Shown piece after piece: positions 1 to 64,000 of a DNA stretch of 64,000 nucleotides. Numbering within the stretch: the stretch's first letter is position 1; each line of letters opens with the position of its first letter. The position numbers and the translations under genes were made by a program. The DNA lies in NCBI RefSeq assembly GCF_000737705.1, contig NZ_JPRH01000017.1:1-64000 (forward strand), read 5' to 3'. The stretch comes from Chryseobacterium soli. GTDB taxonomy: Bacteria; Bacteroidota; Bacteroidia; Flavobacteriales; Weeksellaceae. The notes below the pieces were generated by a model, which did no database searches, was not told the DNA's origin, and saw only the letters and a list, made by a program, of their open reading frames with translations.

Positions 1-214
1 GAAGATAGACTGATGAAATATTGTGAGCAGAATCAAATTGCTGTCAAAGGAATCTTCAGAGAAGATTTTTCAGCAAAGGACTTTAACCGGCCTGAATGGA
101 AAAAAATTATTACAACTTTAAAAAATAACAAAAGACTTCATAAAATATACTATTCAGTAAGTGAGATCGATTAGTCGGAATATTGAATATGCTCATAAAA
201 TGCATTGGTATGGT
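1..214 (+). pseudogene. Serine recombinase remnant (module junction)
   Basis: Bases 1-126 are nearly identical to 13621-13746 inside the intact recombinase gene, covering residues from about 26 of the catalytic domain. After base 126 there are small indels and substitutions that break the frame. Recognisable similarity ends near base 214, where unrelated sequence begins. The left end is cut by the window. This is one of three damaged recombinase copies here, each broken at a different point and each followed by different cargo. Confidence 0.85.
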
Positions 215-596
215 GGCGATTTTATTGGCTGCCGGTGCTGTTTTTTTTATAATAAAAGGACCGCAATCAGGAGCCTATGTCTTCGCTGGAATTATGTTTC
301 TATTCGCATGTGAATTCATTGCCAAAGTGGGCAGTACTGTTGTCATAGATCTGAACAGGAAGACAATCGTCCAAAAATCAGGGCTACTTTCATCTGGGCA
401 GACGATTGAGTTTGGAGATATCAAAAGTTTTTCCATCAATAACAAGATTTACGCAGTCTTGTTGATTTCATCGGCCTATGCGATTATTGAGCATTCCAAA
501 AAACAAAGAGGTCTTCTGTTAGGACAGAGTTTGATGAACACCAAAGTTACGGAAGCGTTACTTTTAGAAACCGAGGCGTTACTTGGTAGACGATGA
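189..596 (+). CDS. Small two-helix membrane protein, possibly 5'-truncated
   Basis: Two predicted membrane segments (about residues 5-22 and 30-47) are followed by a beta-rich cytoplasmic part with the stretch IEFGDIKSFSI. This layout recurs in the next genes (593, 1066, 2446, 2888) and resembles bacterial PH-like membrane proteins, but that fold is inference. Candidate starts (TTG 183, ATG 189, ATG 210) all lie within the recombinase remnant. Unlike its paralogs it lacks a soluble N-terminal lead, so its original 5' end was probably lost at the junction. The stop overlaps the start of the next gene by 4 bases. Function unknown. Confidence 0.6.
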   Translation: MLIKCIGMVAILLAAGAVFFIIKGPQSGAYVFAGIMFLFACEFIAKVGSTVVIDLNRKTIVQKSGLLSSGQTIEFGDIKSFSINNKIYAVLLISSAYAIIEHSKKQRGLLLGQSLMNTKVTEALLLETEALLGRR

Positions 597-1069
597 AAGA
601 ACAACTGATGCATTGGCAGGGCGGTGACCTTGTTGTGACACCGAACCGTTGTTATAGCAAAAAAACGAAAGCCTTTTTCTTTGTAGGTTTACTACTGCTT
701 GTGCTGGCTTTTTACCTGTCTATAAGGGTCGGCGATTTCTGGCAGATGCCCTTAATTCTGGGCGGATGCCTTACCGTTTCTGCAACGGTGTATGACCTGT
801 TGGCTGTACGAAAGCAAATCTACATTCCTAAAGATGGAAGCATGATCAGCGTGCAAACCATTTTCGGAAAACGGGAAATCTGGAATAAACAGGAAGTAGA
901 AATCGTTGGCAGGTCAGCAAATTATAAGCAGTTCATGGCCATCGCCCATAAAAGCAATCCATACGGAAGAGCCTATCAAATCAGCCCTTATCTAACCAAA
1001 CGGAAAATAACGGCACTTTTTGAAAAGGAAATCCTGCCCATTATAATTAATCAATTAGACGCAAAATGA
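593..1069 (+). CDS. Two-helix membrane protein, hypothetical
   Basis: A 158-residue protein: a soluble lead (MKEQLMHWQGGDLVV), two membrane segments at about residues 27-43 and 50-68, then a beta-rich C-terminal domain with IYIPKDGSMISVQTIFGK. It starts with ATG four bases inside the preceding gene and ends four bases inside the next (ATGA junctions), so three genes look translationally coupled. I do not recognise the family; the layout matches membrane-anchored PH-like proteins. There is no signal peptide and no catalytic motif. Confidence 0.75.
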   Translation: MKEQLMHWQGGDLVVTPNRCYSKKTKAFFFVGLLLLVLAFYLSIRVGDFWQMPLILGGCLTVSATVYDLLAVRKQIYIPKDGSMISVQTIFGKREIWNKQEVEIVGRSANYKQFMAIAHKSNPYGRAYQISPYLTKRKITALFEKEILPIIINQLDAK

Positions 1070-1530
1070 TAATAAATTATAGATATCTCATTCCAGAGGG
1101 GAACGATTACAAAATAAAAAACTTCATTTCACTGCATCATGTCGTTTTTGTAGCATGGTGGCTTGCCGGAATTGCGATGACAGTGTACAGCACCTATCTG
1201 AAAACTGCAATGACGATTATTGCTTTTACTTCGTTAATATTAATACTGATGTTGCTAAAGTCATCCAAAAACAGGATAATACCCTCCGAAAAAATCATCA
1301 ACATTGATACGGGAGTATGGAGAAAAGCGCCTATACAATATAGCTTTTCAGACTTTGACGGTTTTGAACTGCAAACAGTTTATTATTTGCGTATTCCATT
1401 AAATACAGAGCTTCATGGACGTTTTATTAATGCTAACGGGAAAATCAACCGTCATCTTTTGGGACAATCTTTCGGAAAAAGGTGCATGCAACAACTATGC
1501 AATGAATTAGAAGAGTTTCTTAAACCATAA
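1066..1530 (+). CDS. Two-helix membrane protein, hypothetical
   Basis: A 154-residue protein with two membrane segments (about residues 26-44 and 47-64) and a C-terminal beta-rich region containing the stretch INIDTGVWRKAPIQYSFSDF. It is the third of three genes joined by 4-bp overlaps. The C-terminal pattern, strands then GQSFGKR and a helix, parallels GQSLMN in the first gene and suggests paralogy. Function unknown; a membrane sensor, scaffold or immunity-like role is speculation. Confidence 0.75.
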   Translation: MIINYRYLIPEGNDYKIKNFISLHHVVFVAWWLAGIAMTVYSTYLKTAMTIIAFTSLILILMLLKSSKNRIIPSEKIINIDTGVWRKAPIQYSFSDFDGFELQTVYYLRIPLNTELHGRFINANGKINRHLLGQSFGKRCMQQLCNELEEFLKP

Positions 1531-1713
1531 ATTGTCTACATGAAACAACTGGATAAAATAATCGTTTCTGAAAAATCTTTCGATAGTAAGATCTGATAAT
1601 ACTTAACTCAAAATTATTAAGTAATCACCCTAAATTAGAAGTTCTTACAATCGAAAATATATTTTCGGAACCAGAGATTTATAGGACAAAAATGCAACAA
1701 TAATATTAAGAAC

Positions 1714-2253
1714 ATGAAAAAAACAATTTTAACATTAACATTTTTAGGAAGTTTAACCTTCTGCTTCGGGCAAAGTATCACCGGAAAGTATGAAGAATCT
1801 GCAATCATCGCCCCGGACAAGATCAGGAACATGATGAAGAGCGATGTTGTCATCACTAAGGACAATACCATGTCCAAAAAGATCTGGATCAGTAACCTTA
1901 TAGGAAGCACCGCTTTTTATGCGATAAGAAATGCTGCAAATGATGAAAAAGAAGTTTACAACATTCCTCCGCAGAACATAGCTGGCTATGCTGTAAATAT
2001 GGGTTGTGTTGTATTTGACAAAGAAGAGGAACAGGTTGTCATCGCCCTTAACGATAAGAGCAGTTGCACAAGAATGTCCCAATCAGGCTATGGCGATATT
2101 TCTGTAGTAAAGGACGGAGTTAAAGCCGGCGGAGTAACAGTGCGCACCAATGAAAAAACTTCTACGGGTACTACAAAAATGAATAAGAAACGTGTAAGCG
2201 TGAATACCAAAGAAGCTATTTATGGCGTGCAATATGTAGGCGTTAAAATATAA
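1714..2253 (+). CDS. Secreted hypothetical protein
   Basis: The N-terminus MKKTILTLTFLGSLTFCFGQ is a clear Sec signal peptide with cleavage expected after FGQ, so the mature protein of about 160 residues is periplasmic or exported. No domain is recognised. The C-terminal third is rich in Lys, Thr and Val. It follows the three membrane genes after about 180 bp and precedes a 58-residue membrane protein, which suggests one locus. There is no lipoprotein Cys and no type IX sorting domain. Confidence 0.8.
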   Translation: MKKTILTLTFLGSLTFCFGQSITGKYEESAIIAPDKIRNMMKSDVVITKDNTMSKKIWISNLIGSTAFYAIRNAANDEKEVYNIPPQNIAGYAVNMGCVVFDKEEEQVVIALNDKSSCTRMSQSGYGDISVVKDGVKAGGVTVRTNEKTSTGTTKMNKKRVSVNTKEAIYGVQYVGVKI

Positions 2254-2268
2254 ATAAGCATTAAAAAT

Positions 2269-2445
2269 ATGAAAAAAGCAATTGGTGTTATCCTAATCCT
2301 TATTGGGGTTGTATTAGCGATTATCCTTAAAATGGGCCCTGCTGAGGAAACCAGTTTTTTGTTTACCTATGGTGAGTGGCCACTGATAATCGGAACATTG
2401 GCAATACTTATCCCGGGTCTTATTATTTATAACAAAAACAGGTAA
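2269..2445 (+). CDS. 58-residue membrane miniprotein
   Basis: A short open frame that reads MKKAIGVILILIGVVLAI at its start and ends in IIYNKNR. Two hydrophobic segments (residues 4-19 and 37-53) are separated by a polar loop. It starts 15 bp after the preceding stop, and its TAA is followed directly by the ATG of the next gene. The tight packing between two genes of the same locus, and the hydrophobic pattern, support it as real. Function unknown. Confidence 0.6.
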   Translation: MKKAIGVILILIGVVLAIILKMGPAEETSFLFTYGEWPLIIGTLAILIPGLIIYNKNR

Positions 2446-2916
2446 ATGAAAAATTTTACAATAGAGGGAAACTTGTATAAGCTGAAACCCCAATGGGGAA
2501 TGAATATACCATTGATCGGGGCTTTCATCATTCTCACAATCGTAGGCTTTGCGAAAATACCCGAATCCTCTTTTAAGTGGTGGATGCTGGGCATCAGTAT
2601 CTTGCTGCTGATATCAGTTTTAAGCAGTTACCTGATTATAAATTTAGACCAGAAGGAAATACGCACAAAGATTGGATTTTTTGGGAGAGCAAGAATAATC
2701 TCGCTGGAGAGCCTGGAGGATTTTACAGTTCTTAAGACAAAGCATTACGGCATCCTTACTATCAATGTAAAGCTCCTTGCAAACTATGTCAACAGCAAAG
2801 GCAAAGATAAAACAACTGTGCTGGCACAAGCTTTTTTTGCCAGGCCGATACAGCATATCCTGAACGATGTAAACGAAATATTAGGTGATGAGTATCAAAG
2901 ACAAACTGAAATTTGA
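2446..2916 (+). CDS. Two-helix membrane protein, hypothetical
   Basis: A 156-residue protein with soluble lead MKNFTIEGNLYKLKP, two membrane segments (about residues 22-38 and 45-65), then LIINLDQKEIRTKIGFFG and further strands ending in a short helix. The layout repeats that of the genes at 189, 593 and 1066, including strands after an I-N-L-D turn. It begins immediately after the 58-residue gene and overlaps the next gene by about 30 bp. Likely a member of a locally amplified membrane family; function unknown. Confidence 0.78.
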   Translation: MKNFTIEGNLYKLKPQWGMNIPLIGAFIILTIVGFAKIPESSFKWWMLGISILLLISVLSSYLIINLDQKEIRTKIGFFGRARIISLESLEDFTVLKTKHYGILTINVKLLANYVNSKGKDKTTVLAQAFFARPIQHILNDVNEILGDEYQRQTEI

Positions 2917-3439
2917 AATTACCTCCCACAGCATTTCACTGCAGCCCAACCGAAAAATTGTTACCAATTTTATTTGGGATATGGTGGGTATGGTAGTGTT
3001 AATCCTTGTTTTTCTGGTGTTTAAAGAAAAAATTGGTGAAGGTGGTAGATTCTGTTATCTTGCAATCATTGCCTGCATTATTGCCCACCTATTGATAACT
3101 GTCCTTTTTCGGGTACCGGTGCGTTATATTTTTGATAAGGACGATAATGCGATCTATCGCGAAACTAAACCGTTTGGCAGACGACAACTAATGCTCTTAG
3201 ACGAAGCAATAATATTTACCCGCACCGAGTCTGGAGATTGGTATTATTGCTTAGGAAAAAAGAAGAAACAGTTTCTGAAAAGCTATAAAGTCAGTCCAAT
3301 ATTCAGTAGCGGCAAAGCCTCGCAAAAACGTGCCGAAGAATATGAGGTGGAAATTTTAGCACCTATAATGGAATTATTACCACATATCCATAATCTGCAG
3401 ACCACGCCATTTTCCCTTATTAATAAAAACAATTCTTAA
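2888..3439 (+). CDS. Two-helix membrane protein, hypothetical
   Basis: A 183-residue protein with a soluble lead (MSIKDKLKFEITSHSISLQ), two membrane segments (about residues 30-47 and 57-76), then a beta-rich part with RYIFDKDDNAIYRETKPFG. It has the same layout as the four other small membrane genes upstream. ATG 2888 is preferred to GTG 2885. It overlaps the previous gene by 29 bp, implying coupling, and is the last gene of the locus; no clear terminator follows. Confidence 0.72.
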   Translation: MSIKDKLKFEITSHSISLQPNRKIVTNFIWDMVGMVVLILVFLVFKEKIGEGGRFCYLAIIACIIAHLLITVLFRVPVRYIFDKDDNAIYRETKPFGRRQLMLLDEAIIFTRTESGDWYYCLGKKKKQFLKSYKVSPIFSSGKASQKRAEEYEVEILAPIMELLPHIHNLQTTPFSLINKNNS

Positions 3440-4021
3440 CTCTGGATGTTGCTTTGATTTAATGGAATTGTCGTAGTTCAAATGGAAAAATATTCCACGC
3501 AAAATTCTGTGCATTTTCTAGAGAATTAACCTCATAAAATCCTCCAATACTATTGGAACCAAAACATCACGAGATGGAAACAGGTACCTTAAATTGCTTC
3601 AATTGGAATAATGGCAATTGTAGCCACTTATTTTACTACACCAGGATGTTTTATAAATCAGAAATGATGCATTCGTAAAAGTATTATCAAATAATTTTCA
3701 TCACCGACTCCTAAATAAAAGTATTTAATTTCGCATTTACTTAAATAAGCGCTCTTAAAATCAGCGTATATCCTAGAAATTCTCCTATTAAATTGACCTG
3801 TTATTACTAAGAAGACATATTGTTTTCAATGAGATTACTTTCTCATGAAGCCCTATATATCATTCATAAGTCTTATCGTTTGTATAGGTGCCTAAAATAT
3901 TTTTTTATTTTTGTTGTGGTAACAAAGGAAAACTTACCAATAGATAATTAACCTCTTAAGGATATCCGCAATGATTTGCACAATCCAGAATCAAATTTAA
4001 CAACAATAAATCTAAAAAACT
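3440..4021. other. Intergenic, no gene recognised
   Basis: About 580 bp of AT-rich sequence with stops in all frames. I see no RNA gene, terminator or repeat. It may be decayed coding sequence. Confidence 0.5.
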
Positions 4022-4616
4022 ATGAAAAAAAACGCTAAGTATCGCTATCCTTTTACTTCTCGCACAATTGAGCTTCGCTCAATATTTTAAACTGATACCC
4101 AAGGGCTTTGTCTCAAATGACAATAGTGATTTTACGGTAGTCAACGTACCGAATGCGAAACAAAAAGATTTATACAAGAATGTACTGAATGCCATTAACT
4201 CCATGTACAGCAATCCACAAAAAGGACTTAGTGTCGTTGAAGGTGAAAGTATTAGTATAACAGCGTACGAAAAGGAAGTTCTGCCTATAAAGCTTTCTAA
4301 TGGGCTCGGAAAATCAATTCGTAAATATGATTTATCCTATAAACTAACCTTTCTTTTTAAAGATGGTAAGATTCGCATCAACAGTCCTGATTTTGAGGCT
4401 AGACGATATGTTGAAAGTACTTACAGAGGGGCAAGTGGTTGGACTGGGGATGAATGGGTCACGCTAAAACTGGTAAAAGTCGGAAAATCTAAATTATATC
4501 TTTTTGAAGATGATGGAAAAGTAAGATTTGAAGATGCATATTCTGGATTGAACAATCATTTTAATTCACTTTTAAAACAAATCATGGAGAAATCTCAAAA
4601 TATAAATAACTGGTAA
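4022..4616 (+). pseudogene. Secreted protein gene with a poly-A frameshift
   Basis: From ATG 4022 the sequence reads as a good signal peptide, MKKTLSIAILLLLAQLSFAQ, only if one A is removed from the run of eight A just after the start codon. The rest (from 4068, AQYFKLIPKGF onward) is one uninterrupted frame of about 180 residues. The intact protein would be about 197 residues and exported. It is either a genuine frameshift, a slippage-controlled gene or a sequencing error in the homopolymer. The mature part has no recognised domain. Confidence 0.65.
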
Positions 4617-4875
4617 AAGATTGGGTGCCCAATCTATGTAAGCCTCTTAATATGATACGAGGTGATGAAGCCCATAGCAGAAAATTGCAACGAGGATAAG
4701 CAGGAAAAACCACAAAACATTGATCCCATTTCACCAAAAATATGTAATTAGCAATCAACTGGTTTACAGTTAATTTCCCTATGCTTTAAAATTGGTGGAA
4801 TGGGGATCAATCAAACTGGTTTATGCAATACGTACATGCTTTTAAAATAAATGAGATCTATCAAATCCAAATGTT

Positions 4876-5292
4876 TTACTTAACAGCTTCTGCATACTGT
4901 TCATCGCTTACTGGCTCCAACCACTGATTTTCATTTGTTTGCGGATTGGCTGTTATGGCAATATGTGAAAACCACGAGTCAGGAGCCGCTCCATGCCAGT
5001 GCTCCACATTGGGAGCGATTTCAACAATGTCACCAGATTCAATACGGCGAGCCTTTTTTCCACGTTCCTGATAATAACCTGCTCCACCTACAGCGATGAG
5101 AATTTGTCCTCCGGTATGACTGTGCCAGTTGTTACGGCTGCCAGGCTCGAATGTTACATTGTTTATTGGAACATTAAGATCTTTATTTGCAGTAAGAGGT
5201 GCTAGCCACGATTTTCCGGAAAAATATTGTGCATAAGCGGTGTTTTCCTCTCCTGTAGGAAAATCACTGATTTTTGGGACTGCTGTTTCCAT
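4876..5292 (-). CDS. Cupin-domain protein
   Basis: A 138-residue single-domain cupin. Motif 1 is seen as NNWHSHTGGQILIAVGGAGY, with metal-binding His residues and Gln in place of the usual Glu. Motif 2 is GDIVEIAPNVEHWHGAAP with His. Such small cupins are cytosolic metal-binding proteins, often encoded beside carboxymuconolactone decarboxylase-like or redox genes. It stands alone here, in opposite orientation to the locus on its left. The substrate cannot be told from sequence. Confidence 0.88.
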   Translation of the reverse strand: METAVPKISDFPTGEENTAYAQYFSGKSWLAPLTANKDLNVPINNVTFEPGSRNNWHSHTGGQILIAVGGAGYYQERGKKARRIESGDIVEIAPNVEHWHGAAPDSWFSHIAITANPQTNENQWLEPVSDEQYAEAVK

Positions 5293-5577
5293 AATTTATT
5301 ATTGTTTAGGGTTGCGACAAGAAGTATCCTATTTAAATACAGTTGCCGCGATTATTGTTTATAAATATTTCATCTAACATTTTTGCTTTCAAGCAAAAGT
5401 ACAAATTTCCGAAAAGTGAACCATCCAAATGTATAGAAGTAACGGAAGTTAATACCATTTTCACTTATTTATAACCTTTCTCAATGCTTATCTCCATTCC
5501 GACATGCTTAACATCCTAAAGTAAGTTATTTTGCCCCCGAACTCAATTTATCTGCCAATTATTTCGGAGACCTTATT

Positions 5578-5640
5578 AAATGTATATTTCGGTGAAAGTG
5601 ACCCCTCTGTTTCGGGCCAAACTGTCCACCAATTTGATTA
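5578..5640 (-). repeat. IS21-like end remnant, inverted copy
   Basis: The stretch tcggtgaaagtgacc...gggccaaactgtccacc is the reverse complement of the motif at 55710-55760 and 45248-45300 (ttggcccg.aatagga.gg.ccac..tcaccgaaata). Spaced internal repeats of this kind are typical of IS21-family ends in Bacteroidota. Family assignment is from memory. The rest of the 5293-5781 gap holds no gene I can support. Confidence 0.4.
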
Positions 5641-5781
5641 CCGGGAATGTTACTGCATCTCGCGTCCTGCAGTCCGCCATTACGCTAAATTTCCGATTGA
5701 AGAAATCGGAAGATATCGCTGTAATATGGTTTATTAACATTAACAGAGAATTGTTTATTTAATACAACATCGTACAATCCA

Positions 5782-6117
5782 TCATCCCAAAAATATTCTT
5801 TTCCATTTTGCAACTGTATTTCTACTCAGTTTAAAATGGTTTGCCAACTTAGTATTGTTCAGTTTATGTTTTTTCTGGTAACCTAATATTTGTAGTATAT
5901 CATCTTTGCAATAGGAATGGAGCTGCTGGTTTATTTTTGAGGACTCTGGTTTTGATTGCCCAAAGATCTTTTGGTTAAGATTGAGGATATCGATGGCAGA
6001 TAAACGTTTTTTATCAAGCAGCGGCAAACATTTCTCGATTTTATCCGGAAATTTCTCAATCAAAATATCCTTATAAATAGCTTTATAATCAGGATAGGTA
6101 TCTGGGTTTTGTTTCAT
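5782..6117 (-). CDS. Helix-turn-helix protein, transposase-associated type
   Basis: A 111-residue protein whose last third, NTKLANHFKLSRNTVAKWKR, is a helix-turn-helix. The N-terminal part is helical and charged. Small proteins of this type recur in Chryseobacterium-like genomes, often near mobile DNA. A decayed piece of a related gene is visible at 12455-12510. It is the last of four genes on the minus strand (6984 to 5782) that overlap or abut, so it is probably cotranscribed with another HTH-bearing gene at 6562. DNA binding is inferred from the motif. Confidence 0.7.
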   Translation of the reverse strand: MKQNPDTYPDYKAIYKDILIEKFPDKIEKCLPLLDKKRLSAIDILNLNQKIFGQSKPESSKINQQLHSYCKDDILQILGYQKKHKLNNTKLANHFKLSRNTVAKWKRIFLG

Positions 6118-6271
6118 TTTTTTTGTAATAAATTATATTGCAATTTTTAATATTATAGATGCAGATATCTCTTCCATATTCCGAATAATAATTATCTCCA
6201 AAAATTGAAAGCATTTCCCCTTTGGCTTTTCCTTTAAGTTTACCAGGGGTTTTAATTACGGCAATGTTCAT
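6089..6271 (-). CDS. 60-residue hypothetical protein
   Basis: A short frame that starts MNIAVIKTPGKLKGKAKGEM and continues with several aromatic residues. It overlaps the following HTH gene by 29 bp and starts 21 bp after the previous stop. Tight packing in a four-gene run is the main support; there is no recognised domain. It could be a small partner of the flanking genes or a spurious frame. Confidence 0.45.
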   Translation of the reverse strand: MNIAVIKTPGKLKGKAKGEMLSIFGDNYYSEYGRDICIYNIKNCNIIYYKKNETKPRYLS

Positions 6272-6292
6272 TTGTGCTTTTGTAAATTGATA

Positions 6293-6586
6293 TTAGAACT
6301 TTATCACCTTATATTCAGGAGTCTGACCTTCATAGTGGAATATATTTTTATATTCTTTCCAAAAAAAATATTGCCCTATCATAATATCCGCCACACAATC
6401 TTTTTTTAAAATAAATGCAATCTCGTCTTTGAAAATTCCCCAACGGTATTGGCTGTAAAACCAAATTTCATTATCAGAGCTTTTAAATGTTTTAACTGGT
6501 TTTCCCCATTCTTTCAAAACATCTGTACTTGATCTATGAAGGTAATCATCTACCAGACTTTTTAATTTTTGAATTTGCTTATCCAT
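6293..6586 (-). CDS. Hypothetical cytosolic protein
   Basis: A 97-residue protein: a helical N-terminus (MDKQIQKLKSLVDDYLHRSS), then a strand-rich part with many aromatics (EIWFYSQYRWGIFKDEIAF). It has no signal peptide and no known motif. It overlaps the upstream HTH gene by 25 bp, suggesting translational coupling. It belongs to the compact four-gene set 6984-5782. Function unknown. Confidence 0.65.
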   Translation of the reverse strand: MDKQIQKLKSLVDDYLHRSSTDVLKEWGKPVKTFKSSDNEIWFYSQYRWGIFKDEIAFILKKDCVADIMIGQYFFWKEYKNIFHYEGQTPEYKVIKF

Positions 6587-6984
6587 TTGTATAAAGTAGT
6601 TTTGGGAATTTTATATTTTATCATGACATCATCCTTTGTCATTTTGTTTAGTTCAATTTGTTCCAATATAAAATCTATGACCTCTTTGGTATAAAGGTTT
6701 TTTTTGAATTTCGGGAGAGAAGATTTCTTCACCTTTACATTATCGTTTGTCGTATTTGGTGGTGCATATAAAATCAAATGTTGAGAATATAATCTGAAAA
6801 AATCATACTCCAGAAGTTTACTCCACCTTAGCAAAATTTCAGAGTCAAGGCTTTTCGCATTATACATTTCTTCAATTTTTTCTTCCGTACATTTTAAAAA
6901 GTTACAGATACGGGAACTTTCTATCCCTCTTTCCGCAACTGCTCTGCTGATTAAAATTCCTATATGGATTTCCTTAAAATTCAT
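6562..6984 (-). CDS. HTH-type protein, first gene of small cluster
   Basis: A 140-residue protein with two helical DNA-binding-like parts. The N-terminal region (ILISRAVAERGIESSRICNF) resembles an XRE-like or transposon-regulator fold. The C-terminal end, KDDVMIKYKIPKTTLYKWIS, is a transposase-type helix-turn-helix. It is followed by three small genes that overlap in series. It could be a regulator of the cluster or the DNA-binding subunit of an element-encoded function. No catalytic residues are evident. Confidence 0.65.
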   Translation of the reverse strand: MNFKEIHIGILISRAVAERGIESSRICNFLKCTEEKIEEMYNAKSLDSEILLRWSKLLEYDFFRLYSQHLILYAPPNTTNDNVKVKKSSLPKFKKNLYTKEVIDFILEQIELNKMTKDDVMIKYKIPKTTLYKWISKFKN

Positions 6985-7065
6985 TCTGTGTACTTTTAGG
7001 ATTACGTTGGTCTTACTGCCGAGAAATAGAAGTACTAATATTTGGTAACTCTACATTAGTAGGAT

Positions 7066-7338
7066 TCAGTACCGAAGCATTATTATAAAAGAATTAGCAG
7101 CAGTATATCCTGTGGTATATGGATAGAAGTTGTGGTTTCTGTCTGCTGCCGATAATGCTACTCCTCCTACATTCGGGATATTATTTGCACTGCTCGAATT
7201 ATCTTTCCATGCTGTGGCAATAGCTCCCGAATCATTGGATTTCACCCAGAAATCTGGTGCAGTAAATCCTCCCGGAGATTGCCCAAATACATACAGCATG
7301 GGCAAAACTGTACATAATGTTAGTAGAATTTTTTTCAT
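7066..7338 (-). pseudogene. Truncated surface-protein gene, 5' fragment
   Basis: It begins with the signal peptide MKKILLTLCTVLPMLYVFGQ and continues GGFTAPDFWVKSNDSGAIAT, a stretch I associate with the start of large Bacteroidota cell-surface proteins with lectin- or adhesin-like domains. The frame ends at about 90 residues with an unrelated tail, so only the 5' end of a much longer gene appears to survive. Non-coding sequence with dispersed repeats follows. Confidence 0.6.
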
Positions 7339-7474
7339 TGGTATATCTTTAATAGTTTTTTAATGATTTTTTTAATGATAATGAACATAAAAAAATTATC
7401 AATTCTGTGAAGCCTCAAAGACTAGGGTTTCCAAAAAGACCACACGAGTGTTTCATTTGTTTGTATTATTTAAT

Positions 7475-7592
7475 CATTATATATTTCATCATGCTGATAG
7501 AGGAAGCCAAATTCTTCGACTGTTTCGCTGTGCTCCCAACTCAGGATAGCATTATACTATTATCCTGAGTGTCACGAAGCATTTCTTTGCAT
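7475..7592. repeat. Dispersed intergenic repeat, diverged copy
   Basis: This AT-rich segment contains tcatgctgatagaggaagc, caactcaggatagc and atcctgagtgtcacgaagca. The same phrases recur at 9165-9415 and 34440-34535. The family is common between genes in Chryseobacterium-like genomes and may form hairpins at transcript ends. Confidence 0.5.
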
Positions 7593-7631
7593 ATTGAGAA
7601 TACTCAAAATATCATCTTAGCGGCATGGGTG

Positions 7632-9098
7632 TTAAGCTTTACGGGTAACGGAAAGAAATATTTTCTTGAAACCACTTACCTCCATACACCACCATTTGAA
7701 TTCATACCACCTATAGGTGTTGGCATCTACCTGTACCTGCACATTGGTAGTTTCTACTTCTGCGTTTGCTGTATTCCAGTACACAATATTATCGTTATCA
7801 ACACTAAGCCATCCGGAAGTAACATTACCAGCCCATAGATTGGAAGTAAATGTATTTGCTGCAAAAGGGCATGGTGAGAGCGATTGGTTCAGAAGAGTTT
7901 TGTTTGAATTTACTACAGTGGCAAAGGATTGCAAACTAACCAATTGAGCAGTTGAGGCTGTATTGATTATTATCGGAACGTAATAGTTTGCATCGTATCC
8001 TAACAAATCGATCTGAATTCCATCTAACGAAGGCAAAGCCGTGAGCCCATTGGCAGTTGCGTAAGCTCCCAATCTGAAAGCACCACTACCTGCAGTTGCT
8101 GTTGCATTCGGCACAGAATATACAGCTGAAATAGTCTGTCCGACATTAATAGATCCTGTAGGTGGGGTTCCTCCCCCAGTAGTTGGTAATCCCGTTACGT
8201 ATCCCAAAACACCGTTAGCATCTGCCACAACGGTTCGTGTTGCAGTAAATGTTTGATCCTGGCTTGCAGAAGCCGTACCTCCGGATGTTGTATTAATGGC
8301 ATTAGTGATGCCGTTCAAAGGAAGTGTTCTTATTCTTGCTATACCGTTTACATCCAATTTTTCGCTTGCAAATCCTTGTGTGTTTATTCCGAAATTACCT
8401 GTAGGTGTTATGCGGGCTCTTTCTGTTCCGTTTGTATTTCCTGTATTTGTTATAAATGTTATAGGGGCAGGCTGTGTCGTAAATGATGTGCCTATACTTA
8501 ATCCACGGGAATCACTGCCGACGATTATTTGTGACAATTGTTCAGGGTCTTGGAATAATTGCATATTAGAACTTACCCCGTCGCTGTTATTGTCATTTGA
8601 CGTTAATGTTATGCTTGCTCTTTTACCTCCTGCTATACCTGTCTGACTAATCCCATTGTTCGGGAAAAATGAAGTAGACTGATTGGTTCCTAAGAAAGCA
8701 AGACTAAAACCATTCTGTGTTAGTGTACGTCCGCTTGTAAGAGTTCCGTTTGCATTGTAGATATTTACAGGAGCTGCTGCACCGTTGCCTACTTTCTGCC
8801 ATACAGCACCGTCAAAATAGAAATAACCAATGCTGGTTACATTTACGGTTTGTCCTGCAGGTGCCGTGTCTGCGGTGGTTACATATACCAGTGTTCCTGT
8901 CTGGTCTGTGGTATAGGTTTTGGCTCTCAACTGCACTCCTGTAAGCCGTGGTGCGATGATACCGTCTAACGAACTGGTGTCGGTTGCTTTTCCTACAACA
9001 TCCAGTGTTGCTTTTGGTGCGTCCGTATTGATACCCACCTGCGAGAATGCAATACCTGAAATTAATACTGCTCCTAAAAGGATAATGTTATTTTTCAT
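7632..9098 (-). CDS. Secreted repeat-rich surface protein
   Basis: A 488-residue protein with the signal peptide MKNNIILLGAVLISGIAFSQ. It starts with the characteristic VGINTDAPKATLDVVGKATD segment, which resembles the neck of phage tail-fibre-like surface proteins common in Flavobacteriia. The middle is rich in Thr, Asn and Gly (TSNDNNSDGVSSNMQLFQ). The C-terminal 170 residues form a separate, probably beta-rich domain ending SGFKKIFLSVTRKA. No type IX sorting domain is visible. Probable role in surface display or adhesion, by analogy. Confidence 0.8.
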   Translation of the reverse strand: MKNNIILLGAVLISGIAFSQVGINTDAPKATLDVVGKATDTSSLDGIIAPRLTGVQLRAKTYTTDQTGTLVYVTTADTAPAGQTVNVTSIGYFYFDGAVWQKVGNGAAAPVNIYNANGTLTSGRTLTQNGFSLAFLGTNQSTSFFPNNGISQTGIAGGKRASITLTSNDNNSDGVSSNMQLFQDPEQLSQIIVGSDSRGLSIGTSFTTQPAPITFITNTGNTNGTERARITPTGNFGINTQGFASEKLDVNGIARIRTLPLNGITNAINTTSGGTASASQDQTFTATRTVVADANGVLGYVTGLPTTGGGTPPTGSINVGQTISAVYSVPNATATAGSGAFRLGAYATANGLTALPSLDGIQIDLLGYDANYYVPIIINTASTAQLVSLQSFATVVNSNKTLLNQSLSPCPFAANTFTSNLWAGNVTSGWLSVDNDNIVYWNTANAEVETTNVQVQVDANTYRWYEFKWWCMEVSGFKKIFLSVTRKA

Positions 9099-9159
9099 TT
9101 TGTTTATGTGTTAAATTTTGTTTGTTATTGATTTTCTATATTCAACAGGTTTGGTACAG

Positions 9160-9420
9160 GCTGAAGGAAGCATCTCCTTGTCATGTTGAGCCTGCCACAT
9201 CTCTTTTTTTATGTGGAGATCCTTCGATTCCGCTTCTGAACTTCGTTCGCAAATTTCAAAACAAGTTTCACTTGCTTTTCATTTGTACTCAGGATGACAA
9301 TGCACGTCTTCACTTTGTCATGCTGACAGAGGAAGCATCTCTTTGTCATGTTGAGCCTGCTGAAACATCTTTTATTTTTTATGTTGAGATCCTTCAGCTT
9401 CGTTCAGGATGACAGTGTAC
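9160..9420. repeat. Tandem copies of dispersed intergenic repeat
   Basis: The phrase cttgtcatgttgagcctg occurs twice (about 9177 and 9343), with associated motifs gagatccttc and caggatgacaatg. Related copies lie at 7475-7592 and 34440-34535. This fills most of the gap between two convergently placed exported-protein genes. No gene is supported here. Confidence 0.6.
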
Positions 9421-9425
9421 TGTCT

Positions 9426-10007
9426 TTACAGCATGAGCTCCGGCGGAGGCCTTTGAAAATTTTGTAAAAAGTAATTACCGGAGAATGACCGGCTTTTATA
9501 GAAATTGATAAGAAAAATACCCGTAATTACGAGCAGTATGCTAAGAATCTTCACTTCATTTGCTAAGATGCATTTGAAGCTGAACGATGGGCCTGCGAAA
9601 CTGGTACCCCTAAGTATCGGATGGCATAAATGCGTATCTGATTTTGGATTATTACTGAAGTTATAGGCGGTTTTTGGGGTTTGCCTAGTTTTAGCGATTT
9701 TACGTTCCGTTTTTTGGGACCGTATTTTTTTTACAGTCTTTGTTTTCTTACTATTTTTAGACTGATTTTGAGTTTTATTTATTTCCACAGTAATAATACG
9801 AAGATTCTCCAATCCGGAAACTGATATGCCTTCTGAAATTACTATTCTTGCATCTCCATCAATTTCCGTTCGGGTATAGGCTTCTTTCGGACTGTCAGCA
9901 GCCTGAATGATTTGGCATCCTGTCAATAACAAAAACAACAGAAAAAATCTTACCCTATCACAAGACAGGGAAGATTTTCGTTTCATCGTTATATTTTCAG
10001 AATTCAT
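9426..10007 (-). CDS. Hypothetical membrane-associated protein
   Basis: A 193-residue protein with a hydrophobic N-terminal segment FFLLFLLLTGCQIIQA (possible lipoprotein signal with Cys in the box), a Lys/Thr-rich middle with many short basic repeats (KNSKKTKTVKKIRSQKTERK), and a membrane segment near the C-terminus (ILSILLVITGIFLINF). ATG 9986 is an alternative start that would place the signal closer to the N-terminus. Function unknown. Confidence 0.6.
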   Translation of the reverse strand: MNSENITMKRKSSLSCDRVRFFLLFLLLTGCQIIQAADSPKEAYTRTEIDGDARIVISEGISVSGLENLRIITVEINKTQNQSKNSKKTKTVKKIRSQKTERKIAKTRQTPKTAYNFSNNPKSDTHLCHPILRGTSFAGPSFSFKCILANEVKILSILLVITGIFLINFYKSRSFSGNYFLQNFQRPPPELML

Positions 10008-10213
10008 ATCAGTGCATCATTGTATAATTAAACCTTCGAACATATCTGGCGGTCAATTGAAATAATGCTGCAATACTATCATTTTAAAGAGGCGCACACA
10101 AGATCCAAATCGGTATTATTCTGGAATAATACCGACCATAATATTTTACAAAAAACTAATTATCAATACATTACAATCAAACGTAATAATAATAGTCATT
10201 CTAACAATCATTA

Positions 10214-10247
10214 TTGAAAAAGTGTCAAGTAGGTATTCATATCTTTG
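10214..10247 (+). promoter_or_regulatory. Bacteroidota-type promoter
   Basis: TTG at 10214-10216 and TATCTTTG at 10240-10247 are separated by 23 nt, matching the TTG/TAnnTTTG promoter form. Transcription would begin near 10253, so ATG 10266 rather than TTG 10245 is the likely start of the downstream gene. Confidence 0.6.
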
Positions 10248-10265
10248 TTAAAATTATTTTATGAT

Positions 10266-11888
10266 ATGAAATATTTATTTTTTATCCTCTTATTTTTAAT
10301 ATCCGGTCCCGGTATAAAAGCACAAAATCTTCCGAAAACGGAAATCTCAATTATTGACAAGAAACTAGAAGATATAAGATTTAATACTAAAATTTCCGAT
10401 GTAGAAAAAGAAAAAGATTTATATAAACTAAAATCTGAATCTGAAAAGATAGGATATAAATGGGGAATTTTAAAAAGCGGACGCCGCATCATAGAAATAT
10501 ATGAAAAGCAAAATAAAAATAAGGAGATTATAAAACTGGCCACTGAATTAAAAAAGATTGACGCGGGCCCGCAAGCAGATAGAACAATCGCAAATATCTA
10601 TCGATCTAATGCATTAGCTTTAGGATATTTAGGTTTTGATGATGCCAGCATAAGAGACTTTAAAACATCAATAACATATGCAGAAAAAATTAATAATTCT
10701 AACATTAAAAATTATACTTTAGCACTTGTATACGAACAGATGACAATTTATTTTTTTAACAAAAGACTTGAAAATAAAAGATTCAAAGATTCGGTTATCA
10801 ACTACCATAAAAAAAGTCTTGAGGCAGCTAAGCTCATCAAAGATGGAGATCAAGAAATCACAACTGAAAAAAAATACAGTCTTATTTCCTTTAATTATAT
10901 CCGCTTAGGAATACTTTATCTGGAAGAAGCTGATAAACCCAAAAATATTCAAATTGCTGAAAAATACCTTACAAAAAGTCTAAACATTGTGAATAAGTAT
11001 AATTTAGTTGAAGCTGATAAAGTACTTTTATTGAATCAGCTCAGTTGGTTATATTTAGAAAAAAAAGATTATCAAAAAACAATAGAATATGCAAAGATGG
11101 CATGGGATCTTGAAAGACAATTTCCTGATCCAAATAATAGAGTAGAATCTTTCGAATTTCTTGCTACTGCATATACTGAAATGGGAGATACTAATAACGC
11201 AAATATGTATATGAATAAATATTCTTATCTTAAAGATAGCATTAGAATTAGAGAAAAAAATAATACAGACAAGGCATATAACATATTACTTACAGACTCT
11301 ATAAAAACTCAGGAGAAAAAGACCTACAATCAGTTTATATTAATTACAGGAATTGTTTTTATGGTAGCTGCACTCGCGTTATTTTCTTGGAGAAGACAAA
11401 ACAGGCACTTTCATGAAAAATATGATACATTGGTTACTAAATTAAGCCATAAAGAAGGAGAAATCCAGACAAATGCAAATGCAAATGTAAAAAATAAAGA
11501 AACCAAGATTACCCAGCTTATAACAGACGACATTTCAAACTCGCTGCTTCAAAAACTTGAAAAATTTGAGAAATCTGAAAAATATCTTAGAAAGGATATT
11601 AGTATAGGCTGGCTTGCCCACCATCTTGACACCAATCTCAAATATCTGGCGGAAGGTATTAAAATACACAGAGATAATAGTTTTGCAGAATATATCAATA
11701 GGCTTAAAATCAATTATATTATTAACAAACTTTATGAAAACCCGAATTACAGGAAATATAAAATAAGCTACCTTGCTGAAGAATGCGGATATGCTACTCC
11801 TCGGGTATTTCTAAACGCTTTCAAAAAGGAAACAGGTATAACTCCTTCGTATTTTATTAAAGAGCTTCAAAATGAGAAAGTGTCATGA
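10266..11888 (+). CDS. TPR-membrane-AraC type regulator
   Basis: A 540-residue protein: signal/anchor MKYLFFILLFLISGPGIKAQ, then helical tetratricopeptide-like repeats in a periplasmic region (to about residue 350), a membrane helix (FILITGIVFMVAALALFSW), a coiled segment and a C-terminal AraC-type DNA-binding domain (WLAHHLDTNLKYLAEGIK ... ISYLAEECGYATPRVFLNAF). This arrangement is a common one-component sensor regulator in Flavobacteriia, thought to connect an envelope signal to transcription. The ATG at 10266 fits the promoter just upstream. Targets unknown. Confidence 0.88.
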   Translation: MKYLFFILLFLISGPGIKAQNLPKTEISIIDKKLEDIRFNTKISDVEKEKDLYKLKSESEKIGYKWGILKSGRRIIEIYEKQNKNKEIIKLATELKKIDAGPQADRTIANIYRSNALALGYLGFDDASIRDFKTSITYAEKINNSNIKNYTLALVYEQMTIYFFNKRLENKRFKDSVINYHKKSLEAAKLIKDGDQEITTEKKYSLISFNYIRLGILYLEEADKPKNIQIAEKYLTKSLNIVNKYNLVEADKVLLLNQLSWLYLEKKDYQKTIEYAKMAWDLERQFPDPNNRVESFEFLATAYTEMGDTNNANMYMNKYSYLKDSIRIREKNNTDKAYNILLTDSIKTQEKKTYNQFILITGIVFMVAALALFSWRRQNRHFHEKYDTLVTKLSHKEGEIQTNANANVKNKETKITQLITDDISNSLLQKLEKFEKSEKYLRKDISIGWLAHHLDTNLKYLAEGIKIHRDNSFAEYINRLKINYIINKLYENPNYRKYKISYLAEECGYATPRVFLNAFKKETGITPSYFIKELQNEKVS

Positions 11889-12934
11889 TTCTTAACGATC
11901 ACATGTAAAAAAAGGACATTTCTTGCTAAAGGTGTATACGGTCGAGAATTAATAATTTATGTGAGCCGAGCCTGTGATTTATCTGGAGTTACGGTTTGGT
12001 ACTTTTTGCCTGTATTGCTGTGCGAATGATCTGTATGCTAATTGCCTGTTTTCTCAACAAAACACCTCGTGATAGAAATATATACCTTAAGCTACTTCTA
12101 ATCGGAGTTATAGCCTCCTGGTTCAGCATCTGCGTGTTTATATAAAAGGCAGGTTTTATTTCTCGCTTTTAAACCCTTAGCTATTAAGTCCGAAACACTG
12201 ATCAACTTCCATAAATTGATAAAATAAGCATAAAAAATGTTGACGCAAATGCCTGCGTCAACAGAGCGGCACATTATAACCACATTTCCTAATTTCTAGT
12301 ACTATTTCTCCACATTCCTTAAAAACTATTCATTCAATCCAAACAAAATTTTGGAAATGGAACTGGAACGAATGTATTATAGTAGTCTATATTTTAAAGC
12401 ATATAATTTGTACTAAAAATCAATACCACTAATATTGTCAATTCATATAATAAAAAGCTTCTTCCATTTTGCCACCGAGTTTCTGCTTAATCTAAAATGT
12501 TTTGCCAGCTGACGATTTACACCTATATGTACCAAAATTTTTAATTTAGCTACAAAATATGACATATCACAATTACACTTGAATTATCTCAAAATAAAAC
12601 TATTCCAAAAATACTTTATACAGTGGTTCATTCAAGTACATAACTACCAAAAGTTATTAAAAATTATTATGATTCTTTACTATAACTGTTTCTAAAATAG
12701 GTTTTACAAGAGATACTGTAACTTATGCAATATTCATATCTGGTAACCCTCTAAACCTCACCCATGTGTTTTTTATGTGAAGTATAATGCTGACAATTTT
12801 TTATCAAATAATAGACTTCCACTACTGTACCTTTTAACGATAAAATTTAACAGATCAAGTCGATAAGGTCTAATTTTGGCGAGGGCGGCAATGTTAGACT
12901 ACTGCATAACAAGGCACTTACAAAATTAATATAT
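11889..12934. other. Long gene-poor stretch with decayed mobile DNA
   Basis: No credible gene. At about 12455-12510 there is a damaged match to the HTH gene at 5782-6117 (ttccattttgccac...aaaatgttttgccag). It is followed by a dispersed repeat (12515-12625). The rest is AT-rich with many stops. Confidence 0.55.
12515..12625 (+). repeat. Dispersed 100-bp repeat, copy 1
   Basis: About 105 bp, starting tgtaccaaaatttttaattt and including caaaatatgacatatcac, is nearly identical to 27785-27893. A more diverged relative lies at 31030-31140. It contains no gene and may be the end of a lost insertion sequence. Confidence 0.7.
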
Positions 12935-13567
12935 TTACGAAATTGAATGGTTAAACGAATATCGAACACATAATGCTGAATAATAGGGGTATTTTAAGGC
13001 CAATGCTTTTTTATTAAGGTAAATACTGAAAAAATCGAACACCTAATTACATAATCTTATTCAAATATAACACACTGAAAATCAATACATGGAGCCTATA
13101 AAAAAAGGAGACATTTAAATATAAACGTCTCCTTAAGCGGATGGGCGGGAGGCCTGTCGAACTCCTTATACCATTTCTATTATTTCTAAATGGAATTAAA
13201 TAGCTAAAAAACTAGTTGCAATTAAATATATAAATTTCACGGATACTAAAAACTATATTTTTATCAGTATCAGTACTTGATGATTTTTTTGAATTTTTGA
13301 TCTGAAATGAAATCAATCTAAATTATCGAAAACCTTATGGGATTAATATAAAATACTATGTTGAAAAATATAATAAGAACCATTATTGGAGATAACCCAG
13401 GTAAAATTGATGTTTTGTTCAGTTCAAAGATGTTTAGATACCCTCCTATACTCCACCTTAAATACTCATTTTTACAATCTTTTTGATCTTATTTCAAATA
13501 AAACAATACTCTTAAAACGTTGATACTACATAAACTATAGATTTTATGAAATCAGCGTATTTATATG
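12935..13567 (+). repeat. Module-boundary direct repeat, copy A
   Basis: This sequence is closely matched in direct orientation by 45360-45971. Its first 200 bp also match 55810-56017, the flank of the tRNA-Ser gene. It contains a copy of the tRNA terminator, then sequence diverging from the tRNA at its 3' end (shared up to aagcgga), then the region upstream of the intact recombinase and its first codons. Confidence 0.8.
13108..13132 (-). terminator. Displaced tRNA terminator hairpin, copy A
   Basis: ggagac and gtctcc arms around tttaaatataaa, with an A-run on its left that reads as a T-run on the minus strand. The arms carry one mismatch relative to the copy beside tRNA-Ser. There is no intact tRNA next to it, so it is a relic. 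Confidence 0.5.
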
Positions 13568-15240
13568 TCAGAGTCAGTACTGATGAACAAATGAGAAATG
13601 GCTATTCTCTCCCAGAACAAGAAGATAGACTGATGAAATATTGTGAGCAGAATCAAATTGCTGTCAAAGGAATCTTCAGAGAAGATTTTTCAGCAAAGGA
13701 CTTTAACCGGCCTGAATGGAAAAAAATTATTACAACTTTAAAAAGTAACAAAAAAAGACCTTCAGAAAATATACTATTCATTAAATGGGATCGCTTTAGT
13801 CGGAATATCGAATATGCTTATCAAATGCTTGGTATCTTAAGAGCATTAAACACCAAGCCATTCGCTATTGACCAGCCAATCGATTTTGATGTGCCTGAAA
13901 GCATCGTTATGCTTGCAATATACTTGTCAATACCCGAAGCCGAAAACAATAGGAGGGGTAGAAACGCGTCTGATGGAATGCGTAGGGCTCGAAAAATGGG
14001 GAGATGGCCAGGAAGAGCTCCAATGGGATATATAAACCAGTCAACACTAGAAGGCAGAAAAATCATGAGCCCTAAACAACCACAGGCAGATTTAATTAAA
14101 TGGGCTTTTGAGCAGTTTGCAACTGGTACATATTCGATCAATCAGGTTAGAATGATGACTGTTCATAAGGGTTTACAATGTAGTAAGAATAATTTTTGGA
14201 AGATATTGCATAATCCTATTTATTGTGGAGTAATTACGGTTAAAGCAATTAAAGATGAAGTTGTTCAATTTGTAAAAGCAATCCATGAACCTATCATATC
14301 TGAAGATCTTTTCAGAACAGTCCAGCTCCTGCTCAAAAGCAGACGCAAACAGAATGAAGCAAAGTTTCAAACAAAGTTCTTATTCCCACTTAGAGGATTC
14401 TTAGTTTGTCCTTTTTGTGGACGACGATTTACGGGAAGCACTTCACAGGGCAAACTTGCAAAATACAGATATTACCATTGTACCACTTCGAAATGCAAAG
14501 GCAGATATAGAGCAGATATTTTGGAAGCTTCGTATGAAAACTACTTAAAAAGAATTACTCTCCTTCCCAACGTGTACGAGCTTTTTAATCTTGTATTGGA
14601 AGAAGAAAATATATTCTCTGCAAGAAGGCAGTCATTGAATGAAAGAAAAGCCGTTCTTGTAGAAATTTCCCAGCATAAGGAGTTCATATCAAAAGCAAGA
14701 AGATACTTACTTGCTGGAAAAATAGACTTTGATGATTTTAGGGATACAAAAAAAGAACATAATCAAATTATGCACTACTTAAATGATAGGTTACAACATC
14801 TTACACAGAAACTGATCGGAGATAATTCTGAACTTGCAGATATATGGTCAGATAATGGAATTAGTATTTTTCAATCCTATAGCACCCAAGATTATGTAGG
14901 TAAAAGGTTCATCGTAAGTATGTTTACACCTTCAGAAATAACTATATCAAAAGGAAATTTCAAATCCTTACAAATAAATCCAATTCTAAAAAAAATTATA
15001 ATGCATGACGGCATAGTCAAAAAAGAAATTGATAAACCATTAAAAATTATTGAAAAAAGTATCAATCGAATTACAAAATCTTTTTCAGGACGAATGGTCT
15101 CCACTAATCAGGCATTAAAAATATTAAGGCATAATGGAATACGCGTTAATGAAGATGAAACAGTCATTATCTTGGATTTTCTATATATGTTAGCTGCTTC
15201 TTTCAAGAAGGCTGATACTGTAAATGAAACGCCGAATTGA
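13546..15240 (+). CDS. Large serine recombinase (intact)
   Basis: A 564-residue site-specific recombinase. The N-terminal resolvase/invertase catalytic domain carries the nucleophile Ser in YVRVSTDEQ (residue 11) and the conserved arginine-bearing FIKWDRFSRN. Next is a recombinase domain (GRAPMGYIN ... LHNPIYCGVI), then a zinc-ribbon-like part with Cys pairs (LVCPFCGRRF ... HCTTSKC), and a coiled-coil C-terminal region. Such enzymes integrate and excise elements with little sequence homology. It is the only full-length copy in the window; three fragments of the same gene mark other module edges. The CRISPR array begins 21 bp beyond its stop. Confidence 0.93.
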   Translation: MKSAYLYVRVSTDEQMRNGYSLPEQEDRLMKYCEQNQIAVKGIFREDFSAKDFNRPEWKKIITTLKSNKKRPSENILFIKWDRFSRNIEYAYQMLGILRALNTKPFAIDQPIDFDVPESIVMLAIYLSIPEAENNRRGRNASDGMRRARKMGRWPGRAPMGYINQSTLEGRKIMSPKQPQADLIKWAFEQFATGTYSINQVRMMTVHKGLQCSKNNFWKILHNPIYCGVITVKAIKDEVVQFVKAIHEPIISEDLFRTVQLLLKSRRKQNEAKFQTKFLFPLRGFLVCPFCGRRFTGSTSQGKLAKYRYYHCTTSKCKGRYRADILEASYENYLKRITLLPNVYELFNLVLEEENIFSARRQSLNERKAVLVEISQHKEFISKARRYLLAGKIDFDDFRDTKKEHNQIMHYLNDRLQHLTQKLIGDNSELADIWSDNGISIFQSYSTQDYVGKRFIVSMFTPSEITISKGNFKSLQINPILKKIIMHDGIVKKEIDKPLKIIEKSINRITKSFSGRMVSTNQALKILRHNGIRVNEDETVIILDFLYMLAASFKKADTVNETPN

Positions 15241-15261
15241 ATGGTTAATATTGAACAAATC

Positions 15262-15385
15262 ATAATAAGTTGCTCTCAAAAATTATTACCTTCATGATTA
15301 GTCACAGCTTAATACTTTGGCAGCACAGGGAACTGCATGTTGTGAATTGCTTTCAAAAATTATTACCTTCGTGATTAGTCACAAC
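15262..15385 (+). CRISPR. Minimal type II-C CRISPR array, one spacer
   Basis: Two 47-nt repeats flank one 30-nt spacer (15309-15338). The second repeat (15339-15385) begins GTTGTGAATTGC and ends TCACAAC, with matching inverted ends GTTGTG/CACAAC. The first (15262-15308) is the same from TTGC onward but degenerate in its first bases and at GC for AC near the end. Orientation follows from the tracrRNA anti-repeat, which is complementary to the 5' part of the repeat as read on the + strand. The array lies between the recombinase and the cas2 terminator. Confidence 0.88.
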
Positions 15386-15388
15386 CTC

Positions 15389-15428
15389 AAAAAACAATCT
15401 ATTGACAATCAGTAGATTGTTTTTATTT
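15389..15428 (-). terminator. Bidirectional terminator after cas2
   Basis: AACAATCTA and TAGATTGTT form a 9-bp stem with an 11-nt loop, flanked by A-rich sequence on the left and T-rich on the right. It can therefore end both the minus-strand cas operon and any + strand array transcript. Confidence 0.7.
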
Positions 15429-15442
15429 TTAGAATTTAAAAT

Positions 15443-16671
<1,229 letters not shown>

Positions 16672-16686
16672 GATTCAAATTTTAAT

Positions 16687-19600
16687 TTAATATTCTCCTA
16701 CCTGTACAATTTTGCCTAAATGATTAAGCCTAACTTTAACGATTGTTTTCATAAAATCTTTACTGTAAAAGTCTAAATAAGAATAATTTCTTAATTCTTT
16801 TTTTACATCAACTGATGTTTCTAAATGATGTCTAAACCAAAACCCTGACTTCGAAAGCTCCCCAAACTTCTGTACTCTAAACAAATTCTTAGCAATCAGT
16901 TTTAAATTCTTTTCATCATATAAATCAATTTCTTTAGGATTAAAATCTTCTGATGGAAATAAGAACATTTCATTTTGTTTCATTGTGAATAAAAACTTCC
17001 ATCCCAAACCAGCGTTATAATCTTTATTTACAACAGAGAGTCCTTGATTTACCCTTTCAACAGCTTCATAGAAGCTTACCACCCTTTCCTGTAAGTTTCC
17101 TTTTGCATCTTCATAAATAGCGGCGTGATGGTTATTCCCTGTACTTACAAAATCAACAGGCATTCTATCACCCTTTTTATCTAAGATTTCCTTTCCCAGA
17201 TGATCTTTTTTATAGTGCAACGCTTCCACATTGCTCATTCCGGTAATCGTAACCGTTTTTATTGCAATTCCTTTGGATTTGTTCAGCCAAATAGGATTTT
17301 TCTCTAAATCTGAAAATGCTTCTTTTGAATTTCCGTTAAACTTTCGCAATCTATCAGTTAAAACAGCACGAATCTTTTCATCCGTTACTTTGTCTATGTT
17401 TTTATAATCTTTAAAATTATCCGGGTTCACCGGTTTTCTTATGGTATATATCATTTCATACCAGGCTAAAGTCACACTTTCAGGTATTTGCAGCGTTTTT
17501 TCTTCATCAAGATATATCGGATTTTTTGAAATCACATTTTTACCTGTAAATGCCTTTTTAGAATCTTCCCCAAATTCTCTTAGTCTTTGCAATAAAGCAT
17601 TTTTATACTTTTCATTCTGAACTTTATTAATCGTTTCTAAATCGAACTTTCCTGAAATTTTTTCATCTTTAGTTTTAAGAAATTTAGAACTTCCATAAAT
17701 GGTTTCCTTATGAAGCTGTCCTCTTGGAGTAAGCTCAGTTTTTGCAACCACACTCCCCTTTTTCTTAATCTTATTTATATTTTTAGTAACAACTTTATTT
17801 TTTGCTTTATGTGAAATCAATATTTCATCCAAATGTTTTTTGGCATCCACTCTGAAATTATTAATTGGCTCTATAAATCTTCTCTGCTTTGCACCATTTT
17901 TCTTCTCAAATACTTTAGTAATTAAATTTTCAATATTTGATATTACTTTATGCTGCTTATGATCTTCATCTTTTCTCGCGTTGAGATAATTAAGGTACTG
18001 AATATGATTATGTGTAGTGAAAGCAACTGTGAGAGCATCCATTGCATGATGACGGTGGTCATTTCTTTTGGACCAATCTATAATTCGTTCTTTTTCTTCA
18101 CCTTTAGAGTTTAGTAAAGTTTCCGTTAAACCTAATTTTTTATATTTATCCAAATTAAGCTCTTTCATCGTATTCACCAGATTCCAGTCTTCACGCAGTT
18201 TATCGGTGATTTTACCTGAAGTAGAAATAACAGAATGAGTAATTCCAAAAAGTATTTCTTTGGCTTTTTTGGCTATATATTGGGTATCGCGTAAATCTCT
18301 TTCAATAAAACCTTCGCCAATATCACTACCCTTTTTCTGGAGTTTTTCATATTTAGCTTTTGTTATTTCACCTTTATCATAAAGATTTTTGATAATATTG
18401 AGAAATTTTTCTAATTTTTGCTTGTCTTCATTTTCCAGATAATCAAATGCAGTCTGATTTGCTTTTTTAAGATTTGCACCTCTCGGAACCAAAACCTTAT
18501 TAGAAAAGCTATCATCAAAAAATCGCGATTGCGGAATAATATGGTCTATATCATATTTATTTGTGAAAAGTTCCTCTCTTTTAATCTGAACATCTGTATA
18601 TAAATCTTTATAGCCGTTATTTGCCAGTTCCAAATATAATTTATATCGAATAATATCGTTTCGAGATGGAACAGGAATATCAAATTCTTTTTTTAAAATC
18701 TCCGCATACTTTTGGTGAAGTAAAGTTGCCTTACCTATTTCTGAAGTCATATTTGCCCTTTCTTCAGCATTTTTTTTGAGCTCTCTGGCCAATTCTATTC
18801 TTACTTCATCTATTGTTCCATATTCTTCAACGGCTTCATTTACTAAATTTATCATTTGATTCAAAATCTTTTCTACAACGGGATTTCGCAATGAATTTTT
18901 AGGAAAAACTTCTAACTTCTCTTTCAGAACTCTTTTTGCTAAATCTTCTTTGGTATATGAATTTGAATGATTATAACCTGCCATTGCAGTTGCAGAAAGA
19001 ATATTATCTTCTTTTGATTTCTTAGCAAATGACAAACCTGCTTTTAAATGGGGAATGATTTTTCGCATTGCTTTCGTGCTTAAATTTCCATAATCCAGAG
19101 GAAATCCAATATTGCTCAGTATTTTGGAATGCTCTTTCTTGAAACCAAACTTTTTCTCCAGAAGCTCATACAGTTTTTCATTTCCGGACTGAGAATCATC
19201 ACCTTCATAAGAATAAAGTAAATGCCAAAATTGATAAGAAGCTTGTTTTTCAAAATCTTTCCCTTCAAGTTCAGGGTTAAAATCTAAAATAGATGTATTA
19301 ATTCCTATTTCGGAAAATTTTTCTTTAACAAAATCCTTTATTTTACTTGCAGAACAGGCAATCTTCGAAACATAAAGATCATCATCACCATTCAATTTAA
19401 ATTCTTTTGGAAGTTCAAATTCTTCGTCAGCAATTATTTTTAAATAAGCATTATACAGATTTTCGTTGGTATTATTTCCTTCAATATCTTTAAAATTGGG
19501 ATTCCATTCTTTACCTGAATATCCCAATAAATCTAAAACTGCTTTCGCAGAAATTCTTCCTTTTATATTGACTTCATTAAAAATTGATTCTTTAAAATCT

Positions 19601-20913
19601 AAATCAATTGGAAATATTTCTTTAGACTCAATATTCTGAAACTGCAAATTATTAAGAATCTGCCAGATTTTAAACTCCTGAAACAATGGTGAAGATTTCG
19701 GAGCTACTTTTAATCCAACTGTTTTCTTCTTAATTTTTCCGTTCTCTTTAATTTCAATCTCTCGGTTTTCAAACTCACAAATACTTATCAATCCTTTCTG
19801 AGACTTTAGTTTTCTTTGATAGAAAATGATAATATCACGGATTTCTTCTTTCAGTTCTTTCGTTAATGTTGTATGATATTTGGATTGGGTTTCCCATATT
19901 TTTTCAAATTCATCCAAATAATCCTGACGATAAAAAACCTGATTTTTGAGTTTCGTATGAGGATTCTCTTTAATTTGATTGTACAGGTATTCTCCAACCG
20001 TCTGATTATTGAAATACAGTTCTTTACTTCTATCACTAATCGCTCCCAAATATCCGCTGGAATTATAAATATTACTATTAATCTCCTGAAAAACAACTGC
20101 TAATTTTTCATAGTCAAGCTGTTTTTTCACAGCATCACTTCTCCAAGAATATTTCTCCAGTTTTTTCTCCTGCAAAGTTCCCGTTTGCTTGATACCGACT
20201 AGTGAAAAAGGTATTTCTAAAGTCTTCCAGGTGGCATTTTTATTTTTCCCTTGTAATTCTTTATAAAGATTATCACTAAAATTTTCCGGATAAAACTGTT
20301 TTTGAAAATTCCAGATTTTATCAAATTCCGACTGTAAATCCGAACGATAAAAATCGGGTAACTGTTTCTTACTCTCTTTTAAAAGTTGATAAGAATATTC
20401 TCCGGGAGTCAGCTTTTCATCATATAATTTTTTGGCAATAAACATCCCGTCGATAATCTGTCCTTCATCTTCATTTTTGGCTTTACGACTGCTTTTATAC
20501 CCTCTTTTTTTATTAATTAAAAGGAAAATTCTGGCCAATTCAGATAATTCTACTTTTTGTTTAGCAGATTTAGCCCGTATTTCCTGTGTCTGGAATGTTG
20601 AATTCTTTCCAACTTCTGCAAGCAAATCAGCTTGTTTCAGAATGTTATTTTTTTGTAAAATATCAATAAGATGAAATCTCCTTAGTTTAAATCTCTGCAG
20701 ATTTCTTCTCGCGCCTCTTGCTAAAGTTCTTCCCGCATTAGTTGTTATAGGCTTTCCTTTTTCAAAATTGATTTGCTCGTCAACAGTAAGCGGATTAACA
20801 CGAACCCCTAATTTTATAATCTTATTATTCTTTGGATTTTCAATATCCTCGTTAATAAGTGCCCAACCGATTGATGAAACTCCTACATCTAAACCCAATA
20901 TATTTTTAGTCAT
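16687..20913 (-). CDS. cas9: Type II-C CRISPR nuclease Cas9
   Basis: A 1408-residue Cas9, typical length for Flavobacteriia. RuvC-I is seen at the start (GLDVGVSSIGWAL, Asp9). An arginine-rich bridge helix follows (RTLARGARRNLQRFKLRR, from about residue 62). RuvC-II is VRIELARELKKN near residue 704, the HNH motif YDIDHIIPQSRFFDDS near 790, and RuvC-III HHAMDALTVAF near 955, followed by the long C-terminal PAM-interacting region. All catalytic motifs are present, so the nuclease is expected to be active. The gene leads the cas9-cas1-cas2 operon and has its own promoter just upstream. Confidence 0.97.
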   Translation of the reverse strand: MTKNILGLDVGVSSIGWALINEDIENPKNNKIIKLGVRVNPLTVDEQINFEKGKPITTNAGRTLARGARRNLQRFKLRRFHLIDILQKNNILKQADLLAEVGKNSTFQTQEIRAKSAKQKVELSELARIFLLINKKRGYKSSRKAKNEDEGQIIDGMFIAKKLYDEKLTPGEYSYQLLKESKKQLPDFYRSDLQSEFDKIWNFQKQFYPENFSDNLYKELQGKNKNATWKTLEIPFSLVGIKQTGTLQEKKLEKYSWRSDAVKKQLDYEKLAVVFQEINSNIYNSSGYLGAISDRSKELYFNNQTVGEYLYNQIKENPHTKLKNQVFYRQDYLDEFEKIWETQSKYHTTLTKELKEEIRDIIIFYQRKLKSQKGLISICEFENREIEIKENGKIKKKTVGLKVAPKSSPLFQEFKIWQILNNLQFQNIESKEIFPIDLDFKESIFNEVNIKGRISAKAVLDLLGYSGKEWNPNFKDIEGNNTNENLYNAYLKIIADEEFELPKEFKLNGDDDLYVSKIACSASKIKDFVKEKFSEIGINTSILDFNPELEGKDFEKQASYQFWHLLYSYEGDDSQSGNEKLYELLEKKFGFKKEHSKILSNIGFPLDYGNLSTKAMRKIIPHLKAGLSFAKKSKEDNILSATAMAGYNHSNSYTKEDLAKRVLKEKLEVFPKNSLRNPVVEKILNQMINLVNEAVEEYGTIDEVRIELARELKKNAEERANMTSEIGKATLLHQKYAEILKKEFDIPVPSRNDIIRYKLYLELANNGYKDLYTDVQIKREELFTNKYDIDHIIPQSRFFDDSFSNKVLVPRGANLKKANQTAFDYLENEDKQKLEKFLNIIKNLYDKGEITKAKYEKLQKKGSDIGEGFIERDLRDTQYIAKKAKEILFGITHSVISTSGKITDKLREDWNLVNTMKELNLDKYKKLGLTETLLNSKGEEKERIIDWSKRNDHRHHAMDALTVAFTTHNHIQYLNYLNARKDEDHKQHKVISNIENLITKVFEKKNGAKQRRFIEPINNFRVDAKKHLDEILISHKAKNKVVTKNINKIKKKGSVVAKTELTPRGQLHKETIYGSSKFLKTKDEKISGKFDLETINKVQNEKYKNALLQRLREFGEDSKKAFTGKNVISKNPIYLDEEKTLQIPESVTLAWYEMIYTIRKPVNPDNFKDYKNIDKVTDEKIRAVLTDRLRKFNGNSKEAFSDLEKNPIWLNKSKGIAIKTVTITGMSNVEALHYKKDHLGKEILDKKGDRMPVDFVSTGNNHHAAIYEDAKGNLQERVVSFYEAVERVNQGLSVVNKDYNAGLGWKFLFTMKQNEMFLFPSEDFNPKEIDLYDEKNLKLIAKNLFRVQKFGELSKSGFWFRHHLETSVDVKKELRNYSYLDFYSKDFMKTIVKVRLNHLGKIVQVGEY

Positions 20914-20937
20914 TACTTTTAGTTTTTTGATACTTTA

Positions 20938-20965
20938 TAAAAGTAATAATTAAAAATTTATTCAA
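20938..20965 (-). promoter_or_regulatory. cas9 promoter
   Basis: On the minus strand TTG (20965-20963) and TACTTTTA (20945-20938) are spaced by 17 nt, one base from the TAnnTTTG consensus. Transcription would begin near 20931, about 18 nt before the cas9 ATG. Confidence 0.6.
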
Positions 20966-20997
20966 ATTGTGGATTTCCGTAAATCAGTAATGATTTT

Positions 20998-21025
20998 TTG
21001 ACTTATATTTGTATTAATAATTTTG
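20998..21025 (+). promoter_or_regulatory. tracrRNA promoter
   Basis: TTG at 20998-21000 and TAATTTTG at 21018-21025 are spaced by 17 nt, an exact fit to TTG-N17-TAnnTTTG. It fires away from cas9, with a start expected near 21030. Confidence 0.65.
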
Positions 21026-21029
21026 AAAA

Positions 21030-21099
21030 GCAATTCACAATAAGGATTTTTCCGTTGTGAAAACATTTAGAGCCTCGACTATCTTCGGGGCATTTTTTT
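21030..21099 (+). ncRNA. Predicted tracrRNA of the type II-C system
   Basis: The sequence gaaaagcaattcacaa (21025-21040) is complementary to the 5' part of the CRISPR repeat (TTGTGAATTGCTTTC) with one extra A. It is followed by the self-complementary cacaa...ttgtg stem (21036-21060) and a terminal hairpin GCCTCG/CGGGGC (21072-21091) ending in seven T. If transcription starts near 21030, the anti-repeat is about 11 nt and the RNA about 70 nt. It is divergent from cas9 and separated from it by about 115 bp. Exact ends are inferred. Confidence 0.8.
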
Positions 21100-21491
21100 A
21101 TTTAAAGATTGTGTAGTCTTGAAAATAATGATAAAAAAAAGAGTCATTATTATGAATCATCATCCAATTATGCAAAATATAATCCGCGATACTACAGCCC
21201 AAGTTTTAAATTAATTATAGTGGAGGAATCGCTAAAGTAAAATCTTTATTGGAAATACTTTCTTTATTGGAAACGTTATTATGAAAATCATTGATAAGGC
21301 TCAAAAAATCAAATAAAGTAATTCTGATCGAAATAGGATTATTATCAAACTCGCTAAAAAATCACGCTTACAAACTTTAACAATTTTAAATAACCTTTTA
21401 AATCATATAATAATGTTTAATATAAAGTTGGTATTGTTGCAACACTACTGTTCCAAAGTTATAATCATAGGCATAATATCTTTAGCTACTG
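21100..21491. other. Intergenic, no gene recognised
   Basis: AT-rich spacer between the tracrRNA and a truncated AraC gene. The inverted pair aataatga/tcattatt lies at about 21124-21151. No open frame is supported. Confidence 0.4.
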
Positions 21492-22196
21492 GTGTACCAT
21501 ATAATTTGTAAAAACTTTACGATAGCTGTTATTCAGGGAAAAGGACTAAGCATAAAGCATCAAAATCAGATTAAAACAATGCCAGAAGGCGTTTACTTCT
21601 GTGGTCAGATCACCGAGACGATGTATATTGATATTCATTCAGACACAAAAGCTATAATGATCCAGCTTTTTCCCTGGACACCTGCACATTTTGGAATTTC
21701 AAATGCCAAGATCTTTACTGATAAGATTTGTTCCATTAGTGAAATAGGGGTAGTCCCAGTATCGGATTTAACTGCAATGATTGGATTAGGCAGTGAAAAA
21801 ATATGCAGCTATATTACAAAAGCTTTTTACCCTTTGTTTAGGAATACCATAAAAACTGCTTTGATTATTGAAAGCACACAAATGATTATTGCCAATAAAG
21901 GAAATATAAAAGTTTCATCAATTGCATCTTCTTTAAACTGTTCAGTACGTCATCTGCAAAAAATTTTTAAAAATTACATAGGAATAAGCCCCAAGGTATT
22001 CATTCGCATCATAAAATTACGGGAAGTGCTTGATAATATTGTCTACCCAGATACCAGCTCCATAACAATGACACAGCTAGCTGCAGCAAATGGCTATTAT
22101 GACCAGCCGCACTTTAATAATACGTTTGCATCTGTAATAAGGACAACGCCTAAAAATTTCAACAAAGCAGATTATCTGCTAACACTAAAAAAATAA
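21492..22196 (+). CDS. AraC-family regulator, probably N-terminally truncated
   Basis: A 234-residue protein: the remainder of an N-terminal sensor domain (GVYFCGQITETMYIDIHSDT ... MIQLFPWTPAHFGI) of a kind common in Bacteroidota AraC regulators, then an AraC DNA-binding domain (VSSIASSLNCSVRHLQKIFK ... TQLAAANGYYDQPHFNNTF). Homologous proteins usually have some 50-60 more residues at the front. Here an in-frame stop lies just before the GTG start, so the 5' end seems lost. It may be inactive or have altered ligand response. It is upstream of the M13 peptidase gene in the same direction. Confidence 0.7.
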   Translation: MYHIICKNFTIAVIQGKGLSIKHQNQIKTMPEGVYFCGQITETMYIDIHSDTKAIMIQLFPWTPAHFGISNAKIFTDKICSISEIGVVPVSDLTAMIGLGSEKICSYITKAFYPLFRNTIKTALIIESTQMIIANKGNIKVSSIASSLNCSVRHLQKIFKNYIGISPKVFIRIIKLREVLDNIVYPDTSSITMTQLAAANGYYDQPHFNNTFASVIRTTPKNFNKADYLLTLKK

Positions 22197-22349
22197 TTTC
22201 CTGTTCGCATTTATACAATCATAATTCAAAATCTAGAAGTAACTTCGGCACATTACAATGAATATAATATGAATTATAAAATCAGACATTCAGACCGGTC
22301 TATACTATCTCAAAACCGAAAAGATCAAGGATCAAAAATAGGAGGATTA

Positions 22350-24389
22350 ATGTTAAAAATAATTATGACTGCTGTACTTTCTGCCAGTCCCTTCTACATG
22401 CAGGCACAGTTGAATGAATCTGATAAAAGAAAAGCTTCCTTCGGAGATTTTGGTATTGAAACTCAGTTTATAAGTAAATCAGTGCTGCCGGGCAATGACT
22501 TTTATAAATATGTTAATGAGGGGTGGCTGAAATCAAAAACTATTCCGGCAGGGTCTTCAACATTCGGCAACTATGGTGATGCCGCTAATAAAATTAATGA
22601 AAGAATAGCACAGATAATTCATAATGGAACAAAAGCTACCGGCACAGCCAATAGTCCACTACAGCAGGTAGGCGCACTTTATTCAGGCTACCTTGACACC
22701 AATAACATCGAGAAACTGAGACTCAAACCGATTCAAAAGGATTTAAAACATATACTTGCTTTAAAAAGTTATGAAGGGGTCACAAAATGGATGGCAGACC
22801 CAAAATCGTTCTCAATCATCGCGATCCATACCGGACCGGACCTTAATGACAGAAGCCGATTTCTTGTTACACTAAGCGAAAGCGGTATTGGACTGCCTGC
22901 ACCTGAATGGTACAAAAAAGAAGATGGTCCTTATCCCCGCTACCGTACAGCCTATAAAGAATATATAAGCCATATTTTTCAACTTGCCGGTATCAAAGAC
23001 GCTGATAAACGTGCTAATGATATACTTGCACTTGAAACTAAATTAGCAGCAGTACAGTGGACGCCCGCGCAAATGCGTGACAGTAAGATTAATTCCCACC
23101 TGATGAAGATTTCGGAACTGAATACCTACGCTCCAGGATTTCCCTGGAAAACCTTTCTGGCAGAAAGAAAAGTAAGCAGTGTAAGTGAAGTAATACTGCA
23201 GGCCGATTCTGCGATAAAAGCAAAAGCAGCCCTATTTACGAATATACCTATAGAAACCTGGTCATCTTATCTGGCATTTCATTGGATCGTTAACCACTCT
23301 ACACTTCTGCCGGAACAATTCCGCAAAAGCCAGTTTGACTTTTACTCTGCTAAATTGGGAGGTGTTACAGATGATATTCCCAGAGAACAAAAATCAATCC
23401 GATATGTTAATAACCGTCTGGGAGAAGTAGTTGGAAAGCTCTACGTAGAAAGATACTTCCCTTCTGAATACATCAAAGAAATCAAGGATTTAGTGGACTA
23501 TATCCGACAGGCATTTGCAGTCAGGCTTAAAAACCTGGATTGGCTGGACGACAGCAGCAGGAAAGAAGCTCAGGCTAAACTGGATGCTGTTACCGTAAGA
23601 ATAGGCTATCCTGAAGTCTGGCGTGATTATTCATCCATAAAGTTTGATTCGAAGAATCCTATCCGTAATGAACAGCTTATTGCAAAAGCAAGCTGGGACT
23701 ATGAACGTTCTCTGCTTCAAAGGGCTTTTACCAGTAAAGATTGGTATCAGGTTCCACAAACTGTAGATGCAACCAGCAGTAAATTATATAATTCAATCGA
23801 ATTTCCTGCCGGTATTTTGCAACCTCCATTTTTTGATCCTTATGCAGATCCAGCAGTAAACTTTGGTGCGATTGGTGCGGTCATCGGACATGAATTAGGC
23901 CACTGCTTCGACGATGAAGGATCAAGATTTGACGGCCAGGGTCTGGTACGCGACTGGTGGACTTCTCAGACACGAAAACAATTTGAAGTGCGCACCCAGC
24001 TACTTATTGAGCAGTACAATGCTTTTTCACCTTTAGAGGGAATTCATGTGAACGGAAAACAAACTGTTGGAGAGAACATAGGCGATCTGACTGGGGCAGT
24101 TGTTGCCTATGAAGCTTATCAGCTGTACCTTGCTGATCATACAGATGAGTCGTTACTTTTGCACGGCTATACAGCTGATCAGCGCTACTTTTTATCTCTT
24201 GCCCAAACCAGCCGTAGCCTTTATACACCGGAAGCATACCGTATAACGGTATCACAGAACTATCACGCACCTGCAGAATACCGCGTAAACGGTGTTGTTA
24301 GAAATATTGATGCTTGGTATAAAGCTTTCAATATCAGTCCCGGAGATAAGCTTTATATATCCCCTGAAAAGAGAGTCCGGATTTGGTAA
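22350..24389 (+). CDS. M13-family zinc metallopeptidase, exported
   Basis: Neprilysin/PepO-type endopeptidase of about 679 residues. The zinc site HELGH sits in GAIGAVIGHELGHCFDDEGS, and the downstream Glu/Asp motif in GENIGDLTGAVVAYEAY. FPAGILQPPFFDPYADP and the C-terminal substrate-binding segment AEYRVNGVVRN are in place. Start ATG 22350 is chosen because AGGAGG stands just before it and it gives a signal peptide (MLKIIMTAVLSASPFYMQAQ); ATG 22269 would add 27 residues. These enzymes cleave small peptides outside the cytoplasm. Confidence 0.92.
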   Translation: MLKIIMTAVLSASPFYMQAQLNESDKRKASFGDFGIETQFISKSVLPGNDFYKYVNEGWLKSKTIPAGSSTFGNYGDAANKINERIAQIIHNGTKATGTANSPLQQVGALYSGYLDTNNIEKLRLKPIQKDLKHILALKSYEGVTKWMADPKSFSIIAIHTGPDLNDRSRFLVTLSESGIGLPAPEWYKKEDGPYPRYRTAYKEYISHIFQLAGIKDADKRANDILALETKLAAVQWTPAQMRDSKINSHLMKISELNTYAPGFPWKTFLAERKVSSVSEVILQADSAIKAKAALFTNIPIETWSSYLAFHWIVNHSTLLPEQFRKSQFDFYSAKLGGVTDDIPREQKSIRYVNNRLGEVVGKLYVERYFPSEYIKEIKDLVDYIRQAFAVRLKNLDWLDDSSRKEAQAKLDAVTVRIGYPEVWRDYSSIKFDSKNPIRNEQLIAKASWDYERSLLQRAFTSKDWYQVPQTVDATSSKLYNSIEFPAGILQPPFFDPYADPAVNFGAIGAVIGHELGHCFDDEGSRFDGQGLVRDWWTSQTRKQFEVRTQLLIEQYNAFSPLEGIHVNGKQTVGENIGDLTGAVVAYEAYQLYLADHTDESLLLHGYTADQRYFLSLAQTSRSLYTPEAYRITVSQNYHAPAEYRVNGVVRNIDAWYKAFNISPGDKLYISPEKRVRIW

Positions 24390-24433
24390 TTTTATAAAAT
24401 CAGCTATAAAATCAAGAGATACCAGAAATTAGA

Positions 24434-24452
24434 TATTGAAGTTATTTAAAGT
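24434..24452 (+). repeat. Solo IS5-type inverted-repeat-like sequence
   Basis: ttgaagttatttaaagtaa matches the ends of the IS element at 25787-26669 (aatgaagtt.tttaaagt). It lies just beyond the 3' end of the TlpA-like gene, so that gene sits between an isolated end and a full element. Confidence 0.4.
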
Positions 24453-24473
24453 AAAAAAAGGAAACGATTCAAA

Positions 24474-25658
24474 TTATTTTGTTGACAATAGTTTTTCTAT
24501 TTCTTCAATATTCAAGCTTCCAGAATAAATAACATTTCTATTCCCGTCCAGTAGAACCACTTGAGGAAATGCATCAACGCCGAAATCCCGTGTAACTTTT
24601 CCATTTTCATCCAATAACGTTTTAAACAAAGGCTTATTTTTTTGATAAAAAAATGCAATTTCCTTGCTATTATCAGAGCTATTTATACCAATAACACTTA
24701 AAGTTGTTTTATCAAATTTACTTAAAAGGCTATTTATTGTTGGGATCGATTGGATGCAATAACCACAATTTTTCATCCAAAATTCAATTAATACAAATTT
24801 GCTTTGCAGCTGAGCTAAAGAAATTGTGTCATTGTTATCATAGTAGGGCAAATTAAAGGGTGGTACTACTTCGTTATGTTTAATTATAGTTAGCCGCTTA
24901 TCTGTTTTTTGTTCATACTCATTATATGTAGAATAATACCAAGATAATTCGGATGGAATATTGTCTTTTGTTTGAATGTTATCAAAAGAAGTCAACATAT
25001 AATCTTTAGGCTCTGCATCGTTTGTCTGAATAACCTGAAGAGGAAGAAAGCTACTTTTATCTATAACAATTTTGTATAGAAAATTTCGTTTCAATGTTAT
25101 TGGCGAAAAATTTCCAAGACCGCTAAGTGTTTTATTTTTCAAAACAAATGAAGCTAAATGGTAACTTTTATTATTAATTATTGTATCAGACAGATTTTTA
25201 TGAATTTCTCTGTCAGCTATAATTACTGGTAATGATTTTTTTAATGTGATTAATGAGTTTAAGAAAAGCGATATATTTTCAAAGCTGCTTGATGGCGGAC
25301 GTTTTTTTATCGAAATTGTTTTATCTCCTTTATCTAAAGAAAAATACTCAATGCCATTATATACTATTTTCATATCCTCATCTTCTAATTGGAACTTAAA
25401 GCCTAAACTTGTATTAGATTTATCAAAATTTATAAATGTTGTTCCTCTTGTCTCGGAATGATAGTCTTCCGAAAAATAGTTTATACTACGATAATATGAA
25501 TAATTAACATTTTTTAAATTATTCAGTTTTTCAACAGTTTTTTTCAAAATGTCAGTCGGATTATTTTGTGGATCAATATTAGTTTCCTTCTGCCTTTCAT
25601 TAAATGACATCATCATCAACATCAGAATTGAGAAAGTAAATGTCTTTATTGTCTTCAT
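24474..25658 (-). CDS. TlpA-like exported thioredoxin-fold protein
   Basis: A 394-residue protein. The N-terminus (MKTIKTFTFSILMLMMMSFN) is a probable signal or anchor. The central 250 residues resemble the outer-membrane-associated N-terminal domain of Bacteroidota TlpA/DUF4369-type proteins. The C-terminal thioredoxin fold carries the active-site CGYC in FVLIEFWMKNCGYCIQSIP and a cis-Pro loop in GVDAFPQVVLL. Expected to act in the periplasm on disulfides. It stands alone, with an IS5-type element upstream and an isolated IS end downstream. Confidence 0.85.
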   Translation of the reverse strand: MKTIKTFTFSILMLMMMSFNERQKETNIDPQNNPTDILKKTVEKLNNLKNVNYSYYRSINYFSEDYHSETRGTTFINFDKSNTSLGFKFQLEDEDMKIVYNGIEYFSLDKGDKTISIKKRPPSSSFENISLFLNSLITLKKSLPVIIADREIHKNLSDTIINNKSYHLASFVLKNKTLSGLGNFSPITLKRNFLYKIVIDKSSFLPLQVIQTNDAEPKDYMLTSFDNIQTKDNIPSELSWYYSTYNEYEQKTDKRLTIIKHNEVVPPFNLPYYDNNDTISLAQLQSKFVLIEFWMKNCGYCIQSIPTINSLLSKFDKTTLSVIGINSSDNSKEIAFFYQKNKPLFKTLLDENGKVTRDFGVDAFPQVVLLDGNRNVIYSGSLNIEEIEKLLSTK

Positions 25659-25786
25659 TTTGATTCAAGTGATTTTTTAAGATTACTGTTAACGGTTTGG
25701 CAAAGGATCATAAAAAAAAGCATAAAAATTTAATTTATAACTATCACAAGCAAAACCTTTTTTTCTTTTTGCTAATTTATAAAATA

Positions 25787-26669
25787 CAATGAAGTTATTT
25801 AAAGTTTCCTGATTAGTTTAGCACAAAAAGCAATTAAGTGCCAGCACCTCCAATGTAAATCTTTGGTCTCAAACCTTACCAAAAATGCTTTAAAAGCGTC
25901 TATCCATGCATTTGTACGTTCAATTACAAATCTTCTTTTATATAAAGTGTTATCAAAAATATACTCTCTTTCAGATACTTTTCCATTTATGGGATTGAAG
26001 TCAATATTAGCAAAGACTTCATTACTGAAACAGTAATTCCTGAACTTATCGGTATCAAACCTAGCATCAGCATTTAGAAAAAGTCCATCAGTCCTGATAT
26101 TTGAGCTTTTAATATCCTCAATAACTTCCCCCATAAGCTGTTCCAGTTCAAAGGTATCATGATGATTCCCTGCTAGAGGTTGGTTATACGCAATAGGTAT
26201 TCCCTGATTATCACATACAAAAAGCATATTAGTGGTTTTACATTTCTTTCTTCCTTGGTATCCAAAGGATTCACCTCCTCGCTTAACTGGAGTATGGGAA
26301 CCATCCAACTGAATACAACTCATATCTAATCTATTCTTATACTTGGCAAAGAGTTCTTTTTTAATATTGTCCCAACTACCATCTTTACACCAACGACGAA
26401 AATGCTGATAAACGCTATTCCAGCTATATTCTACTTCAAAAAACTGTTTACACGGTAGTTCTCGCCACTGACATCCTGTTTTTAAGCGATATAAGATAGC
26501 ATCCACAACTTGTAACAGTAATACTTTTGCATTATTTTTCTTAATACCTAGTGATAATTAGCAGCATAGCTCTTTTTTAATCTATCTTTACCTTCTAAGC
26601 TTTTTTTGAAAGAATGATACAACTTTTATATCAAAATATCATTCTTTCTTACTTTAAACAACTTCATTA
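25787..26669 (-). mobile_element. IS5-family insertion sequence (IS427-like)
   Basis: Terminal inverted repeats CAATGAAGTTATTTAAAGT (left) and the complement of TAATGAAGTTGTTTAAAGT (right) bound an 883-bp element. The flanking TA at 25785-25786 and 26670-26671 fits the 2-bp target duplication of the IS427 group. It contains one DDE transposase frame on the minus strand; the 5' part lacks an ATG and has a nearby upstream stop. Confidence 0.75.
25799..26506 (-). CDS. IS5-family DDE transposase
   Basis: A 235-residue frame with the DDE residues visible in QLDGSHTPVKRG, LFLNADARFDT and FVIERTNAWID, and the Y-x2-R-x3-E-like part RRFVIERTNAW. The N-terminus (AILYRLKTGCQWRELP) is typical. The frame stays open a little upstream of the GTG at 26506 but meets a TAG with no ATG. 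The protein may be made by frameshifting from a short first ORF, as in IS427 relatives, or the element may be inactive. Confidence 0.8.
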   Translation of the reverse strand: MDAILYRLKTGCQWRELPCKQFFEVEYSWNSVYQHFRRWCKDGSWDNIKKELFAKYKNRLDMSCIQLDGSHTPVKRGGESFGYQGRKKCKTTNMLFVCDNQGIPIAYNQPLAGNHHDTFELEQLMGEVIEDIKSSNIRTDGLFLNADARFDTDKFRNYCFSNEVFANIDFNPINGKVSEREYIFDNTLYKRRFVIERTNAWIDAFKAFLVRFETKDLHWRCWHLIAFCAKLIRKL

Positions 26670-26793
26670 TACTTACCATCAGAATCTAAAAAAAGTATCA
26701 TAAAATAATAAGATTTTTAAGGCACAAAAATATTAGCGCAATTGCATATTTTATATTAGTGTAATTCGTAAATTTAGCGTTAACAGCCACCTT

Positions 26794-27465
26794 ATGACAG
26801 ACCAAGAACTTGAGGTATTATTGACAGAAAGAGTTGAGATGTTTGACTTGAAAAAAACTGCATTTATAACTCTAAACAAAATATTCTCTGACAACTCAGA
26901 GAACAAGGATTTTTTCAATGGTTTTATTCAAGATGAAATTATTACAAAGTTTGATGGTTTTGAATATCTAATTGACAGAAGACATAGAGATTCTATTATC
27001 AGAACTAAAATAGGTCTCTACGTTGAAAGTCAAGATTGGCTTGACAATATAGAACCAATAGGCTATTACGAGCTTGAAACTAATCTGAATGGAGATGTAA
27101 TAGATGACTGGTTTGTAATTGAAAAAGAGAAATACTTGAAGGACATCGGAATAATTTCGCACTTTCAAAGCATGAATGAAAATCTGCCAATTGAGTATTT
27201 AAGAAGAAATCATATTCAATACGAATTTGTTTCTTATATTTCTATGGTCGGGACACTATTTGTAAGTAAGCAATACGAAGATACTGGAAGATTCATTATG
27301 AGAGCATATAGCAATCTAGCAGCTGTTGACTGTGCAAAATTCGAGAAGGAGTATATAAAGAAAGCAAAAGTATTTTTGAAAATGATAAGTGGTTATTTAG
27401 TAAAAAATAACTTATTGACAGACAGCTTGAAAAAAGAGTTAAGCGAAAATAAAAAATTAGACTAG
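26794..27465 (+). CDS. Hypothetical cytosolic protein
   Basis: A 223-residue protein with no signal peptide, membrane segment or motif I recognise. It is acidic and mostly helical, with a middle strand-rich part (GYYELETNLNGDVIDDWFVI) and a helical C-terminal end (FEKEYIKKAKVFLKMISGYL). It starts 125 bp beyond the IS element and faces away from it. It stands alone; the context of mobile DNA suggests accessory cargo. Function unknown. Confidence 0.7.
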   Translation: MTDQELEVLLTERVEMFDLKKTAFITLNKIFSDNSENKDFFNGFIQDEIITKFDGFEYLIDRRHRDSIIRTKIGLYVESQDWLDNIEPIGYYELETNLNGDVIDDWFVIEKEKYLKDIGIISHFQSMNENLPIEYLRRNHIQYEFVSYISMVGTLFVSKQYEDTGRFIMRAYSNLAAVDCAKFEKEYIKKAKVFLKMISGYLVKNNLLTDSLKKELSENKKLD

Positions 27466-27784
27466 CATCGGTTTTGTATTACGATGACTGAAGTGCTTCT
27501 ATGAAACATTTATACAAACTTCAATGGGAGTAATCTATTGAACATTTGTGCTAAAAATCATCAACATCGCAAAGGGTAAACTTCCCTATTTTTCAAACCA
27601 ATTAAAATTAGATAATAAAAATAATAATAAACTTTAATGTACCAGCAATTGCAGTTTATGAAATTAGTGTGGAGGTCTTTTTTGGGATTAAGCCTTCATA
27701 TATTTTTTGCCTTAAAACAATGCTAGAATTAAAATTATTACATTAAAGTATATCATCACCTAAATTAAGGCAATGATACACTTC

Positions 27785-27893
27785 TATGTACCAAAATTTT
27801 TAATTTCACTCCAAAATATGACATATCACAATTACACTTGAATTATCTCAAAATAAAACTATTCCAAAAATACTTTATATAGGGTACATTCAA
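27785..27893 (+). repeat. Dispersed 100-bp repeat, copy 2
   Basis: Starts tgtaccaaaatttttaattt and matches 12527-12625 nearly base for base over about 100 bp. It lies in a 700-bp gene-free stretch. Confidence 0.7.
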
Positions 27894-28002
27894 GTACATC
27901 ACTTGAGAAATCCTAGCAGGATCTGATAAACGCGAGCGAGCTCAAAGCTCGAAATTTAATGACATTTGGCATCGATGCCACAGTACTTTCTAATAATTAA
28001 GG

Positions 28003-28062
28003 CAGAACCAAGGGTGGCCAGTTTGATACGAAATAAGGTGACCACTTTTCCCGAAATACCCA
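28003..28062 (+). repeat. IS21-like end remnant
   Basis: gggtggccagtttgatac followed by ataaggtgaccacttttc and ccgaaatacccacc is a diverged version of the motif at 45248-45300 and 55710-55760. The rest of 27466-28190 has no supported gene. Confidence 0.35.
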
Positions 28063-28190
28063 CCTTGATCACTGTGAACTTTTTTCTTCGTGTGATTTAC
28101 CGAGATCATCCAAGTAGTGAATGTTATACACATTTAATTGCTGTTATTATACACTTCAAACAAGGAAGCGCTACGACGGGATCAATTATT

Positions 28191-29165
28191 TTATTTTCCT
28201 AAAAAAGACTCAAGTTCTGCTACAATTCGTTTAGATTGTGTATGATGTAGATAATGAGAACCAGGCAATAAGATTAGTTTTCCCTTATCCACGCTGTTGG
28301 CTTGCGCTTGATGCAGTTCTGTCCAGCCTTTGACAGCTGAGTTTTCGTCTGCAAATAATAAAACCGGTAAATCCTTCGGGAAAGATAATTTTTGAGCATC
28401 TTTAAAACTATTACTTAATGAAGTTGCTTCTCTGTGCAAAGTATTGTTTCCGGTTACTTTCATCGTAATCATGTGTTCTTGTTCAAAACGGTGTACTTCT
28501 GATTCTTCTTTAGGTTTTTCATTTCCAAAAAACTTTAAAAATGCACGCATTACACCTACTTTGGCTAAAAAGTCCATAGGTGTAGAATTATAACCCGGCC
28601 AAGGTTGTGTTGGTACACTGGTATCAACACCTACAAATGCGATTGCTTTACCTGGATAATTGTTAATGTATGCTAAGCTGTAAAGCCCAGCAATGGAATG
28701 CCCCATTAATATAAAACGATTAAGATTTAATTGTTTCACAACTTCATGGATTTCTTCCGACATATTATTCAAACTGCGTTCACGATTTGTTTCACTACTC
28801 AATCCATAACCAAAAGGTTCAATCGTGATCACTGTATACTTTTTGTCTAATTTTCTGATTAATGGTTCAAAATCTAATCTTGGGCTTGCCGTTCCAAATC
28901 CGGTGAGTAACACAATCGTGTCTGGATCATGGCCATCTATTGTAATATTCATTGTACCGTCAAAAATTTTTATTTTTTGACCATAATCTTCAATTTTATC
29001 AGATTCGATGCTTGAATTGACTTGATGAATCAGGAATGTCGTGATGAGTAGGATAGCGATTATGGCTACAATTCCTAAGATTGTTTTTAAAAATATTTTT
29101 GATATTCTCATTATGAGCGAAGGACGGTTTTTATCCATTTTTTTAATTTCGGTATTATTTTGCAA
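28191..29165 (-). CDS. Membrane-anchored alpha/beta hydrolase
   Basis: A 324-residue protein with a membrane helix near the N-terminus (LKTILGIVAIIAILLITTFL) and an alpha/beta-hydrolase fold. The oxyanion-side motif is VLLTGFGTASPRLDF, the nucleophile Ser is in LMGHSIAGLYSLAY, an acidic residue is in LLFADENSAVKG, and the likely catalytic His is in LPGSHYLHH. Substrate unknown; ester or lactone hydrolysis is the general expectation. It precedes transposase debris and a broken recombinase, as single-gene cargo. Confidence 0.88.
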   Translation of the reverse strand: MQNNTEIKKMDKNRPSLIMRISKIFLKTILGIVAIIAILLITTFLIHQVNSSIESDKIEDYGQKIKIFDGTMNITIDGHDPDTIVLLTGFGTASPRLDFEPLIRKLDKKYTVITIEPFGYGLSSETNRERSLNNMSEEIHEVVKQLNLNRFILMGHSIAGLYSLAYINNYPGKAIAFVGVDTSVPTQPWPGYNSTPMDFLAKVGVMRAFLKFFGNEKPKEESEVHRFEQEHMITMKVTGNNTLHREATSLSNSFKDAQKLSFPKDLPVLLFADENSAVKGWTELHQAQANSVDKGKLILLPGSHYLHHTQSKRIVAELESFLGK

Positions 29166-29264
29166 GATTACAGCTTCAATATTTAATCACTTGGGCATTT
29201 CGGAATGTTGATGCCAGTGTTTTCGGTCAACCTATGCCAATTATAAGATCATACAAATTTATAA

Positions 29265-29504
29265 AAAATACTGCGATTATTCCTGCTCTTAGTTCTTGCG
29301 CTTTCATTGCTACCACTTAATAAAAATGTCTGTAAATTTGTATTAAGTTAATACTGTGCCTACGACAGATCTCGGCGATAGAATTCTCTGCACGTAGCGC
29401 TTCCATCACGATCAAAATTTCTATTCTGCAGTGAAGATTCTTCGGGTACTGCGACGTACATCCTTGATAAAATTTTCGGGGATTGTTTTTTTGGGTCTTC
29501 CCAT
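29265..29504 (-). pseudogene. IS3-type transposase OrfA remnant
   Basis: From the minus-strand ATG at 29504 it reads MGRPKKTIPENFIKDVRR. After a frame change, (K)ILIVMEALRAENSIAEICR follows, typical of IS3-family OrfA. The reading is interrupted by a stop and shifts, and no OrfB follows. The rest of 29166-29772 is non-coding. Confidence 0.65.
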
Positions 29505-29772
29505 AATGATTAAAGTTAATTTTTTTTAGGAAAACACTCTATTAGTTTTTAATGAATTATGTCCAAAAGACAAACTTTCTGAGCATAAAATTTCTGCGAC
29601 CTATCATGTTGGAGAAGATTTTTGTTTTAAAACATTTATACCTAAATTTATTATACAGCATTTGCAGCTATAAAAGATATTAAGATTGGTGAGTGATTCG
29701 GTGAGTCACCAATCTCTACCCCTCGATACAATACTTTAAAGTGGGATTTTAAGTTAGGAACAATTCCCCCAC

Positions 29773-29868
29773 TCTCCACCTTAAATACTCATTTTCACAA
29801 TCTTTTTGATCTTATTTCAAATAAAACAATGCTCATAAAACGTTGATACTACATAAACCATACATTTT
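29773..29868 (+). repeat. Recombinase upstream region, copy B
   Basis: From ctccaccttaaatactc to the recombinase ATG this matches 13450-13545 and 45860-45953 almost exactly. The longer flank with the tRNA terminator is absent in this copy. Confidence 0.8.
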
Positions 29869-30262
29869 ATGAAATCAGCGTATTTATGTCAGAGTGAGTA
29901 CTGATGAACAGATGAGAAATGGCTATTCTCTCCCAGAACAGGAAGATAGACTGTTGAAATATTGTGAGCAGAATCAAATTGTTGTCAAAGGAATCTTCAG
30001 AGAAGATTTTTCAGCAAAGGACTTTAACCGATCTGAATGGAAAAAAATTATTACAACTTTAAAAAGTAACAAAAAAAGACCTTCAGAAAATATACTATTC
30101 ATTAAATGGGATCGATTTAGCCGGAATATTGAATATACTTACCAAATGCTCGGGATCTTACACCAAACCATTCACTACTGACGATCCAATCGATTTTGAT
30201 GTGACTGAAAGTATCGATATACTTGCAGTATACTTGTCAATACCCGAAGCCGAAAACAATTA
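29869..30262 (+). pseudogene. Serine recombinase remnant, truncated
   Basis: Matches the first 400 bp of the intact recombinase. A 2-bp deletion near the start (tatttatgtc for tatttatatgtc) shifts the frame after six codons, and another small deletion occurs near 30160. Homology stops at gccgaaaacaat, immediately before the RidA-like gene. Catalytic Ser codon region is kept but the protein cannot be made. Confidence 0.9.
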
Positions 30263-30273
30263 ATCAGTGATAA

Positions 30274-30747
30274 TTATTCTGTAGAAGGAATTATCGCTGT
30301 AGCCTCAACTTCAATCAGTACATCGTCTCTGAAAAGTTTACTCACTTCTACCAGCGTACTGGTTGGTGGTATTTTGGTATTAATGTATTTATCCCTCACT
30401 TGTCTTACTGCACCTATCTGGTTCACATCTTTCATAAAATAGTTTAGCTTAATCACATTATCCATACTACCCCCAGCACTTTCCACTATATTTTTTATGT
30501 TGATGAAAACCTGTTCGGTTTGTTTGCCAATATCGCCTGCACCTACCAGATTGCCTTTAACATCAAACGCCACCTGGCCTGAAAGGATGAGCATTTTGCC
30601 TGTACCCAAATTAACTTCTGCAAGTTGGGAATAGCCTTTAGATGAATTTACTTCTGACGGGTTGCTTAGCTTTACAATACTATTATCTGACTGCGCAAAG
30701 ACAAACGTAGTGATGAACAAAAATGGAAGCAGGAGGATGTTTTTCAT
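30274..30747 (-). CDS. RidA-family protein with signal peptide
   Basis: A RidA/YjgF-like enamine/imine deaminase fold: GTGKMLILSGQVAFDVKGN, NIKNIVESAGGSMDNVIKLN, IPPTSTLVEVSKLFRDDVLIEVEATA with the conserved Arg/Glu region. Unusually it carries an exported N-terminus (MKNILLLPFLFITTFVFAQ), so ATG 30747 is preferred to the upstream start. The classical role is hydrolysis of reactive enamines in the cytosol; a periplasmic version may act on other substrates. It abuts the broken recombinase with only 11 bp between them. Confidence 0.88.
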   Translation of the reverse strand: MKNILLLPFLFITTFVFAQSDNSIVKLSNPSEVNSSKGYSQLAEVNLGTGKMLILSGQVAFDVKGNLVGAGDIGKQTEQVFINIKNIVESAGGSMDNVIKLNYFMKDVNQIGAVRQVRDKYINTKIPPTSTLVEVSKLFRDDVLIEVEATAIIPSTE

Positions 30748-30786
30748 GATCAAAAATAAACAAATGTGTTTCAACCTACAAGTCAC

Positions 30787-31242
30787 CGATTATTTACTTA
30801 CCAATCAACGCTTATTTTGTTAAGATCTGTAATTGCTCAATTATTTTTCTTGAAACTTTATTATATGAAAGCTGTAAATGATTTTTCAGGATTTTTTTCG
30901 AATGTTTCTTTTGAAGGATTGATTATACAAATTCACTACATGATGCCATACTTCGGATGTAGCATAAGTTTATTATGCTCAGTAAAGTCAATGCCAAAAA
31001 TCAAGGAAATCATCAAAACCTTTTTTTGTAATGATATACTTCTATGTATCAAAAATTTTAATTTAACAACAGAGTATAATCTATCAAAAATGCGCTTGGA
31101 TTATCATATAATAAACCTGTCTCAAAATAAATTCTTGTTAAGATCACCGAATAAGGTCGTATTTTAAGTATATCGCCTTTTAAGTTTCTGTAGTGTAAAT
31201 GAGTTAGCATTAGAATTAATGAACCTCACTTTGTGGTATAAT
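30787..31242. other. Gene-free stretch with a decayed repeat
   Basis: Includes a diverged relative (about 31030-31140) of the 100-bp dispersed repeat, recognisable from acttctatgtatcaaaaat and ctgtctcaaaataaa. No supported gene. Confidence 0.4.
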
Positions 31243-31926
31243 TTAAACAATACGATTAATAAGGGTATCTCTAAAACTTCTCGCTACCGGTATTTGATGA
31301 GAATCAACTTTAAGAATATTTCCATCAATAGCAATGACATGATTTAAATTAACAATATAGCAGCGGTGAACCTGTAGGAAAATATCCTCTGGCAGCCTTT
31401 CCATCATTTTTTTAAGTGTCGTATTCACAATCTCTTTAGAATTTAATGTATGAATAATCACATAGTTCTCCATACTTTCTATGAAAAGTAGATCTTTAAT
31501 TTGTATCTTTTTTAACTGTTTTCCACTTTTTACAAAAAGATATTCCCTCTTATCGGCTTTTTGTTCTCTTTGAAAAATCTCATAAACCTTATTGACCGAT
31601 TTAAAAAACCTCTCGAAGGATACGGGTTTCAGAAGGTAGTCTACTACATTAAATTCATAGCCTTTAAGTGCATATTGCTCATAAGCAGAGACGATTATGA
31701 CCTTGGGCGAATTTTCAATGGTATTCAATAATTCCAATCCAGTCATGTCCGGCATCTCAATATCCAGAAAAATAAGATCTACAGATTGGTTTTTCAGTTC
31801 GGCACTGAGTTGTAAGGCATCTTCACACTCACCAACCAAAGATAGAAATCCAATTTTTTCAATATAGCCCTTCAATCCTTTTCTAGCTAGAGGTTCATCA
31901 TCTGTGATAACACATTTTATTTCCAT
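31243..31926 (-). CDS. LytTR-family response regulator
   Basis: A 227-residue protein. Receiver domain: acidic pocket TDDEPLA, phosphoacceptor Asp in VDLIFLDIEMPDMTG (about residue 55), Lys in VVDYLLKPVSF. The C-terminal LytTR DNA-binding domain has DLLFIESMENYVIIHTLNSK and VHRCYIVNLNHV. It directly follows the kinase gene (1-bp gap), so the two form a cognate pair. LytTR regulators often control envelope or secretion genes; the neighbouring acyltransferase is a plausible but unproven target. Confidence 0.93.
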   Translation of the reverse strand: MEIKCVITDDEPLARKGLKGYIEKIGFLSLVGECEDALQLSAELKNQSVDLIFLDIEMPDMTGLELLNTIENSPKVIIVSAYEQYALKGYEFNVVDYLLKPVSFERFFKSVNKVYEIFQREQKADKREYLFVKSGKQLKKIQIKDLLFIESMENYVIIHTLNSKEIVNTTLKKMMERLPEDIFLQVHRCYIVNLNHVIAIDGNILKVDSHQIPVARSFRDTLINRIV

Positions 31927-31927
31927 A

Positions 31928-32950
31928 CTACTCTATATTAATTTCCAGTTTTGCAATAAATAGATTGCTGATATGTTCTGTGTAAAAGTTATACTTACCA
32001 GGGTATAAAAGATCAAGACGTTTTTTTAAGTTATCCAGGCCTATTCCCGCATTGGTGTTTTCTTCGTTTTGCCAAATTGAAGATGTTGTATTTTCAACAT
32101 AAAATATGATCTTATTATCCTCCATTCTAAGCTCTATCTTTATTTTATATTCTCCTCCGGCATATTTAAATGAATTTTCTATAATCGGCTGAAAGATCAT
32201 GGGATGTATTTTTTGCTCTTTCAATTGAGGATCAAAATACGCATTCAATAAAAGTTTGCTGCTCATTCTTATCTTTTGAAAAGCTATGTATGCCTGCAGA
32301 TAATTGATCTCCTGTTCAAAGGTTACTTCCTTCTCTATATCGTAAAGTTGGTACCGCAATAGATCAGATAATAATTCTATGCTCCGCTTGGCTTCAATAT
32401 TATTGTCATCGATCTGGAAATAAATAGTGTTTAAAGCATTGAATAAAAAATGAGGATGGTACTGTGATTTTAAAAATTTGAGCTCTGACTCAGATTTGTC
32501 CGACTTTAGTTTCTCCATAATCAATATTTTGCTTCTGTAATTTCTGCTTACCTTTTCATTTCTTATCAGCGTATAATAGATCAGAAGAAACGGTATAAAA
32601 CATACGTTGATCAGCATATAATCAATCCAGCCGCTCCCCATATAGAATATTCCTGCACATTGTCCGATTAAAAGGAATAAATTGATGCCGGATAACTGTA
32701 AAAGTATCTGCAAATATTCTTTTATTATTGATTGATGACCCTCTGGGAAAGCAAAACTGTTGACCTGCCTTCGCCATAGGAAATCATAAAAATAGCAGAG
32801 TGAGATTGTAAAACTAATACCTATCAAATGTAGTGTTATACTGCCTGACCAAAAGACCTCATGTTTGGTGAGGTCTGTGATTGCACGCAACGTATTGAAC
32901 AAAATAAGCCCGAGAAAAAAGGGATATATACGGCGCAGTGATATTTTCAT
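31928..32950 (-). CDS. LytS-type sensor histidine kinase
   Basis: A 340-residue protein with four predicted membrane helices in the first 130 residues and no periplasmic sensing domain. The phosphoacceptor region is KSQYHPHFLFNALNTIYFQI, and the ATP-binding lid has MIFQPIIENSFKYAGG (N box) and NAGIGLDNLKKRL (G box). This is the His_kinase/HATPase_c layout used with LytTR regulators. It lies between an acyltransferase gene (49 bp away) and its response regulator, all in one direction. Confidence 0.92.
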   Translation of the reverse strand: MKISLRRIYPFFLGLILFNTLRAITDLTKHEVFWSGSITLHLIGISFTISLCYFYDFLWRRQVNSFAFPEGHQSIIKEYLQILLQLSGINLFLLIGQCAGIFYMGSGWIDYMLINVCFIPFLLIYYTLIRNEKVSRNYRSKILIMEKLKSDKSESELKFLKSQYHPHFLFNALNTIYFQIDDNNIEAKRSIELLSDLLRYQLYDIEKEVTFEQEINYLQAYIAFQKIRMSSKLLLNAYFDPQLKEQKIHPMIFQPIIENSFKYAGGEYKIKIELRMEDNKIIFYVENTTSSIWQNEENTNAGIGLDNLKKRLDLLYPGKYNFYTEHISNLFIAKLEINIE

Positions 32951-32998
32951 TTATTAGAAAAGTATTTAATTAAACGTAAAATTACAAAATATGAAAAT

Positions 32999-34111
32999 TT
33001 ATGTTTTCAACCCAAATAAAGGCCTGACCCATTTATAACGCCTGATCCCGAATTCGTAGATAATCAAACTGAATCCGAATGTGCCGAGAACCATTAATAA
33101 AAATTTTATTGCAAGGTCCCATCCCGTGTGCTTCAAATAATAACATAGAACCACAATGACCGTCTGGTGTAAAATATAAAGTGGATATACGGATTCATTG
33201 GCATATTTGAGAAATTTACCGGACTTGTTGAGATAGGCAGATCCATATCCAAATATGGTCAGAATCCAGGACCAGAGATTAAATACTTTTACAAAAGAGG
33301 AGATATAGGACTTTCCATGGAAATCATCAGTGGCAAACCATAAGACCATCAAAAGGGGAAATGCTATAAAACCAAACGACAGGTACAGCTTTCTGTTATT
33401 CGTTACCGTATGCCAGAATACGTCCTTGAGAGAAATAAGCAGGAATCCGAAAATAAAAAAAGTTCCGTAATTGATTAGGTTATACCAGTCTCCGATTAGC
33501 GCATGGGTGGATGGGAAAATCGGAGCAAGATATTGTTCATAAATAAAAAATGGTATGATGAACACATATAGACCAAAAGTTTTTCTGCTTAACGATTGTA
33601 GTTTTCTGATAAGCAACACTTCAGGATTTTTTCTTAAATATTGAAAACCAGGGATCATTATCAAAGAAAATATAAGAAGATAAAGTATGAACCATAGATG
33701 ATGCCAGGAAATAGCTCCTCCTTCAGGATACGGCCTCCAAAATGATTTATCTAAATAAAATTCCAGATAATTCCCTTCAAAAATCCCTTTGTCGAGCCAT
33801 TCGAAATATACCTGAGGAGGGACAATAAATGCCATTCCGAAAAGTAGCGGTATTAGCAGTCTCTTCATACGTTCTTTGGCCAATTGGCGTGCACTTCTTC
33901 GTGACATCGCAAAATATGTTCCCATACCTGAAATTACGAATAGAATGGAAAGTCTCCATTGATTTAGGAAAAGCATCGGAAAAACAAATCCTTCGTAGGT
34001 TTTAACGTCCTTTATATGGTTGGGCCATGGTACGAATACCATTCCTACATGATAAAAGATTAGCAAACCAAAAGCGATAACCCTTAGGTTATCCAGATCA
34101 TATCTACGCAT
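32999..34111 (-). CDS. Membrane acyltransferase (acyltransferase-3 type)
   Basis: A 370-residue protein with about ten membrane helices. The N-terminal RRYDLDNLRVIAFGLLIFYH has the His and Arg expected of acyltransferase-3/OpgC-like enzymes, and WHHLWFILYLLIFSL is a further conserved part. Such enzymes move acyl groups onto surface sugars or other acceptors across the inner membrane. It is the first gene of a three-gene minus-strand unit with the LytTR kinase and regulator, which may respond to or control its product. Confidence 0.88.
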   Translation of the reverse strand: MRRYDLDNLRVIAFGLLIFYHVGMVFVPWPNHIKDVKTYEGFVFPMLFLNQWRLSILFVISGMGTYFAMSRRSARQLAKERMKRLLIPLLFGMAFIVPPQVYFEWLDKGIFEGNYLEFYLDKSFWRPYPEGGAISWHHLWFILYLLIFSLIMIPGFQYLRKNPEVLLIRKLQSLSRKTFGLYVFIIPFFIYEQYLAPIFPSTHALIGDWYNLINYGTFFIFGFLLISLKDVFWHTVTNNRKLYLSFGFIAFPLLMVLWFATDDFHGKSYISSFVKVFNLWSWILTIFGYGSAYLNKSGKFLKYANESVYPLYILHQTVIVVLCYYLKHTGWDLAIKFLLMVLGTFGFSLIIYEFGIRRYKWVRPLFGLKT

Positions 34112-34131
34112 AGTAAATTCTTTATGTAGCT

Positions 34132-34139
34132 CAAAAGTA
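34132..34139 (-). promoter_or_regulatory. Promoter -7 box of the acyltransferase unit
   Basis: Minus strand TACTTTTG fits TAnnTTTG and lies about 20 bp before the ATG. A TTG at the usual distance is not evident, so the call is partial. Confidence 0.4.
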
Positions 34140-34439
34140 ATTCTACACTTAAAAAACTAATAATAAATATGACCAAACAGTTTATTTTCTTGATGAATGG
34201 AAAAAAGAGCCTTATTTCAAACAATTAGTTTGAGCAAGATGTTCCATCAATTTTCTGTAACAGATTATATAGTGCGTATTCCAGAATAGGATTGCTATTA
34301 TCAATGAAAACTACCTAGTCTATATTTTTACTTTAGATATTTCTGTACGTATACCATCAGCATCTGCTTTTTAAAGTCATTCAATCCTTCTGATAATAGA
34401 TCAAGGTAATTATATACAATTTTACATTAACCCTACTCT

Positions 34440-34535
34440 CTTATTATTATGACTCTGTCATTCTGAATGTAACGTAGTGAAATGAAGCATCTAAGCTATC
34501 ATGGGATTCTTCCTTCGTCAGAATGATAATGGTGT
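34440..34535. repeat. Dispersed intergenic repeat, third copy
   Basis: Contains tctgtcattctgaatgtaac, gaagcatctaagc and tcgtcagaatgataatgg, related to 7475-7592 and 9160-9420. It replaces the C-terminal end of an IS3 transposase. The segment 34140-34440 between it and the promoter has no supported gene. Confidence 0.5.
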
Positions 34536-35540
34536 AAAATTGTATATAGTCGCCTAAATAATCATATTCGTACTCGATACTTCTCCAAAAACGTTCAATG
34601 TAAATGTTATCCGAAGCTTTTCCTTTGCCATCCATTGAAATTTTGATCTGTTTATCAATGGAGAATTGTGTAAAAACAGGTGAAGTAAAATGCGAGCGCT
34701 GATCAGAATTCAGAATTTCGGGTTTATCATGCATCCCGATGGCGTCCTGATATACTTCTTTACACCACTCCACATTCATCGTGTTCAATATACTCCAACT
34801 CATCACGCGCCTGCTATATACATCTATGATGGCTACCATATACATCAATCCACGGAATAAAGGGATATACGTAATATCTGTCTCCCACACCTGTTGGGGC
34901 GATCAATAACCAAATCCTTGAGCAGATAGGGATAAACAGGATACGCCTTGTTCCGCTTAGAGAGATCCTTTTTTGGACAGATGGTTTGCAGTCCCATTTT
35001 CTTGTAGAGCCTTTCTATACGTTTGTGGTTGACAACAGACCCCAAGTCTTCAAGTAAAAACTCTGGTTATACGCCGAACATCATAGAACGGACAGTCGGT
35101 GAACTTTCGATCGATCACATTTATGAGCTCCATATTCAGCCATTTTTCCTGCCTGGATTTGAAGTAGATAGCTGAACGATGGATATCAAGCAAATTACAT
35201 TGACGAACTCAGGGACTTACATTCAACTGATGCCTGGAAACGACGTTCCAAGCGGCTCATTTGCACAAGACCTTTTTTAAGAAATCAACTTCTATTTGAA
35301 GTTGCCCGATTTTCCATACAAACGCTCCTTCTCTTTGTCTTCATCTTCTTTTTTGGAAGGAAGCTCTCCTGAGAAGATCGCTTCTGCACCGTCTCAAAAT
35401 TCCTTTTTCCAAATCGATATCTGGTTAGGATAGACCTCGTATTTGGAGGCAAGGGGTTGCATCGTATCACGCTATCTAATGGCTTCTAAAGCCACTTTCG
35501 TCTTAAATGCTGCACTAAATTTTCTTCTTTCTCTTTTCAT
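34536..35540 (-). pseudogene. Broken IS3-family transposase (OrfA+OrfB)
   Basis: OrfA starts at 35540 (MKRERRKFSAAFKTKVALEA) and continues with stops and shifts through the HTH region (LASKYEVYPNQISIWKKEF). OrfB pieces appear as NHKRIERLYKKMGLQTICPK and MWETDITYIPLFRGLMYMVA, with DVYSRRVMSW, LNSDQRSHF and ASDNIYIERFWRSIEYEY supplying the DDE residues. Several frameshifts separate them and the C-terminus is missing. No terminal repeats were identified. Confidence 0.85.
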
Positions 35541-36004
35541 TGTTCAACTGTTTAAAGATACATTTTAATCAGTTGTCCTTATTTAGGGGCACATTATACC
35601 CCCATCTGTATGTTAAAGAATATCATTTAAAACTCCTTCCTTATTTTCTTCTAGTCTATCAATTTTTACTTTAATACGTCAGCTTTGGGCAATTAAACGT
35701 TGTATACTTTCTGTAATATTTCATCACAATCATTACCTATTTTTAACTCTAATCATCAGTGCATTAAATTAAAATCCATAAAAATATAATCTCTGTTTTT
35801 AATACGTCAACTTCTGTCGCTTCCGGCATTGATCTTTGCATTATAGAGTAACAAACACAATATAATGAAAGTCGAGATTAGATTTTAGGGTGGATATCTT
35901 TTGCCTGACACCACGTAAAAAAATAAGGCTAAAATCTGAAGTCACTCTCATAAATAGAGCCTTCAAATCTTAACCTAAAAAAACCAAACAAATTTACACA
36001 AAAA
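35541..36004. other. Upstream region of the toxin locus
   Basis: About 460 bp without a gene. A pair ataaggct/agccttca (35922-35969) could form a leader hairpin. A near-match to a -7 box, tatcttttg, lies at about 35891. The promoter is therefore not settled. Confidence 0.4.
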
Positions 36005-39000
36005 ATGGAAGCGATTAATCAAAATAATAGCTCACAAACACTATTCAGGTTTGCTACAATGCGAAATGCTGAATTATCCGATCCTAAAAACAAAGAAAGA
36101 AGATTCATCTTTAGAGACTATGATACCCAAAAAGGGCTGATTGATAAAAGAGTTGAGTTGGGTGAATCCTTGCAAAGAGTCTGTGAGACGCCTACCAACT
36201 TGATTATAAAAACAGAGACCTCTCTAAAAGAACAAGATCCCGCGTTCTATGAACTGGCCGTTTGGGTAGCAAGGAATAAAGCTAAGGCTACAAAAGCAGA
36301 ATTTGACAAAAAAATCAACGATTACAAAACCCTTCAGCATCAGGATATTTTAATTGATTCTAAAATTTGGGATAACTTAATCTACCAGGTAGTGACACAA
36401 AAAGATTTTTATGCAAAGGAAACTTTAATGCAGTTTTTGCATCTTAATCATATTCTATTGAATTATAATGGCTCTGATGAAGATCAGTATGAAGACGTTG
36501 TAAAAGCAAAAGTAGTTCTTCCGAAAGAACTTTTCAAAGTAAATCATCCCACTTCTGCAAATGGAAGTGTTTCCAAAAGAAAAGAAAATTCTCAAATCAT
36601 ACCTTATGATAATACAGACATGAATTTTGCAGAAGCTACCATTAATCTCAAAGCGAACCGAGAGTTGTCATCTGCAATGGAAAAATTGGAAAAATCATAC
36701 TACAAAGAATATGAAGAAGCTTATAAAAATACTTACAACAGATATGTAGAAGGGGTAAGACCTATACAGGCAGAGTATCAAAGTCTTGTTAATGAGCAGG
36801 AACATCAGAAACAAATGTTTCTTGCGACAGAAAACAAAGAAGGACTTTCTAATTTAAAATATATTCCGGTTCCTGAAGTCCCGAAATTTACCTTCGAATT
36901 TCGCCCGGAAATCCAGAGAGAAGATCTATTGAAAAACCTAGATCAGAAAAATATTCTCGCTTTATACAGAGTAGTAGGTGCCTCAGATTCTGCCACAGCA
37001 TTAACAGGAATTTCTACATTTGCAGAGATTTCGGAAGCTATTGCGAAAAGCAATCAAATGTTAGAACAAACAGTTCTGAACAATACTGTTTTAAATCAAC
37101 AGGTATCAACAACAGTAGGAGGAGTGGTTGTTCCTGTTACTAACTCAGTAGGTAATGTTGAGGTTATTCCTTTTTTTGCAAGAACTATGTATCTGAGCTG
37201 GTATGCTCATACCATGCTTATTGTAACAGATATTAATGATCCAAAACATATTGTAAGTGGGAATTACCAAATTAAAGCTTATAATCAACAGGTTATCGCC
37301 AGTGCTTCTATGGCATATACCTACGATGCTCCCAATGTAACTACCCTATTTAGTGGTGCGGAGGTTATTCCAAAAGAAAATCTTGAAAAAATAGAAGTTT
37401 TATTATTGGAAGGGGAAGTTACTCTTAATAATGGGCTTGTATATATCATGCAGGCTACATTAAATTGGACAGGAAATAATACCTACAAATTTGAAGGACC
37501 AGGAACATTTACATTAAAAAACAGAGGTACAGATAATCCGACAGACCCCACTGATCCAACCGATCCCGAAATACCGACTAATCCGAATGATATATTTATT
37601 CCTTCAGGATTTGGAATGAAAAATATTGGAATTGCTGATTATCGAAAAGTAGAACAAAGTACATATTGCTACGTGGAAGGAGATGTTGCACATATCGAAA
37701 ACATTATGGCAAGGGAGTACAAAGAAAGAGCTACCCGAAGATTAAAACGCAGTGAATCTCAGGTTACAAAATCTACAGAGTCTGAAAAGGAAAAGCTTAC
37801 AGATACTACTTCTACCGAGAGAAACGAAATGCAAAGTGAAGTTTCCAGAATCCTTCAGGAATCCAAAGATTTTGCAGCACAGGCAGGATTTAGCGCATCA
37901 TGGGGATCAGGAAGCGGCGTTTCACCAAAATTTATGCTGAATACGGCTGCCAACTATGCGACTCATAACTCCAGAGAGGAAAGCAACAGACAGGCTCTTA
38001 CTGAAGCCAAAGATGTTACTGCAAGAGCCTTAGACAGAATCATTACTAAAGTAAAGGAAGAACGTATTGATAAAATTCTTGAAGAATATGAAGAAAACAA
38101 CAAACATGGCTTTGATAATACAAAGGGAAGCAGTCATGTTGTAGGCGTTTACCGTTGGGTGGATAAGGTGGTAAAAAACCAGATTTTTAACTACGGGAAA
38201 CGTATGATGTTTGAATTCATGGTTCCTGAACCTGCCAAATTACATTCATTGGGAATGAAAGTAAGCAATAATGCCGAAAACCAATTAGTAAAGCCCATTG
38301 ATCCAAGAGAAGTTCCTGGCATGCAGATCAAAGACTGGAGCGCTCTGACAGATTCGACAAAGCTGAAATACTGGTTAGGACATTATAATGTGGAAGTCGA
38401 TGAAAAATTAGAGTCTATAGTTTATGTAGGAAAATCAATTGATTATTCTTCTACAGAATCGAAACAGGCTTCTTCAAAATCAGATTTAATTGCAATTCCT
38501 GAACATTATATTACTGAATCTTATGTTGTGAGCCGCAGTGATGCTTTCCCTGGTTATAACGGATGGGGTAATGGGGCAAGTTTACTTGTAGGGGGAAATA
38601 ACGCTGCAAATGCATTCTTGCAATTCGTAAGAGAAGTTCCAATTACTATCGCCACAACAAATGCCCATTATTTCCATGCCACGATTAATATTAAATGTGT
38701 TTTGCAGGAAGAATACAAAAACGGATGGTTGCAGAAAGCTTTCAATAAGATCATAGAAGCCTATGAAGTGGAATTGACCAAATATGAAGCCGCTTTAGCA
38801 GATGCAAAAGCAGTAGGTGTTCAGATTAAGGGCACAAACCCTGGTTTCTACAGAAAGATAGAAAATACAATTCTGAGAAGAAACTGTATTTCTTATATGC
38901 TGAATCAGAATCCAAACGCATTATTGACTTTCGGTAAAAAGAAATATTATACCAATGATAATTCTTCGACCGAAACATTTACAAATGCAGATATTTTAGT

Positions 39001-39988
39001 AAATCATGAACTGGACCAGTATTCAGCGTTCATAAAATTCATGGAACAGGCATTTGAATGGGAGATCATGAGCTATAATTTTTATTCTTATTACTGGGGA
39101 GAAAGAAAATCATGGTCAGATCTATATCAGTTTGATGATAATGATCCGATCTTCAGAGCATTTATGCAGTCCGGTATGGCAAGAGTTATTGTTACGGTAA
39201 GACCGGGATTTGAAGAAGCGGTAAGGCATTTCCTTTCTACAGGACAAATCTGGAATGGCGGAGAAGTCCCTGTGATCGATGATGAATTATTCTTGTCGAT
39301 TGTTGATGAAATGCGTTCCCCGAAAGCTACAAAAGAAGGCGAACCATGGAGAGAAAAGATCCCGACTTCGCTTACTATTCTTCAGGCTGATTCTATTGGC
39401 TTGAAAGTAGAAAAGGCTTTGCCTTGTAATTGTGAACCGGGAGTGAAATTCGATGATAGTCTGGGAGAAATGTGTGGAAGCAATTTTGAACTAAACAACA
39501 ATCAGATTGGTCAGTCTTCCGATAAATGGATGGAGATTAGTTTTAGTGATTTAGATAATGCCTATACTACCATTGGACAAGTAGATTTTGACCATGCTTT
39601 CCCCAGAATTTATAAGTGCTTGGACAATACAATTATCATTGATAGAGATGCATCATGGTTGCCAAATGATTCTATAGTTAAAATCCACAAAATATTAGCA
39701 GAAGAAATTTCCTCTATTGAGGGAGTCGAAGCTTATATTTTAGGAGATGAAGGTATTACTTTCAGAATCAATATAAGCAAGATTAAAACTTTCACTTTTA
39801 TAAAACCGGGTAATGACGATGGACATGATACATTAAAATTTTCGGTTGATTTGGATGCTTCAACGCTAAAAATTACTACTCCGGAATTCAATAAGTATGG
39901 AAGAGAAAGAATCCTGGACAAAAACGGACAGATTATTCCTGAAACCGAGTACCTGAACAAAGTATCATTAAGCAAATTCCTGGTATAA
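36005..39988 (+). CDS. Giant hypothetical protein of toxin locus
   Basis: A 1327-residue protein without signal peptide or membrane segment. Features seen: a charged helical N-terminal part (to about residue 300), a strand-rich middle, a Pro/Thr/Asp linker (TDPTDPTDPEIPTNPND, about residue 513), then long helical segments (ERATRRLKRSESQVTKSTES; EEYEENNKHG) and a domain with VYRWVDKVVKNQIFNYGKRM. The last 120 residues are again strand-rich. I recall similar large uncharacterised proteins in other bacteria but cannot name the family. It leads a + strand unit with a nucleotidyltransferase and the 837-residue putative toxin, so a carrier or delivery role is inferred. Confidence 0.85.
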   Translation: MEAINQNNSSQTLFRFATMRNAELSDPKNKERRFIFRDYDTQKGLIDKRVELGESLQRVCETPTNLIIKTETSLKEQDPAFYELAVWVARNKAKATKAEFDKKINDYKTLQHQDILIDSKIWDNLIYQVVTQKDFYAKETLMQFLHLNHILLNYNGSDEDQYEDVVKAKVVLPKELFKVNHPTSANGSVSKRKENSQIIPYDNTDMNFAEATINLKANRELSSAMEKLEKSYYKEYEEAYKNTYNRYVEGVRPIQAEYQSLVNEQEHQKQMFLATENKEGLSNLKYIPVPEVPKFTFEFRPEIQREDLLKNLDQKNILALYRVVGASDSATALTGISTFAEISEAIAKSNQMLEQTVLNNTVLNQQVSTTVGGVVVPVTNSVGNVEVIPFFARTMYLSWYAHTMLIVTDINDPKHIVSGNYQIKAYNQQVIASASMAYTYDAPNVTTLFSGAEVIPKENLEKIEVLLLEGEVTLNNGLVYIMQATLNWTGNNTYKFEGPGTFTLKNRGTDNPTDPTDPTDPEIPTNPNDIFIPSGFGMKNIGIADYRKVEQSTYCYVEGDVAHIENIMAREYKERATRRLKRSESQVTKSTESEKEKLTDTTSTERNEMQSEVSRILQESKDFAAQAGFSASWGSGSGVSPKFMLNTAANYATHNSREESNRQALTEAKDVTARALDRIITKVKEERIDKILEEYEENNKHGFDNTKGSSHVVGVYRWVDKVVKNQIFNYGKRMMFEFMVPEPAKLHSLGMKVSNNAENQLVKPIDPREVPGMQIKDWSALTDSTKLKYWLGHYNVEVDEKLESIVYVGKSIDYSSTESKQASSKSDLIAIPEHYITESYVVSRSDAFPGYNGWGNGASLLVGGNNAANAFLQFVREVPITIATTNAHYFHATINIKCVLQEEYKNGWLQKAFNKIIEAYEVELTKYEAALADAKAVGVQIKGTNPGFYRKIENTILRRNCISYMLNQNPNALLTFGKKKYYTNDNSSTETFTNADILVNHELDQYSAFIKFMEQAFEWEIMSYNFYSYYWGERKSWSDLYQFDDNDPIFRAFMQSGMARVIVTVRPGFEEAVRHFLSTGQIWNGGEVPVIDDELFLSIVDEMRSPKATKEGEPWREKIPTSLTILQADSIGLKVEKALPCNCEPGVKFDDSLGEMCGSNFELNNNQIGQSSDKWMEISFSDLDNAYTTIGQVDFDHAFPRIYKCLDNTIIIDRDASWLPNDSIVKIHKILAEEISSIEGVEAYILGDEGITFRINISKIKTFTFIKPGNDDGHDTLKFSVDLDASTLKITTPEFNKYGRERILDKNGQIIPETEYLNKVSLSKFLV

Positions 39989-40018
39989 TCTATAATCTAA
40001 AGATTTATAATTTAAAAG

Positions 40019-40393
40019 ATGAGCAAGGTAAAACCTGAAGCTATTTGGCAGCACGATAAAGTGCTGCCTTATATCCTAACGAGTCTTAAAGACAAGATTA
40101 GTGAGATAACTGCCGTGGAAAAGATAATGGTTTTCGGAAGCAGAGGCAGAATTCCCTTCGAAAAATGGAATGAGCTGGAAGGAAAAGACTGGGATATTGT
40201 CGTGCAGGCAAGATGTAAGCTAAAAAATGCCCATGTTCTGGTAGATAAAAACTATCATTTGGATCTTTTGGTGTTGGGTGAAAACCAGATAAAACAATTT
40301 TGCCAAAATAAGATCACCAAAGAACTTTTTCCGGTTAATGAGCTGGACTGTTTAACAAAAAAAGAAAAACACAATGGAAACTCTGGAGATTAA
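40019..40393 (+). CDS. Minimal nucleotidyltransferase-fold protein
   Basis: A 124-residue protein with the DNA-polymerase-beta-like signature: VFGSRGRIPF, then KDWDIVVQAR supplying two Asp, and a third acidic residue in YHLDLLVLG. Such minimal nucleotidyltransferases act in toxin-antitoxin pairs (modifying RNA or proteins) and elsewhere. It starts 30 bp after the giant gene and its last 20 bases overlap the start of the 837-residue gene, so translation is probably coupled. No HEPN partner is evident nearby. It could modify the toxin, the carrier or an unrelated substrate. Confidence 0.8.
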   Translation: MSKVKPEAIWQHDKVLPYILTSLKDKISEITAVEKIMVFGSRGRIPFEKWNELEGKDWDIVVQARCKLKNAHVLVDKNYHLDLLVLGENQIKQFCQNKITKELFPVNELDCLTKKEKHNGNSGD

Positions 40394-42887
40394 AGAACTC
40401 ATAAGTCAGGACTGGCGTACTGATGATTATATAAGAAAACAGCTGCTCTGTAATAAACTAAGATATGGTAATGATTTTCAAAGACGTTTTCGTTTGGATT
40501 ATAATATTACCGATTACGATGGAATTGCTGAAGAAAAAAATATAAAAGATGAAAAAAATAACCCAATAAAACTCAAAACCTACCTTAATAAAAATGTTGA
40601 ACTGGTAGATTTATCACAAAAGCAATGTGAAATAGATTTTGATATTGATGCTGCCAATGAAGAAATGTCCTGTAAACTTAAATATTTTTATCATAGAGAA
40701 GCAGACAAAGAGGAATTGAGAAGAAAAAAAGCCATTATACTTGAAACCTTTTCCTATGAAGAATTTAGGAATCTGGTCATGTATGTTGGTTATGATGACT
40801 TTGAAAACTATGTGGAGTATAAAAACTATTTTATCGAAGTTTTTAAAGTGCACTTTCTTAAAGCCAAAAGCGCTGAAGAACTGAAATTTCTCTACACCAA
40901 TACCCCTGAATTTGTAATTAAAGGAATGGCTCTTGCCAATGAAACGATATTAGGACATTTGCTCGCCTTAACAAAGCTGGATGATACCGGAATATTCAGT
41001 GGATGGTCAGATGGGAGTTGCGCATTGGTAAATATATTGAAAGCCTTTTCAGATCATCTTTTTTTGCTTGATAAATTTAAGGATAACCCTGAGCTTTGTA
41101 ACAGAATTTATTTCAATTTAGACGGGGTAAGTGAGATGAACGGAGAAATGAAATCCAACCGTATCATCTTTGCCACTATTCTGATGGAATATTGTCTGTT
41201 TTCTCCCAATCGTCCAACAGTGGGATCTCCCACTTTCAGAATAGGAAAAAATTTTAAAGTAAGTACCAATGTTATGGAACTTTCGGGGCCTATTCTTGGT
41301 TTTGGACAATCGGATGAAAAAAGTTTTTTCCTGCAACAGCAGAAAGAAGTACTTCAAACTGCTAAAGTTATTCCTAAAGAAGGAGATCCAAATGCAGTAG
41401 AGCTGGCAACACAAGATTTAGAGGAAGGGAAACAATATTTCCCGCTCGAAATGGTCTATTTCATGGATGAAAACAAATCCGGAGTCAAAAATGAAGAAAC
41501 TGGACATGAAGAAGGTACTGTTGTAATGATGGTTCCTGCTATCTATGTAAAAGCATTGGCTGATGCGGAAAACTGGGAAGATATCAATGATACCATTCGT
41601 ATTGTAGCGGATATGGTAGGAGTGGTTTTAGGAATTGGAACGCTGGCTCTCTCAGGAAATCCATATGTATTATTGGCAGCGGCGGCAGACCTCAGTTTAG
41701 TATTACCTGACTTAACTATACAGACATTGAGGGAAGAAATTGCTAAATTAGAAGGTGGTGAAGAATTCCTCAGACAATGGGATCTAATTTATAATACCGG
41801 AGGGGTCATTATAGCAGCACCACAGCTCGTAGTTGGGTTTTATCGAGGCTGTTTAAGCTTACTTAGATTACCTCAGACTGCAGAAAATGTAAGACAGGGT
41901 TTGCGGGCAATGGCAATTTCCGTATTTTTGGATTTGAACAGCGGAGTTTTCCAGAGGAAAGATCTTCGGATGTTTCAACCATCAGAATGGGTAATCCCAA
42001 GCGCAGGGTTCTTTTCAAAAACTTCAGAATGTGATGCTTTAGTGCAGAATGGTGCATTCTTCATGGAACTGGATACAGCATCTATTATGGAAAGCATGAA
42101 CAAGGGTATTAATCCGGATGTAATAGGCGCAGTAAGTTCAAATAGAAAGTTTGGATTGGTGTACAACAGTGAGATTGTAGCCCAAGGAAGCCGTTATGAC
42201 AAAGCTTATCAAAAAGTTTTAATGGACTTAAAAAAGGTAAGTTATAGTTCAGAAGAAGTTGGGAAATATTTAGAAGATATCTTTAACCGAAGAAGGGTTG
42301 TTTCTGTAGAAGATGCTTCACTTTTAGGAAAAGCACCAGTAAAAGGGGTGAAAATGTCATTGAATTTGTTTGATGAATTAGGTAACAATATAGGACAGCT
42401 TGTTAGATCACCTAATAAAAATGAACTTTATTATAAATTGATATTTAGAGGTAAAGAAATTGATATTAAAAGTATGATTAAACTTTTGGATGATAAATAT
42501 AGGTTAAGAGGTTTGCCAATAGAAGAAGGAGAACATTTGCTATATGGTGATCTTAATATTCCGAAGGAAGTTACAAACAAATATGCTGCATTGGGACAGA
42601 TCATCTATGAGGATGGATTAAAATATTTCTTAAATGCTAAAAAGTATGGCAAAGTAGATGGAACTGTAAGTGCATGGATAAAGGCAGATATTTATACTGA
42701 TTATGGAGGACAATCCATAAACTTGGATCAATTCTGGAAAGCAAGAGATGCTGGAATGAGCATAGAACAAGCTGCTTTTTCAACCTTTGCCGGAAAGCAA
42801 GCCAAAAAGTTTAGTTTCACTAAAGTAAGAATTTTGGACGATGAAAAAATAACTAGAAATTACGTAGAACTTAACTTTTTAAAATAA
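40374..42887 (+). CDS. Putative polymorphic toxin with variable C-terminus
   Basis: An 837-residue protein without signal peptide. A soluble N-terminal half is followed by a hydrophobic region (about residues 405-500, with VADMVGVVLGIGTLALSG, VLLAAAADLSLVLP and GGVIIAAPQLVVGFY) like the membrane-insertion parts of polymorphic toxins. A linker comes next, and then a C-terminal tip of about 90 residues containing GTVSAWIKADIYTDYGGQS. The tip is the part duplicated in the orphan cassette at 43376-43654. The stop lies 6 bp before a small acidic gene, the position expected of an immunity gene. The tip's activity is not recognised. Confidence 0.82.
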   Translation: METLEIKELISQDWRTDDYIRKQLLCNKLRYGNDFQRRFRLDYNITDYDGIAEEKNIKDEKNNPIKLKTYLNKNVELVDLSQKQCEIDFDIDAANEEMSCKLKYFYHREADKEELRRKKAIILETFSYEEFRNLVMYVGYDDFENYVEYKNYFIEVFKVHFLKAKSAEELKFLYTNTPEFVIKGMALANETILGHLLALTKLDDTGIFSGWSDGSCALVNILKAFSDHLFLLDKFKDNPELCNRIYFNLDGVSEMNGEMKSNRIIFATILMEYCLFSPNRPTVGSPTFRIGKNFKVSTNVMELSGPILGFGQSDEKSFFLQQQKEVLQTAKVIPKEGDPNAVELATQDLEEGKQYFPLEMVYFMDENKSGVKNEETGHEEGTVVMMVPAIYVKALADAENWEDINDTIRIVADMVGVVLGIGTLALSGNPYVLLAAAADLSLVLPDLTIQTLREEIAKLEGGEEFLRQWDLIYNTGGVIIAAPQLVVGFYRGCLSLLRLPQTAENVRQGLRAMAISVFLDLNSGVFQRKDLRMFQPSEWVIPSAGFFSKTSECDALVQNGAFFMELDTASIMESMNKGINPDVIGAVSSNRKFGLVYNSEIVAQGSRYDKAYQKVLMDLKKVSYSSEEVGKYLEDIFNRRRVVSVEDASLLGKAPVKGVKMSLNLFDELGNNIGQLVRSPNKNELYYKLIFRGKEIDIKSMIKLLDDKYRLRGLPIEEGEHLLYGDLNIPKEVTNKYAALGQIIYEDGLKYFLNAKKYGKVDGTVSAWIKADIYTDYGGQSINLDQFWKARDAGMSIEQAAFSTFAGKQAKKFSFTKVRILDDEKITRNYVELNFLK

Positions 42888-42893
42888 TTACTT

Positions 42894-43322
42894 ATGCAAA
42901 TTAATATACATAACACTACTAAAAGCGATAAAACAATAGATGAATGGACAAAAAATGATAATTATAGAGGTTCTTCTTGGAAAAATTTTGCTTTTGCAGA
43001 AGGTTTGGCGTTAGATTTATTTAAAGAAAAACTATCAAAAGTACCCTTTAAAGATGACCCTTTAAGTCGAGAAGAAACAGAAAAATTAAAAATAATTCTT
43101 GAGAATAAAATTAAAGAACTCTTATCTACTCGAGAACCAGAACCTAATGTAAGAACTAAGATTAACTTTTTAGGACAAATAATAGGCTTAAATGGTTCAC
43201 CATTTGGAAAAAATGACCAAGATAACTGGATAAACGATTTTTTTAGAGCTTACAAAATCTGTGAAGAATGTTTACAAGAAGATAAACCTGTATATCTCAG
43301 CATTTCCAAAGATGATAATTAA
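42894..43322 (+). CDS. Putative immunity protein 1
   Basis: A 142-residue acidic cytosolic protein starting 6 bp after the toxin gene. It shares with the next two small genes the segment FKDDPLSREETEKLKIILEN and the ending CLQEDKPVYLSI. The size, charge, position and paralogous array are typical of immunity genes for polymorphic toxins. No known immunity family is recognised. It is followed by its own hairpin terminator, so the toxin operon ends here. Confidence 0.75.
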   Translation: MQINIHNTTKSDKTIDEWTKNDNYRGSSWKNFAFAEGLALDLFKEKLSKVPFKDDPLSREETEKLKIILENKIKELLSTREPEPNVRTKINFLGQIIGLNGSPFGKNDQDNWINDFFRAYKICEECLQEDKPVYLSISKDDN

Positions 43323-43324
43323 TT

Positions 43325-43353
43325 AAAGGCTGCTTTTGCAGCCTTTTGTTTTT
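43325..43353 (+). terminator. Terminator after immunity gene 1
   Basis: AAAGGCTGC/GCAGCCTTT stem with a TTTT loop followed by TGTTTTTG, just after the stop. Confidence 0.9.
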
Positions 43354-43375
43354 GCATCATTAATTTCTGAAGTTT

Positions 43376-43654
43376 TATTAAAATATTTTTTAAATGCTAA
43401 AAAAGTATGGTAAAGTAGATGGAACGGTAAGTGTTTGGATAAAGGCTGATATTTATACTGATTATGGCGGACAATCTATTAATTTAACCAAATTCTGAGA
43501 AGCTGTGGAGAAAGGAATGCCATATGATAAAGCGGCTTTAGAAACTTTTACAGGATCTAAAATGAAAGCAAAAGGATTTGGGAAGGTAAGATATGACACA
43601 CCTAAAAATACAGTTAAAGAAAACGAAGTAATTGTTAATTTTTTAAAAAATTAA
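43376..43654 (+). pseudogene. Orphan toxin C-terminal cassette, decayed
   Basis: It matches the last part of the 837-residue toxin (LKYFLNAKK ... DGTVSAWIKADIYTDYGGQS in the intact gene) but has no upstream toxin body. One extra A in the run at 43399-43404 and an in-frame TGA at 43496-43498 (Trp codon in the intact gene) disrupt it. The end diverges (FTGSKMKAKGFGKVRYDTP), so it encoded a related but different tip. An immunity-like gene follows after 3 bp, copying the layout of the active pair. Confidence 0.82.
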
Positions 43655-43657
43655 AAT

Positions 43658-44089
43658 ATGGAAATGATATTAATTTCAAATGCTATTAGATTTAATCAAT
43701 CGTTTGAAGATTTCACTAAAAATTTTAAAAATAAATACTCCGCGTTTGGAATGGAGAATGTTTTTATGATTCCTAAAAGTGTACTTTCAAGAATAGGAAA
43801 AGAAAAGTTCAAAGATGAACCCTTATCAAAGAATGAATCTGAAGAGATGAAATCTATTTTGGAAAACAAAGTAACAGAACTTTTAAAACAAAGAGAGCCT
43901 TATAAAAAAGGAGAAGGCGTTTATGTTATTAATTTTTCTGGAGAAGAAATAGAAATAGATCCCCGTCCTACTGGTCATAACGATAGCGATCATTTGATTT
44001 GGAAATTGTATAACTTAATAGAAATCATTGACTCTTGTCTGAATGACGATAAGCCTATCTATTTAAGTATTACAGATGACAATAATTAA
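43658..44089 (+). CDS. Putative immunity protein 2
   Basis: A 143-residue paralog of the genes at 42894 and 44148, with FKDEPLSKNESEEMKSILEN and CLNDDKPIYLSITDD. It follows the decayed toxin tip with the same close spacing as the intact pair, so it probably protects against that tip variant. It keeps an open frame although the toxin part is broken, as expected if immunity to related strains is still useful. A terminator follows. Confidence 0.72.
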   Translation: MEMILISNAIRFNQSFEDFTKNFKNKYSAFGMENVFMIPKSVLSRIGKEKFKDEPLSKNESEEMKSILENKVTELLKQREPYKKGEGVYVINFSGEEIEIDPRPTGHNDSDHLIWKLYNLIEIIDSCLNDDKPIYLSITDDNN

Positions 44090-44094
44090 TATTT

Positions 44095-44119
44095 CGGCTC
44101 TTAGGAGCCGTTTTTAGTT
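44095..44119 (+). terminator. Terminator after immunity gene 2
   Basis: CGGCTC/GAGCCG stem with a TTAG loop followed by TTTTTAGTTTT. Confidence 0.88.
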
Positions 44120-44147
44120 TTACAAATTAATTTTTAAAAAAAATAAA

Positions 44148-44597
44148 ATGAAAATTATATTTAGTAATGCAATGAAGCATAGTCAAGACCATTTTGATTT
44201 TATTGCAAATAAAGCGAACAGATATGTACATGGAACAAAATATATGTACTCTGATGAAGATTATCTGCAAATAATTCGTAAGTCTATTCCTAATCGTTTA
44301 GAAATCATAGGCTACAAAGATTCACCTCTTACTAAAGAAGAAATACTAGCTTTTAATGAGGCCCTAGAAGAGCAAATCGAATATTGGTTATCATTAAGGG
44401 TTCATATTCCTATTAAAGAAGGGACAGATACCATAACTTATAAAGAGGAAACGATTGAGCTTGATATTCGCCCAATTGATATTAATGATAATGATAATGA
44501 TAAAGCAATACGAGATTTGTTACGTCTCCATGAAATTATAAAAGAATGTTTAGCAGAAGAAAAGCCCTTGTATTTAAGTGTCTATGAGGAAGAATAA
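44148..44597 (+). CDS. Putative immunity protein 3
   Basis: A 149-residue acidic protein related to the two preceding small genes (YKDSPLTKEEILAFNEALEE ... CLAEEKPLYLSVYEEE). No toxin tip precedes it, so it is an orphan immunity-like gene. Three paralogs in a row, each with its own terminator, suggest stepwise cassette gain. It contains a run of Asn/Asp codons (gataatgataatgataa) that may be slippage-prone. Confidence 0.7.
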   Translation: MKIIFSNAMKHSQDHFDFIANKANRYVHGTKYMYSDEDYLQIIRKSIPNRLEIIGYKDSPLTKEEILAFNEALEEQIEYWLSLRVHIPIKEGTDTITYKEETIELDIRPIDINDNDNDKAIRDLLRLHEIIKECLAEEKPLYLSVYEEE

Positions 44598-44610
44598 ATA
44601 ATAATTTTTA

Positions 44611-44640
44611 AACCGCTCAAAATTGAGCGGTTTTGTTTTT
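44611..44640 (+). terminator. Terminator after immunity gene 3
   Basis: AACCGCTCAA/TTGAGCGGTT stem with a 2-nt centre followed by TTGTTTTTT. Confidence 0.9.
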
Positions 44641-44644
44641 TACT

Positions 44645-44962
44645 AATAAAAGACTACGATTTCTTATTTTTGGATTTGAACACCTTGATGTTTTTGAAAC
44701 AGATTTAACACCTGAACAATTTGCAGCCGCCAACAATGCCTTAACAAATTTTGACTTCAGGAAGGGTTTACCAAACATAACAGCTCCCACGCTTGTAATA
44801 AGTGGAAAGTATGATGGTTTAAATCCTCCAAAAGATGGAAAGGAAATCACAACATTAATTCCAAATGCAACATTTACGGAATTACAATTTTCAGGACACG
44901 CCCCAATATATGAAGAAACCGAAAGGTATTTAAAACTGGTAGAAGATTTTTTATTGAACTAA
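44645..44962 (+). pseudogene. Alpha/beta hydrolase 3' fragment
   Basis: The last 100 residues of a hydrolase are readable: LTPEQFAAANNALTNFDFRK, ITAPTLVISGKYDGLNPP with the acidic catalytic residue, and FSGHAPIYEETERY with the His. The nucleophile region is absent, and the frame begins inside the preceding terminator. So this is a decayed end, joined to the toxin locus by rearrangement. Confidence 0.75.
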
Positions 44963-45224
44963 GTAACATACAGACAAAAACACGGCTGTAATTGTAATAA
45001 ATAGCTGCTTAATAACCACAAATAACAATAAACGTCATTTTTTTATGTCTTTAAGATGCAAATGGAACCAGCTTTTTATGCTTTAAAAACTGCCATTAAT
45101 TTCGCCAGCATTTTCTTCTACTCTATTGTATCAAGTTTAGTGATTTAGAAATTAAGATTCATAGAGAGTGGAAAAGAGATTGGTAAGGTTTATTTATATT
45201 TGAGCATCCTTATATAGCATTCTC

Positions 45225-45971
45225 CACTCCACAGACAGATTAATAGCCAATTTGGCCCGCAATAGGATGGGCCACCTTCACCGAAATATACACATTATCC
45301 TGAATTTTCAATATATACTAGTAGCTTCTTTGAAGGATGTTAATGATATTTATGAAATGGTTAAACGAATATCGAACACATAATGATGATGAATAGGGGT
45401 ATTTTAAGGCTAATGTTTTTTTATTATAGTAAATATTGAAAAACTCGAACACCTGTTCATATAATTTTACGCAAACATAACACATTGTAAATCAGTGTAT
45501 AAATCCTATAAAAAAAGGAGACGTTTAAATATTAACGTCTCCTTAAGCGGATGGGCGGGAGGCCTGTCGAACTCCTTATACCATTTCTATTATTTCTAAA
45601 TGGAATTAAATAGCTAAAAAACTAGTTGCAATTAAATATATAAATTTCAAAGATACTATAAACTATATTTTTATCAGTATCACTACTTGATGATTTTTTT
45701 GAATTATTGATCTGATGTAAATTCAATCTAAATTATCGAAAACCTTATGGGATTCATATAAAAGACTATGTTGAAAAATATAATAATAACTATTATTGGA
45801 GGTAACCCAGGTGCCTTGATGCCTTCTTCAGTTCAAAGATGTTTAGATAAATCCTATACTCCACCTTAAATACTCATTTTCACAATCTTTTTGATCTTAT
45901 TTCAAATAAAACAATGCTCTTAAAACGTTGATACTATATAAACCATACATTTTATGAAATCAGCGTATTTA
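45225..45971 (+). repeat. Module-boundary direct repeat, copy C
   Basis: It starts with the IS21-like end (45248-45300) and a short conserved coding-like stretch ending near 45400. A copy of the tRNA terminator (45517-45542) follows, then the divergence from tRNA-Ser at aagcgga, then 400 bp matching 13140-13567 up to the recombinase codons atgaaatcagcgtattta (45954-45971). After that, unrelated sequence begins. The part before 45545 also matches 55690-56017. The whole 44963-46057 gap has no intact gene. Confidence 0.82.
45517..45542 (-). terminator. Displaced tRNA terminator hairpin, copy C
   Basis: ggagacgttta/taacgtctcc arms with A-run on the left side (T-run on the minus strand), as beside tRNA-Ser, but with no intact tRNA next to it. 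Confidence 0.5.
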
Positions 45972-46057
45972 AGCTATGAAAGAAAAGTGCCTGATTTACT
46001 TAATTAAGAACATGGATATACATGTACACCCATGTTTTATATGAAATGGATTGAAAT

Positions 46058-46813
46058 TTAGTTTTGTCCTGCTAGTAATCCACCGTCAACAGTCCAAGTT
46101 GCTCCGGTAACCCAGCTTGTTTGGTCTGAAAGTAAAAAGTCGATGGTTTTGGCAACATCTTCCGGTTGACCAACACCTCCTAATGGATGGTATGCATCAA
46201 ATGCAGATAGATTTTCAGCAATTTTATCTTCTGGCATAAAGGTCTTGAAGATCGGGGTAACCACAAATCCTGGGTTGACAGAATTTACGCGGATGTTAAA
46301 TTCAGCTAATTCAATAGCCAATTGTTTCGTAAGTGCTACCAATCCAGCTTTTCCAACCATATAGGCTGATGCTGGTCCTGCTTTAAGCGCATGATGCATC
46401 AATGCCGCACCAATATTAACAATAGATCCACCTTTATTTTCTTTCATAATTAAAGCCGCTGCTTGTGTAATAAAAAAGAAAGCTTTGGTATACGTTTGAA
46501 AGCTATCATAGTCTTTCTCCGTATGATCAAAAAATGAAATTGGATTATAATGTCCTGCCCCATTAACCAAATACTTCAAATTTGGCAATTCATTTTTTAG
46601 GTTACTATTGAAATCAACGACAGCATCCATATCGGAAAGATCTACCGAGTAAATCTTGACTATACCACCTTTTGCTTCCAATTCTGCTTTAGCTTTATTC
46701 AAGCTTTCAACACTTCTTCCTACTAGTGCTACTTCAACTCCTCTTCCAATTAATAATTCTGCTGTGGATTTACCTATTCCAGTTGAACCACCTACGATTA
46801 ATGCTTGTTCCAT
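46058..46813 (-). CDS. Short-chain dehydrogenase/reductase
   Basis: A 251-residue classical SDR: cofactor motif [12 protein letters not shown] at the N-terminus, [11 protein letters not shown], catalytic Tyr-Lys in [15 protein letters not shown], and PGFVVTPIF. It is an NAD(P)-dependent oxidoreductase of unknown substrate, cytosolic. It is the last gene of a minus-strand run (49513 to 46058) of OsmC-like, thioredoxin and DsbA-like genes, which suggests handling of reactive carbonyl or quinone compounds (inference). Confidence 0.92.
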
Positions 46814-46895
46814 TTTTCTATATTATTTATATTCGTTATGTTATTTCCGTCTTGGAAATAATTAAAATTAATTTTGATGTGATCTTACCTTCGGA

Positions 46896-47282
46896 TTAAG
46901 CACCGTAAGTAAATTCATAATTTTTTACAATAGCAGGATTAAGACTGTTGCCAACGTGACATAAATTCTTTGCTGAATTTTCAATCAATTCCTTTTGTTC
47001 TGCTGTATAGTCTTTATCAAAGAACAACTTCACGTTGATCGTTCCTACTTGTCCTCCTTCTACTGACATTTTATAAGACAGCTCACTTCTTGAACAGTTT
47101 ACTTCAAAATCTTTTTTTCTGGCGTAAAAATCAACTGTAGCTAACATACAGCTTGCATATGACCCCATAAGAAGATCGATAGAACCAAATTTCAGATCTA
47201 CTTTAATCGGATCAGCATTCGATGTTGATTTTGTACTTGAGTTATATTTACCTTCGTAGGTACTTGCTATTACTTGTGACAT
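46896..47282 (-). CDS. OsmC-like peroxiredoxin-fold protein, copy 2
   Basis: A 128-residue OsmC/Ohr-fold protein with both candidate redox cysteines: GSYASCMLATVDFYA and NLCHVGNSL. It is a close paralog of the gene at 47438 (same N-terminus Y.GKY.SSTKS), so this is a tandem duplication. The family reduces organic hydroperoxides or handles reactive sulfur or electrophiles using cellular thiols. Same operon as thioredoxin and DsbA-like genes. Confidence 0.9.
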   Translation of the reverse strand: MSQVIASTYEGKYNSSTKSTSNADPIKVDLKFGSIDLLMGSYASCMLATVDFYARKKDFEVNCSRSELSYKMSVEGGQVGTINVKLFFDKDYTAEQKELIENSAKNLCHVGNSLNPAIVKNYEFTYGA

Positions 47283-47437
47283 GTTGTTAAATTTTTATTA
47301 TTAATATGTATTGATTTAGAATGTTGATGCGGACACCACCTACGCTACATCTGCTCCGATCTCTAATGGTGACCGCATAACATTCAGTTGTAAATAAATC
47401 TTTTCTAACGTTCAGATTAGTAAAAGATTTACTCTTT

Positions 47438-47827
47438 TTATTTTGCCTCGTAAAAGAATTCGTAGTTTTTGACGATTGAAGGATTAAGGCTGTTTCCTAC
47501 GTGACATAAGTTTTTTGCCGAATGCTCGATGACTTCTTTTTGTTCTGCAGTATATGCTTTGTCAAAGAACATCTTCACATGGATCGTTCCGACTTGTCCG
47601 CCTTCTGCTGACATGTCATAAGAAAGTTCACTTCTTGATCCATTGACCTCAAAATCTTTTTTTCTGGCATAAAAATCTACTGTTCCAAGCATACAGCTTG
47701 CATATGAACCCATAAGAAGATCAATAGGACCAAATTTTAAATCGACTTGGATTGGATCAGTGCTTAATGGTGATTTTGTGCTTGAATGATATTTACCTTC
47801 ATAGGTAGTTGCTATTATTTGTGACAT
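47438..47827 (-). CDS. OsmC-like peroxiredoxin-fold protein, copy 1
   Basis: A 129-residue paralog of the 46896 gene, with GSYASCMLGTVDFYA and NLCHVGNSL cysteines. It lies 50 bp after the DsbA-like gene. Two near-identical genes in a row suggest recent duplication or dosage benefit. One diverged position of interest: GSRSELSY here against CSRSELSY in the other copy, which has an extra Cys. Confidence 0.9.
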   Translation of the reverse strand: MSQIIATTYEGKYHSSTKSPLSTDPIQVDLKFGPIDLLMGSYASCMLGTVDFYARKKDFEVNGSRSELSYDMSAEGGQVGTIHVKMFFDKAYTAEQKEVIEHSAKNLCHVGNSLNPSIVKNYEFFYEAK

Positions 47828-47876
47828 TTTATTTAATTTTTTATATTGTGAATACGAAATGACTTATATGTTGAAA

Positions 47877-48575
47877 TTAGATGCTACATCCATCAATTCC
47901 ACACATATTATCTCCAGATTCTTCAGACAGATCGACAATGCTTTCCTGGTAGGTTTGTGCAAGGGCCTTAGCAAAAAGTTCCACAGGTTGTGCTCCTGAA
48001 ACGGCATATTTACCATCAAGAAGGTAATAGGGTACACCAGTTATTCCTAGATTTTGTGCCTCCATGATATCCTGTTTCACTTCATAGTTGTACTCATCTT
48101 CAGCTAATACTTTTCGGGCTTTGGATTGATCTAAGCCAAGTTCCTCAGCAAGGGAGGCCAAAAATTTAACATCCGCAATGTTTTTTCCGTTGACAAAATG
48201 AGCTTCAAATAAAGCTTCTTCCATATCATCAGCTTTACCATGTTCTTTTGCCAAATGCAATAACTTATGAGCAGGAAAAGTATCAGCAACAATGACCTGA
48301 TCGTAATTAAAAGTTACTCCAGAATTTTTACCCATTTCTTTTAATTGATTCAAAAACTGATCAAGGTGAGCTTTAGAAAAACCTTTACGATTCATCATAT
48401 ACTCACTGATACTCAAAGTTCCAGAGCTTTCTTTTAAAGTAGGATCCAACTGGAAACTTTTCCAATCTACTTCCACTTGATCTTTGAAGGAAGAATCTGC
48501 TAACGCTTGCTCAAAATTTTTCTTAGCTATGTAGCAAAAAGGACACATGATGTCCGACCATACCTGTATTTTCAT
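47877..48575 (-). CDS. DsbA/FrnE-family oxidoreductase
   Basis: A 232-residue thioredoxin-fold protein with an inserted helical domain. The active site CPFC is in WSDIMCPFCYIAKKNF and the cis-Pro is in LGITGVPYYLLDGKYAVSGA. It has no signal peptide, so it is cytosolic, as is usual for FrnE-like proteins. The C-terminus has two extra Cys (NMCGIDGCSI). FrnE relatives protect against oxidative or metal stress. Between thioredoxin and OsmC genes in one operon. Confidence 0.93.
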   Translation of the reverse strand: MKIQVWSDIMCPFCYIAKKNFEQALADSSFKDQVEVDWKSFQLDPTLKESSGTLSISEYMMNRKGFSKAHLDQFLNQLKEMGKNSGVTFNYDQVIVADTFPAHKLLHLAKEHGKADDMEEALFEAHFVNGKNIADVKFLASLAEELGLDQSKARKVLAEDEYNYEVKQDIMEAQNLGITGVPYYLLDGKYAVSGAQPVELFAKALAQTYQESIVDLSEESGDNMCGIDGCSI

Positions 48576-48598
48576 TGTCTTGTTATTTTTAAAGTTAT

Positions 48599-48892
48599 TT
48601 AGAGGTTCTTATTCACGATTTCAGTAAGTTGCTCAGATGAAAGTACACCGGAATGTCTCCATTTCATTTGGCCTTTTTTAAACAGCATCGTCGTAGGTAC
48701 TCCTCTAATCTCGAATATTTCTGCTAAACCCGGGTTCTGATCAATATCAACCCTTTCATAATGAATCGCCTCGCCATAATTTGCTATGGTTTGATCGAGA
48801 TGCGGTTTCATGGCGATACATGGACCACACCAAGAGGCGTGAAAATTGATCATGGTTAATTGATCAGATTCTATTTTGTTAGCTAAATTCAT
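48599..48892 (-). CDS. Thioredoxin
   Basis: A 97-residue thioredoxin with canonical active site in FHASWCGPCIAMKPHLDQ and cis-Pro in IRGVPTTMLFKKG. It is a reducing partner for OsmC- and DsbA-like proteins. It starts 72 bp after the stop of the first OsmC gene. Its paralog at 50547 is 60-70 percent similar by eye but has lost the first active-site Cys. Confidence 0.94.
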   Translation of the reverse strand: MNLANKIESDQLTMINFHASWCGPCIAMKPHLDQTIANYGEAIHYERVDIDQNPGLAEIFEIRGVPTTMLFKKGQMKWRHSGVLSSEQLTEIVNKNL

Positions 48893-48964
48893 TTTTCTGA
48901 TATTTTAAAATGGAGAACAACAGCAACATTTCGATTCGGAACATCGCTGTTGTCATACACGAAA

Positions 48965-49513
48965 TTAGATCACAGCATTTAAGCTCTTATTGATACTAAT
49001 TTTTACGGGTTCTGCAATGGTTCTGTATCCCGGAGATACTTTACGTACATGTTCCGCAATAGCTGCGTAGTCTTCTTCAGTTCCGCTACCGCTAACTTCA
49101 AAATTGAATTGAAGTTCTTCAAATCCAACCGAAACATTCGGATCAACTTCTAAAAACCCACGGAGATCAAGATTACCTACAATAGTTAAGTTAACACTGT
49201 CAAGCTTGATTCCTTTACTGGTAGCCCCTACCACAAAACCCACCATCATACATCCAGCTAAACCGCCTAAAATATAATCTTGAGGATTCGGATTCAGGTT
49301 GTCTCCCAACAATTCTGCGGGCTCGCCGATCTGATATTTGAATTGTTTTTCAACGAAAGCTCTTCCTATCTTTTTACTATGAGTGGTAATTTCAGTATGC
49401 ACACCACCTTTCCAGGTTGCTGTTACACCTAATGCTGCAATTGCTTCAGCAGGTTTGTTAGTAATTACTTCTACATAATTTCCTAATGCTTCTAAATTTA
49501 CATTGTTTAACAT
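48965..49513 (-). CDS. OsmC-family protein, first gene of redox operon
   Basis: An OsmC-fold protein of about 182 residues, longer than the other two. One Cys is seen in GGLAGCMMVGFVVGATSKG. The position of the second, usually CP, is VSPGYRTIAEP, so the second Cys is replaced. ATG 49513 is chosen because the promoter -7 box (49547-49540) leaves about 20 nt of leader. It is the first gene of a six-gene unit running to 46058. Confidence 0.88.
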   Translation of the reverse strand: MLNNVNLEALGNYVEVITNKPAEAIAALGVTATWKGGVHTEITTHSKKIGRAFVEKQFKYQIGEPAELLGDNLNPNPQDYILGGLAGCMMVGFVVGATSKGIKLDSVNLTIVGNLDLRGFLEVDPNVSVGFEELQFNFEVSGSGTEEDYAAIAEHVRKVSPGYRTIAEPVKISINKSLNAVI

Positions 49514-49523
49514 AACCAATTGT

Positions 49524-49615
49524 TTTAAATTTTGTACTACAAAGGTACTGGCTAGACAGCTTCAAGAAAATGGACAAAACTGAAAACAAATAGCACTTAT
49601 TGATCCGATTTTACC
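49524..49615 (-). promoter_or_regulatory. Twin promoter/operator, copy 1
   Basis: About 90 bp nearly identical to 52170-52262. On the minus strand both contain TACCTTTG (49547-49540), fitting TAnnTTTG, preceded by a conserved block with GTTTTCAGTTTTGTCCATTT. Conservation of the upstream block in two otherwise different places suggests a shared regulator site. The rest of 49620-49892 holds only the terminator at 49724-49762. Confidence 0.7.
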
Positions 49616-49723
49616 CCTTTAGATAGTCAAATTTCATTTCAAAAAGATATTGGCGAAAAGATAGGTCGGACCATCCGAACCCACTTTAATTGAAAAATCA
49701 AATCATTAGTTACCTTACACTTA

Positions 49724-49762
49724 TAAAAAAAGGAAGTTCCCCAAATTATGGGAAACTTTCTT
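49724..49762 (-). terminator. Terminator of azoreductase unit
   Basis: On the minus strand AGTTTCCC and GGGGAACT pair with one wobble and are followed by TCCTTTTTTT. Confidence 0.6.
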
Positions 49763-49892
49763 CTTATCAAGAGGCATTTTGCTGTTTTGAATGACGTAAT
49801 TTAGTTTCGGATAACAACAGGATAAATAGCTCACTTGACTTCTTCACAAAATCTTTTATTAGAGCTAAACTCCTCAAGTCAGCATTAATGAA

Positions 49893-50525
49893 CTACTCTG
49901 CAAAAAATTCTTTTGCAATACCGTGAGCTGATTTAAGCGCATTTGAAAACTCTTTATCCGCATCCGGATTCACTAGATTTCCTAAAAATTTAACCGAATG
50001 AACTTCAGTAATACCTACAAGTTCTAACCACCAGTTTAAATAGGTAGACTGGAAATCTAATCCAAGTTCAATCGGTACGCCTGCACCATATACGCCTGAA
50101 GTATAAATAACACATGCCTTCTTATCTTTCAATAATGGAAAGTACCCTTCTGCTCCAAAGCCAAAAGTCAAGCCCGGCTGTGAGATGGTATCGATATAGT
50201 GTTTCAATACCCATGGAATACCACCATTCCACATAGGAACAGTGATGAGGTATTCATCTGCTGAGGAAAAACGTTCCGTTACTTCCACAACTTTATCCCA
50301 TGAACTTTTTAATTCCTCATTTAACGTGCCTTCACCGAAGAAAGTCATCTTGGCCGCAGCTTTGTCCCCATCAAAAGTAGGAATGCTTAAGTCCCATAGA
50401 TTCAATTCATCTATAACAGCATCCGGATTCAACAGTTTATACTGTTCCATAAATTCCTGAGCGATGGCTCCTGATTTAGATTTTTCCTTTCTCGGCGAAC
50501 TGATAATGTGCAGTAATCTTTTCAT
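49893..50525 (-). CDS. FMN-dependent NADH-azoreductase-type quinone reductase
   Basis: A 210-residue flavodoxin-like fold protein: LLHIISSPRKEKSKSGAIA at the phosphate-binding loop, TVPMWNGGIPWVLKHYIDT (flavin ring contact), YTSGVYGAG and WWLELVGI. AzoR-type enzymes reduce quinones and azo compounds by two electrons, limiting thiol damage. It is the last gene of a minus-strand unit with an LLM flavin oxidoreductase and a thioredoxin-like gene. Confidence 0.92.
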   Translation of the reverse strand: MKRLLHIISSPRKEKSKSGAIAQEFMEQYKLLNPDAVIDELNLWDLSIPTFDGDKAAAKMTFFGEGTLNEELKSSWDKVVEVTERFSSADEYLITVPMWNGGIPWVLKHYIDTISQPGLTFGFGAEGYFPLLKDKKACVIYTSGVYGAGVPIELGLDFQSTYLNWWLELVGITEVHSVKFLGNLVNPDADKEFSNALKSAHGIAKEFFAE

Positions 50526-50546
50526 GTTAAGTTCAAGTTTATAGAA

Positions 50547-50840
50547 TTAAAGGTTCTCCTTTACCAACTGACCAAGCTCATGAGAGGGCACAACACCGGA
50601 ATGTCTCCATTTCATTTCTCCTTTTTTGAAAAGCATCGTAGTCGGTACACTTCTGATTTCAAATAGGGTTGCTAAATCTGGATATTTATCGATATCCACA
50701 CGTTCATAATGAATAACATCATCAAATTCTGCAACCACTTCATCTAAATTTGGTTTCATGGCCACACATGGAGGACGCCAAGTCGCATGAAAATTAACCA
50801 TGGTCAATTGTTCCGATTCTATTTTATTTGCTAAATCCAT
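50547..50840 (-). CDS. Thioredoxin-like protein lacking first active-site Cys
   Basis: A 97-residue thioredoxin fold, paralog of 48599, but the active site reads FHATWRPPCVAMKPNL: WCGPC has become WRPPC. The nucleophilic Cys is lost while the resolving Cys and the cis-Pro segment (IRSVPTTMLFKKG) stay. It cannot perform the usual disulfide exchange and may bind partners, act as a monothiol protein, or be decaying. The codons agree with the plain text at 50770-50785. A pentanucleotide repeat lies 30 bp upstream. Confidence 0.9.
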   Translation of the reverse strand: MDLANKIESEQLTMVNFHATWRPPCVAMKPNLDEVVAEFDDVIHYERVDIDKYPDLATLFEIRSVPTTMLFKKGEMKWRHSGVVPSHELGQLVKENL

Positions 50841-50869
50841 TGTTTTATATTTTTAAATTATTAACAGTT

Positions 50870-50925
50870 GTATTGTATTGTATTGTATTGTATTGTATTG
50901 TATTGTATTGTATTGTATCGTATTA
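50870..50925. repeat. Pentanucleotide tandem repeat (TATTG)n
   Basis: Nine perfect TATTG units followed by one TATCG variant (CAATA on the minus strand). It stands in the 177-bp gap between the LLM gene and the thioredoxin-like gene. Slippage changes spacing in the leader of the thioredoxin-like and azoreductase genes by 5 bp per unit. Confidence 0.95.
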
Positions 50926-51017
50926 AGGCAATGCAGAATATTTCTTTTTATAATGATCATGTGAGTCATTAAATATGCTCTTAAACAAGCATTACCTGAT
51001 TACAGAAAAAGGGAAAC

Positions 51018-52022
51018 TTAGCGATTTAAATCATCCATCACCTCTTTCATGATCATCATACTTTTTAATTTTTCCTGATGATCATAGATAGGCGAATGGA
51101 TCATCAATTCGTGCACACCTGTCTGTCCTAAAAAGGCCTTTAAGTCATGACTGATTTTCTCCTTACTTCCAACAAAAGAACCGGCCGTCATTTGCTTCAC
51201 TTGTAAACGCACCTGCTCATACATGCTGTCCAAGAGCCCTGCTAACGAGTCCACTGGAGGTTGTAAAAATTTCCCTGAGTTTTGTGCTAAACTTTGAAAC
51301 ATCTGATACAGACTGGTGGATAAGATTTCTGCTTGCTGATCCGTTTCTGCAGCTGTAGCATTCACAGCTGCTATCGTGTAAGGCTGTTTCAAAACATCAG
51401 AAGCTCTAAAATTCTGACGATACAGTGCAAAGGCCTCCAACATCTGTCTTGGAGCAAAATGCCCCGCAAAAGCATACGGTAATCCCTTGGATGCCGCTAA
51501 CGCGGCACTTTCTGTACTCGATCCTAATATCCAGATCGGAACATGTGTATCTTCCGCTATAAAAGCACGCACCTTCGCGTAGGGATTCTTATGAGAAAAA
51601 TACATTTCTAATGCTTCCACATTTTGAGGAAACCGTTGAGATTGCTCATAAAAATCTTTTTGAATAGCTAAAGCTGTTTGGATGTCGCTTCTAGGTGCTC
51701 TTCCCAAACCCAGATCAATCCGATCGGGATAAAGCTGAGCTAAGGTTCCAAATTGCTCAACAACAATCAGAGGCGAATGGTTGGGTAACATGATACCTCC
51801 CGAGCCAACTCGTATATTTTGCGTGTGGCCAGCAAGATGTCCAATCAAAACTGCAGTTGCTGTACTGGCGACATGAGCCATATTATGGTGTTCAGCCAAC
51901 CACAGACGTTTATATCCTAAATTATCGACCAATTGGGCCAATTCTTTAGTTTTTCCGAATGTAGAACGAGCATTGCTATCTTCAGAAATGAACGCTAATT
52001 CTAATAATGATATAGGTATCAT
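51018..52022 (-). CDS. LLM-class flavin-dependent oxidoreductase
   Basis: A 334-residue luciferase-like monooxygenase: LAEHHNMAHVASTATAVLIG, RVGSGGIMLPNHSPLIVVEQ, DLGLGRAPRSD and IWILGSSTESAALAASKGLPY are standard family landmarks for binding reduced flavin. Typically cytosolic; substrates vary. It heads the second redox unit and is preceded by the twin promoter, leaving a long leader of about 160 nt. Confidence 0.94.
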   Translation of the reverse strand: MIPISLLELAFISEDSNARSTFGKTKELAQLVDNLGYKRLWLAEHHNMAHVASTATAVLIGHLAGHTQNIRVGSGGIMLPNHSPLIVVEQFGTLAQLYPDRIDLGLGRAPRSDIQTALAIQKDFYEQSQRFPQNVEALEMYFSHKNPYAKVRAFIAEDTHVPIWILGSSTESAALAASKGLPYAFAGHFAPRQMLEAFALYRQNFRASDVLKQPYTIAAVNATAAETDQQAEILSTSLYQMFQSLAQNSGKFLQPPVDSLAGLLDSMYEQVRLQVKQMTAGSFVGSKEKISHDLKAFLGQTGVHELMIHSPIYDHQEKLKSMMIMKEVMDDLNR

Positions 52023-52169
52023 AATTCTCCTTTTTTTAATATGAATGACAGCTACTGATAAGTGTAATGCTTCTTTGATTTAGAAATTGTTGAGATTAAA
52101 TTTTAGTTTTTTATCGACAATCTACAAGTAAGGAAGAACATATACGGTCTTGAAGCTCAGTACGCATCT

Positions 52170-52262
52170 GTTTTTAAATTTTATACTACAAAGGTAGCGG
52201 CTGGAAAGCATCTAGAAAATGGACAAAACTGAAAACAAGTGGTACTTATTGATCGGATTACC
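52170..52262 (-). promoter_or_regulatory. Twin promoter/operator, copy 2
   Basis: The match to 49524-49615. On the minus strand TACCTTTG (52196-52189) follows the conserved GTTTTCAGTTTTGTCCATTT block. The interval 52263-52579 has no gene I can support. Confidence 0.7.
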
Positions 52263-52579
52263 CCCTCAAATTTCCACGCGACAACTTTGTAATGAACTAA
52301 TAATAAGAGGACAACATCAAGCTGGGTGGTCGTGTTTTTGCTGCACATGGAATGCCACCTTTTTTTAAAACGAATACCTAAGACTTAACAGTAGATGAAT
52401 TTTGACTGTTGAAAGATTCCTGATCATGATCGTTCTTCTCCCTTAACAGCAATTATTATTCAGATATAAATAATCAAAGATTTAGGGGTAGGTAGATAAG
52501 AAACAGGGGCAAATCAAATTACTTGAGGACTTAACTGAAATTCCCCAAGAACCACAATTTCAGCTTTTCAGAAATCAAA

Positions 52580-53180
52580 TCATAGGTGAGTAAACTCTAC
52601 ATGTTCATATCTTTTTTCATAGATCGAAGCGTGAAAAGTTTGCTCTGAGCGGAGCTGAATTAAGATTTCATTTTGAAACTGTACTTCTTTCTCTAACAAC
52701 TGGTGCCAAAACTCAGGACGATCAGAAAAATTTTCATAATAGTCCAAGGTGTCAATAATTCCAATTAAAAGTGGAACTAAAGGTGCAGAGAATTTCAAAT
52801 CAGAAGTGATACCAGCAAATGCATATAAGATCAAGAGTTCGATTGGCTCCGGCTCTTCATAGTTGTCTGCATACACGTCTGCTTCAGCATTACTTATTTC
52901 AATAGTATCTACGTAATTTTGAAGATGGCCAGTGCGGATGTCGGAGATTAGCTGCCGTTTTTTTATGTTGATATGAAGGTATCCTTAAAGTTGGGCAATT
53001 GACTATAAAAGCCCAATAGGGCTATGGTTAAACTTTTTCTTTGCTCCAAGGAAGAATGCATCAGTCCATCAATCAAGTTCCGGCTATGCTGGCTGATGTG
53101 TTTTACAATATCCATATCCCAATAGAATCTCCTGCCCGGCCAACTATTGAAAGGATTTTCGGAAAGATGTTGGTGATTGA
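52580..53180 (-). pseudogene. Hypothetical gene with a frameshift
   Basis: Two frames, ending near 52963 and beginning near 52985, appear to be one gene. The first reads MDIVKHISQHSRNLIDGLMH ... GFYSQLPNFKD, the second KKRQLISDIRTGHLQNYV ... FTHL. They meet at a run of seven A (about 52957-52963). Total about 200 residues, mostly helical, with no recognised domain. It lies just after the AraC gene on the same strand. Sequencing error in the run is possible. Confidence 0.45.
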
Positions 53181-54046
53181 CCGGTATATTTTTTAAAGTA
53201 TCTGATAAAATAAGATGAATCTTCAAAACCTATTTTATCAGCAATCTGATTGACATTGAGCTCTGAATGAAGCAATAGTCTTTTTGCTTCCAATACGATC
53301 CTTTCATGGATCATTTCAGATGGTTTTTTATTGAGCAGTTGCAGTGTAAGATTCGATAACGTTCTTAGGGAAACAAAAAGCATTTCGGCATATTGAGATG
53401 CAGGAAGTCCTTTGGTATAGTTTTCTTCGATCAGATTGACAAAATGGATCAACTGGGTACGTTTCTCATCCACAATAAAAGGCGCAAGTCCCTTATTGAG
53501 TTGTTCAAGTTCATATTTACGGCGCTGAACCTGAATCAAAAATGCTTTCAGATAAAGCCTAAGCAATTCTTCCTGACCGTATTTATCATGCTCTTTAAGT
53601 TCAGTCTGCATCTGGACAATATACTCATCCAATTTGTACTCATTTCCACTTCCTACACAGCATGAAGGAATCTGATAGGGATTATTGAACATGCTGCACT
53701 TCAGGAAAAAATCAACATCGTTTTCCTTTTGAACCAAAAAATCCTCAGAGAAATGGATAACAAATCCTTGGTAATCTGGATTATGATCAAAAGCATGAAC
53801 CTGGTTTTTAGCAATAAAGAAGATCGTATTTTCCGATACATCGTATTCGTTGAAATCAACAAAATGTTTTCCATTACCTGACTTGAACCAGATAACCTGA
53901 TAAAAACTGTGGATATGAGGTTTGGACATATCTTCCTGATGATCTTTAATACCATCTTGTAGAGACTGGACCTCAAACTGCATTTTACCTGGAGAATCAG
54001 CGTGTAAATGATATTCGTAAATCGCCTCCTTTTCCTGCTTTTTCAT
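53144..54046 (-). CDS. AraC-family transcriptional regulator
   Basis: About 300 residues: an N-terminal cupin-like ligand domain (MQFEVQSLQDGIKDHQEDMS; HIHSFYQVIWFKSGNGKHFV; VHAFDHNPDYQGFVIHFSED) and a C-terminal AraC DNA-binding domain (SQYAEMLFVSLRTLSNLTLQ; NQIADKIGFEDSSYFIRYFK). ATG 54046 is preferred to an upstream TTG because a -7 box, TATATTTG, lies at 54090-54083. Next to two redox operons sharing an operator-like repeat, it is the best candidate regulator of them (inference). Confidence 0.92.
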   Translation of the reverse strand: MKKQEKEAIYEYHLHADSPGKMQFEVQSLQDGIKDHQEDMSKPHIHSFYQVIWFKSGNGKHFVDFNEYDVSENTIFFIAKNQVHAFDHNPDYQGFVIHFSEDFLVQKENDVDFFLKCSMFNNPYQIPSCCVGSGNEYKLDEYIVQMQTELKEHDKYGQEELLRLYLKAFLIQVQRRKYELEQLNKGLAPFIVDEKRTQLIHFVNLIEENYTKGLPASQYAEMLFVSLRTLSNLTLQLLNKKPSEMIHERIVLEAKRLLLHSELNVNQIADKIGFEDSSYFIRYFKKYTGQSPTSFRKSFQ

Positions 54047-54082
54047 ATTTTGCCTCGGTTTATGCTTAACTTTATTACTATG

Positions 54083-54090
54083 CAAATATA
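54083..54090 (-). promoter_or_regulatory. AraC gene -7 promoter box
   Basis: Minus strand TATATTTG fits TAnnTTTG and lies about 37 bp before ATG 54046. No clear TTG at the right distance. The interval 54110-54482 between the divergent regulators has no gene. Confidence 0.4.
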
Positions 54091-54500
54091 GTAGTATTTC
54101 CAGATTCACTCATAGTGATGATACTCGAAAAGTATCTTGAAAATCTTATGATAATGATCGAAAATTACAAACAACAATGGTTGATATTTTAGGATTTTTT
54201 TTAAAGGCGTCGTTTTACCTTGAGTCAATTATTACATCAGGAATATTTTAAAAGGTGATATCTTTGAAAAATATTATATTTACAAGCTAATAGTAATAGC
54301 ATCAATAAGTGAAGCGTCCCTGACCGAATTGACTACACAGATTTATTTTAATCGAAATCGATTAAATGTCACCTCTAAATCCAGTAAGAGTCACAATGGA
54401 AATTTTAAATGTAGTTAGAATATAATGTTTTCCACAGACAGTAAAACTAAATGTTGCTATGGTTGAGTAACTATATAATAGTTTGACAGAAAGTAAAATA

Positions 54501-55067
54501 ATGAAGACAAAACTTAGAGACCATATCGCAGAAATCGTAAGCTTTTCAGATCAAGAATTTGAGTACATCATCGCACACTTCCATTATAAGAAAATGAAGA
54601 AAAACCAGTTTCTTATACAAGTTGGACAGCAGAAAGTCAATAAATATTTCGTCCTAAGTGGAATTTTAAAATCTTATTATGTCGATAAAAGTGACAAAGA
54701 ACATATTATACAATTTGCACAGCCTGACTGGTGGATCACAGACTATAATGCATTCTTTAATAATAAAGAAGCAACCATCAACGTCGATTGTATCACAGAT
54801 TGTGAACTGTTGTATATTAGTAATGAAGATCTGGAAAAGCTAAGTGCCGAATTTCATAAAATGGAACATTTTTTTCGTGTCAAATCAAATGCAGGTTATG
54901 TGGCATCACAGGAAAGGATACTGACTATGCTCAATCTGACTTCTGTAGAACGGTTTAACCATTTCAACAGGCTATACCCAAATCTAATTCAATCTATTCC
55001 AAAATACTTGATCGCATCCTATATCGGTGTGTCAAGAGAAATGTTAAGCAGGTTGAGTAAAATGTGA
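54501..55067 (+). CDS. Crp/Fnr-family transcriptional regulator
   Basis: About 188 residues: a cyclic-nucleotide-binding-type sensor domain (KMKKNQFLIQVGQQKVNKYF; FVLSGILKSYYVD; IQFAQPDWWITDYNAFF), a long dimer helix, and a winged-helix part (IPKYLIASYIGVSREMLSRL). No Cys cluster for an iron-sulfur centre is seen. ATG 54501 preferred to TTG 54483. Its stop lies inside a palindrome (55063-55076) upstream of the next gene, which suggests it controls that gene. Confidence 0.92.
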   Translation: MKTKLRDHIAEIVSFSDQEFEYIIAHFHYKKMKKNQFLIQVGQQKVNKYFVLSGILKSYYVDKSDKEHIIQFAQPDWWITDYNAFFNNKEATINVDCITDCELLYISNEDLEKLSAEFHKMEHFFRVKSNAGYVASQERILTMLNLTSVERFNHFNRLYPNLIQSIPKYLIASYIGVSREMLSRLSKM

Positions 55068-55076
55068 TAAATCACA
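55063..55076 (+). promoter_or_regulatory. Crp/Fnr-type operator palindrome
   Basis: TGTGATAAATCACA is a perfect 14-bp inverted repeat with TGTGAT arms, close to known Crp/Fnr-family sites. It overlaps the 3' end of the Crp/Fnr gene and precedes the small monooxygenase-like gene by about 80 bp. Confidence 0.5.
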
Positions 55077-55154
55077 CAAAATAAAAGTGTGAAAGTTCAT
55101 TTTTCATTCATGTAAATTCCTCCAATTTTGTAGTGTAATAAAACATTATTAGTT

Positions 55155-55460
55155 ATGAAATACGGACAAATTTTCACTTACAAGCTCGAATTGGATTCTA
55201 AAGAAGAATATATCAAACAATTCGTAGATCCATTTGCAGAAACCATTTCTAAAGCCAAAGGGTTAATCTCAAAAGTATGGATGGCAGATTTTGACAATCA
55301 GTTTTCTAGTTTCTATTTATGGGAAACGAAAGAAGACATGAATGCCTTTATGGCGACACCAGAAATCGATGTGGTTGCTCATTTACCATTTTTAAAAGAC
55401 TTAAAAATAGTTGCCATTCCGGTTGTAGATGAAGCATCTAAAATTACCAGAGGTATTTAA
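55155..55460 (+). CDS. YdhR-like putative monooxygenase, dimeric alpha-beta barrel
   Basis: A 101-residue protein of the ferredoxin-like dimeric alpha/beta-barrel type: YGQIFTYKLELDSKEEYIKQ, KGLISKVWMADFDNQFSSFY, LWETKEDMNAFMATPEID. Resembles YdhR-like proteins, proposed to act on aromatic compounds or quinols. It is downstream of the Crp/Fnr gene and followed by a strong terminator, so it is a single-gene unit. Confidence 0.85.
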   Translation: MKYGQIFTYKLELDSKEEYIKQFVDPFAETISKAKGLISKVWMADFDNQFSSFYLWETKEDMNAFMATPEIDVVAHLPFLKDLKIVAIPVVDEASKITRGI

Positions 55461-55485
55461 AAAATATCCCTTACAAGTTGAAACA

Positions 55486-55524
55486 AACCATTTCAGGACA
55501 TGTCCTGAAATGGTTGTTTTATTT
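55486..55524 (+). terminator. Terminator after YdhR-like gene
   Basis: AACCATTTCAGGACA and TGTCCTGAAATGGTT form a perfect 15-bp inverted repeat with no loop bases, followed by GTTTTATTT. Confidence 0.85.
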
Positions 55525-55689
55525 ACTTGGTTCCTTTTAATAGATCTAGTGCTGGTAAGGATTTTTTAGACTAAATGTTTTTAGCGTAATGCTTGACATA
55601 AACCATCTGTAGATTAGAGTATATGATCTCATATTAACCTAAATTCATTTTCAAATTACTAGATAATAATTATTTATCAACAGATATCT

Positions 55690-56013
55690 GCCTCAACGAA
55701 AACTATGGTCGAACTTGGCCCGGAATAGGAGGGACCACTTTCACCGAAATATATACATTATCCAGGATTTTCAATATATATTAGCAGCTTTTTTGAAAAA
55801 TATTAATGAGTTACAAGATTGAATGGTTAAACGAATATCGAACACAAAATGATGAAGAATAGGGGTATTTTAAGGCCTGTGTTTTTTTATGATGATAAAT
55901 ACTGAAAAACTCGAACACCTATTCACATAATTTTAGTCAAATATAACGCATTGTAAATCAATGCACAAAACCTGTAAAAAAAGGAGACGTTTAAATATAA
56001 ACGTCTCCCTAAG
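55690..56013 (+). repeat. tRNA-Ser flank, reference copy of the module boundary
   Basis: Contains the IS21-like end (55710-55760) and a short conserved coding-like stretch (gaatggttaaacgaatatcg at 55820). It continues through the tRNA terminator to the tRNA 3' end. Matches 45225-45545 and, from 55810, 12935-13140. Presumably the ancestral copy, since the tRNA gene is intact here. Confidence 0.8.
55975..56008 (-). terminator. tRNA-Ser terminator
   Basis: Perfect GGAGACGTTTA/TAAACGTCTCC stem (55983-56008) with a 4-nt loop, followed by a seven-T run on the minus strand. Confidence 0.85.
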
Positions 56014-56098
56014 CGGAGAGAGAGGGATTCGAACCCCCGGACCTGTTACAGTCAATAGTTTTCAAGACTATCGCAATCGACCACTCTGCCATCTCTCC
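56014..56098 (-). tRNA. tRNA-Ser (anticodon TGA)
   Basis: An 85-nt class II tRNA: 7-bp acceptor GGAGAGA/TCTCTCC, D-loop AGAGTGGTCGATTGC, anticodon arm ATAGTCTTGAAAACTAT (loop CTTGAAA), long variable arm, T-arm with GGTTCGAATCC. CCA is not encoded. Its 3' end is the point where the module-boundary repeats diverge, marking it as the integration site of the islands on its left. Confidence 0.95.
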
Positions 56099-56332
56099 TG
56101 AATAACGGCTATACCGTTGTTTTCAGTGGTGCAAATATAAAAAGTTTTTTGTTATCTGCAAAATATTTTTCGGCATCTTCACTAAAAAAATCACAGTTTT
56201 CAACGTTGATTTCTGACAATCAGACTTATATTTCAGATTCGAAGAACCAAATTTTTCAATAAAAAATCATCAAGTAAGACCATCGAACAAAAATCTTTAT
56301 AGAATTACGATAAGCATCTTCCGAACTACTGT

Positions 56333-56776
56333 TTATCTTACTGTTCTCTCCAGAATTTTTTCATCATATTTATCATAGAAAACGCCTACTCTATCCGGAT
56401 TCACTGTTCCCTCCGGAGTTAATACTTTTTCTTTGAAAAGCCAGGCCATCAGCTTCTCCATGCTTTTTTTAGAATTCATTCCCAATCCACTCACTACCCG
56501 GCTGAAATCGGTACACTGAACTTTAACCCTTTGCTCAATAAAGTTGATTACATAATAATCATCAGCCTGATATTGCGGAGTTTCGTTGTCAAACATTCTG
56601 AACATTACAATTTCATTGTCATCTAATGTATAAAATGAATATTGGAACACATTGATCTTCTCTGATTTAAGAATTGCTTTACCATCCAGTAAAACCTTGT
56701 CATCTTTGATCTCAATTTTCTGGGCATTCAGAAAGGCAGCTCCTGCGATAAGAAGCATCATCATAGTTTTTTTCAT
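56333..56776 (-). CDS. Exported hypothetical protein
   Basis: A protein of about 147 residues with signal peptide MKKTMMMLLIAGAAFLNAQ; ATG 56776 is preferred to an upstream start at 56815 for this reason. The mature part is mixed strands and helices (LDGKAILKSEKINVFQYSFY) and has no recognised domain. First chromosomal-type gene beyond the tRNA-Ser. The 234 bp between it and the tRNA hold no gene. Confidence 0.8.
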   Translation of the reverse strand: MKKTMMMLLIAGAAFLNAQKIEIKDDKVLLDGKAILKSEKINVFQYSFYTLDDNEIVMFRMFDNETPQYQADDYYVINFIEQRVKVQCTDFSRVVSGLGMNSKKSMEKLMAWLFKEKVLTPEGTVNPDRVGVFYDKYDEKILERTVR

Positions 56777-57014
56777 GCAATATAAATGGTTTATCATCTT
56801 TTTATAAGAGTTCAAATTATAATCAGACGGTAAAAATCATATCTAAACTTATGTATGAGCCATTGGTACCGCCTGTTTACAGACGGCCAAAATACAAAAA
56901 AGATCGATACTTTTAAAGAAGATCGTAAAAGGAAAAACTGTTCGATAAAAATCAGTTGTCAGGTACCACATATTGTGATTAAAACTATAAAAACTAATGT
57001 ACTGCTGATAAGCT

Positions 57015-57911
57015 TTAATTTGTGTGATCTGTTTTATCTATTTTCAATAGCTGCTTAACAGCATTATGATCTACCCCTAATTTACCGCGCCAAGCTGAAA
57101 GTGGGAAATTAACTTCTGTACGATGGTTGGGTGCCTTATTATGCAACTCCAACTCCCATTCCAGCTTCTTCCAGTAAGGAATAAAACCGTTTAATGAGCT
57201 ATAATCAGCCACAAGGCTGTTTCTGATGATCCCTAATTCTGCCAAAATCCTGATAAGCCAGGTTCTCGAAGTAGTATTGCTTTTCGGCAGTAGTTTTTCT
57301 TTGGAAATTCTATTCAATAACTCAGTCGGAGTTTCATTTTCCGGTGCATGATCAATAGCTTCAATGAGCTTATGGAAAATTTTCAGATCATTTTCTGTAG
57401 ATTGTATATCTTCAAATGTGAGGACTTCCTGAAGGTCTAAGAGTGTTTCTGTATAGCCTCCAATTCTGCAATATCCGATATACAGATCGTATAAATTTTT
57501 TCCGTCATTTTCCCAGGATTCTTTGGTTATTCCGCAAATCCTGCATGGATTGCGAAATCTTTCATCTTCAAACGTTTCAAAAGTATGGTCTGGTATATGG
57601 GCAGCAAACGAATAACTGATGACAGGCTGTAATCCTCTGTGGAAACCTGTTCCGATTGCTTTTAGAAAAAGGTGATAAGAAATTTCACGTATATCGTTAT
57701 CAGCAATAAGTTTCCTCAATTCTTTAACAACAGTATCGTGTTGATAATGGGTAATTCTATTGATTTCAACACCACTATTTTGTAATAGAACCTTTTCTTG
57801 TAGAGTATCAGGAATTTTGTATGTGCCAACGCTCTTATCAAAGTCGTAATTTTCCTGATTGCTGTGTAAGTATATTCTGGAAAGTATCTTTATGATTTTC
57901 TCGTCTATCAT
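57015..57911 (-). CDS. Hypothetical cytosolic protein
   Basis: About 298 residues from ATG 57911 (MIDEKIIKILSRIYLHSNQE). A Cys pair in FRNPCRICGITKESW could bind a metal. The remainder is helical, ending HNAVKQLLKIDKTDHTN. No family recognised. It follows the LytTR regulator with a 55-bp gap on the same strand and may be cotranscribed. Confidence 0.8.
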   Translation of the reverse strand: MIDEKIIKILSRIYLHSNQENYDFDKSVGTYKIPDTLQEKVLLQNSGVEINRITHYQHDTVVKELRKLIADNDIREISYHLFLKAIGTGFHRGLQPVISYSFAAHIPDHTFETFEDERFRNPCRICGITKESWENDGKNLYDLYIGYCRIGGYTETLLDLQEVLTFEDIQSTENDLKIFHKLIEAIDHAPENETPTELLNRISKEKLLPKSNTTSRTWLIRILAELGIIRNSLVADYSSLNGFIPYWKKLEWELELHNKAPNHRTEVNFPLSAWRGKLGVDHNAVKQLLKIDKTDHTN

Positions 57912-57966
57912 GATTGGATGTATTGAAATAACTGTAGTTAACAATCAAATTTACAAAACTTATCCA

Positions 57967-58731
57967 TCAGTTTTTCAGCCAGGTTAAGAATTCCGTGATC
58001 TGTCTTTTGCTGATGAATACATCGGAATTAATTTCAGGTGTTGGAGAAAGCTTCACCTCTATTTTCTGACTGGAATGCTTAATAATTTCAATAATAGCAT
58101 TTTTATTAATGATGAACTTTCGGTTAATTTTAAAAAAACGGTCCGGATTTAATTTATGGATGATATCTTTAATAGTATCGTCATAAATATAGGTCTGGTT
58201 ATCGTTTGTGGTCAGGAAAAGGTATTTTCCGGAGGCAAAAAAATAAGCCGTATCATGCTCATCTACCGACTTCAGTTTATTTCCTTCCCGAACCATAAAA
58301 CGTTTCATTTTTTCAGGATTATCGGTCTGGTATAACGTGGAAATAGATTTCAGTACAGGTTCAGGATCAAAATTTCCTTTTATGGAAATGAATTTCTGCA
58401 ATGCCTGATGCAGATCATCCTGTTCAAAAGGCTTTAGAAGATAGTCTATGGTGAAATGCCTGAAAACTCTCATCGCATATTCATCAAAGGCAGTGATAAA
58501 AATAACCGGCGTAAAGAGCTCCATATGCTCAAAAATATCCAGGCTCATCCCGTCACCCAGGTGAATATCCATAAAAATAAGGTCTGCGGAATGGGTTTCG
58601 AAAAAATCTATTGCCTGTTTCTTTGAACGGAGAATCACCGTTTCGGTAATAGGAACGATGCTTTGCTGATCCAAAAGATCTTTCAGATAATTAACAGCCA
58701 GCAGTTCGTCTTCTATAATCGCAATTCTCAT
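57967..58731 (-). CDS. LytTR-family response regulator
   Basis: About 254 residues from ATG 58731 (MRIAIIEDELLAV). Receiver: phosphoacceptor Asp in ADLIFMDIHLGDGMSL, Lys in IDYLLKPFEQ. LytTR DNA-binding domain: SGKYLFLTTNDNQTYIYDD and FFKINRKFIINKNAI. No kinase gene is adjacent in the window. It follows a SusD gene by 75 bp, so it may be part of regulation of the uptake locus. Confidence 0.92.
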   Translation of the reverse strand: MRIAIIEDELLAVNYLKDLLDQQSIVPITETVILRSKKQAIDFFETHSADLIFMDIHLGDGMSLDIFEHMELFTPVIFITAFDEYAMRVFRHFTIDYLLKPFEQDDLHQALQKFISIKGNFDPEPVLKSISTLYQTDNPEKMKRFMVREGNKLKSVDEHDTAYFFASGKYLFLTTNDNQTYIYDDTIKDIIHKLNPDRFFKINRKFIINKNAIIEIIKHSSQKIEVKLSPTPEINSDVFISKRQITEFLTWLKN

Positions 58732-58805
58732 AACCCTGCAAAAGTACGAAAAAACCGCTAAAATGATTAAGTTCAAGCGGTTTCAGGGGTTGTTAATATG
58801 AAATG

Positions 58806-60125
58806 TTATAAAAAGGGATTATTCTTCTTGGCACTTCGTGGAAACTCTATGGTGTATCTCACGTCATTCTGTTGAAGAATATAATCGATCCCATTGATGG
58901 TATGGGTAATTTTTTTCTGGTTTGCCCGTCTTAAATCAGACCAGCGCTGTCCTTCCAGTGCAAATTCCCTGAATCTTTCATCCATGAGAAAATTCATGAA
59001 ATCAGAAGTATTCATTGGATTGATGGTGTTTTGAACAGCCAGATATCCTTCTGTACTGTATCTGTTTTTCAATACCGTCAGCAGGGTTTCTTTGGCTTCA
59101 TTAAGCCTGTTCAGTTTTACCAATGCTTCAGATTTTATAAAATACATCTCTGCCGTTCTGAAAGACACTTTGAAATCCGAGCTTCCCCCTTTAATCACTT
59201 TATACTTACTGCCGTTTTTCTCAAAATACAGGGCAAATCTTTTATCTGTAGCCGTATTATATTTTGAAAGCAGTTCCGGAGTGGCGAAAGATACATTCTG
59301 CACATTGGTATTCAAAGCATTATCCAGAGCCATAATAGATTCTACCGAAGCATAATGATTAGGCGCCGTAGTAGATGTATTTAAATTGCTTAGCTGTCCT
59401 TTTACCGCCAGCACCTGGTTTGAAAAGTTTAATGCTCCATTCCAGTCGCTCTGATACAGGGCCGCTCTTGCCTGAAGTGCCTTCAATGCTATTTTTGAAA
59501 ACCGGTAATGGATACCGGAAGGCTGCTGCTCCTCTATCATCAGTTCTTCTGCCTGTTCCATATCGGCATGAATCTGATTATAGACTTCCTGTACGGAAGA
59601 TGGCTTTAATACCTGTTCAAGATCAATTTCCAGGGTGATCGGTACACCTCTGTCTGTAGAAGCTGTAGCGCTGTTGTACGGTTTCCCGTACAGATTTACC
59701 ATATCAAAATAAGAATAGGCACGCAGGGCATACGCTTCTGCGAGGATCTGCTGCTTTTCAGGAGAATCTTTCATCGTTTTACTTCCTTCATTGATGATTT
59801 GGTTCAGATAAAAAATCACCGAATAAAAACCTACCCACGGAAACTCAGTCGTTGCCTGGTCGGTATTGGAATCTTTCCACATCGCAATTTCACGGTAAGC
59901 GATAAAATCACTTACATTTTCATCCAGGCTTACCTCATCGGTACGAAGGGCTGTTAATGATTTATGAATCGGATATTTTGCATATGCCGAGGTAAGTACT
60001 TTACGGTAATCTTCCACACTGGTAGGAATGATTTTTCCTTCAGGCTGTATATCTAAAAAACGATCACACCCGATGCTGGAAAAGCTGAGTACGGCGAGTG
60101 CAATGAATGTTGTAATTTTTCTCAT
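58806..60125 (-). CDS. SusD/RagB-family outer-membrane lipoprotein
   Basis: A 439-residue protein with lipoprotein signal (LAVLSFSSIGCDRFLDIQPE, Cys about 20). The N-terminal SusD-like segment FLDIQPEGKIIPTSVEDYRK and the C-terminal RagB/SusD part LMDERFREFALEGQRWSDLR are clear. It caps the SusC partner encoded 14 bp upstream and helps capture a glycan or peptide at the cell surface. No polysaccharide-degrading enzyme is adjacent in the window, so the substrate is unknown. Confidence 0.95.
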   Translation of the reverse strand: MRKITTFIALAVLSFSSIGCDRFLDIQPEGKIIPTSVEDYRKVLTSAYAKYPIHKSLTALRTDEVSLDENVSDFIAYREIAMWKDSNTDQATTEFPWVGFYSVIFYLNQIINEGSKTMKDSPEKQQILAEAYALRAYSYFDMVNLYGKPYNSATASTDRGVPITLEIDLEQVLKPSSVQEVYNQIHADMEQAEELMIEEQQPSGIHYRFSKIALKALQARAALYQSDWNGALNFSNQVLAVKGQLSNLNTSTTAPNHYASVESIMALDNALNTNVQNVSFATPELLSKYNTATDKRFALYFEKNGSKYKVIKGGSSDFKVSFRTAEMYFIKSEALVKLNRLNEAKETLLTVLKNRYSTEGYLAVQNTINPMNTSDFMNFLMDERFREFALEGQRWSDLRRANQKKITHTINGIDYILQQNDVRYTIEFPRSAKKNNPFL

Positions 60126-60138
60126 GTTTCTCTAAGTT

Positions 60139-63100
60139 TTAAAAAGAAATATTAAATCCTAAGGTAACTGACTTTGCGATAGGCTGTGCATAAATGTTAC
60201 CATAGGTTTCCGGATCAAAATATCCTTTATATCCATTGCTGAATACAAATAAGTTACGCCCTTCAACACTCAGCCTAAGACTGCTGATTCCCATAGGGCT
60301 TGTAAATTCTTTAGGAAGTGTATATCCCAAACGGATACTGCTGATTCTCACGTAGCTGATTTCTTTTGCCCATACATCAAGCAAGCTATAGGCATTGGAA
60401 CGGTTATCAGCAAACCATTTGTTAGCCATCCAGCCCGGATTGCTGTCCATTTCAGAACTGGTAATCCCAGGAAGTGAACTTCCGGCTTCGTAGATATCTT
60501 TGGTATAATTTCTCCCTCTGTCTAAGTCCATGCCGCGGTAAGAAGGTGTTCTCATTACGGTCTGCTTTAAATTGACAGTAGCAGAAACGGTAAGGTCGAA
60601 ATTGCGTACTTTAAAGGTATTGATGATCCCTCCTGTAAATTTCGGATCTCTGTCGCCTACATATGTAAAAAGATTTCTAAGTTCCGCATTGGAAAGTTTT
60701 GTGTCTACAAGCTGGCCGGGAAGAAAATCAGCATATACATCAAATAATTTGAAGAAATCTTCCGCTTTTATTTTTTCATTTCCTTTCCAGAACATTGGAT
60801 TTCCGTTTTCGTCCAGCCCTGCAGTCTTTAATGCAAAAACAGCGTTTACAGGAAGTCCTTCACGGGAAGGAAGCAATGCATTATCACGCGGCTGCTCGCT
60901 CAGTACGTTACTCTTGTTATGGGCAAAATTAATCGTGGTCGTCCATTTGAAATTATCATTGTTGATATTTCTTGTAGACACTGCCAGTTCAAATCCTTTG
61001 TTGGTTAAACTTCCCCAGTTCATCATAGTATATTCAAACCCCGTTTCAAGCGGTGTTTCTTTCATACTGATCATGTCTGTTCCTTTTCTGCTGTATACAT
61101 CCGCCGTAAGATTAATACGGTTTTGGAATAATCCTAAATCAAGACCCAGGTTGACATTGGTGGTTTTTTCCCAACGAAGCTTATCATTTGGAGGACTGAC
61201 TACGTTAATAATATTTTCTTTTGTCCCGGGAAGAATCGTCGTATCATAATATTCTCCGATAAAAAACGGCGACGTATTACGGTCGATATTTCCCTGAAGA
61301 CCATAAGAAGCTCTTAATCTAAGGTTAGAAATCGCAGTAAGATCCTTCATGAAATTTTCTTTCGTCACCAGCCACGAACCTGATACCGCCCATATCGGAA
61401 GGTATTTGTATTTTTTATTCACTCCGAATAAATTCGTTCCGTCATACCGCACACTTCCGAAAAATGTATATTTCTGCGCAAAAGTATAAGACGCGGTAGC
61501 AAACATGGACGCATAGGCATTCACAACCGGAGGCATTTCACGGTACGTTTCATACTTTCTTTCTGCTGCAAAATTAGAGCTTGGGAAAACCATTGCCGTA
61601 GATCTTCTGGAAATCTCATCATAACCGAAAGCTCTGGTGAGTGTTGTATTGTCCTCTGTTTTACGGATTTCTGTTCCGGCCATTACATCAATTTCATGCA
61701 CGGAATTAATCTTTGTGCTGTATGCTGCCTGCAACTTCCAGTTGTACTGGAAAAAGCTGTTGTCCCAGTTTTGTTTTACCCCACCATCCGGTAAAAAGTA
61801 ACGGTACGCGCCATCTTTGTAGTAGCGTGTCCCTTCTCTCATTTTTCTGGTAAAATAGGTTTCCTGACCTGCATATTTTTCCGTCTTGTTGCTGTCGTAC
61901 TGCATTCCCAGCTGAGAAGTCAGTTTCAGGTCTTTCGCTACTTTATACTCTAAATCCATGATCGCTTTCAGGGACTGGTTTTTCAGGGTATAACTTGTAT
62001 TGTTCCTTTCTTCCAGAAAGTTGAAAGGAATATACCGGTTTTCAAAACCATCTATATCCTGGTCATAGCGGTAGCTTCCATCTGCATTGTAAGGCGTAAG
62101 GTAAGGATTCGCATTTCTTGAATAATTGATAGGGTTAATAGACGCATCAGCATCTGTCACAAACGATTCACGTTCACTTTGTGTCCCGAAAATTGATATT
62201 CCGGCATTAAGCTTATCGCTTATTTTATAATTGTTCTTTAATGTGAGGTTATATCTTTTAAAACCAGTTCCTATCGTGGTTCCTTCTTCATCATAATATC
62301 CTAAAGAGAAGTAATAATCTGAGCGGTCGCTTCCTCCGGAAAGGCTTAGTCCATACTGTTTATTGATGGCCGTTCTGTACAGCAGTTTCCCCCAGTCTGT
62401 ATTGTTATTTCTCAATCCGTCGATCTGCTGGCGCGTCAGTGAATTCAGTCCGTCCAGTCCTCCGCTTCTGAAGGCATCAAGCTGTCCGTTTTTCATTAAA
62501 ATCCTCATCACCTCTCCTTTATCTGCACGATACGTCAAGTCGCTGCGCTGGGCAAGCATAAGCTCCAAATCTACTTTTTCAGTGGCATTGAGCAGATTCA
62601 GTTTATCAAAATCCGGGCGGGATGTTACGAAGGTATCTGCTGAGAAGTTTACTCTCATATTTCCTTTCTTCCCTTTTTTGGTGGTAATAGAAATCACCCC
62701 GTTCGCAGCTCTGGCTCCATAAATAGCTGTGGCAGCCGCATCTTTTAAAATGGTGACATCCTCGATATCGTTAGGGTTCAGTCCTGCAATAGAAAAATTC
62801 TGAAGCTGGTCTATATTGTCTTTATCGGTAAAATTGGGAACATCATTTCCTTCCAGTGGCAAACCGTCAATCACCCATAAAGGATCCTGTGGTCCTGAAA
62901 GGGAAGCCGTTCCTCTGATTCTTATTTTTGCAGGGCCTCCCGGAGATCCCGTCTGAGGCGTTACTGCTACCCCGGCAATCTGTCCCGCCAACATCTGGTC
63001 TACACTCGCAACCCCAGCCTGGTTGATGTTATCCATCTTCACCGTTGAAACCGCAGAAGTCTGCTTGCGTTTTTCAATTTTCTGATATCCGGTAATAATA

Positions 63101-63477
63101 ACTTCCTGTATTTTATTTTTATCAGAAACTTCAGAACTGACAGGCATTAAGGTTACATTATAATGGGTCTGATCTTCATTAATCAGAATTATTCTGGATT
63201 CATAGCCCAAATAACTCACCATAACAGATTTTGTATCTGCAGGAATTTCCAGGATGAATTTCCCGTTCTTATCGGTTACGGTACCTATTGAAACACTTTC
63301 AATGATTCCTTCCTGATTGGTTTTGGTAGAAACAGACTGTGTTTCTATTTTGATAGATGCTCCGGCCATGACGTGAAACGTATTGCCGTCTTCGATCTTT
63401 CCTGTAATGGTTTTCTTCTCCTGGGCCAACGCAACCTGAGCCGCTAAAAGAGGTAAAAGTATTAGAGTTTTTTTCAT
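60139..63477 (-). CDS. SusC/RagA-family TonB-dependent transporter
   Basis: A 1112-residue protein: signal peptide MKKTLILLPLLAAQVALAQ, a carboxypeptidase-regulatory-like domain (about residues 20-110), a plug (VIITGYQKIEKRKQTSAVST; IRGTASLSGPQDPLWVIDG; ATAIYGARAANGVISITTK) and a long beta-barrel ending in IAKSVTLGFNISF with terminal Phe. It imports ligands through the outer membrane with energy from TonB. The start overlaps the preceding gene's stop by 4 bp. Confidence 0.96.
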   Translation of the reverse strand: MKKTLILLPLLAAQVALAQEKKTITGKIEDGNTFHVMAGASIKIETQSVSTKTNQEGIIESVSIGTVTDKNGKFILEIPADTKSVMVSYLGYESRIILINEDQTHYNVTLMPVSSEVSDKNKIQEVIITGYQKIEKRKQTSAVSTVKMDNINQAGVASVDQMLAGQIAGVAVTPQTGSPGGPAKIRIRGTASLSGPQDPLWVIDGLPLEGNDVPNFTDKDNIDQLQNFSIAGLNPNDIEDVTILKDAAATAIYGARAANGVISITTKKGKKGNMRVNFSADTFVTSRPDFDKLNLLNATEKVDLELMLAQRSDLTYRADKGEVMRILMKNGQLDAFRSGGLDGLNSLTRQQIDGLRNNNTDWGKLLYRTAINKQYGLSLSGGSDRSDYYFSLGYYDEEGTTIGTGFKRYNLTLKNNYKISDKLNAGISIFGTQSERESFVTDADASINPINYSRNANPYLTPYNADGSYRYDQDIDGFENRYIPFNFLEERNNTSYTLKNQSLKAIMDLEYKVAKDLKLTSQLGMQYDSNKTEKYAGQETYFTRKMREGTRYYKDGAYRYFLPDGGVKQNWDNSFFQYNWKLQAAYSTKINSVHEIDVMAGTEIRKTEDNTTLTRAFGYDEISRRSTAMVFPSSNFAAERKYETYREMPPVVNAYASMFATASYTFAQKYTFFGSVRYDGTNLFGVNKKYKYLPIWAVSGSWLVTKENFMKDLTAISNLRLRASYGLQGNIDRNTSPFFIGEYYDTTILPGTKENIINVVSPPNDKLRWEKTTNVNLGLDLGLFQNRINLTADVYSRKGTDMISMKETPLETGFEYTMMNWGSLTNKGFELAVSTRNINNDNFKWTTTINFAHNKSNVLSEQPRDNALLPSREGLPVNAVFALKTAGLDENGNPMFWKGNEKIKAEDFFKLFDVYADFLPGQLVDTKLSNAELRNLFTYVGDRDPKFTGGIINTFKVRNFDLTVSATVNLKQTVMRTPSYRGMDLDRGRNYTKDIYEAGSSLPGITSSEMDSNPGWMANKWFADNRSNAYSLLDVWAKEISYVRISSIRLGYTLPKEFTSPMGISSLRLSVEGRNLFVFSNGYKGYFDPETYGNIYAQPIAKSVTLGFNISF

Positions 63478-64000
63478 AGCTGATTATTGTTTAAAGCCTC
63501 TTTAATACGAATAATTAAGTCTGTGTAATGAGCCCTGGAGGCATCATCTCCTTTGTACTGTCTTGTATTTAATAGTTGTAACACTTTCTGAAGTTCTGCT
63601 CTTTTGTAGGTAGTGACTTCAGATACTCTTTTCATGGATGAATAGTTAATATTCCTCAGATCATGATCTTCTCCATGAAAATTACATATCATCGGCATAT
63701 TCAGGGTGTTGTCTACTTTTAAAGCTTTGACTGATGTCTTCTCGAATAATTTATTAACAGAAACAATGAGTGCATCAACATAGTTTTTCTGCGTCATTTT
63801 TTCAAGAATTGTCAGACTTCCTTTTTTACTGAAAATGGCTGTTCTTAACTGATCAAATAAATTATTTACGGTGTAGATTTCTTCTTTTGAACCTGAAACT
63901 TCATGTTTCAATTCATTTTCAAGCAATCTCAATAACCGGTCATCCATCAGCAGGGAATAGATGGTTCCATACTGCATTCCTCTTGCTAAGGTGTATGGAG
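63474..64000 (-). CDS. C-terminal part of a gene running off the window
   Basis: The frame stays open to base 64000 (YTLARGMQYGTIYSLLMDDR reads through the apparent Met), so this is the last 175 residues of a longer gene. The composition resembles the C-terminal part of zinc-dependent metalloproteases often placed before SusC/SusD in this group, but the catalytic domain is outside the window and this is a tentative call. It overlaps the SusC start by 4 bp, implying one operon. Confidence 0.7.
   Translation of the reverse strand, partial: PYTLARGMQYGTIYSLLMDDRLLRLLENELKHEVSGSKEEIYTVNNLFDQLRTAIFSKKGSLTILEKMTQKNYVDALIVSVNKLFEKTSVKALKVDNTLNMPMICNFHGEDHDLRNINYSSMKRVSEVTTYKRAELQKVLQLLNTRQYKGDDASRAHYTDLIIRIKEALNNNQL

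Follow-up and report, generated by a model that had tools for sequence, protein, structure and literature searches.

Among described systems, those closest to the locus analyzed here are the XylS/Pm and AraC-type class II promoters, the reactive-chlorine regulator RclR of E. coli, and the promoters of the Bacteroidota primary sigma factor (sigma-ABfr). As described in the sections cited here, Pm carries two 15-bp direct repeats (PMC5481539), and the overlap of the XylS and polymerase sites is the subject of a paper in the reference list of the same article. For a class II AraC-type promoter, two tandem direct half-sites spaced about 20–21 bp apart are expected. The sigma-ABfr promoters share with our locus the −7 element TANNTTTG, and the cited part of PMC6847099 describes the −33 element as much less evident in F. 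johnsoniae. The likeness to XylS/Pm and the class II promoters consists of an AraC-family protein with two HTH motifs and a site lying immediately 5' of the polymerase elements, and that to RclR, following the cited part of PMC7464077, of AraC-family membership, redox-type targets, and cysteines in the regulator.

The locus lies in a 64,000-nucleotide stretch of the Chryseobacterium soli genome (contig NZ_JPRH01000017.1, positions 1 to 64,000), which is referred to as the window. A preliminary description had noted two nearly identical regions of about 90 bp (49524–49615 and 52170–52262), and these were recovered as the 88-bp blocks P1 and P2, each standing in front of an operon read on the minus strand:

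49523..49610, minus: P1, the promoter and operator block that precedes the OsmC operon (88 bp; 88% identity with P2)
49560..49602, minus: P1 operator core (positions 1–43 of model R1; scored in the window at 55.3 bits with E 3.1e-16, a training-set score, as P1 and P2 were both used to build R1)
49540..49547, minus: P1 −7 box TACCTTTG (consensus from the cited part of PMC6847099)
48965..49513, minus: OsmC-like protein that heads the P1 operon (PF02566)
48599..48892, minus: thioredoxin 1 (WCGPC), second gene of the P1 operon (PF00085, alignment)
47877..48575, minus: DsbA-family protein (PF01323)
47438..47827, minus: small OsmC-like protein, member of a tandem pair (PF02566; 83% identical to its partner at the DNA level)
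46896..47282, minus: small OsmC-like protein, second member of the pair (assigned by identity to the first)
46058..46813, minus: short-chain dehydrogenase, likely the end of the P1 operon, judging from gene order and spacing (PF13561/PF00106)
52172..52259, minus: P2, the promoter and operator block that precedes the LLM operon (repeat search and self-BLAST)
52209..52251, minus: P2 operator core (scored in the window at 54.5 bits with E 5.5e-16, likewise a training-set score)
52189..52196, minus: P2 −7 box TACCTTTG (same consensus source)
51018..52022, minus: LLM-class (luciferase-like) monooxygenase that heads the P2 operon (PF00296; TIGR03558, MsnO8 family, above cut-off)
50547..50840, minus: thioredoxin 2, second gene of the P2 operon (PF00085; paralogue of thioredoxin 1, 67% amino-acid identity)
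49893..50525, minus: flavodoxin-fold NAD(P)H reductase of the azoreductase/quinone reductase type (PF02525; the azoreductase model matches below cut-off)
53144..54046, minus: AraC-family regulator, proposed binder of P1 and P2 (PF12833, PF02311; gene and operator occur together in nine genomes)
54501..55067, plus: Crp/Fnr-like, cNMP-binding regulator (PF00027), weighed as the conserved binder and judged less likely

In the repeat search, P1 and P2 came out as one pair aligned without gaps over 88 nt at 88% identity, and self-BLAST of the window recovered them with E = 5e-22 and without extension to either side. A BLAST search of the 4.75-Mb genome with the block returned two strong matches, the remaining 11 being 15–25 bp long with E values of 0.11 or worse. 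The genome-wide motif search proposed in the preliminary description was carried out with a profile and agreed, giving P1 and P2 as the two strong sites (best 150 of 9790 prefiltered candidates scored). With just two strong sites in the genome, the predicted regulon is local. The module holding the blocks is flanked by island-like repeats.

The operons follow the orders OsmC–thioredoxin–DsbA (P1) and LLM–thioredoxin–azoreductase (P2). A thioredoxin-type gene had been proposed as the second gene of each, and PF00085 matches at 48599–48892 and 50547–50840 bear this out. The first genes differ, as noted there (OsmC, PF02566; LLM, PF00296). The thioredoxin genes are paralogues with 77% DNA identity over 268 bp (self-BLAST), a relation that the preliminary description did not mention. 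In this genome, an arginine replaces the first active-site cysteine of thioredoxin 2. A short ATG frame following P2 in the window was considered as a leader peptide and rejected, since, as judged by eye, neither G243 nor S. athyrii retains it.

The P1 core spans about −67 to −25 from the putative transcription start, in a numbering that follows the cited part of PMC6847099. This start would lie near 49535 for P1 and near 52184 for P2, the latter about 160 nt 5' of the LLM start codon. The distance between the core and the −7 box (nAnnTTTG), measured from the first G of GTCCAT to the first base of the box, was exactly 28 bp in all 17 operator sites from nine genomes, which is the class II arrangement of a site directly upstream of, or overlapping, the polymerase elements at fixed spacing. 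The box reads TAnnTTTG in 15 of the 17 sites, P1 and P2 included, and thus has the full primary-sigma consensus there; GAATTTTG occurs in the other two. In a comparison of five P1 sequences from four genomes and four P2 sequences, with G213 left out, invariant columns made up 95% (P1) and 92.5% (P2) of the core and 84% of the whole block, compared with 50–51% of the upstream flanks and 66% of the P2 downstream flank; the nine columns between P1 and the start codon were all invariant. The selection on a regulator-binding block suggested earlier thus agrees with a core that is 92–95% invariant against 50–66% for the longer flanks and that recurs at a fixed 28 bp. Tandem half-sites, CCATTTGTTT and CCATTTTCTT, stand 20 bp apart in the consensus, where 4.6% of shuffles reach as much. 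Among six individual sites, the value was 0.5% for the aminotransferase site of S. athyrii contig C11 and not significant for the other five, and half-sites are weakly suggested.

An orthologue of the AraC protein was found in nine genomes, and the site was present in all nine, in a weak form in G142 and G269. Profile scanning of eight genomes (own, G223, G243, G213, G142, S. athyrii, Aquimarina, and Crocinitomix; best 150 prefiltered candidates per genome scored) yielded 15 sites at 38 bits or more, the next match reaching 19.5. R1 had been trained on 12 of these 15; in the three left out (G243 P1, G213 P, and S. athyrii C10 P1), the core is the same, or nearly the same, as that of a training site, the window P1. 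Alignment A1 comprises 14 of the 15, S. athyrii C10 P1 being absent from it and counted in the spacing check. In 173 genomes of the genus, where prefiltered candidates alone were scored in part of the survey, the pattern of core, spacer, and −7 box matched 52 times: seven matches were exact, and these were confined to four of the six genomes that carry the AraC gene; none had one or two mismatches, and 45, including G142 and G269, had three, a number not exceeding the reversed control (58). The G142 site scored 14.8 bits, ranking second in the scan of its own genome, and G269 lay outside the eight-genome scan; both sites are not significant by sequence alone and rest on their position beside the AraC gene and the exact spacing. 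A weight matrix from seven sites was also scanned over four loci (L100, L133, L136, and L145), of which L100 and L145 alone contributed their top-scoring places to the analysis.

Among 296 genomes of the family, a DNA search gave matches at E 0.01 or better in 25, of which only four were strong (own, G223, G213, and G243); the other 21, with E above 6e-4, were treated as chance. An exact TTTTCAGTTTTGTCC match in G050 (L047) was dropped, as it lies within a coding frame and the rest of the site is absent. When 395 genomes sampled from the order and 395 from the class were searched with the OsmC protein, one genome was added, G142. The module had no megablast match in the plasmid collection, in which all AraC matches were below 60% identity.

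The protein encoded at 53144–54046 combines a C-terminal double HTH domain (PF12833, E 6.1e-22; PF00165, E 2e-14) with an N-terminal cupin-like sensor domain (PF02311, E 1.6e-10). It had been named as the candidate regulator, and this gains support from AraC genes of 52–61% identity that adjoin the operator in Aquimarina and Crocinitomix and, with weaker sites, in G142 and G269. P1 and P2 are probably two copies of one activator-dependent promoter, whose core would be the site at which this protein switches on both redox operons. Within it, AATAAGTaCcATTTGTTTTCAGTTTTGTCCAT, at about −67 to −35, is the proposed binding site, held 28 bp upstream of nAnnTTTG and beside a weak −33 region, as for a class II activator touching RNA polymerase. 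Upon a signal, the OsmC, thioredoxin, DsbA, LLM monooxygenase, and quinone/azo reductase genes would be switched on jointly. The signal may be a thiol or an electrophile sensed through Cys117, Cys129, and Cys130. These cysteines are kept in all nine orthologues and have no aligned counterpart in 19 AraC-type paralogue loci of the genome (19 of 22 other matches, three being without a locus, and L152 and L160 being pieces of one gene), some of which have cysteines nearby in weakly aligned stretches. This invariance in orthologues, together with the lack of alignment in paralogues, suggests that the protein could be a thiol sensor acting through three lineage-specific cysteines. The structure model (mean pLDDT 48) was too poor to place them.

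We infer both the binding and its activating sense. That the AraC protein binds but represses, or that another protein regulates in trans, is unlikely, even though the nearest AraC gene detected is some 15 kb away from two operators on S. athyrii contig C11 and a profile search of the window detected no operator upstream of the AraC gene itself, leaving it without an autoregulatory site. A site at fixed spacing upstream of the −7 box would be typical of activators, and within the genus, the site is linked to one AraC clade. Binding of the block by the Crp/Fnr-like protein instead is less probable still. Its gene belongs to the same module and has counterparts in two relatives, with 99% identity in G223 and 88% in S. 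athyrii C11, and in G142 a homologue of 38% identity lies some 9.5 kb away from the site; however, no homologue turned up in the 13 kb retrieved around the operator of G213, the 6.4 kb around that of Aquimarina, or the 14.5 kb around that of Crocinitomix, the G243 stretch gave matches of 21–26% at most, and the constant partner of the operator is the AraC gene.

The paralogous thioredoxins imply that the operons were partly duplicated long ago. Their dS was 1.2 in the window (NG86) and up to 2.7 in relatives, with four pairs computed and the fifth, S. athyrii C10, not computable owing to a stop codon; the pair is near synonymous saturation, compared with a difference of 12% between P1 and P2. 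It is therefore very doubtful that the blocks are a mere leftover of a recent operon duplication free of special constraint: some duplication did occur, but beyond the block and the thioredoxin genes self-BLAST found no similarity between the operons, and this core recurs in Aquimarina and Crocinitomix. The larger recent duplication that the preliminary description had set against its own reading likewise fails, since similarity stops at the promoter. Gene conversion keeping P1 and P2 alike is just as improbable. Their direct orientation, 2.65 kb apart, would allow it, the single copy of the block in G213 could be explained by recombination between copies, the P2 copy of G243 is about equally close to P1 and P2 copies, and neither it nor that of S. 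athyrii C11 clearly resembles the remaining P2 copies more than the P1 copies; however, identity within genomes (72–88%) is no higher than between genomes, and P1 copies of different genomes are 85–99% identical. As the thioredoxin pair is old and similarity ends at the promoter, the block is best read as preserved by selection rather than recently copied, and the predicted switch as old. A mobile-element end or a leader RNA, which the surrounding island-like repeats might recall, is hardly credible given only two strong genome copies, a conserved core upstream of the putative transcription start, and an Rfam search of 46000–56200 that matched nothing at gathering score except a tRNA at 56014–56098.

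The activator reading provides a complete, testable regulator–operator–target set for Bacteroidota, with predicted regulator–operator binding, and the 17 natural operator variants together with the rigid 28-bp rule make the binding code readable. A broader proposal is offered tentatively, and we consider it somewhat less probable than its opposite: a distinct clade of Bacteroidota AraC activators may sense thiol stress or electrophiles through the invariant K-C-[SN]-[ML]-F-N-x2-[YF]-Q-x-P-x-C-C and activate a portable detoxification regulon of OsmC, thioredoxin, and DsbA, with a rigidly spaced operator that would have moved together with its regulator between distant Bacteroidota lineages. If the cysteine triad is indeed the switch, a further AraC-type thiol sensor would stand beside RclR, on a portable thiol-stress regulon.

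Compared with RclR, which uses Cys21 and Cys89 (cited part of PMC7464077), the conserved cysteines here are, by residue number, 117, 129, and 130; Pfam placed none of eight of the nine operon genes in an rclA-like flavoprotein reductase family, the ninth being an OsmC paralogue. Unlike sigma-ABfr promoters, P1 and P2 are without a clear −33 TTTG, and the operator core fills the place just upstream. In contrast to XylS/Pm, they have the Bacteroidota −7 box and weakly supported direct repeats. The predicted regulator–operator pair is new, and the switch itself belongs to a commonplace type of local regulation.

An 88-bp block occurs in the window in two copies sharing 88% identity (self-BLAST E 5e-22), so that the near-identical promoter regions noted in the preliminary description are real. 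The copies, P1 and P2, and the genes concerned are as follows.

Promoter blocks and genes in the window
46058-46813, short-chain dehydrogenase, P1 set
46896-47282, second small OsmC-like protein, P1 set
47438-47827, small OsmC-like protein, P1 set
47877-48575, DsbA-family protein, P1 set
48599-48892, thioredoxin 1, P1 set
48965-49513, OsmC, first gene of the P1 set
49523-49610, minus strand, P1 block, ahead of OsmC
49893-50525, flavodoxin-fold reductase, P2 set
50547-50840, thioredoxin 2, P2 set
51018-52022, LLM monooxygenase, P2 set (TIGR03558, MsnO8 family, above cut-off)
52172-52259, minus strand, P2 block, ahead of the LLM monooxygenase
53144-54046 (frame reaches 54109), AraC-family gene, upstream of P2 and on its strand
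54501-55067, Crp/Fnr-like gene, divergent from the AraC gene

Gene order, strand, and spacing suggest that each set is read as one transcript. Thioredoxin 2 of the window is without its first catalytic cysteine, because its active site reads WRPPC, whereas WCPPC is found in the genus genomes G223 and G243 and in both Sphingobacterium athyrii copies. Between the AraC gene and P2, a 182-residue gene with no Pfam family (52580-53226) is interrupted in the window and open in G223, G243, G213, and the S. athyrii contig C10. A run of ATACA-type pentanucleotides between the LLM and thioredoxin 2 genes (~50870-50925), possibly a length-variable spacer, numbers at most 10 units in the window, against 5 in G223, 3 in G243, and 2 in S. 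athyrii C10.

A larger recent duplication was ruled out as the source of the twin blocks, since self-BLAST of the window detected no similarity between the two operons beyond the block and the thioredoxin genes, and the latter are old paralogues, with dN 0.21, dS 1.2, and 73% of nucleotides identical along the gene. For the same pair, dS values of 1.8, 2.4, and 2.7 were obtained in G243, G223, and the S. athyrii contig C11, respectively; orthologous thioredoxin genes featured values between 0.3 and 0.9 (five comparisons). Gene conversion is not required either, because P1 resembles P2 of its own genome (72-88% identical, five pairs) no more closely than it does P2 of another genome. Among P1 copies, identity is 85-99%, and P2 of G243 and of S. 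athyrii C11 are not clearly nearer to other P2 than to P1 copies.

Selection on a regulator-binding block, as initially proposed, is supported by the alignments of five P1 and four P2 sequences. In these, 95% (P1) and 92.5% (P2) of the columns of the 40-bp core, the candidate operator part, are invariant, compared to 84% for the block and 50% and 51% for the upstream flanks. The window core is 95-100% (P1) and 93-97% (P2) identical to those of the relatives, whose thioredoxin orthologues differ by dS 0.3-0.9. The best 40-column stretch contains 40 (P1) and 39 (P2) invariant columns within the block vs. 29 and 33 outside it. Between P2 and the LLM gene, 66% of 155 columns are invariant, and all 9 columns between P1 and the start codon are. 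G223 contributes little to this case, because its upstream flanks are 97-98% identical to the window. The candidate twin operator is thus selectively retained and is predicted from sequence to serve a local AraC-type regulon.

An alignment of 14 sites shows no variation in the run TTTTCAGTTTTGTCCAT or in A6, G7, T8, and C10 of the upstream AAGTnC. In all 17 sites, the first base of GTCCAT (ATCCAT in G142, GTACAT in G269) lies 28 bp from a -7 box fitting nAnnTTTG (TAnnTTTG in 15, GAATTTTG in two). According to PMC6847099, the -7 consensus is TANNTTTG, numbered with T at -12 and G at -5, and the -33 element is weak. Given this numbering and the fixed spacing, the core would span about -67 to -35.

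Regarding specificity, a core profile built from 12 training sites yielded 15 sites of at least 38 bits in eight genomes, two of them in the own genome, the next match reaching 19.5 bits (best 150 prefiltered candidates per genome); since all 15 are training sites or carry a training-site core, the scan is informative as absence of further sites. Searching all 173 genus genomes for core, spacer, and box with up to three mismatches returned 52 matches, spread over 44 genomes. Of these, 7 are exact and 45 carry three mismatches, with nothing at one or two; the three-mismatch level represents background because the reversed control gave 58. The exact matches (two each in the own genome, G223, and G243, one in G213) all belong to AraC carriers. 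The G142 and G269 sites are of the three-mismatch class and are based on location beside the AraC gene and exact spacing; in local weight-matrix scans, they ranked first in their stretches (22.9 vs. 3.4 and 13.9 vs. 0.2, respectively). Genome-wide, the profile placed the G142 site second (14.8 bits); G269 was outside that scan.

The AraC gene was matched in six of the 173 genus genomes (E 1e-60; own, G223, G243, G213, G142, and G269) and the OsmC gene in five (E 1e-30), G269 lacking an OsmC match. Outside the genus, the OsmC protein scan revealed S. athyrii (two loci), Aquimarina muelleri, and Crocinitomix catalasitica. Each of the nine genomes found to carry the site also has an AraC orthologue. 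Concerning the Crp/Fnr-like protein as candidate binder, a 38% homologue lies ~9.5 kb from the G142 site, and none was found in the stretches fetched around the G213, Aquimarina, and Crocinitomix sites.

Both promoters are present in G223 and G243. G213 has the AraC gene, the 182-residue gene, and only one promoter, of P1 type, in a row, and the order in Aquimarina (OsmC frame as listed short, 94 residues) and Crocinitomix is AraC, OsmC, small OsmC, DsbA. The simplest history would start from an ancestral unit of AraC, P, and OsmC, to which P2 was added later together with its operon. The six S. athyrii sites precede OsmC (two), LLM, thioredoxin 2 (directly, LLM being absent there), and a class I/II aminotransferase (two), and the G269 site points toward a flavin amine oxidase gene that diverges from the AraC gene, rather than toward the OsmC set. 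Thioredoxin 1 of S. athyrii C10 (locus L074, 7622-7915) meets a stop before the aligned end in the others' frame; its listed frame is shorter (87 residues).

The module spans 45546-56034 (10.5 kb) and shares 97% identity with its G223 counterpart. Sequence of its left end is repeated at 13136-13563, next to a large serine recombinase (13546-15240). The right end lies at tRNA-Ser (56013-56098) and is found again at 12922-13141 and 45249-45551; the stretches concerned are 12922-13563, 45249-45971, and 55712-56098. This setting resembles islands arranged in tandem at a tRNA gene. Within the neighboring island-like stretch lie genes for Cas1 (15778-16671) and for a Cas9-like protein (16687-20913), the latter having RuvC and HNH domains. 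In the open-licence literature, no match to the core sequence was found, nor, among the looser matches listed and judged by title and abstract opening, any description of this AraC/operator/OsmC system.

By family, the target genes encode thiol and electrophile enzymes. In S. athyrii C10 (locus L134, 1589-8522), the P1 operon is followed by a 133-residue frame and then by genes for an outer-membrane efflux protein, an AcrB-type pump, an HlyD-type adaptor, and two thioredoxin-like proteins, an arrangement that would suit the export of a reactive compound or its detoxification. Near the G213 and G269 AraC genes, inspection by eye showed comparable small thioredoxin-like frames with a membrane anchor. 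In the AraC protein, Cys117, Cys129, and Cys130 are conserved without exception across nine orthologues (identity down to 52%) and absent at the aligned positions, where the alignment is loose, in 19 loci (two being pieces of one gene) of 22 other AraC-type hits in the own genome. The AlphaFold model from nine sequences is poor outside the DNA-binding part (mean pLDDT 48). This cysteine signature is worth testing. RclR, an AraC regulator that PMC7464077 describes as activated when Cys21 and Cys89 are oxidized, serves as a precedent only in general type. For XylS/Pm, PMC5481539 describes tandem half-sites as two 15-bp direct repeats; candidate half-sites of this sort here may be CCATTTGTTT and CCATTTTCTT, 20 bp apart in the consensus, which 4.6% of shuffles reach; only one of six individual sites falls below 5% of shuffles. 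The predicted regulon would belong to a known kind of control.
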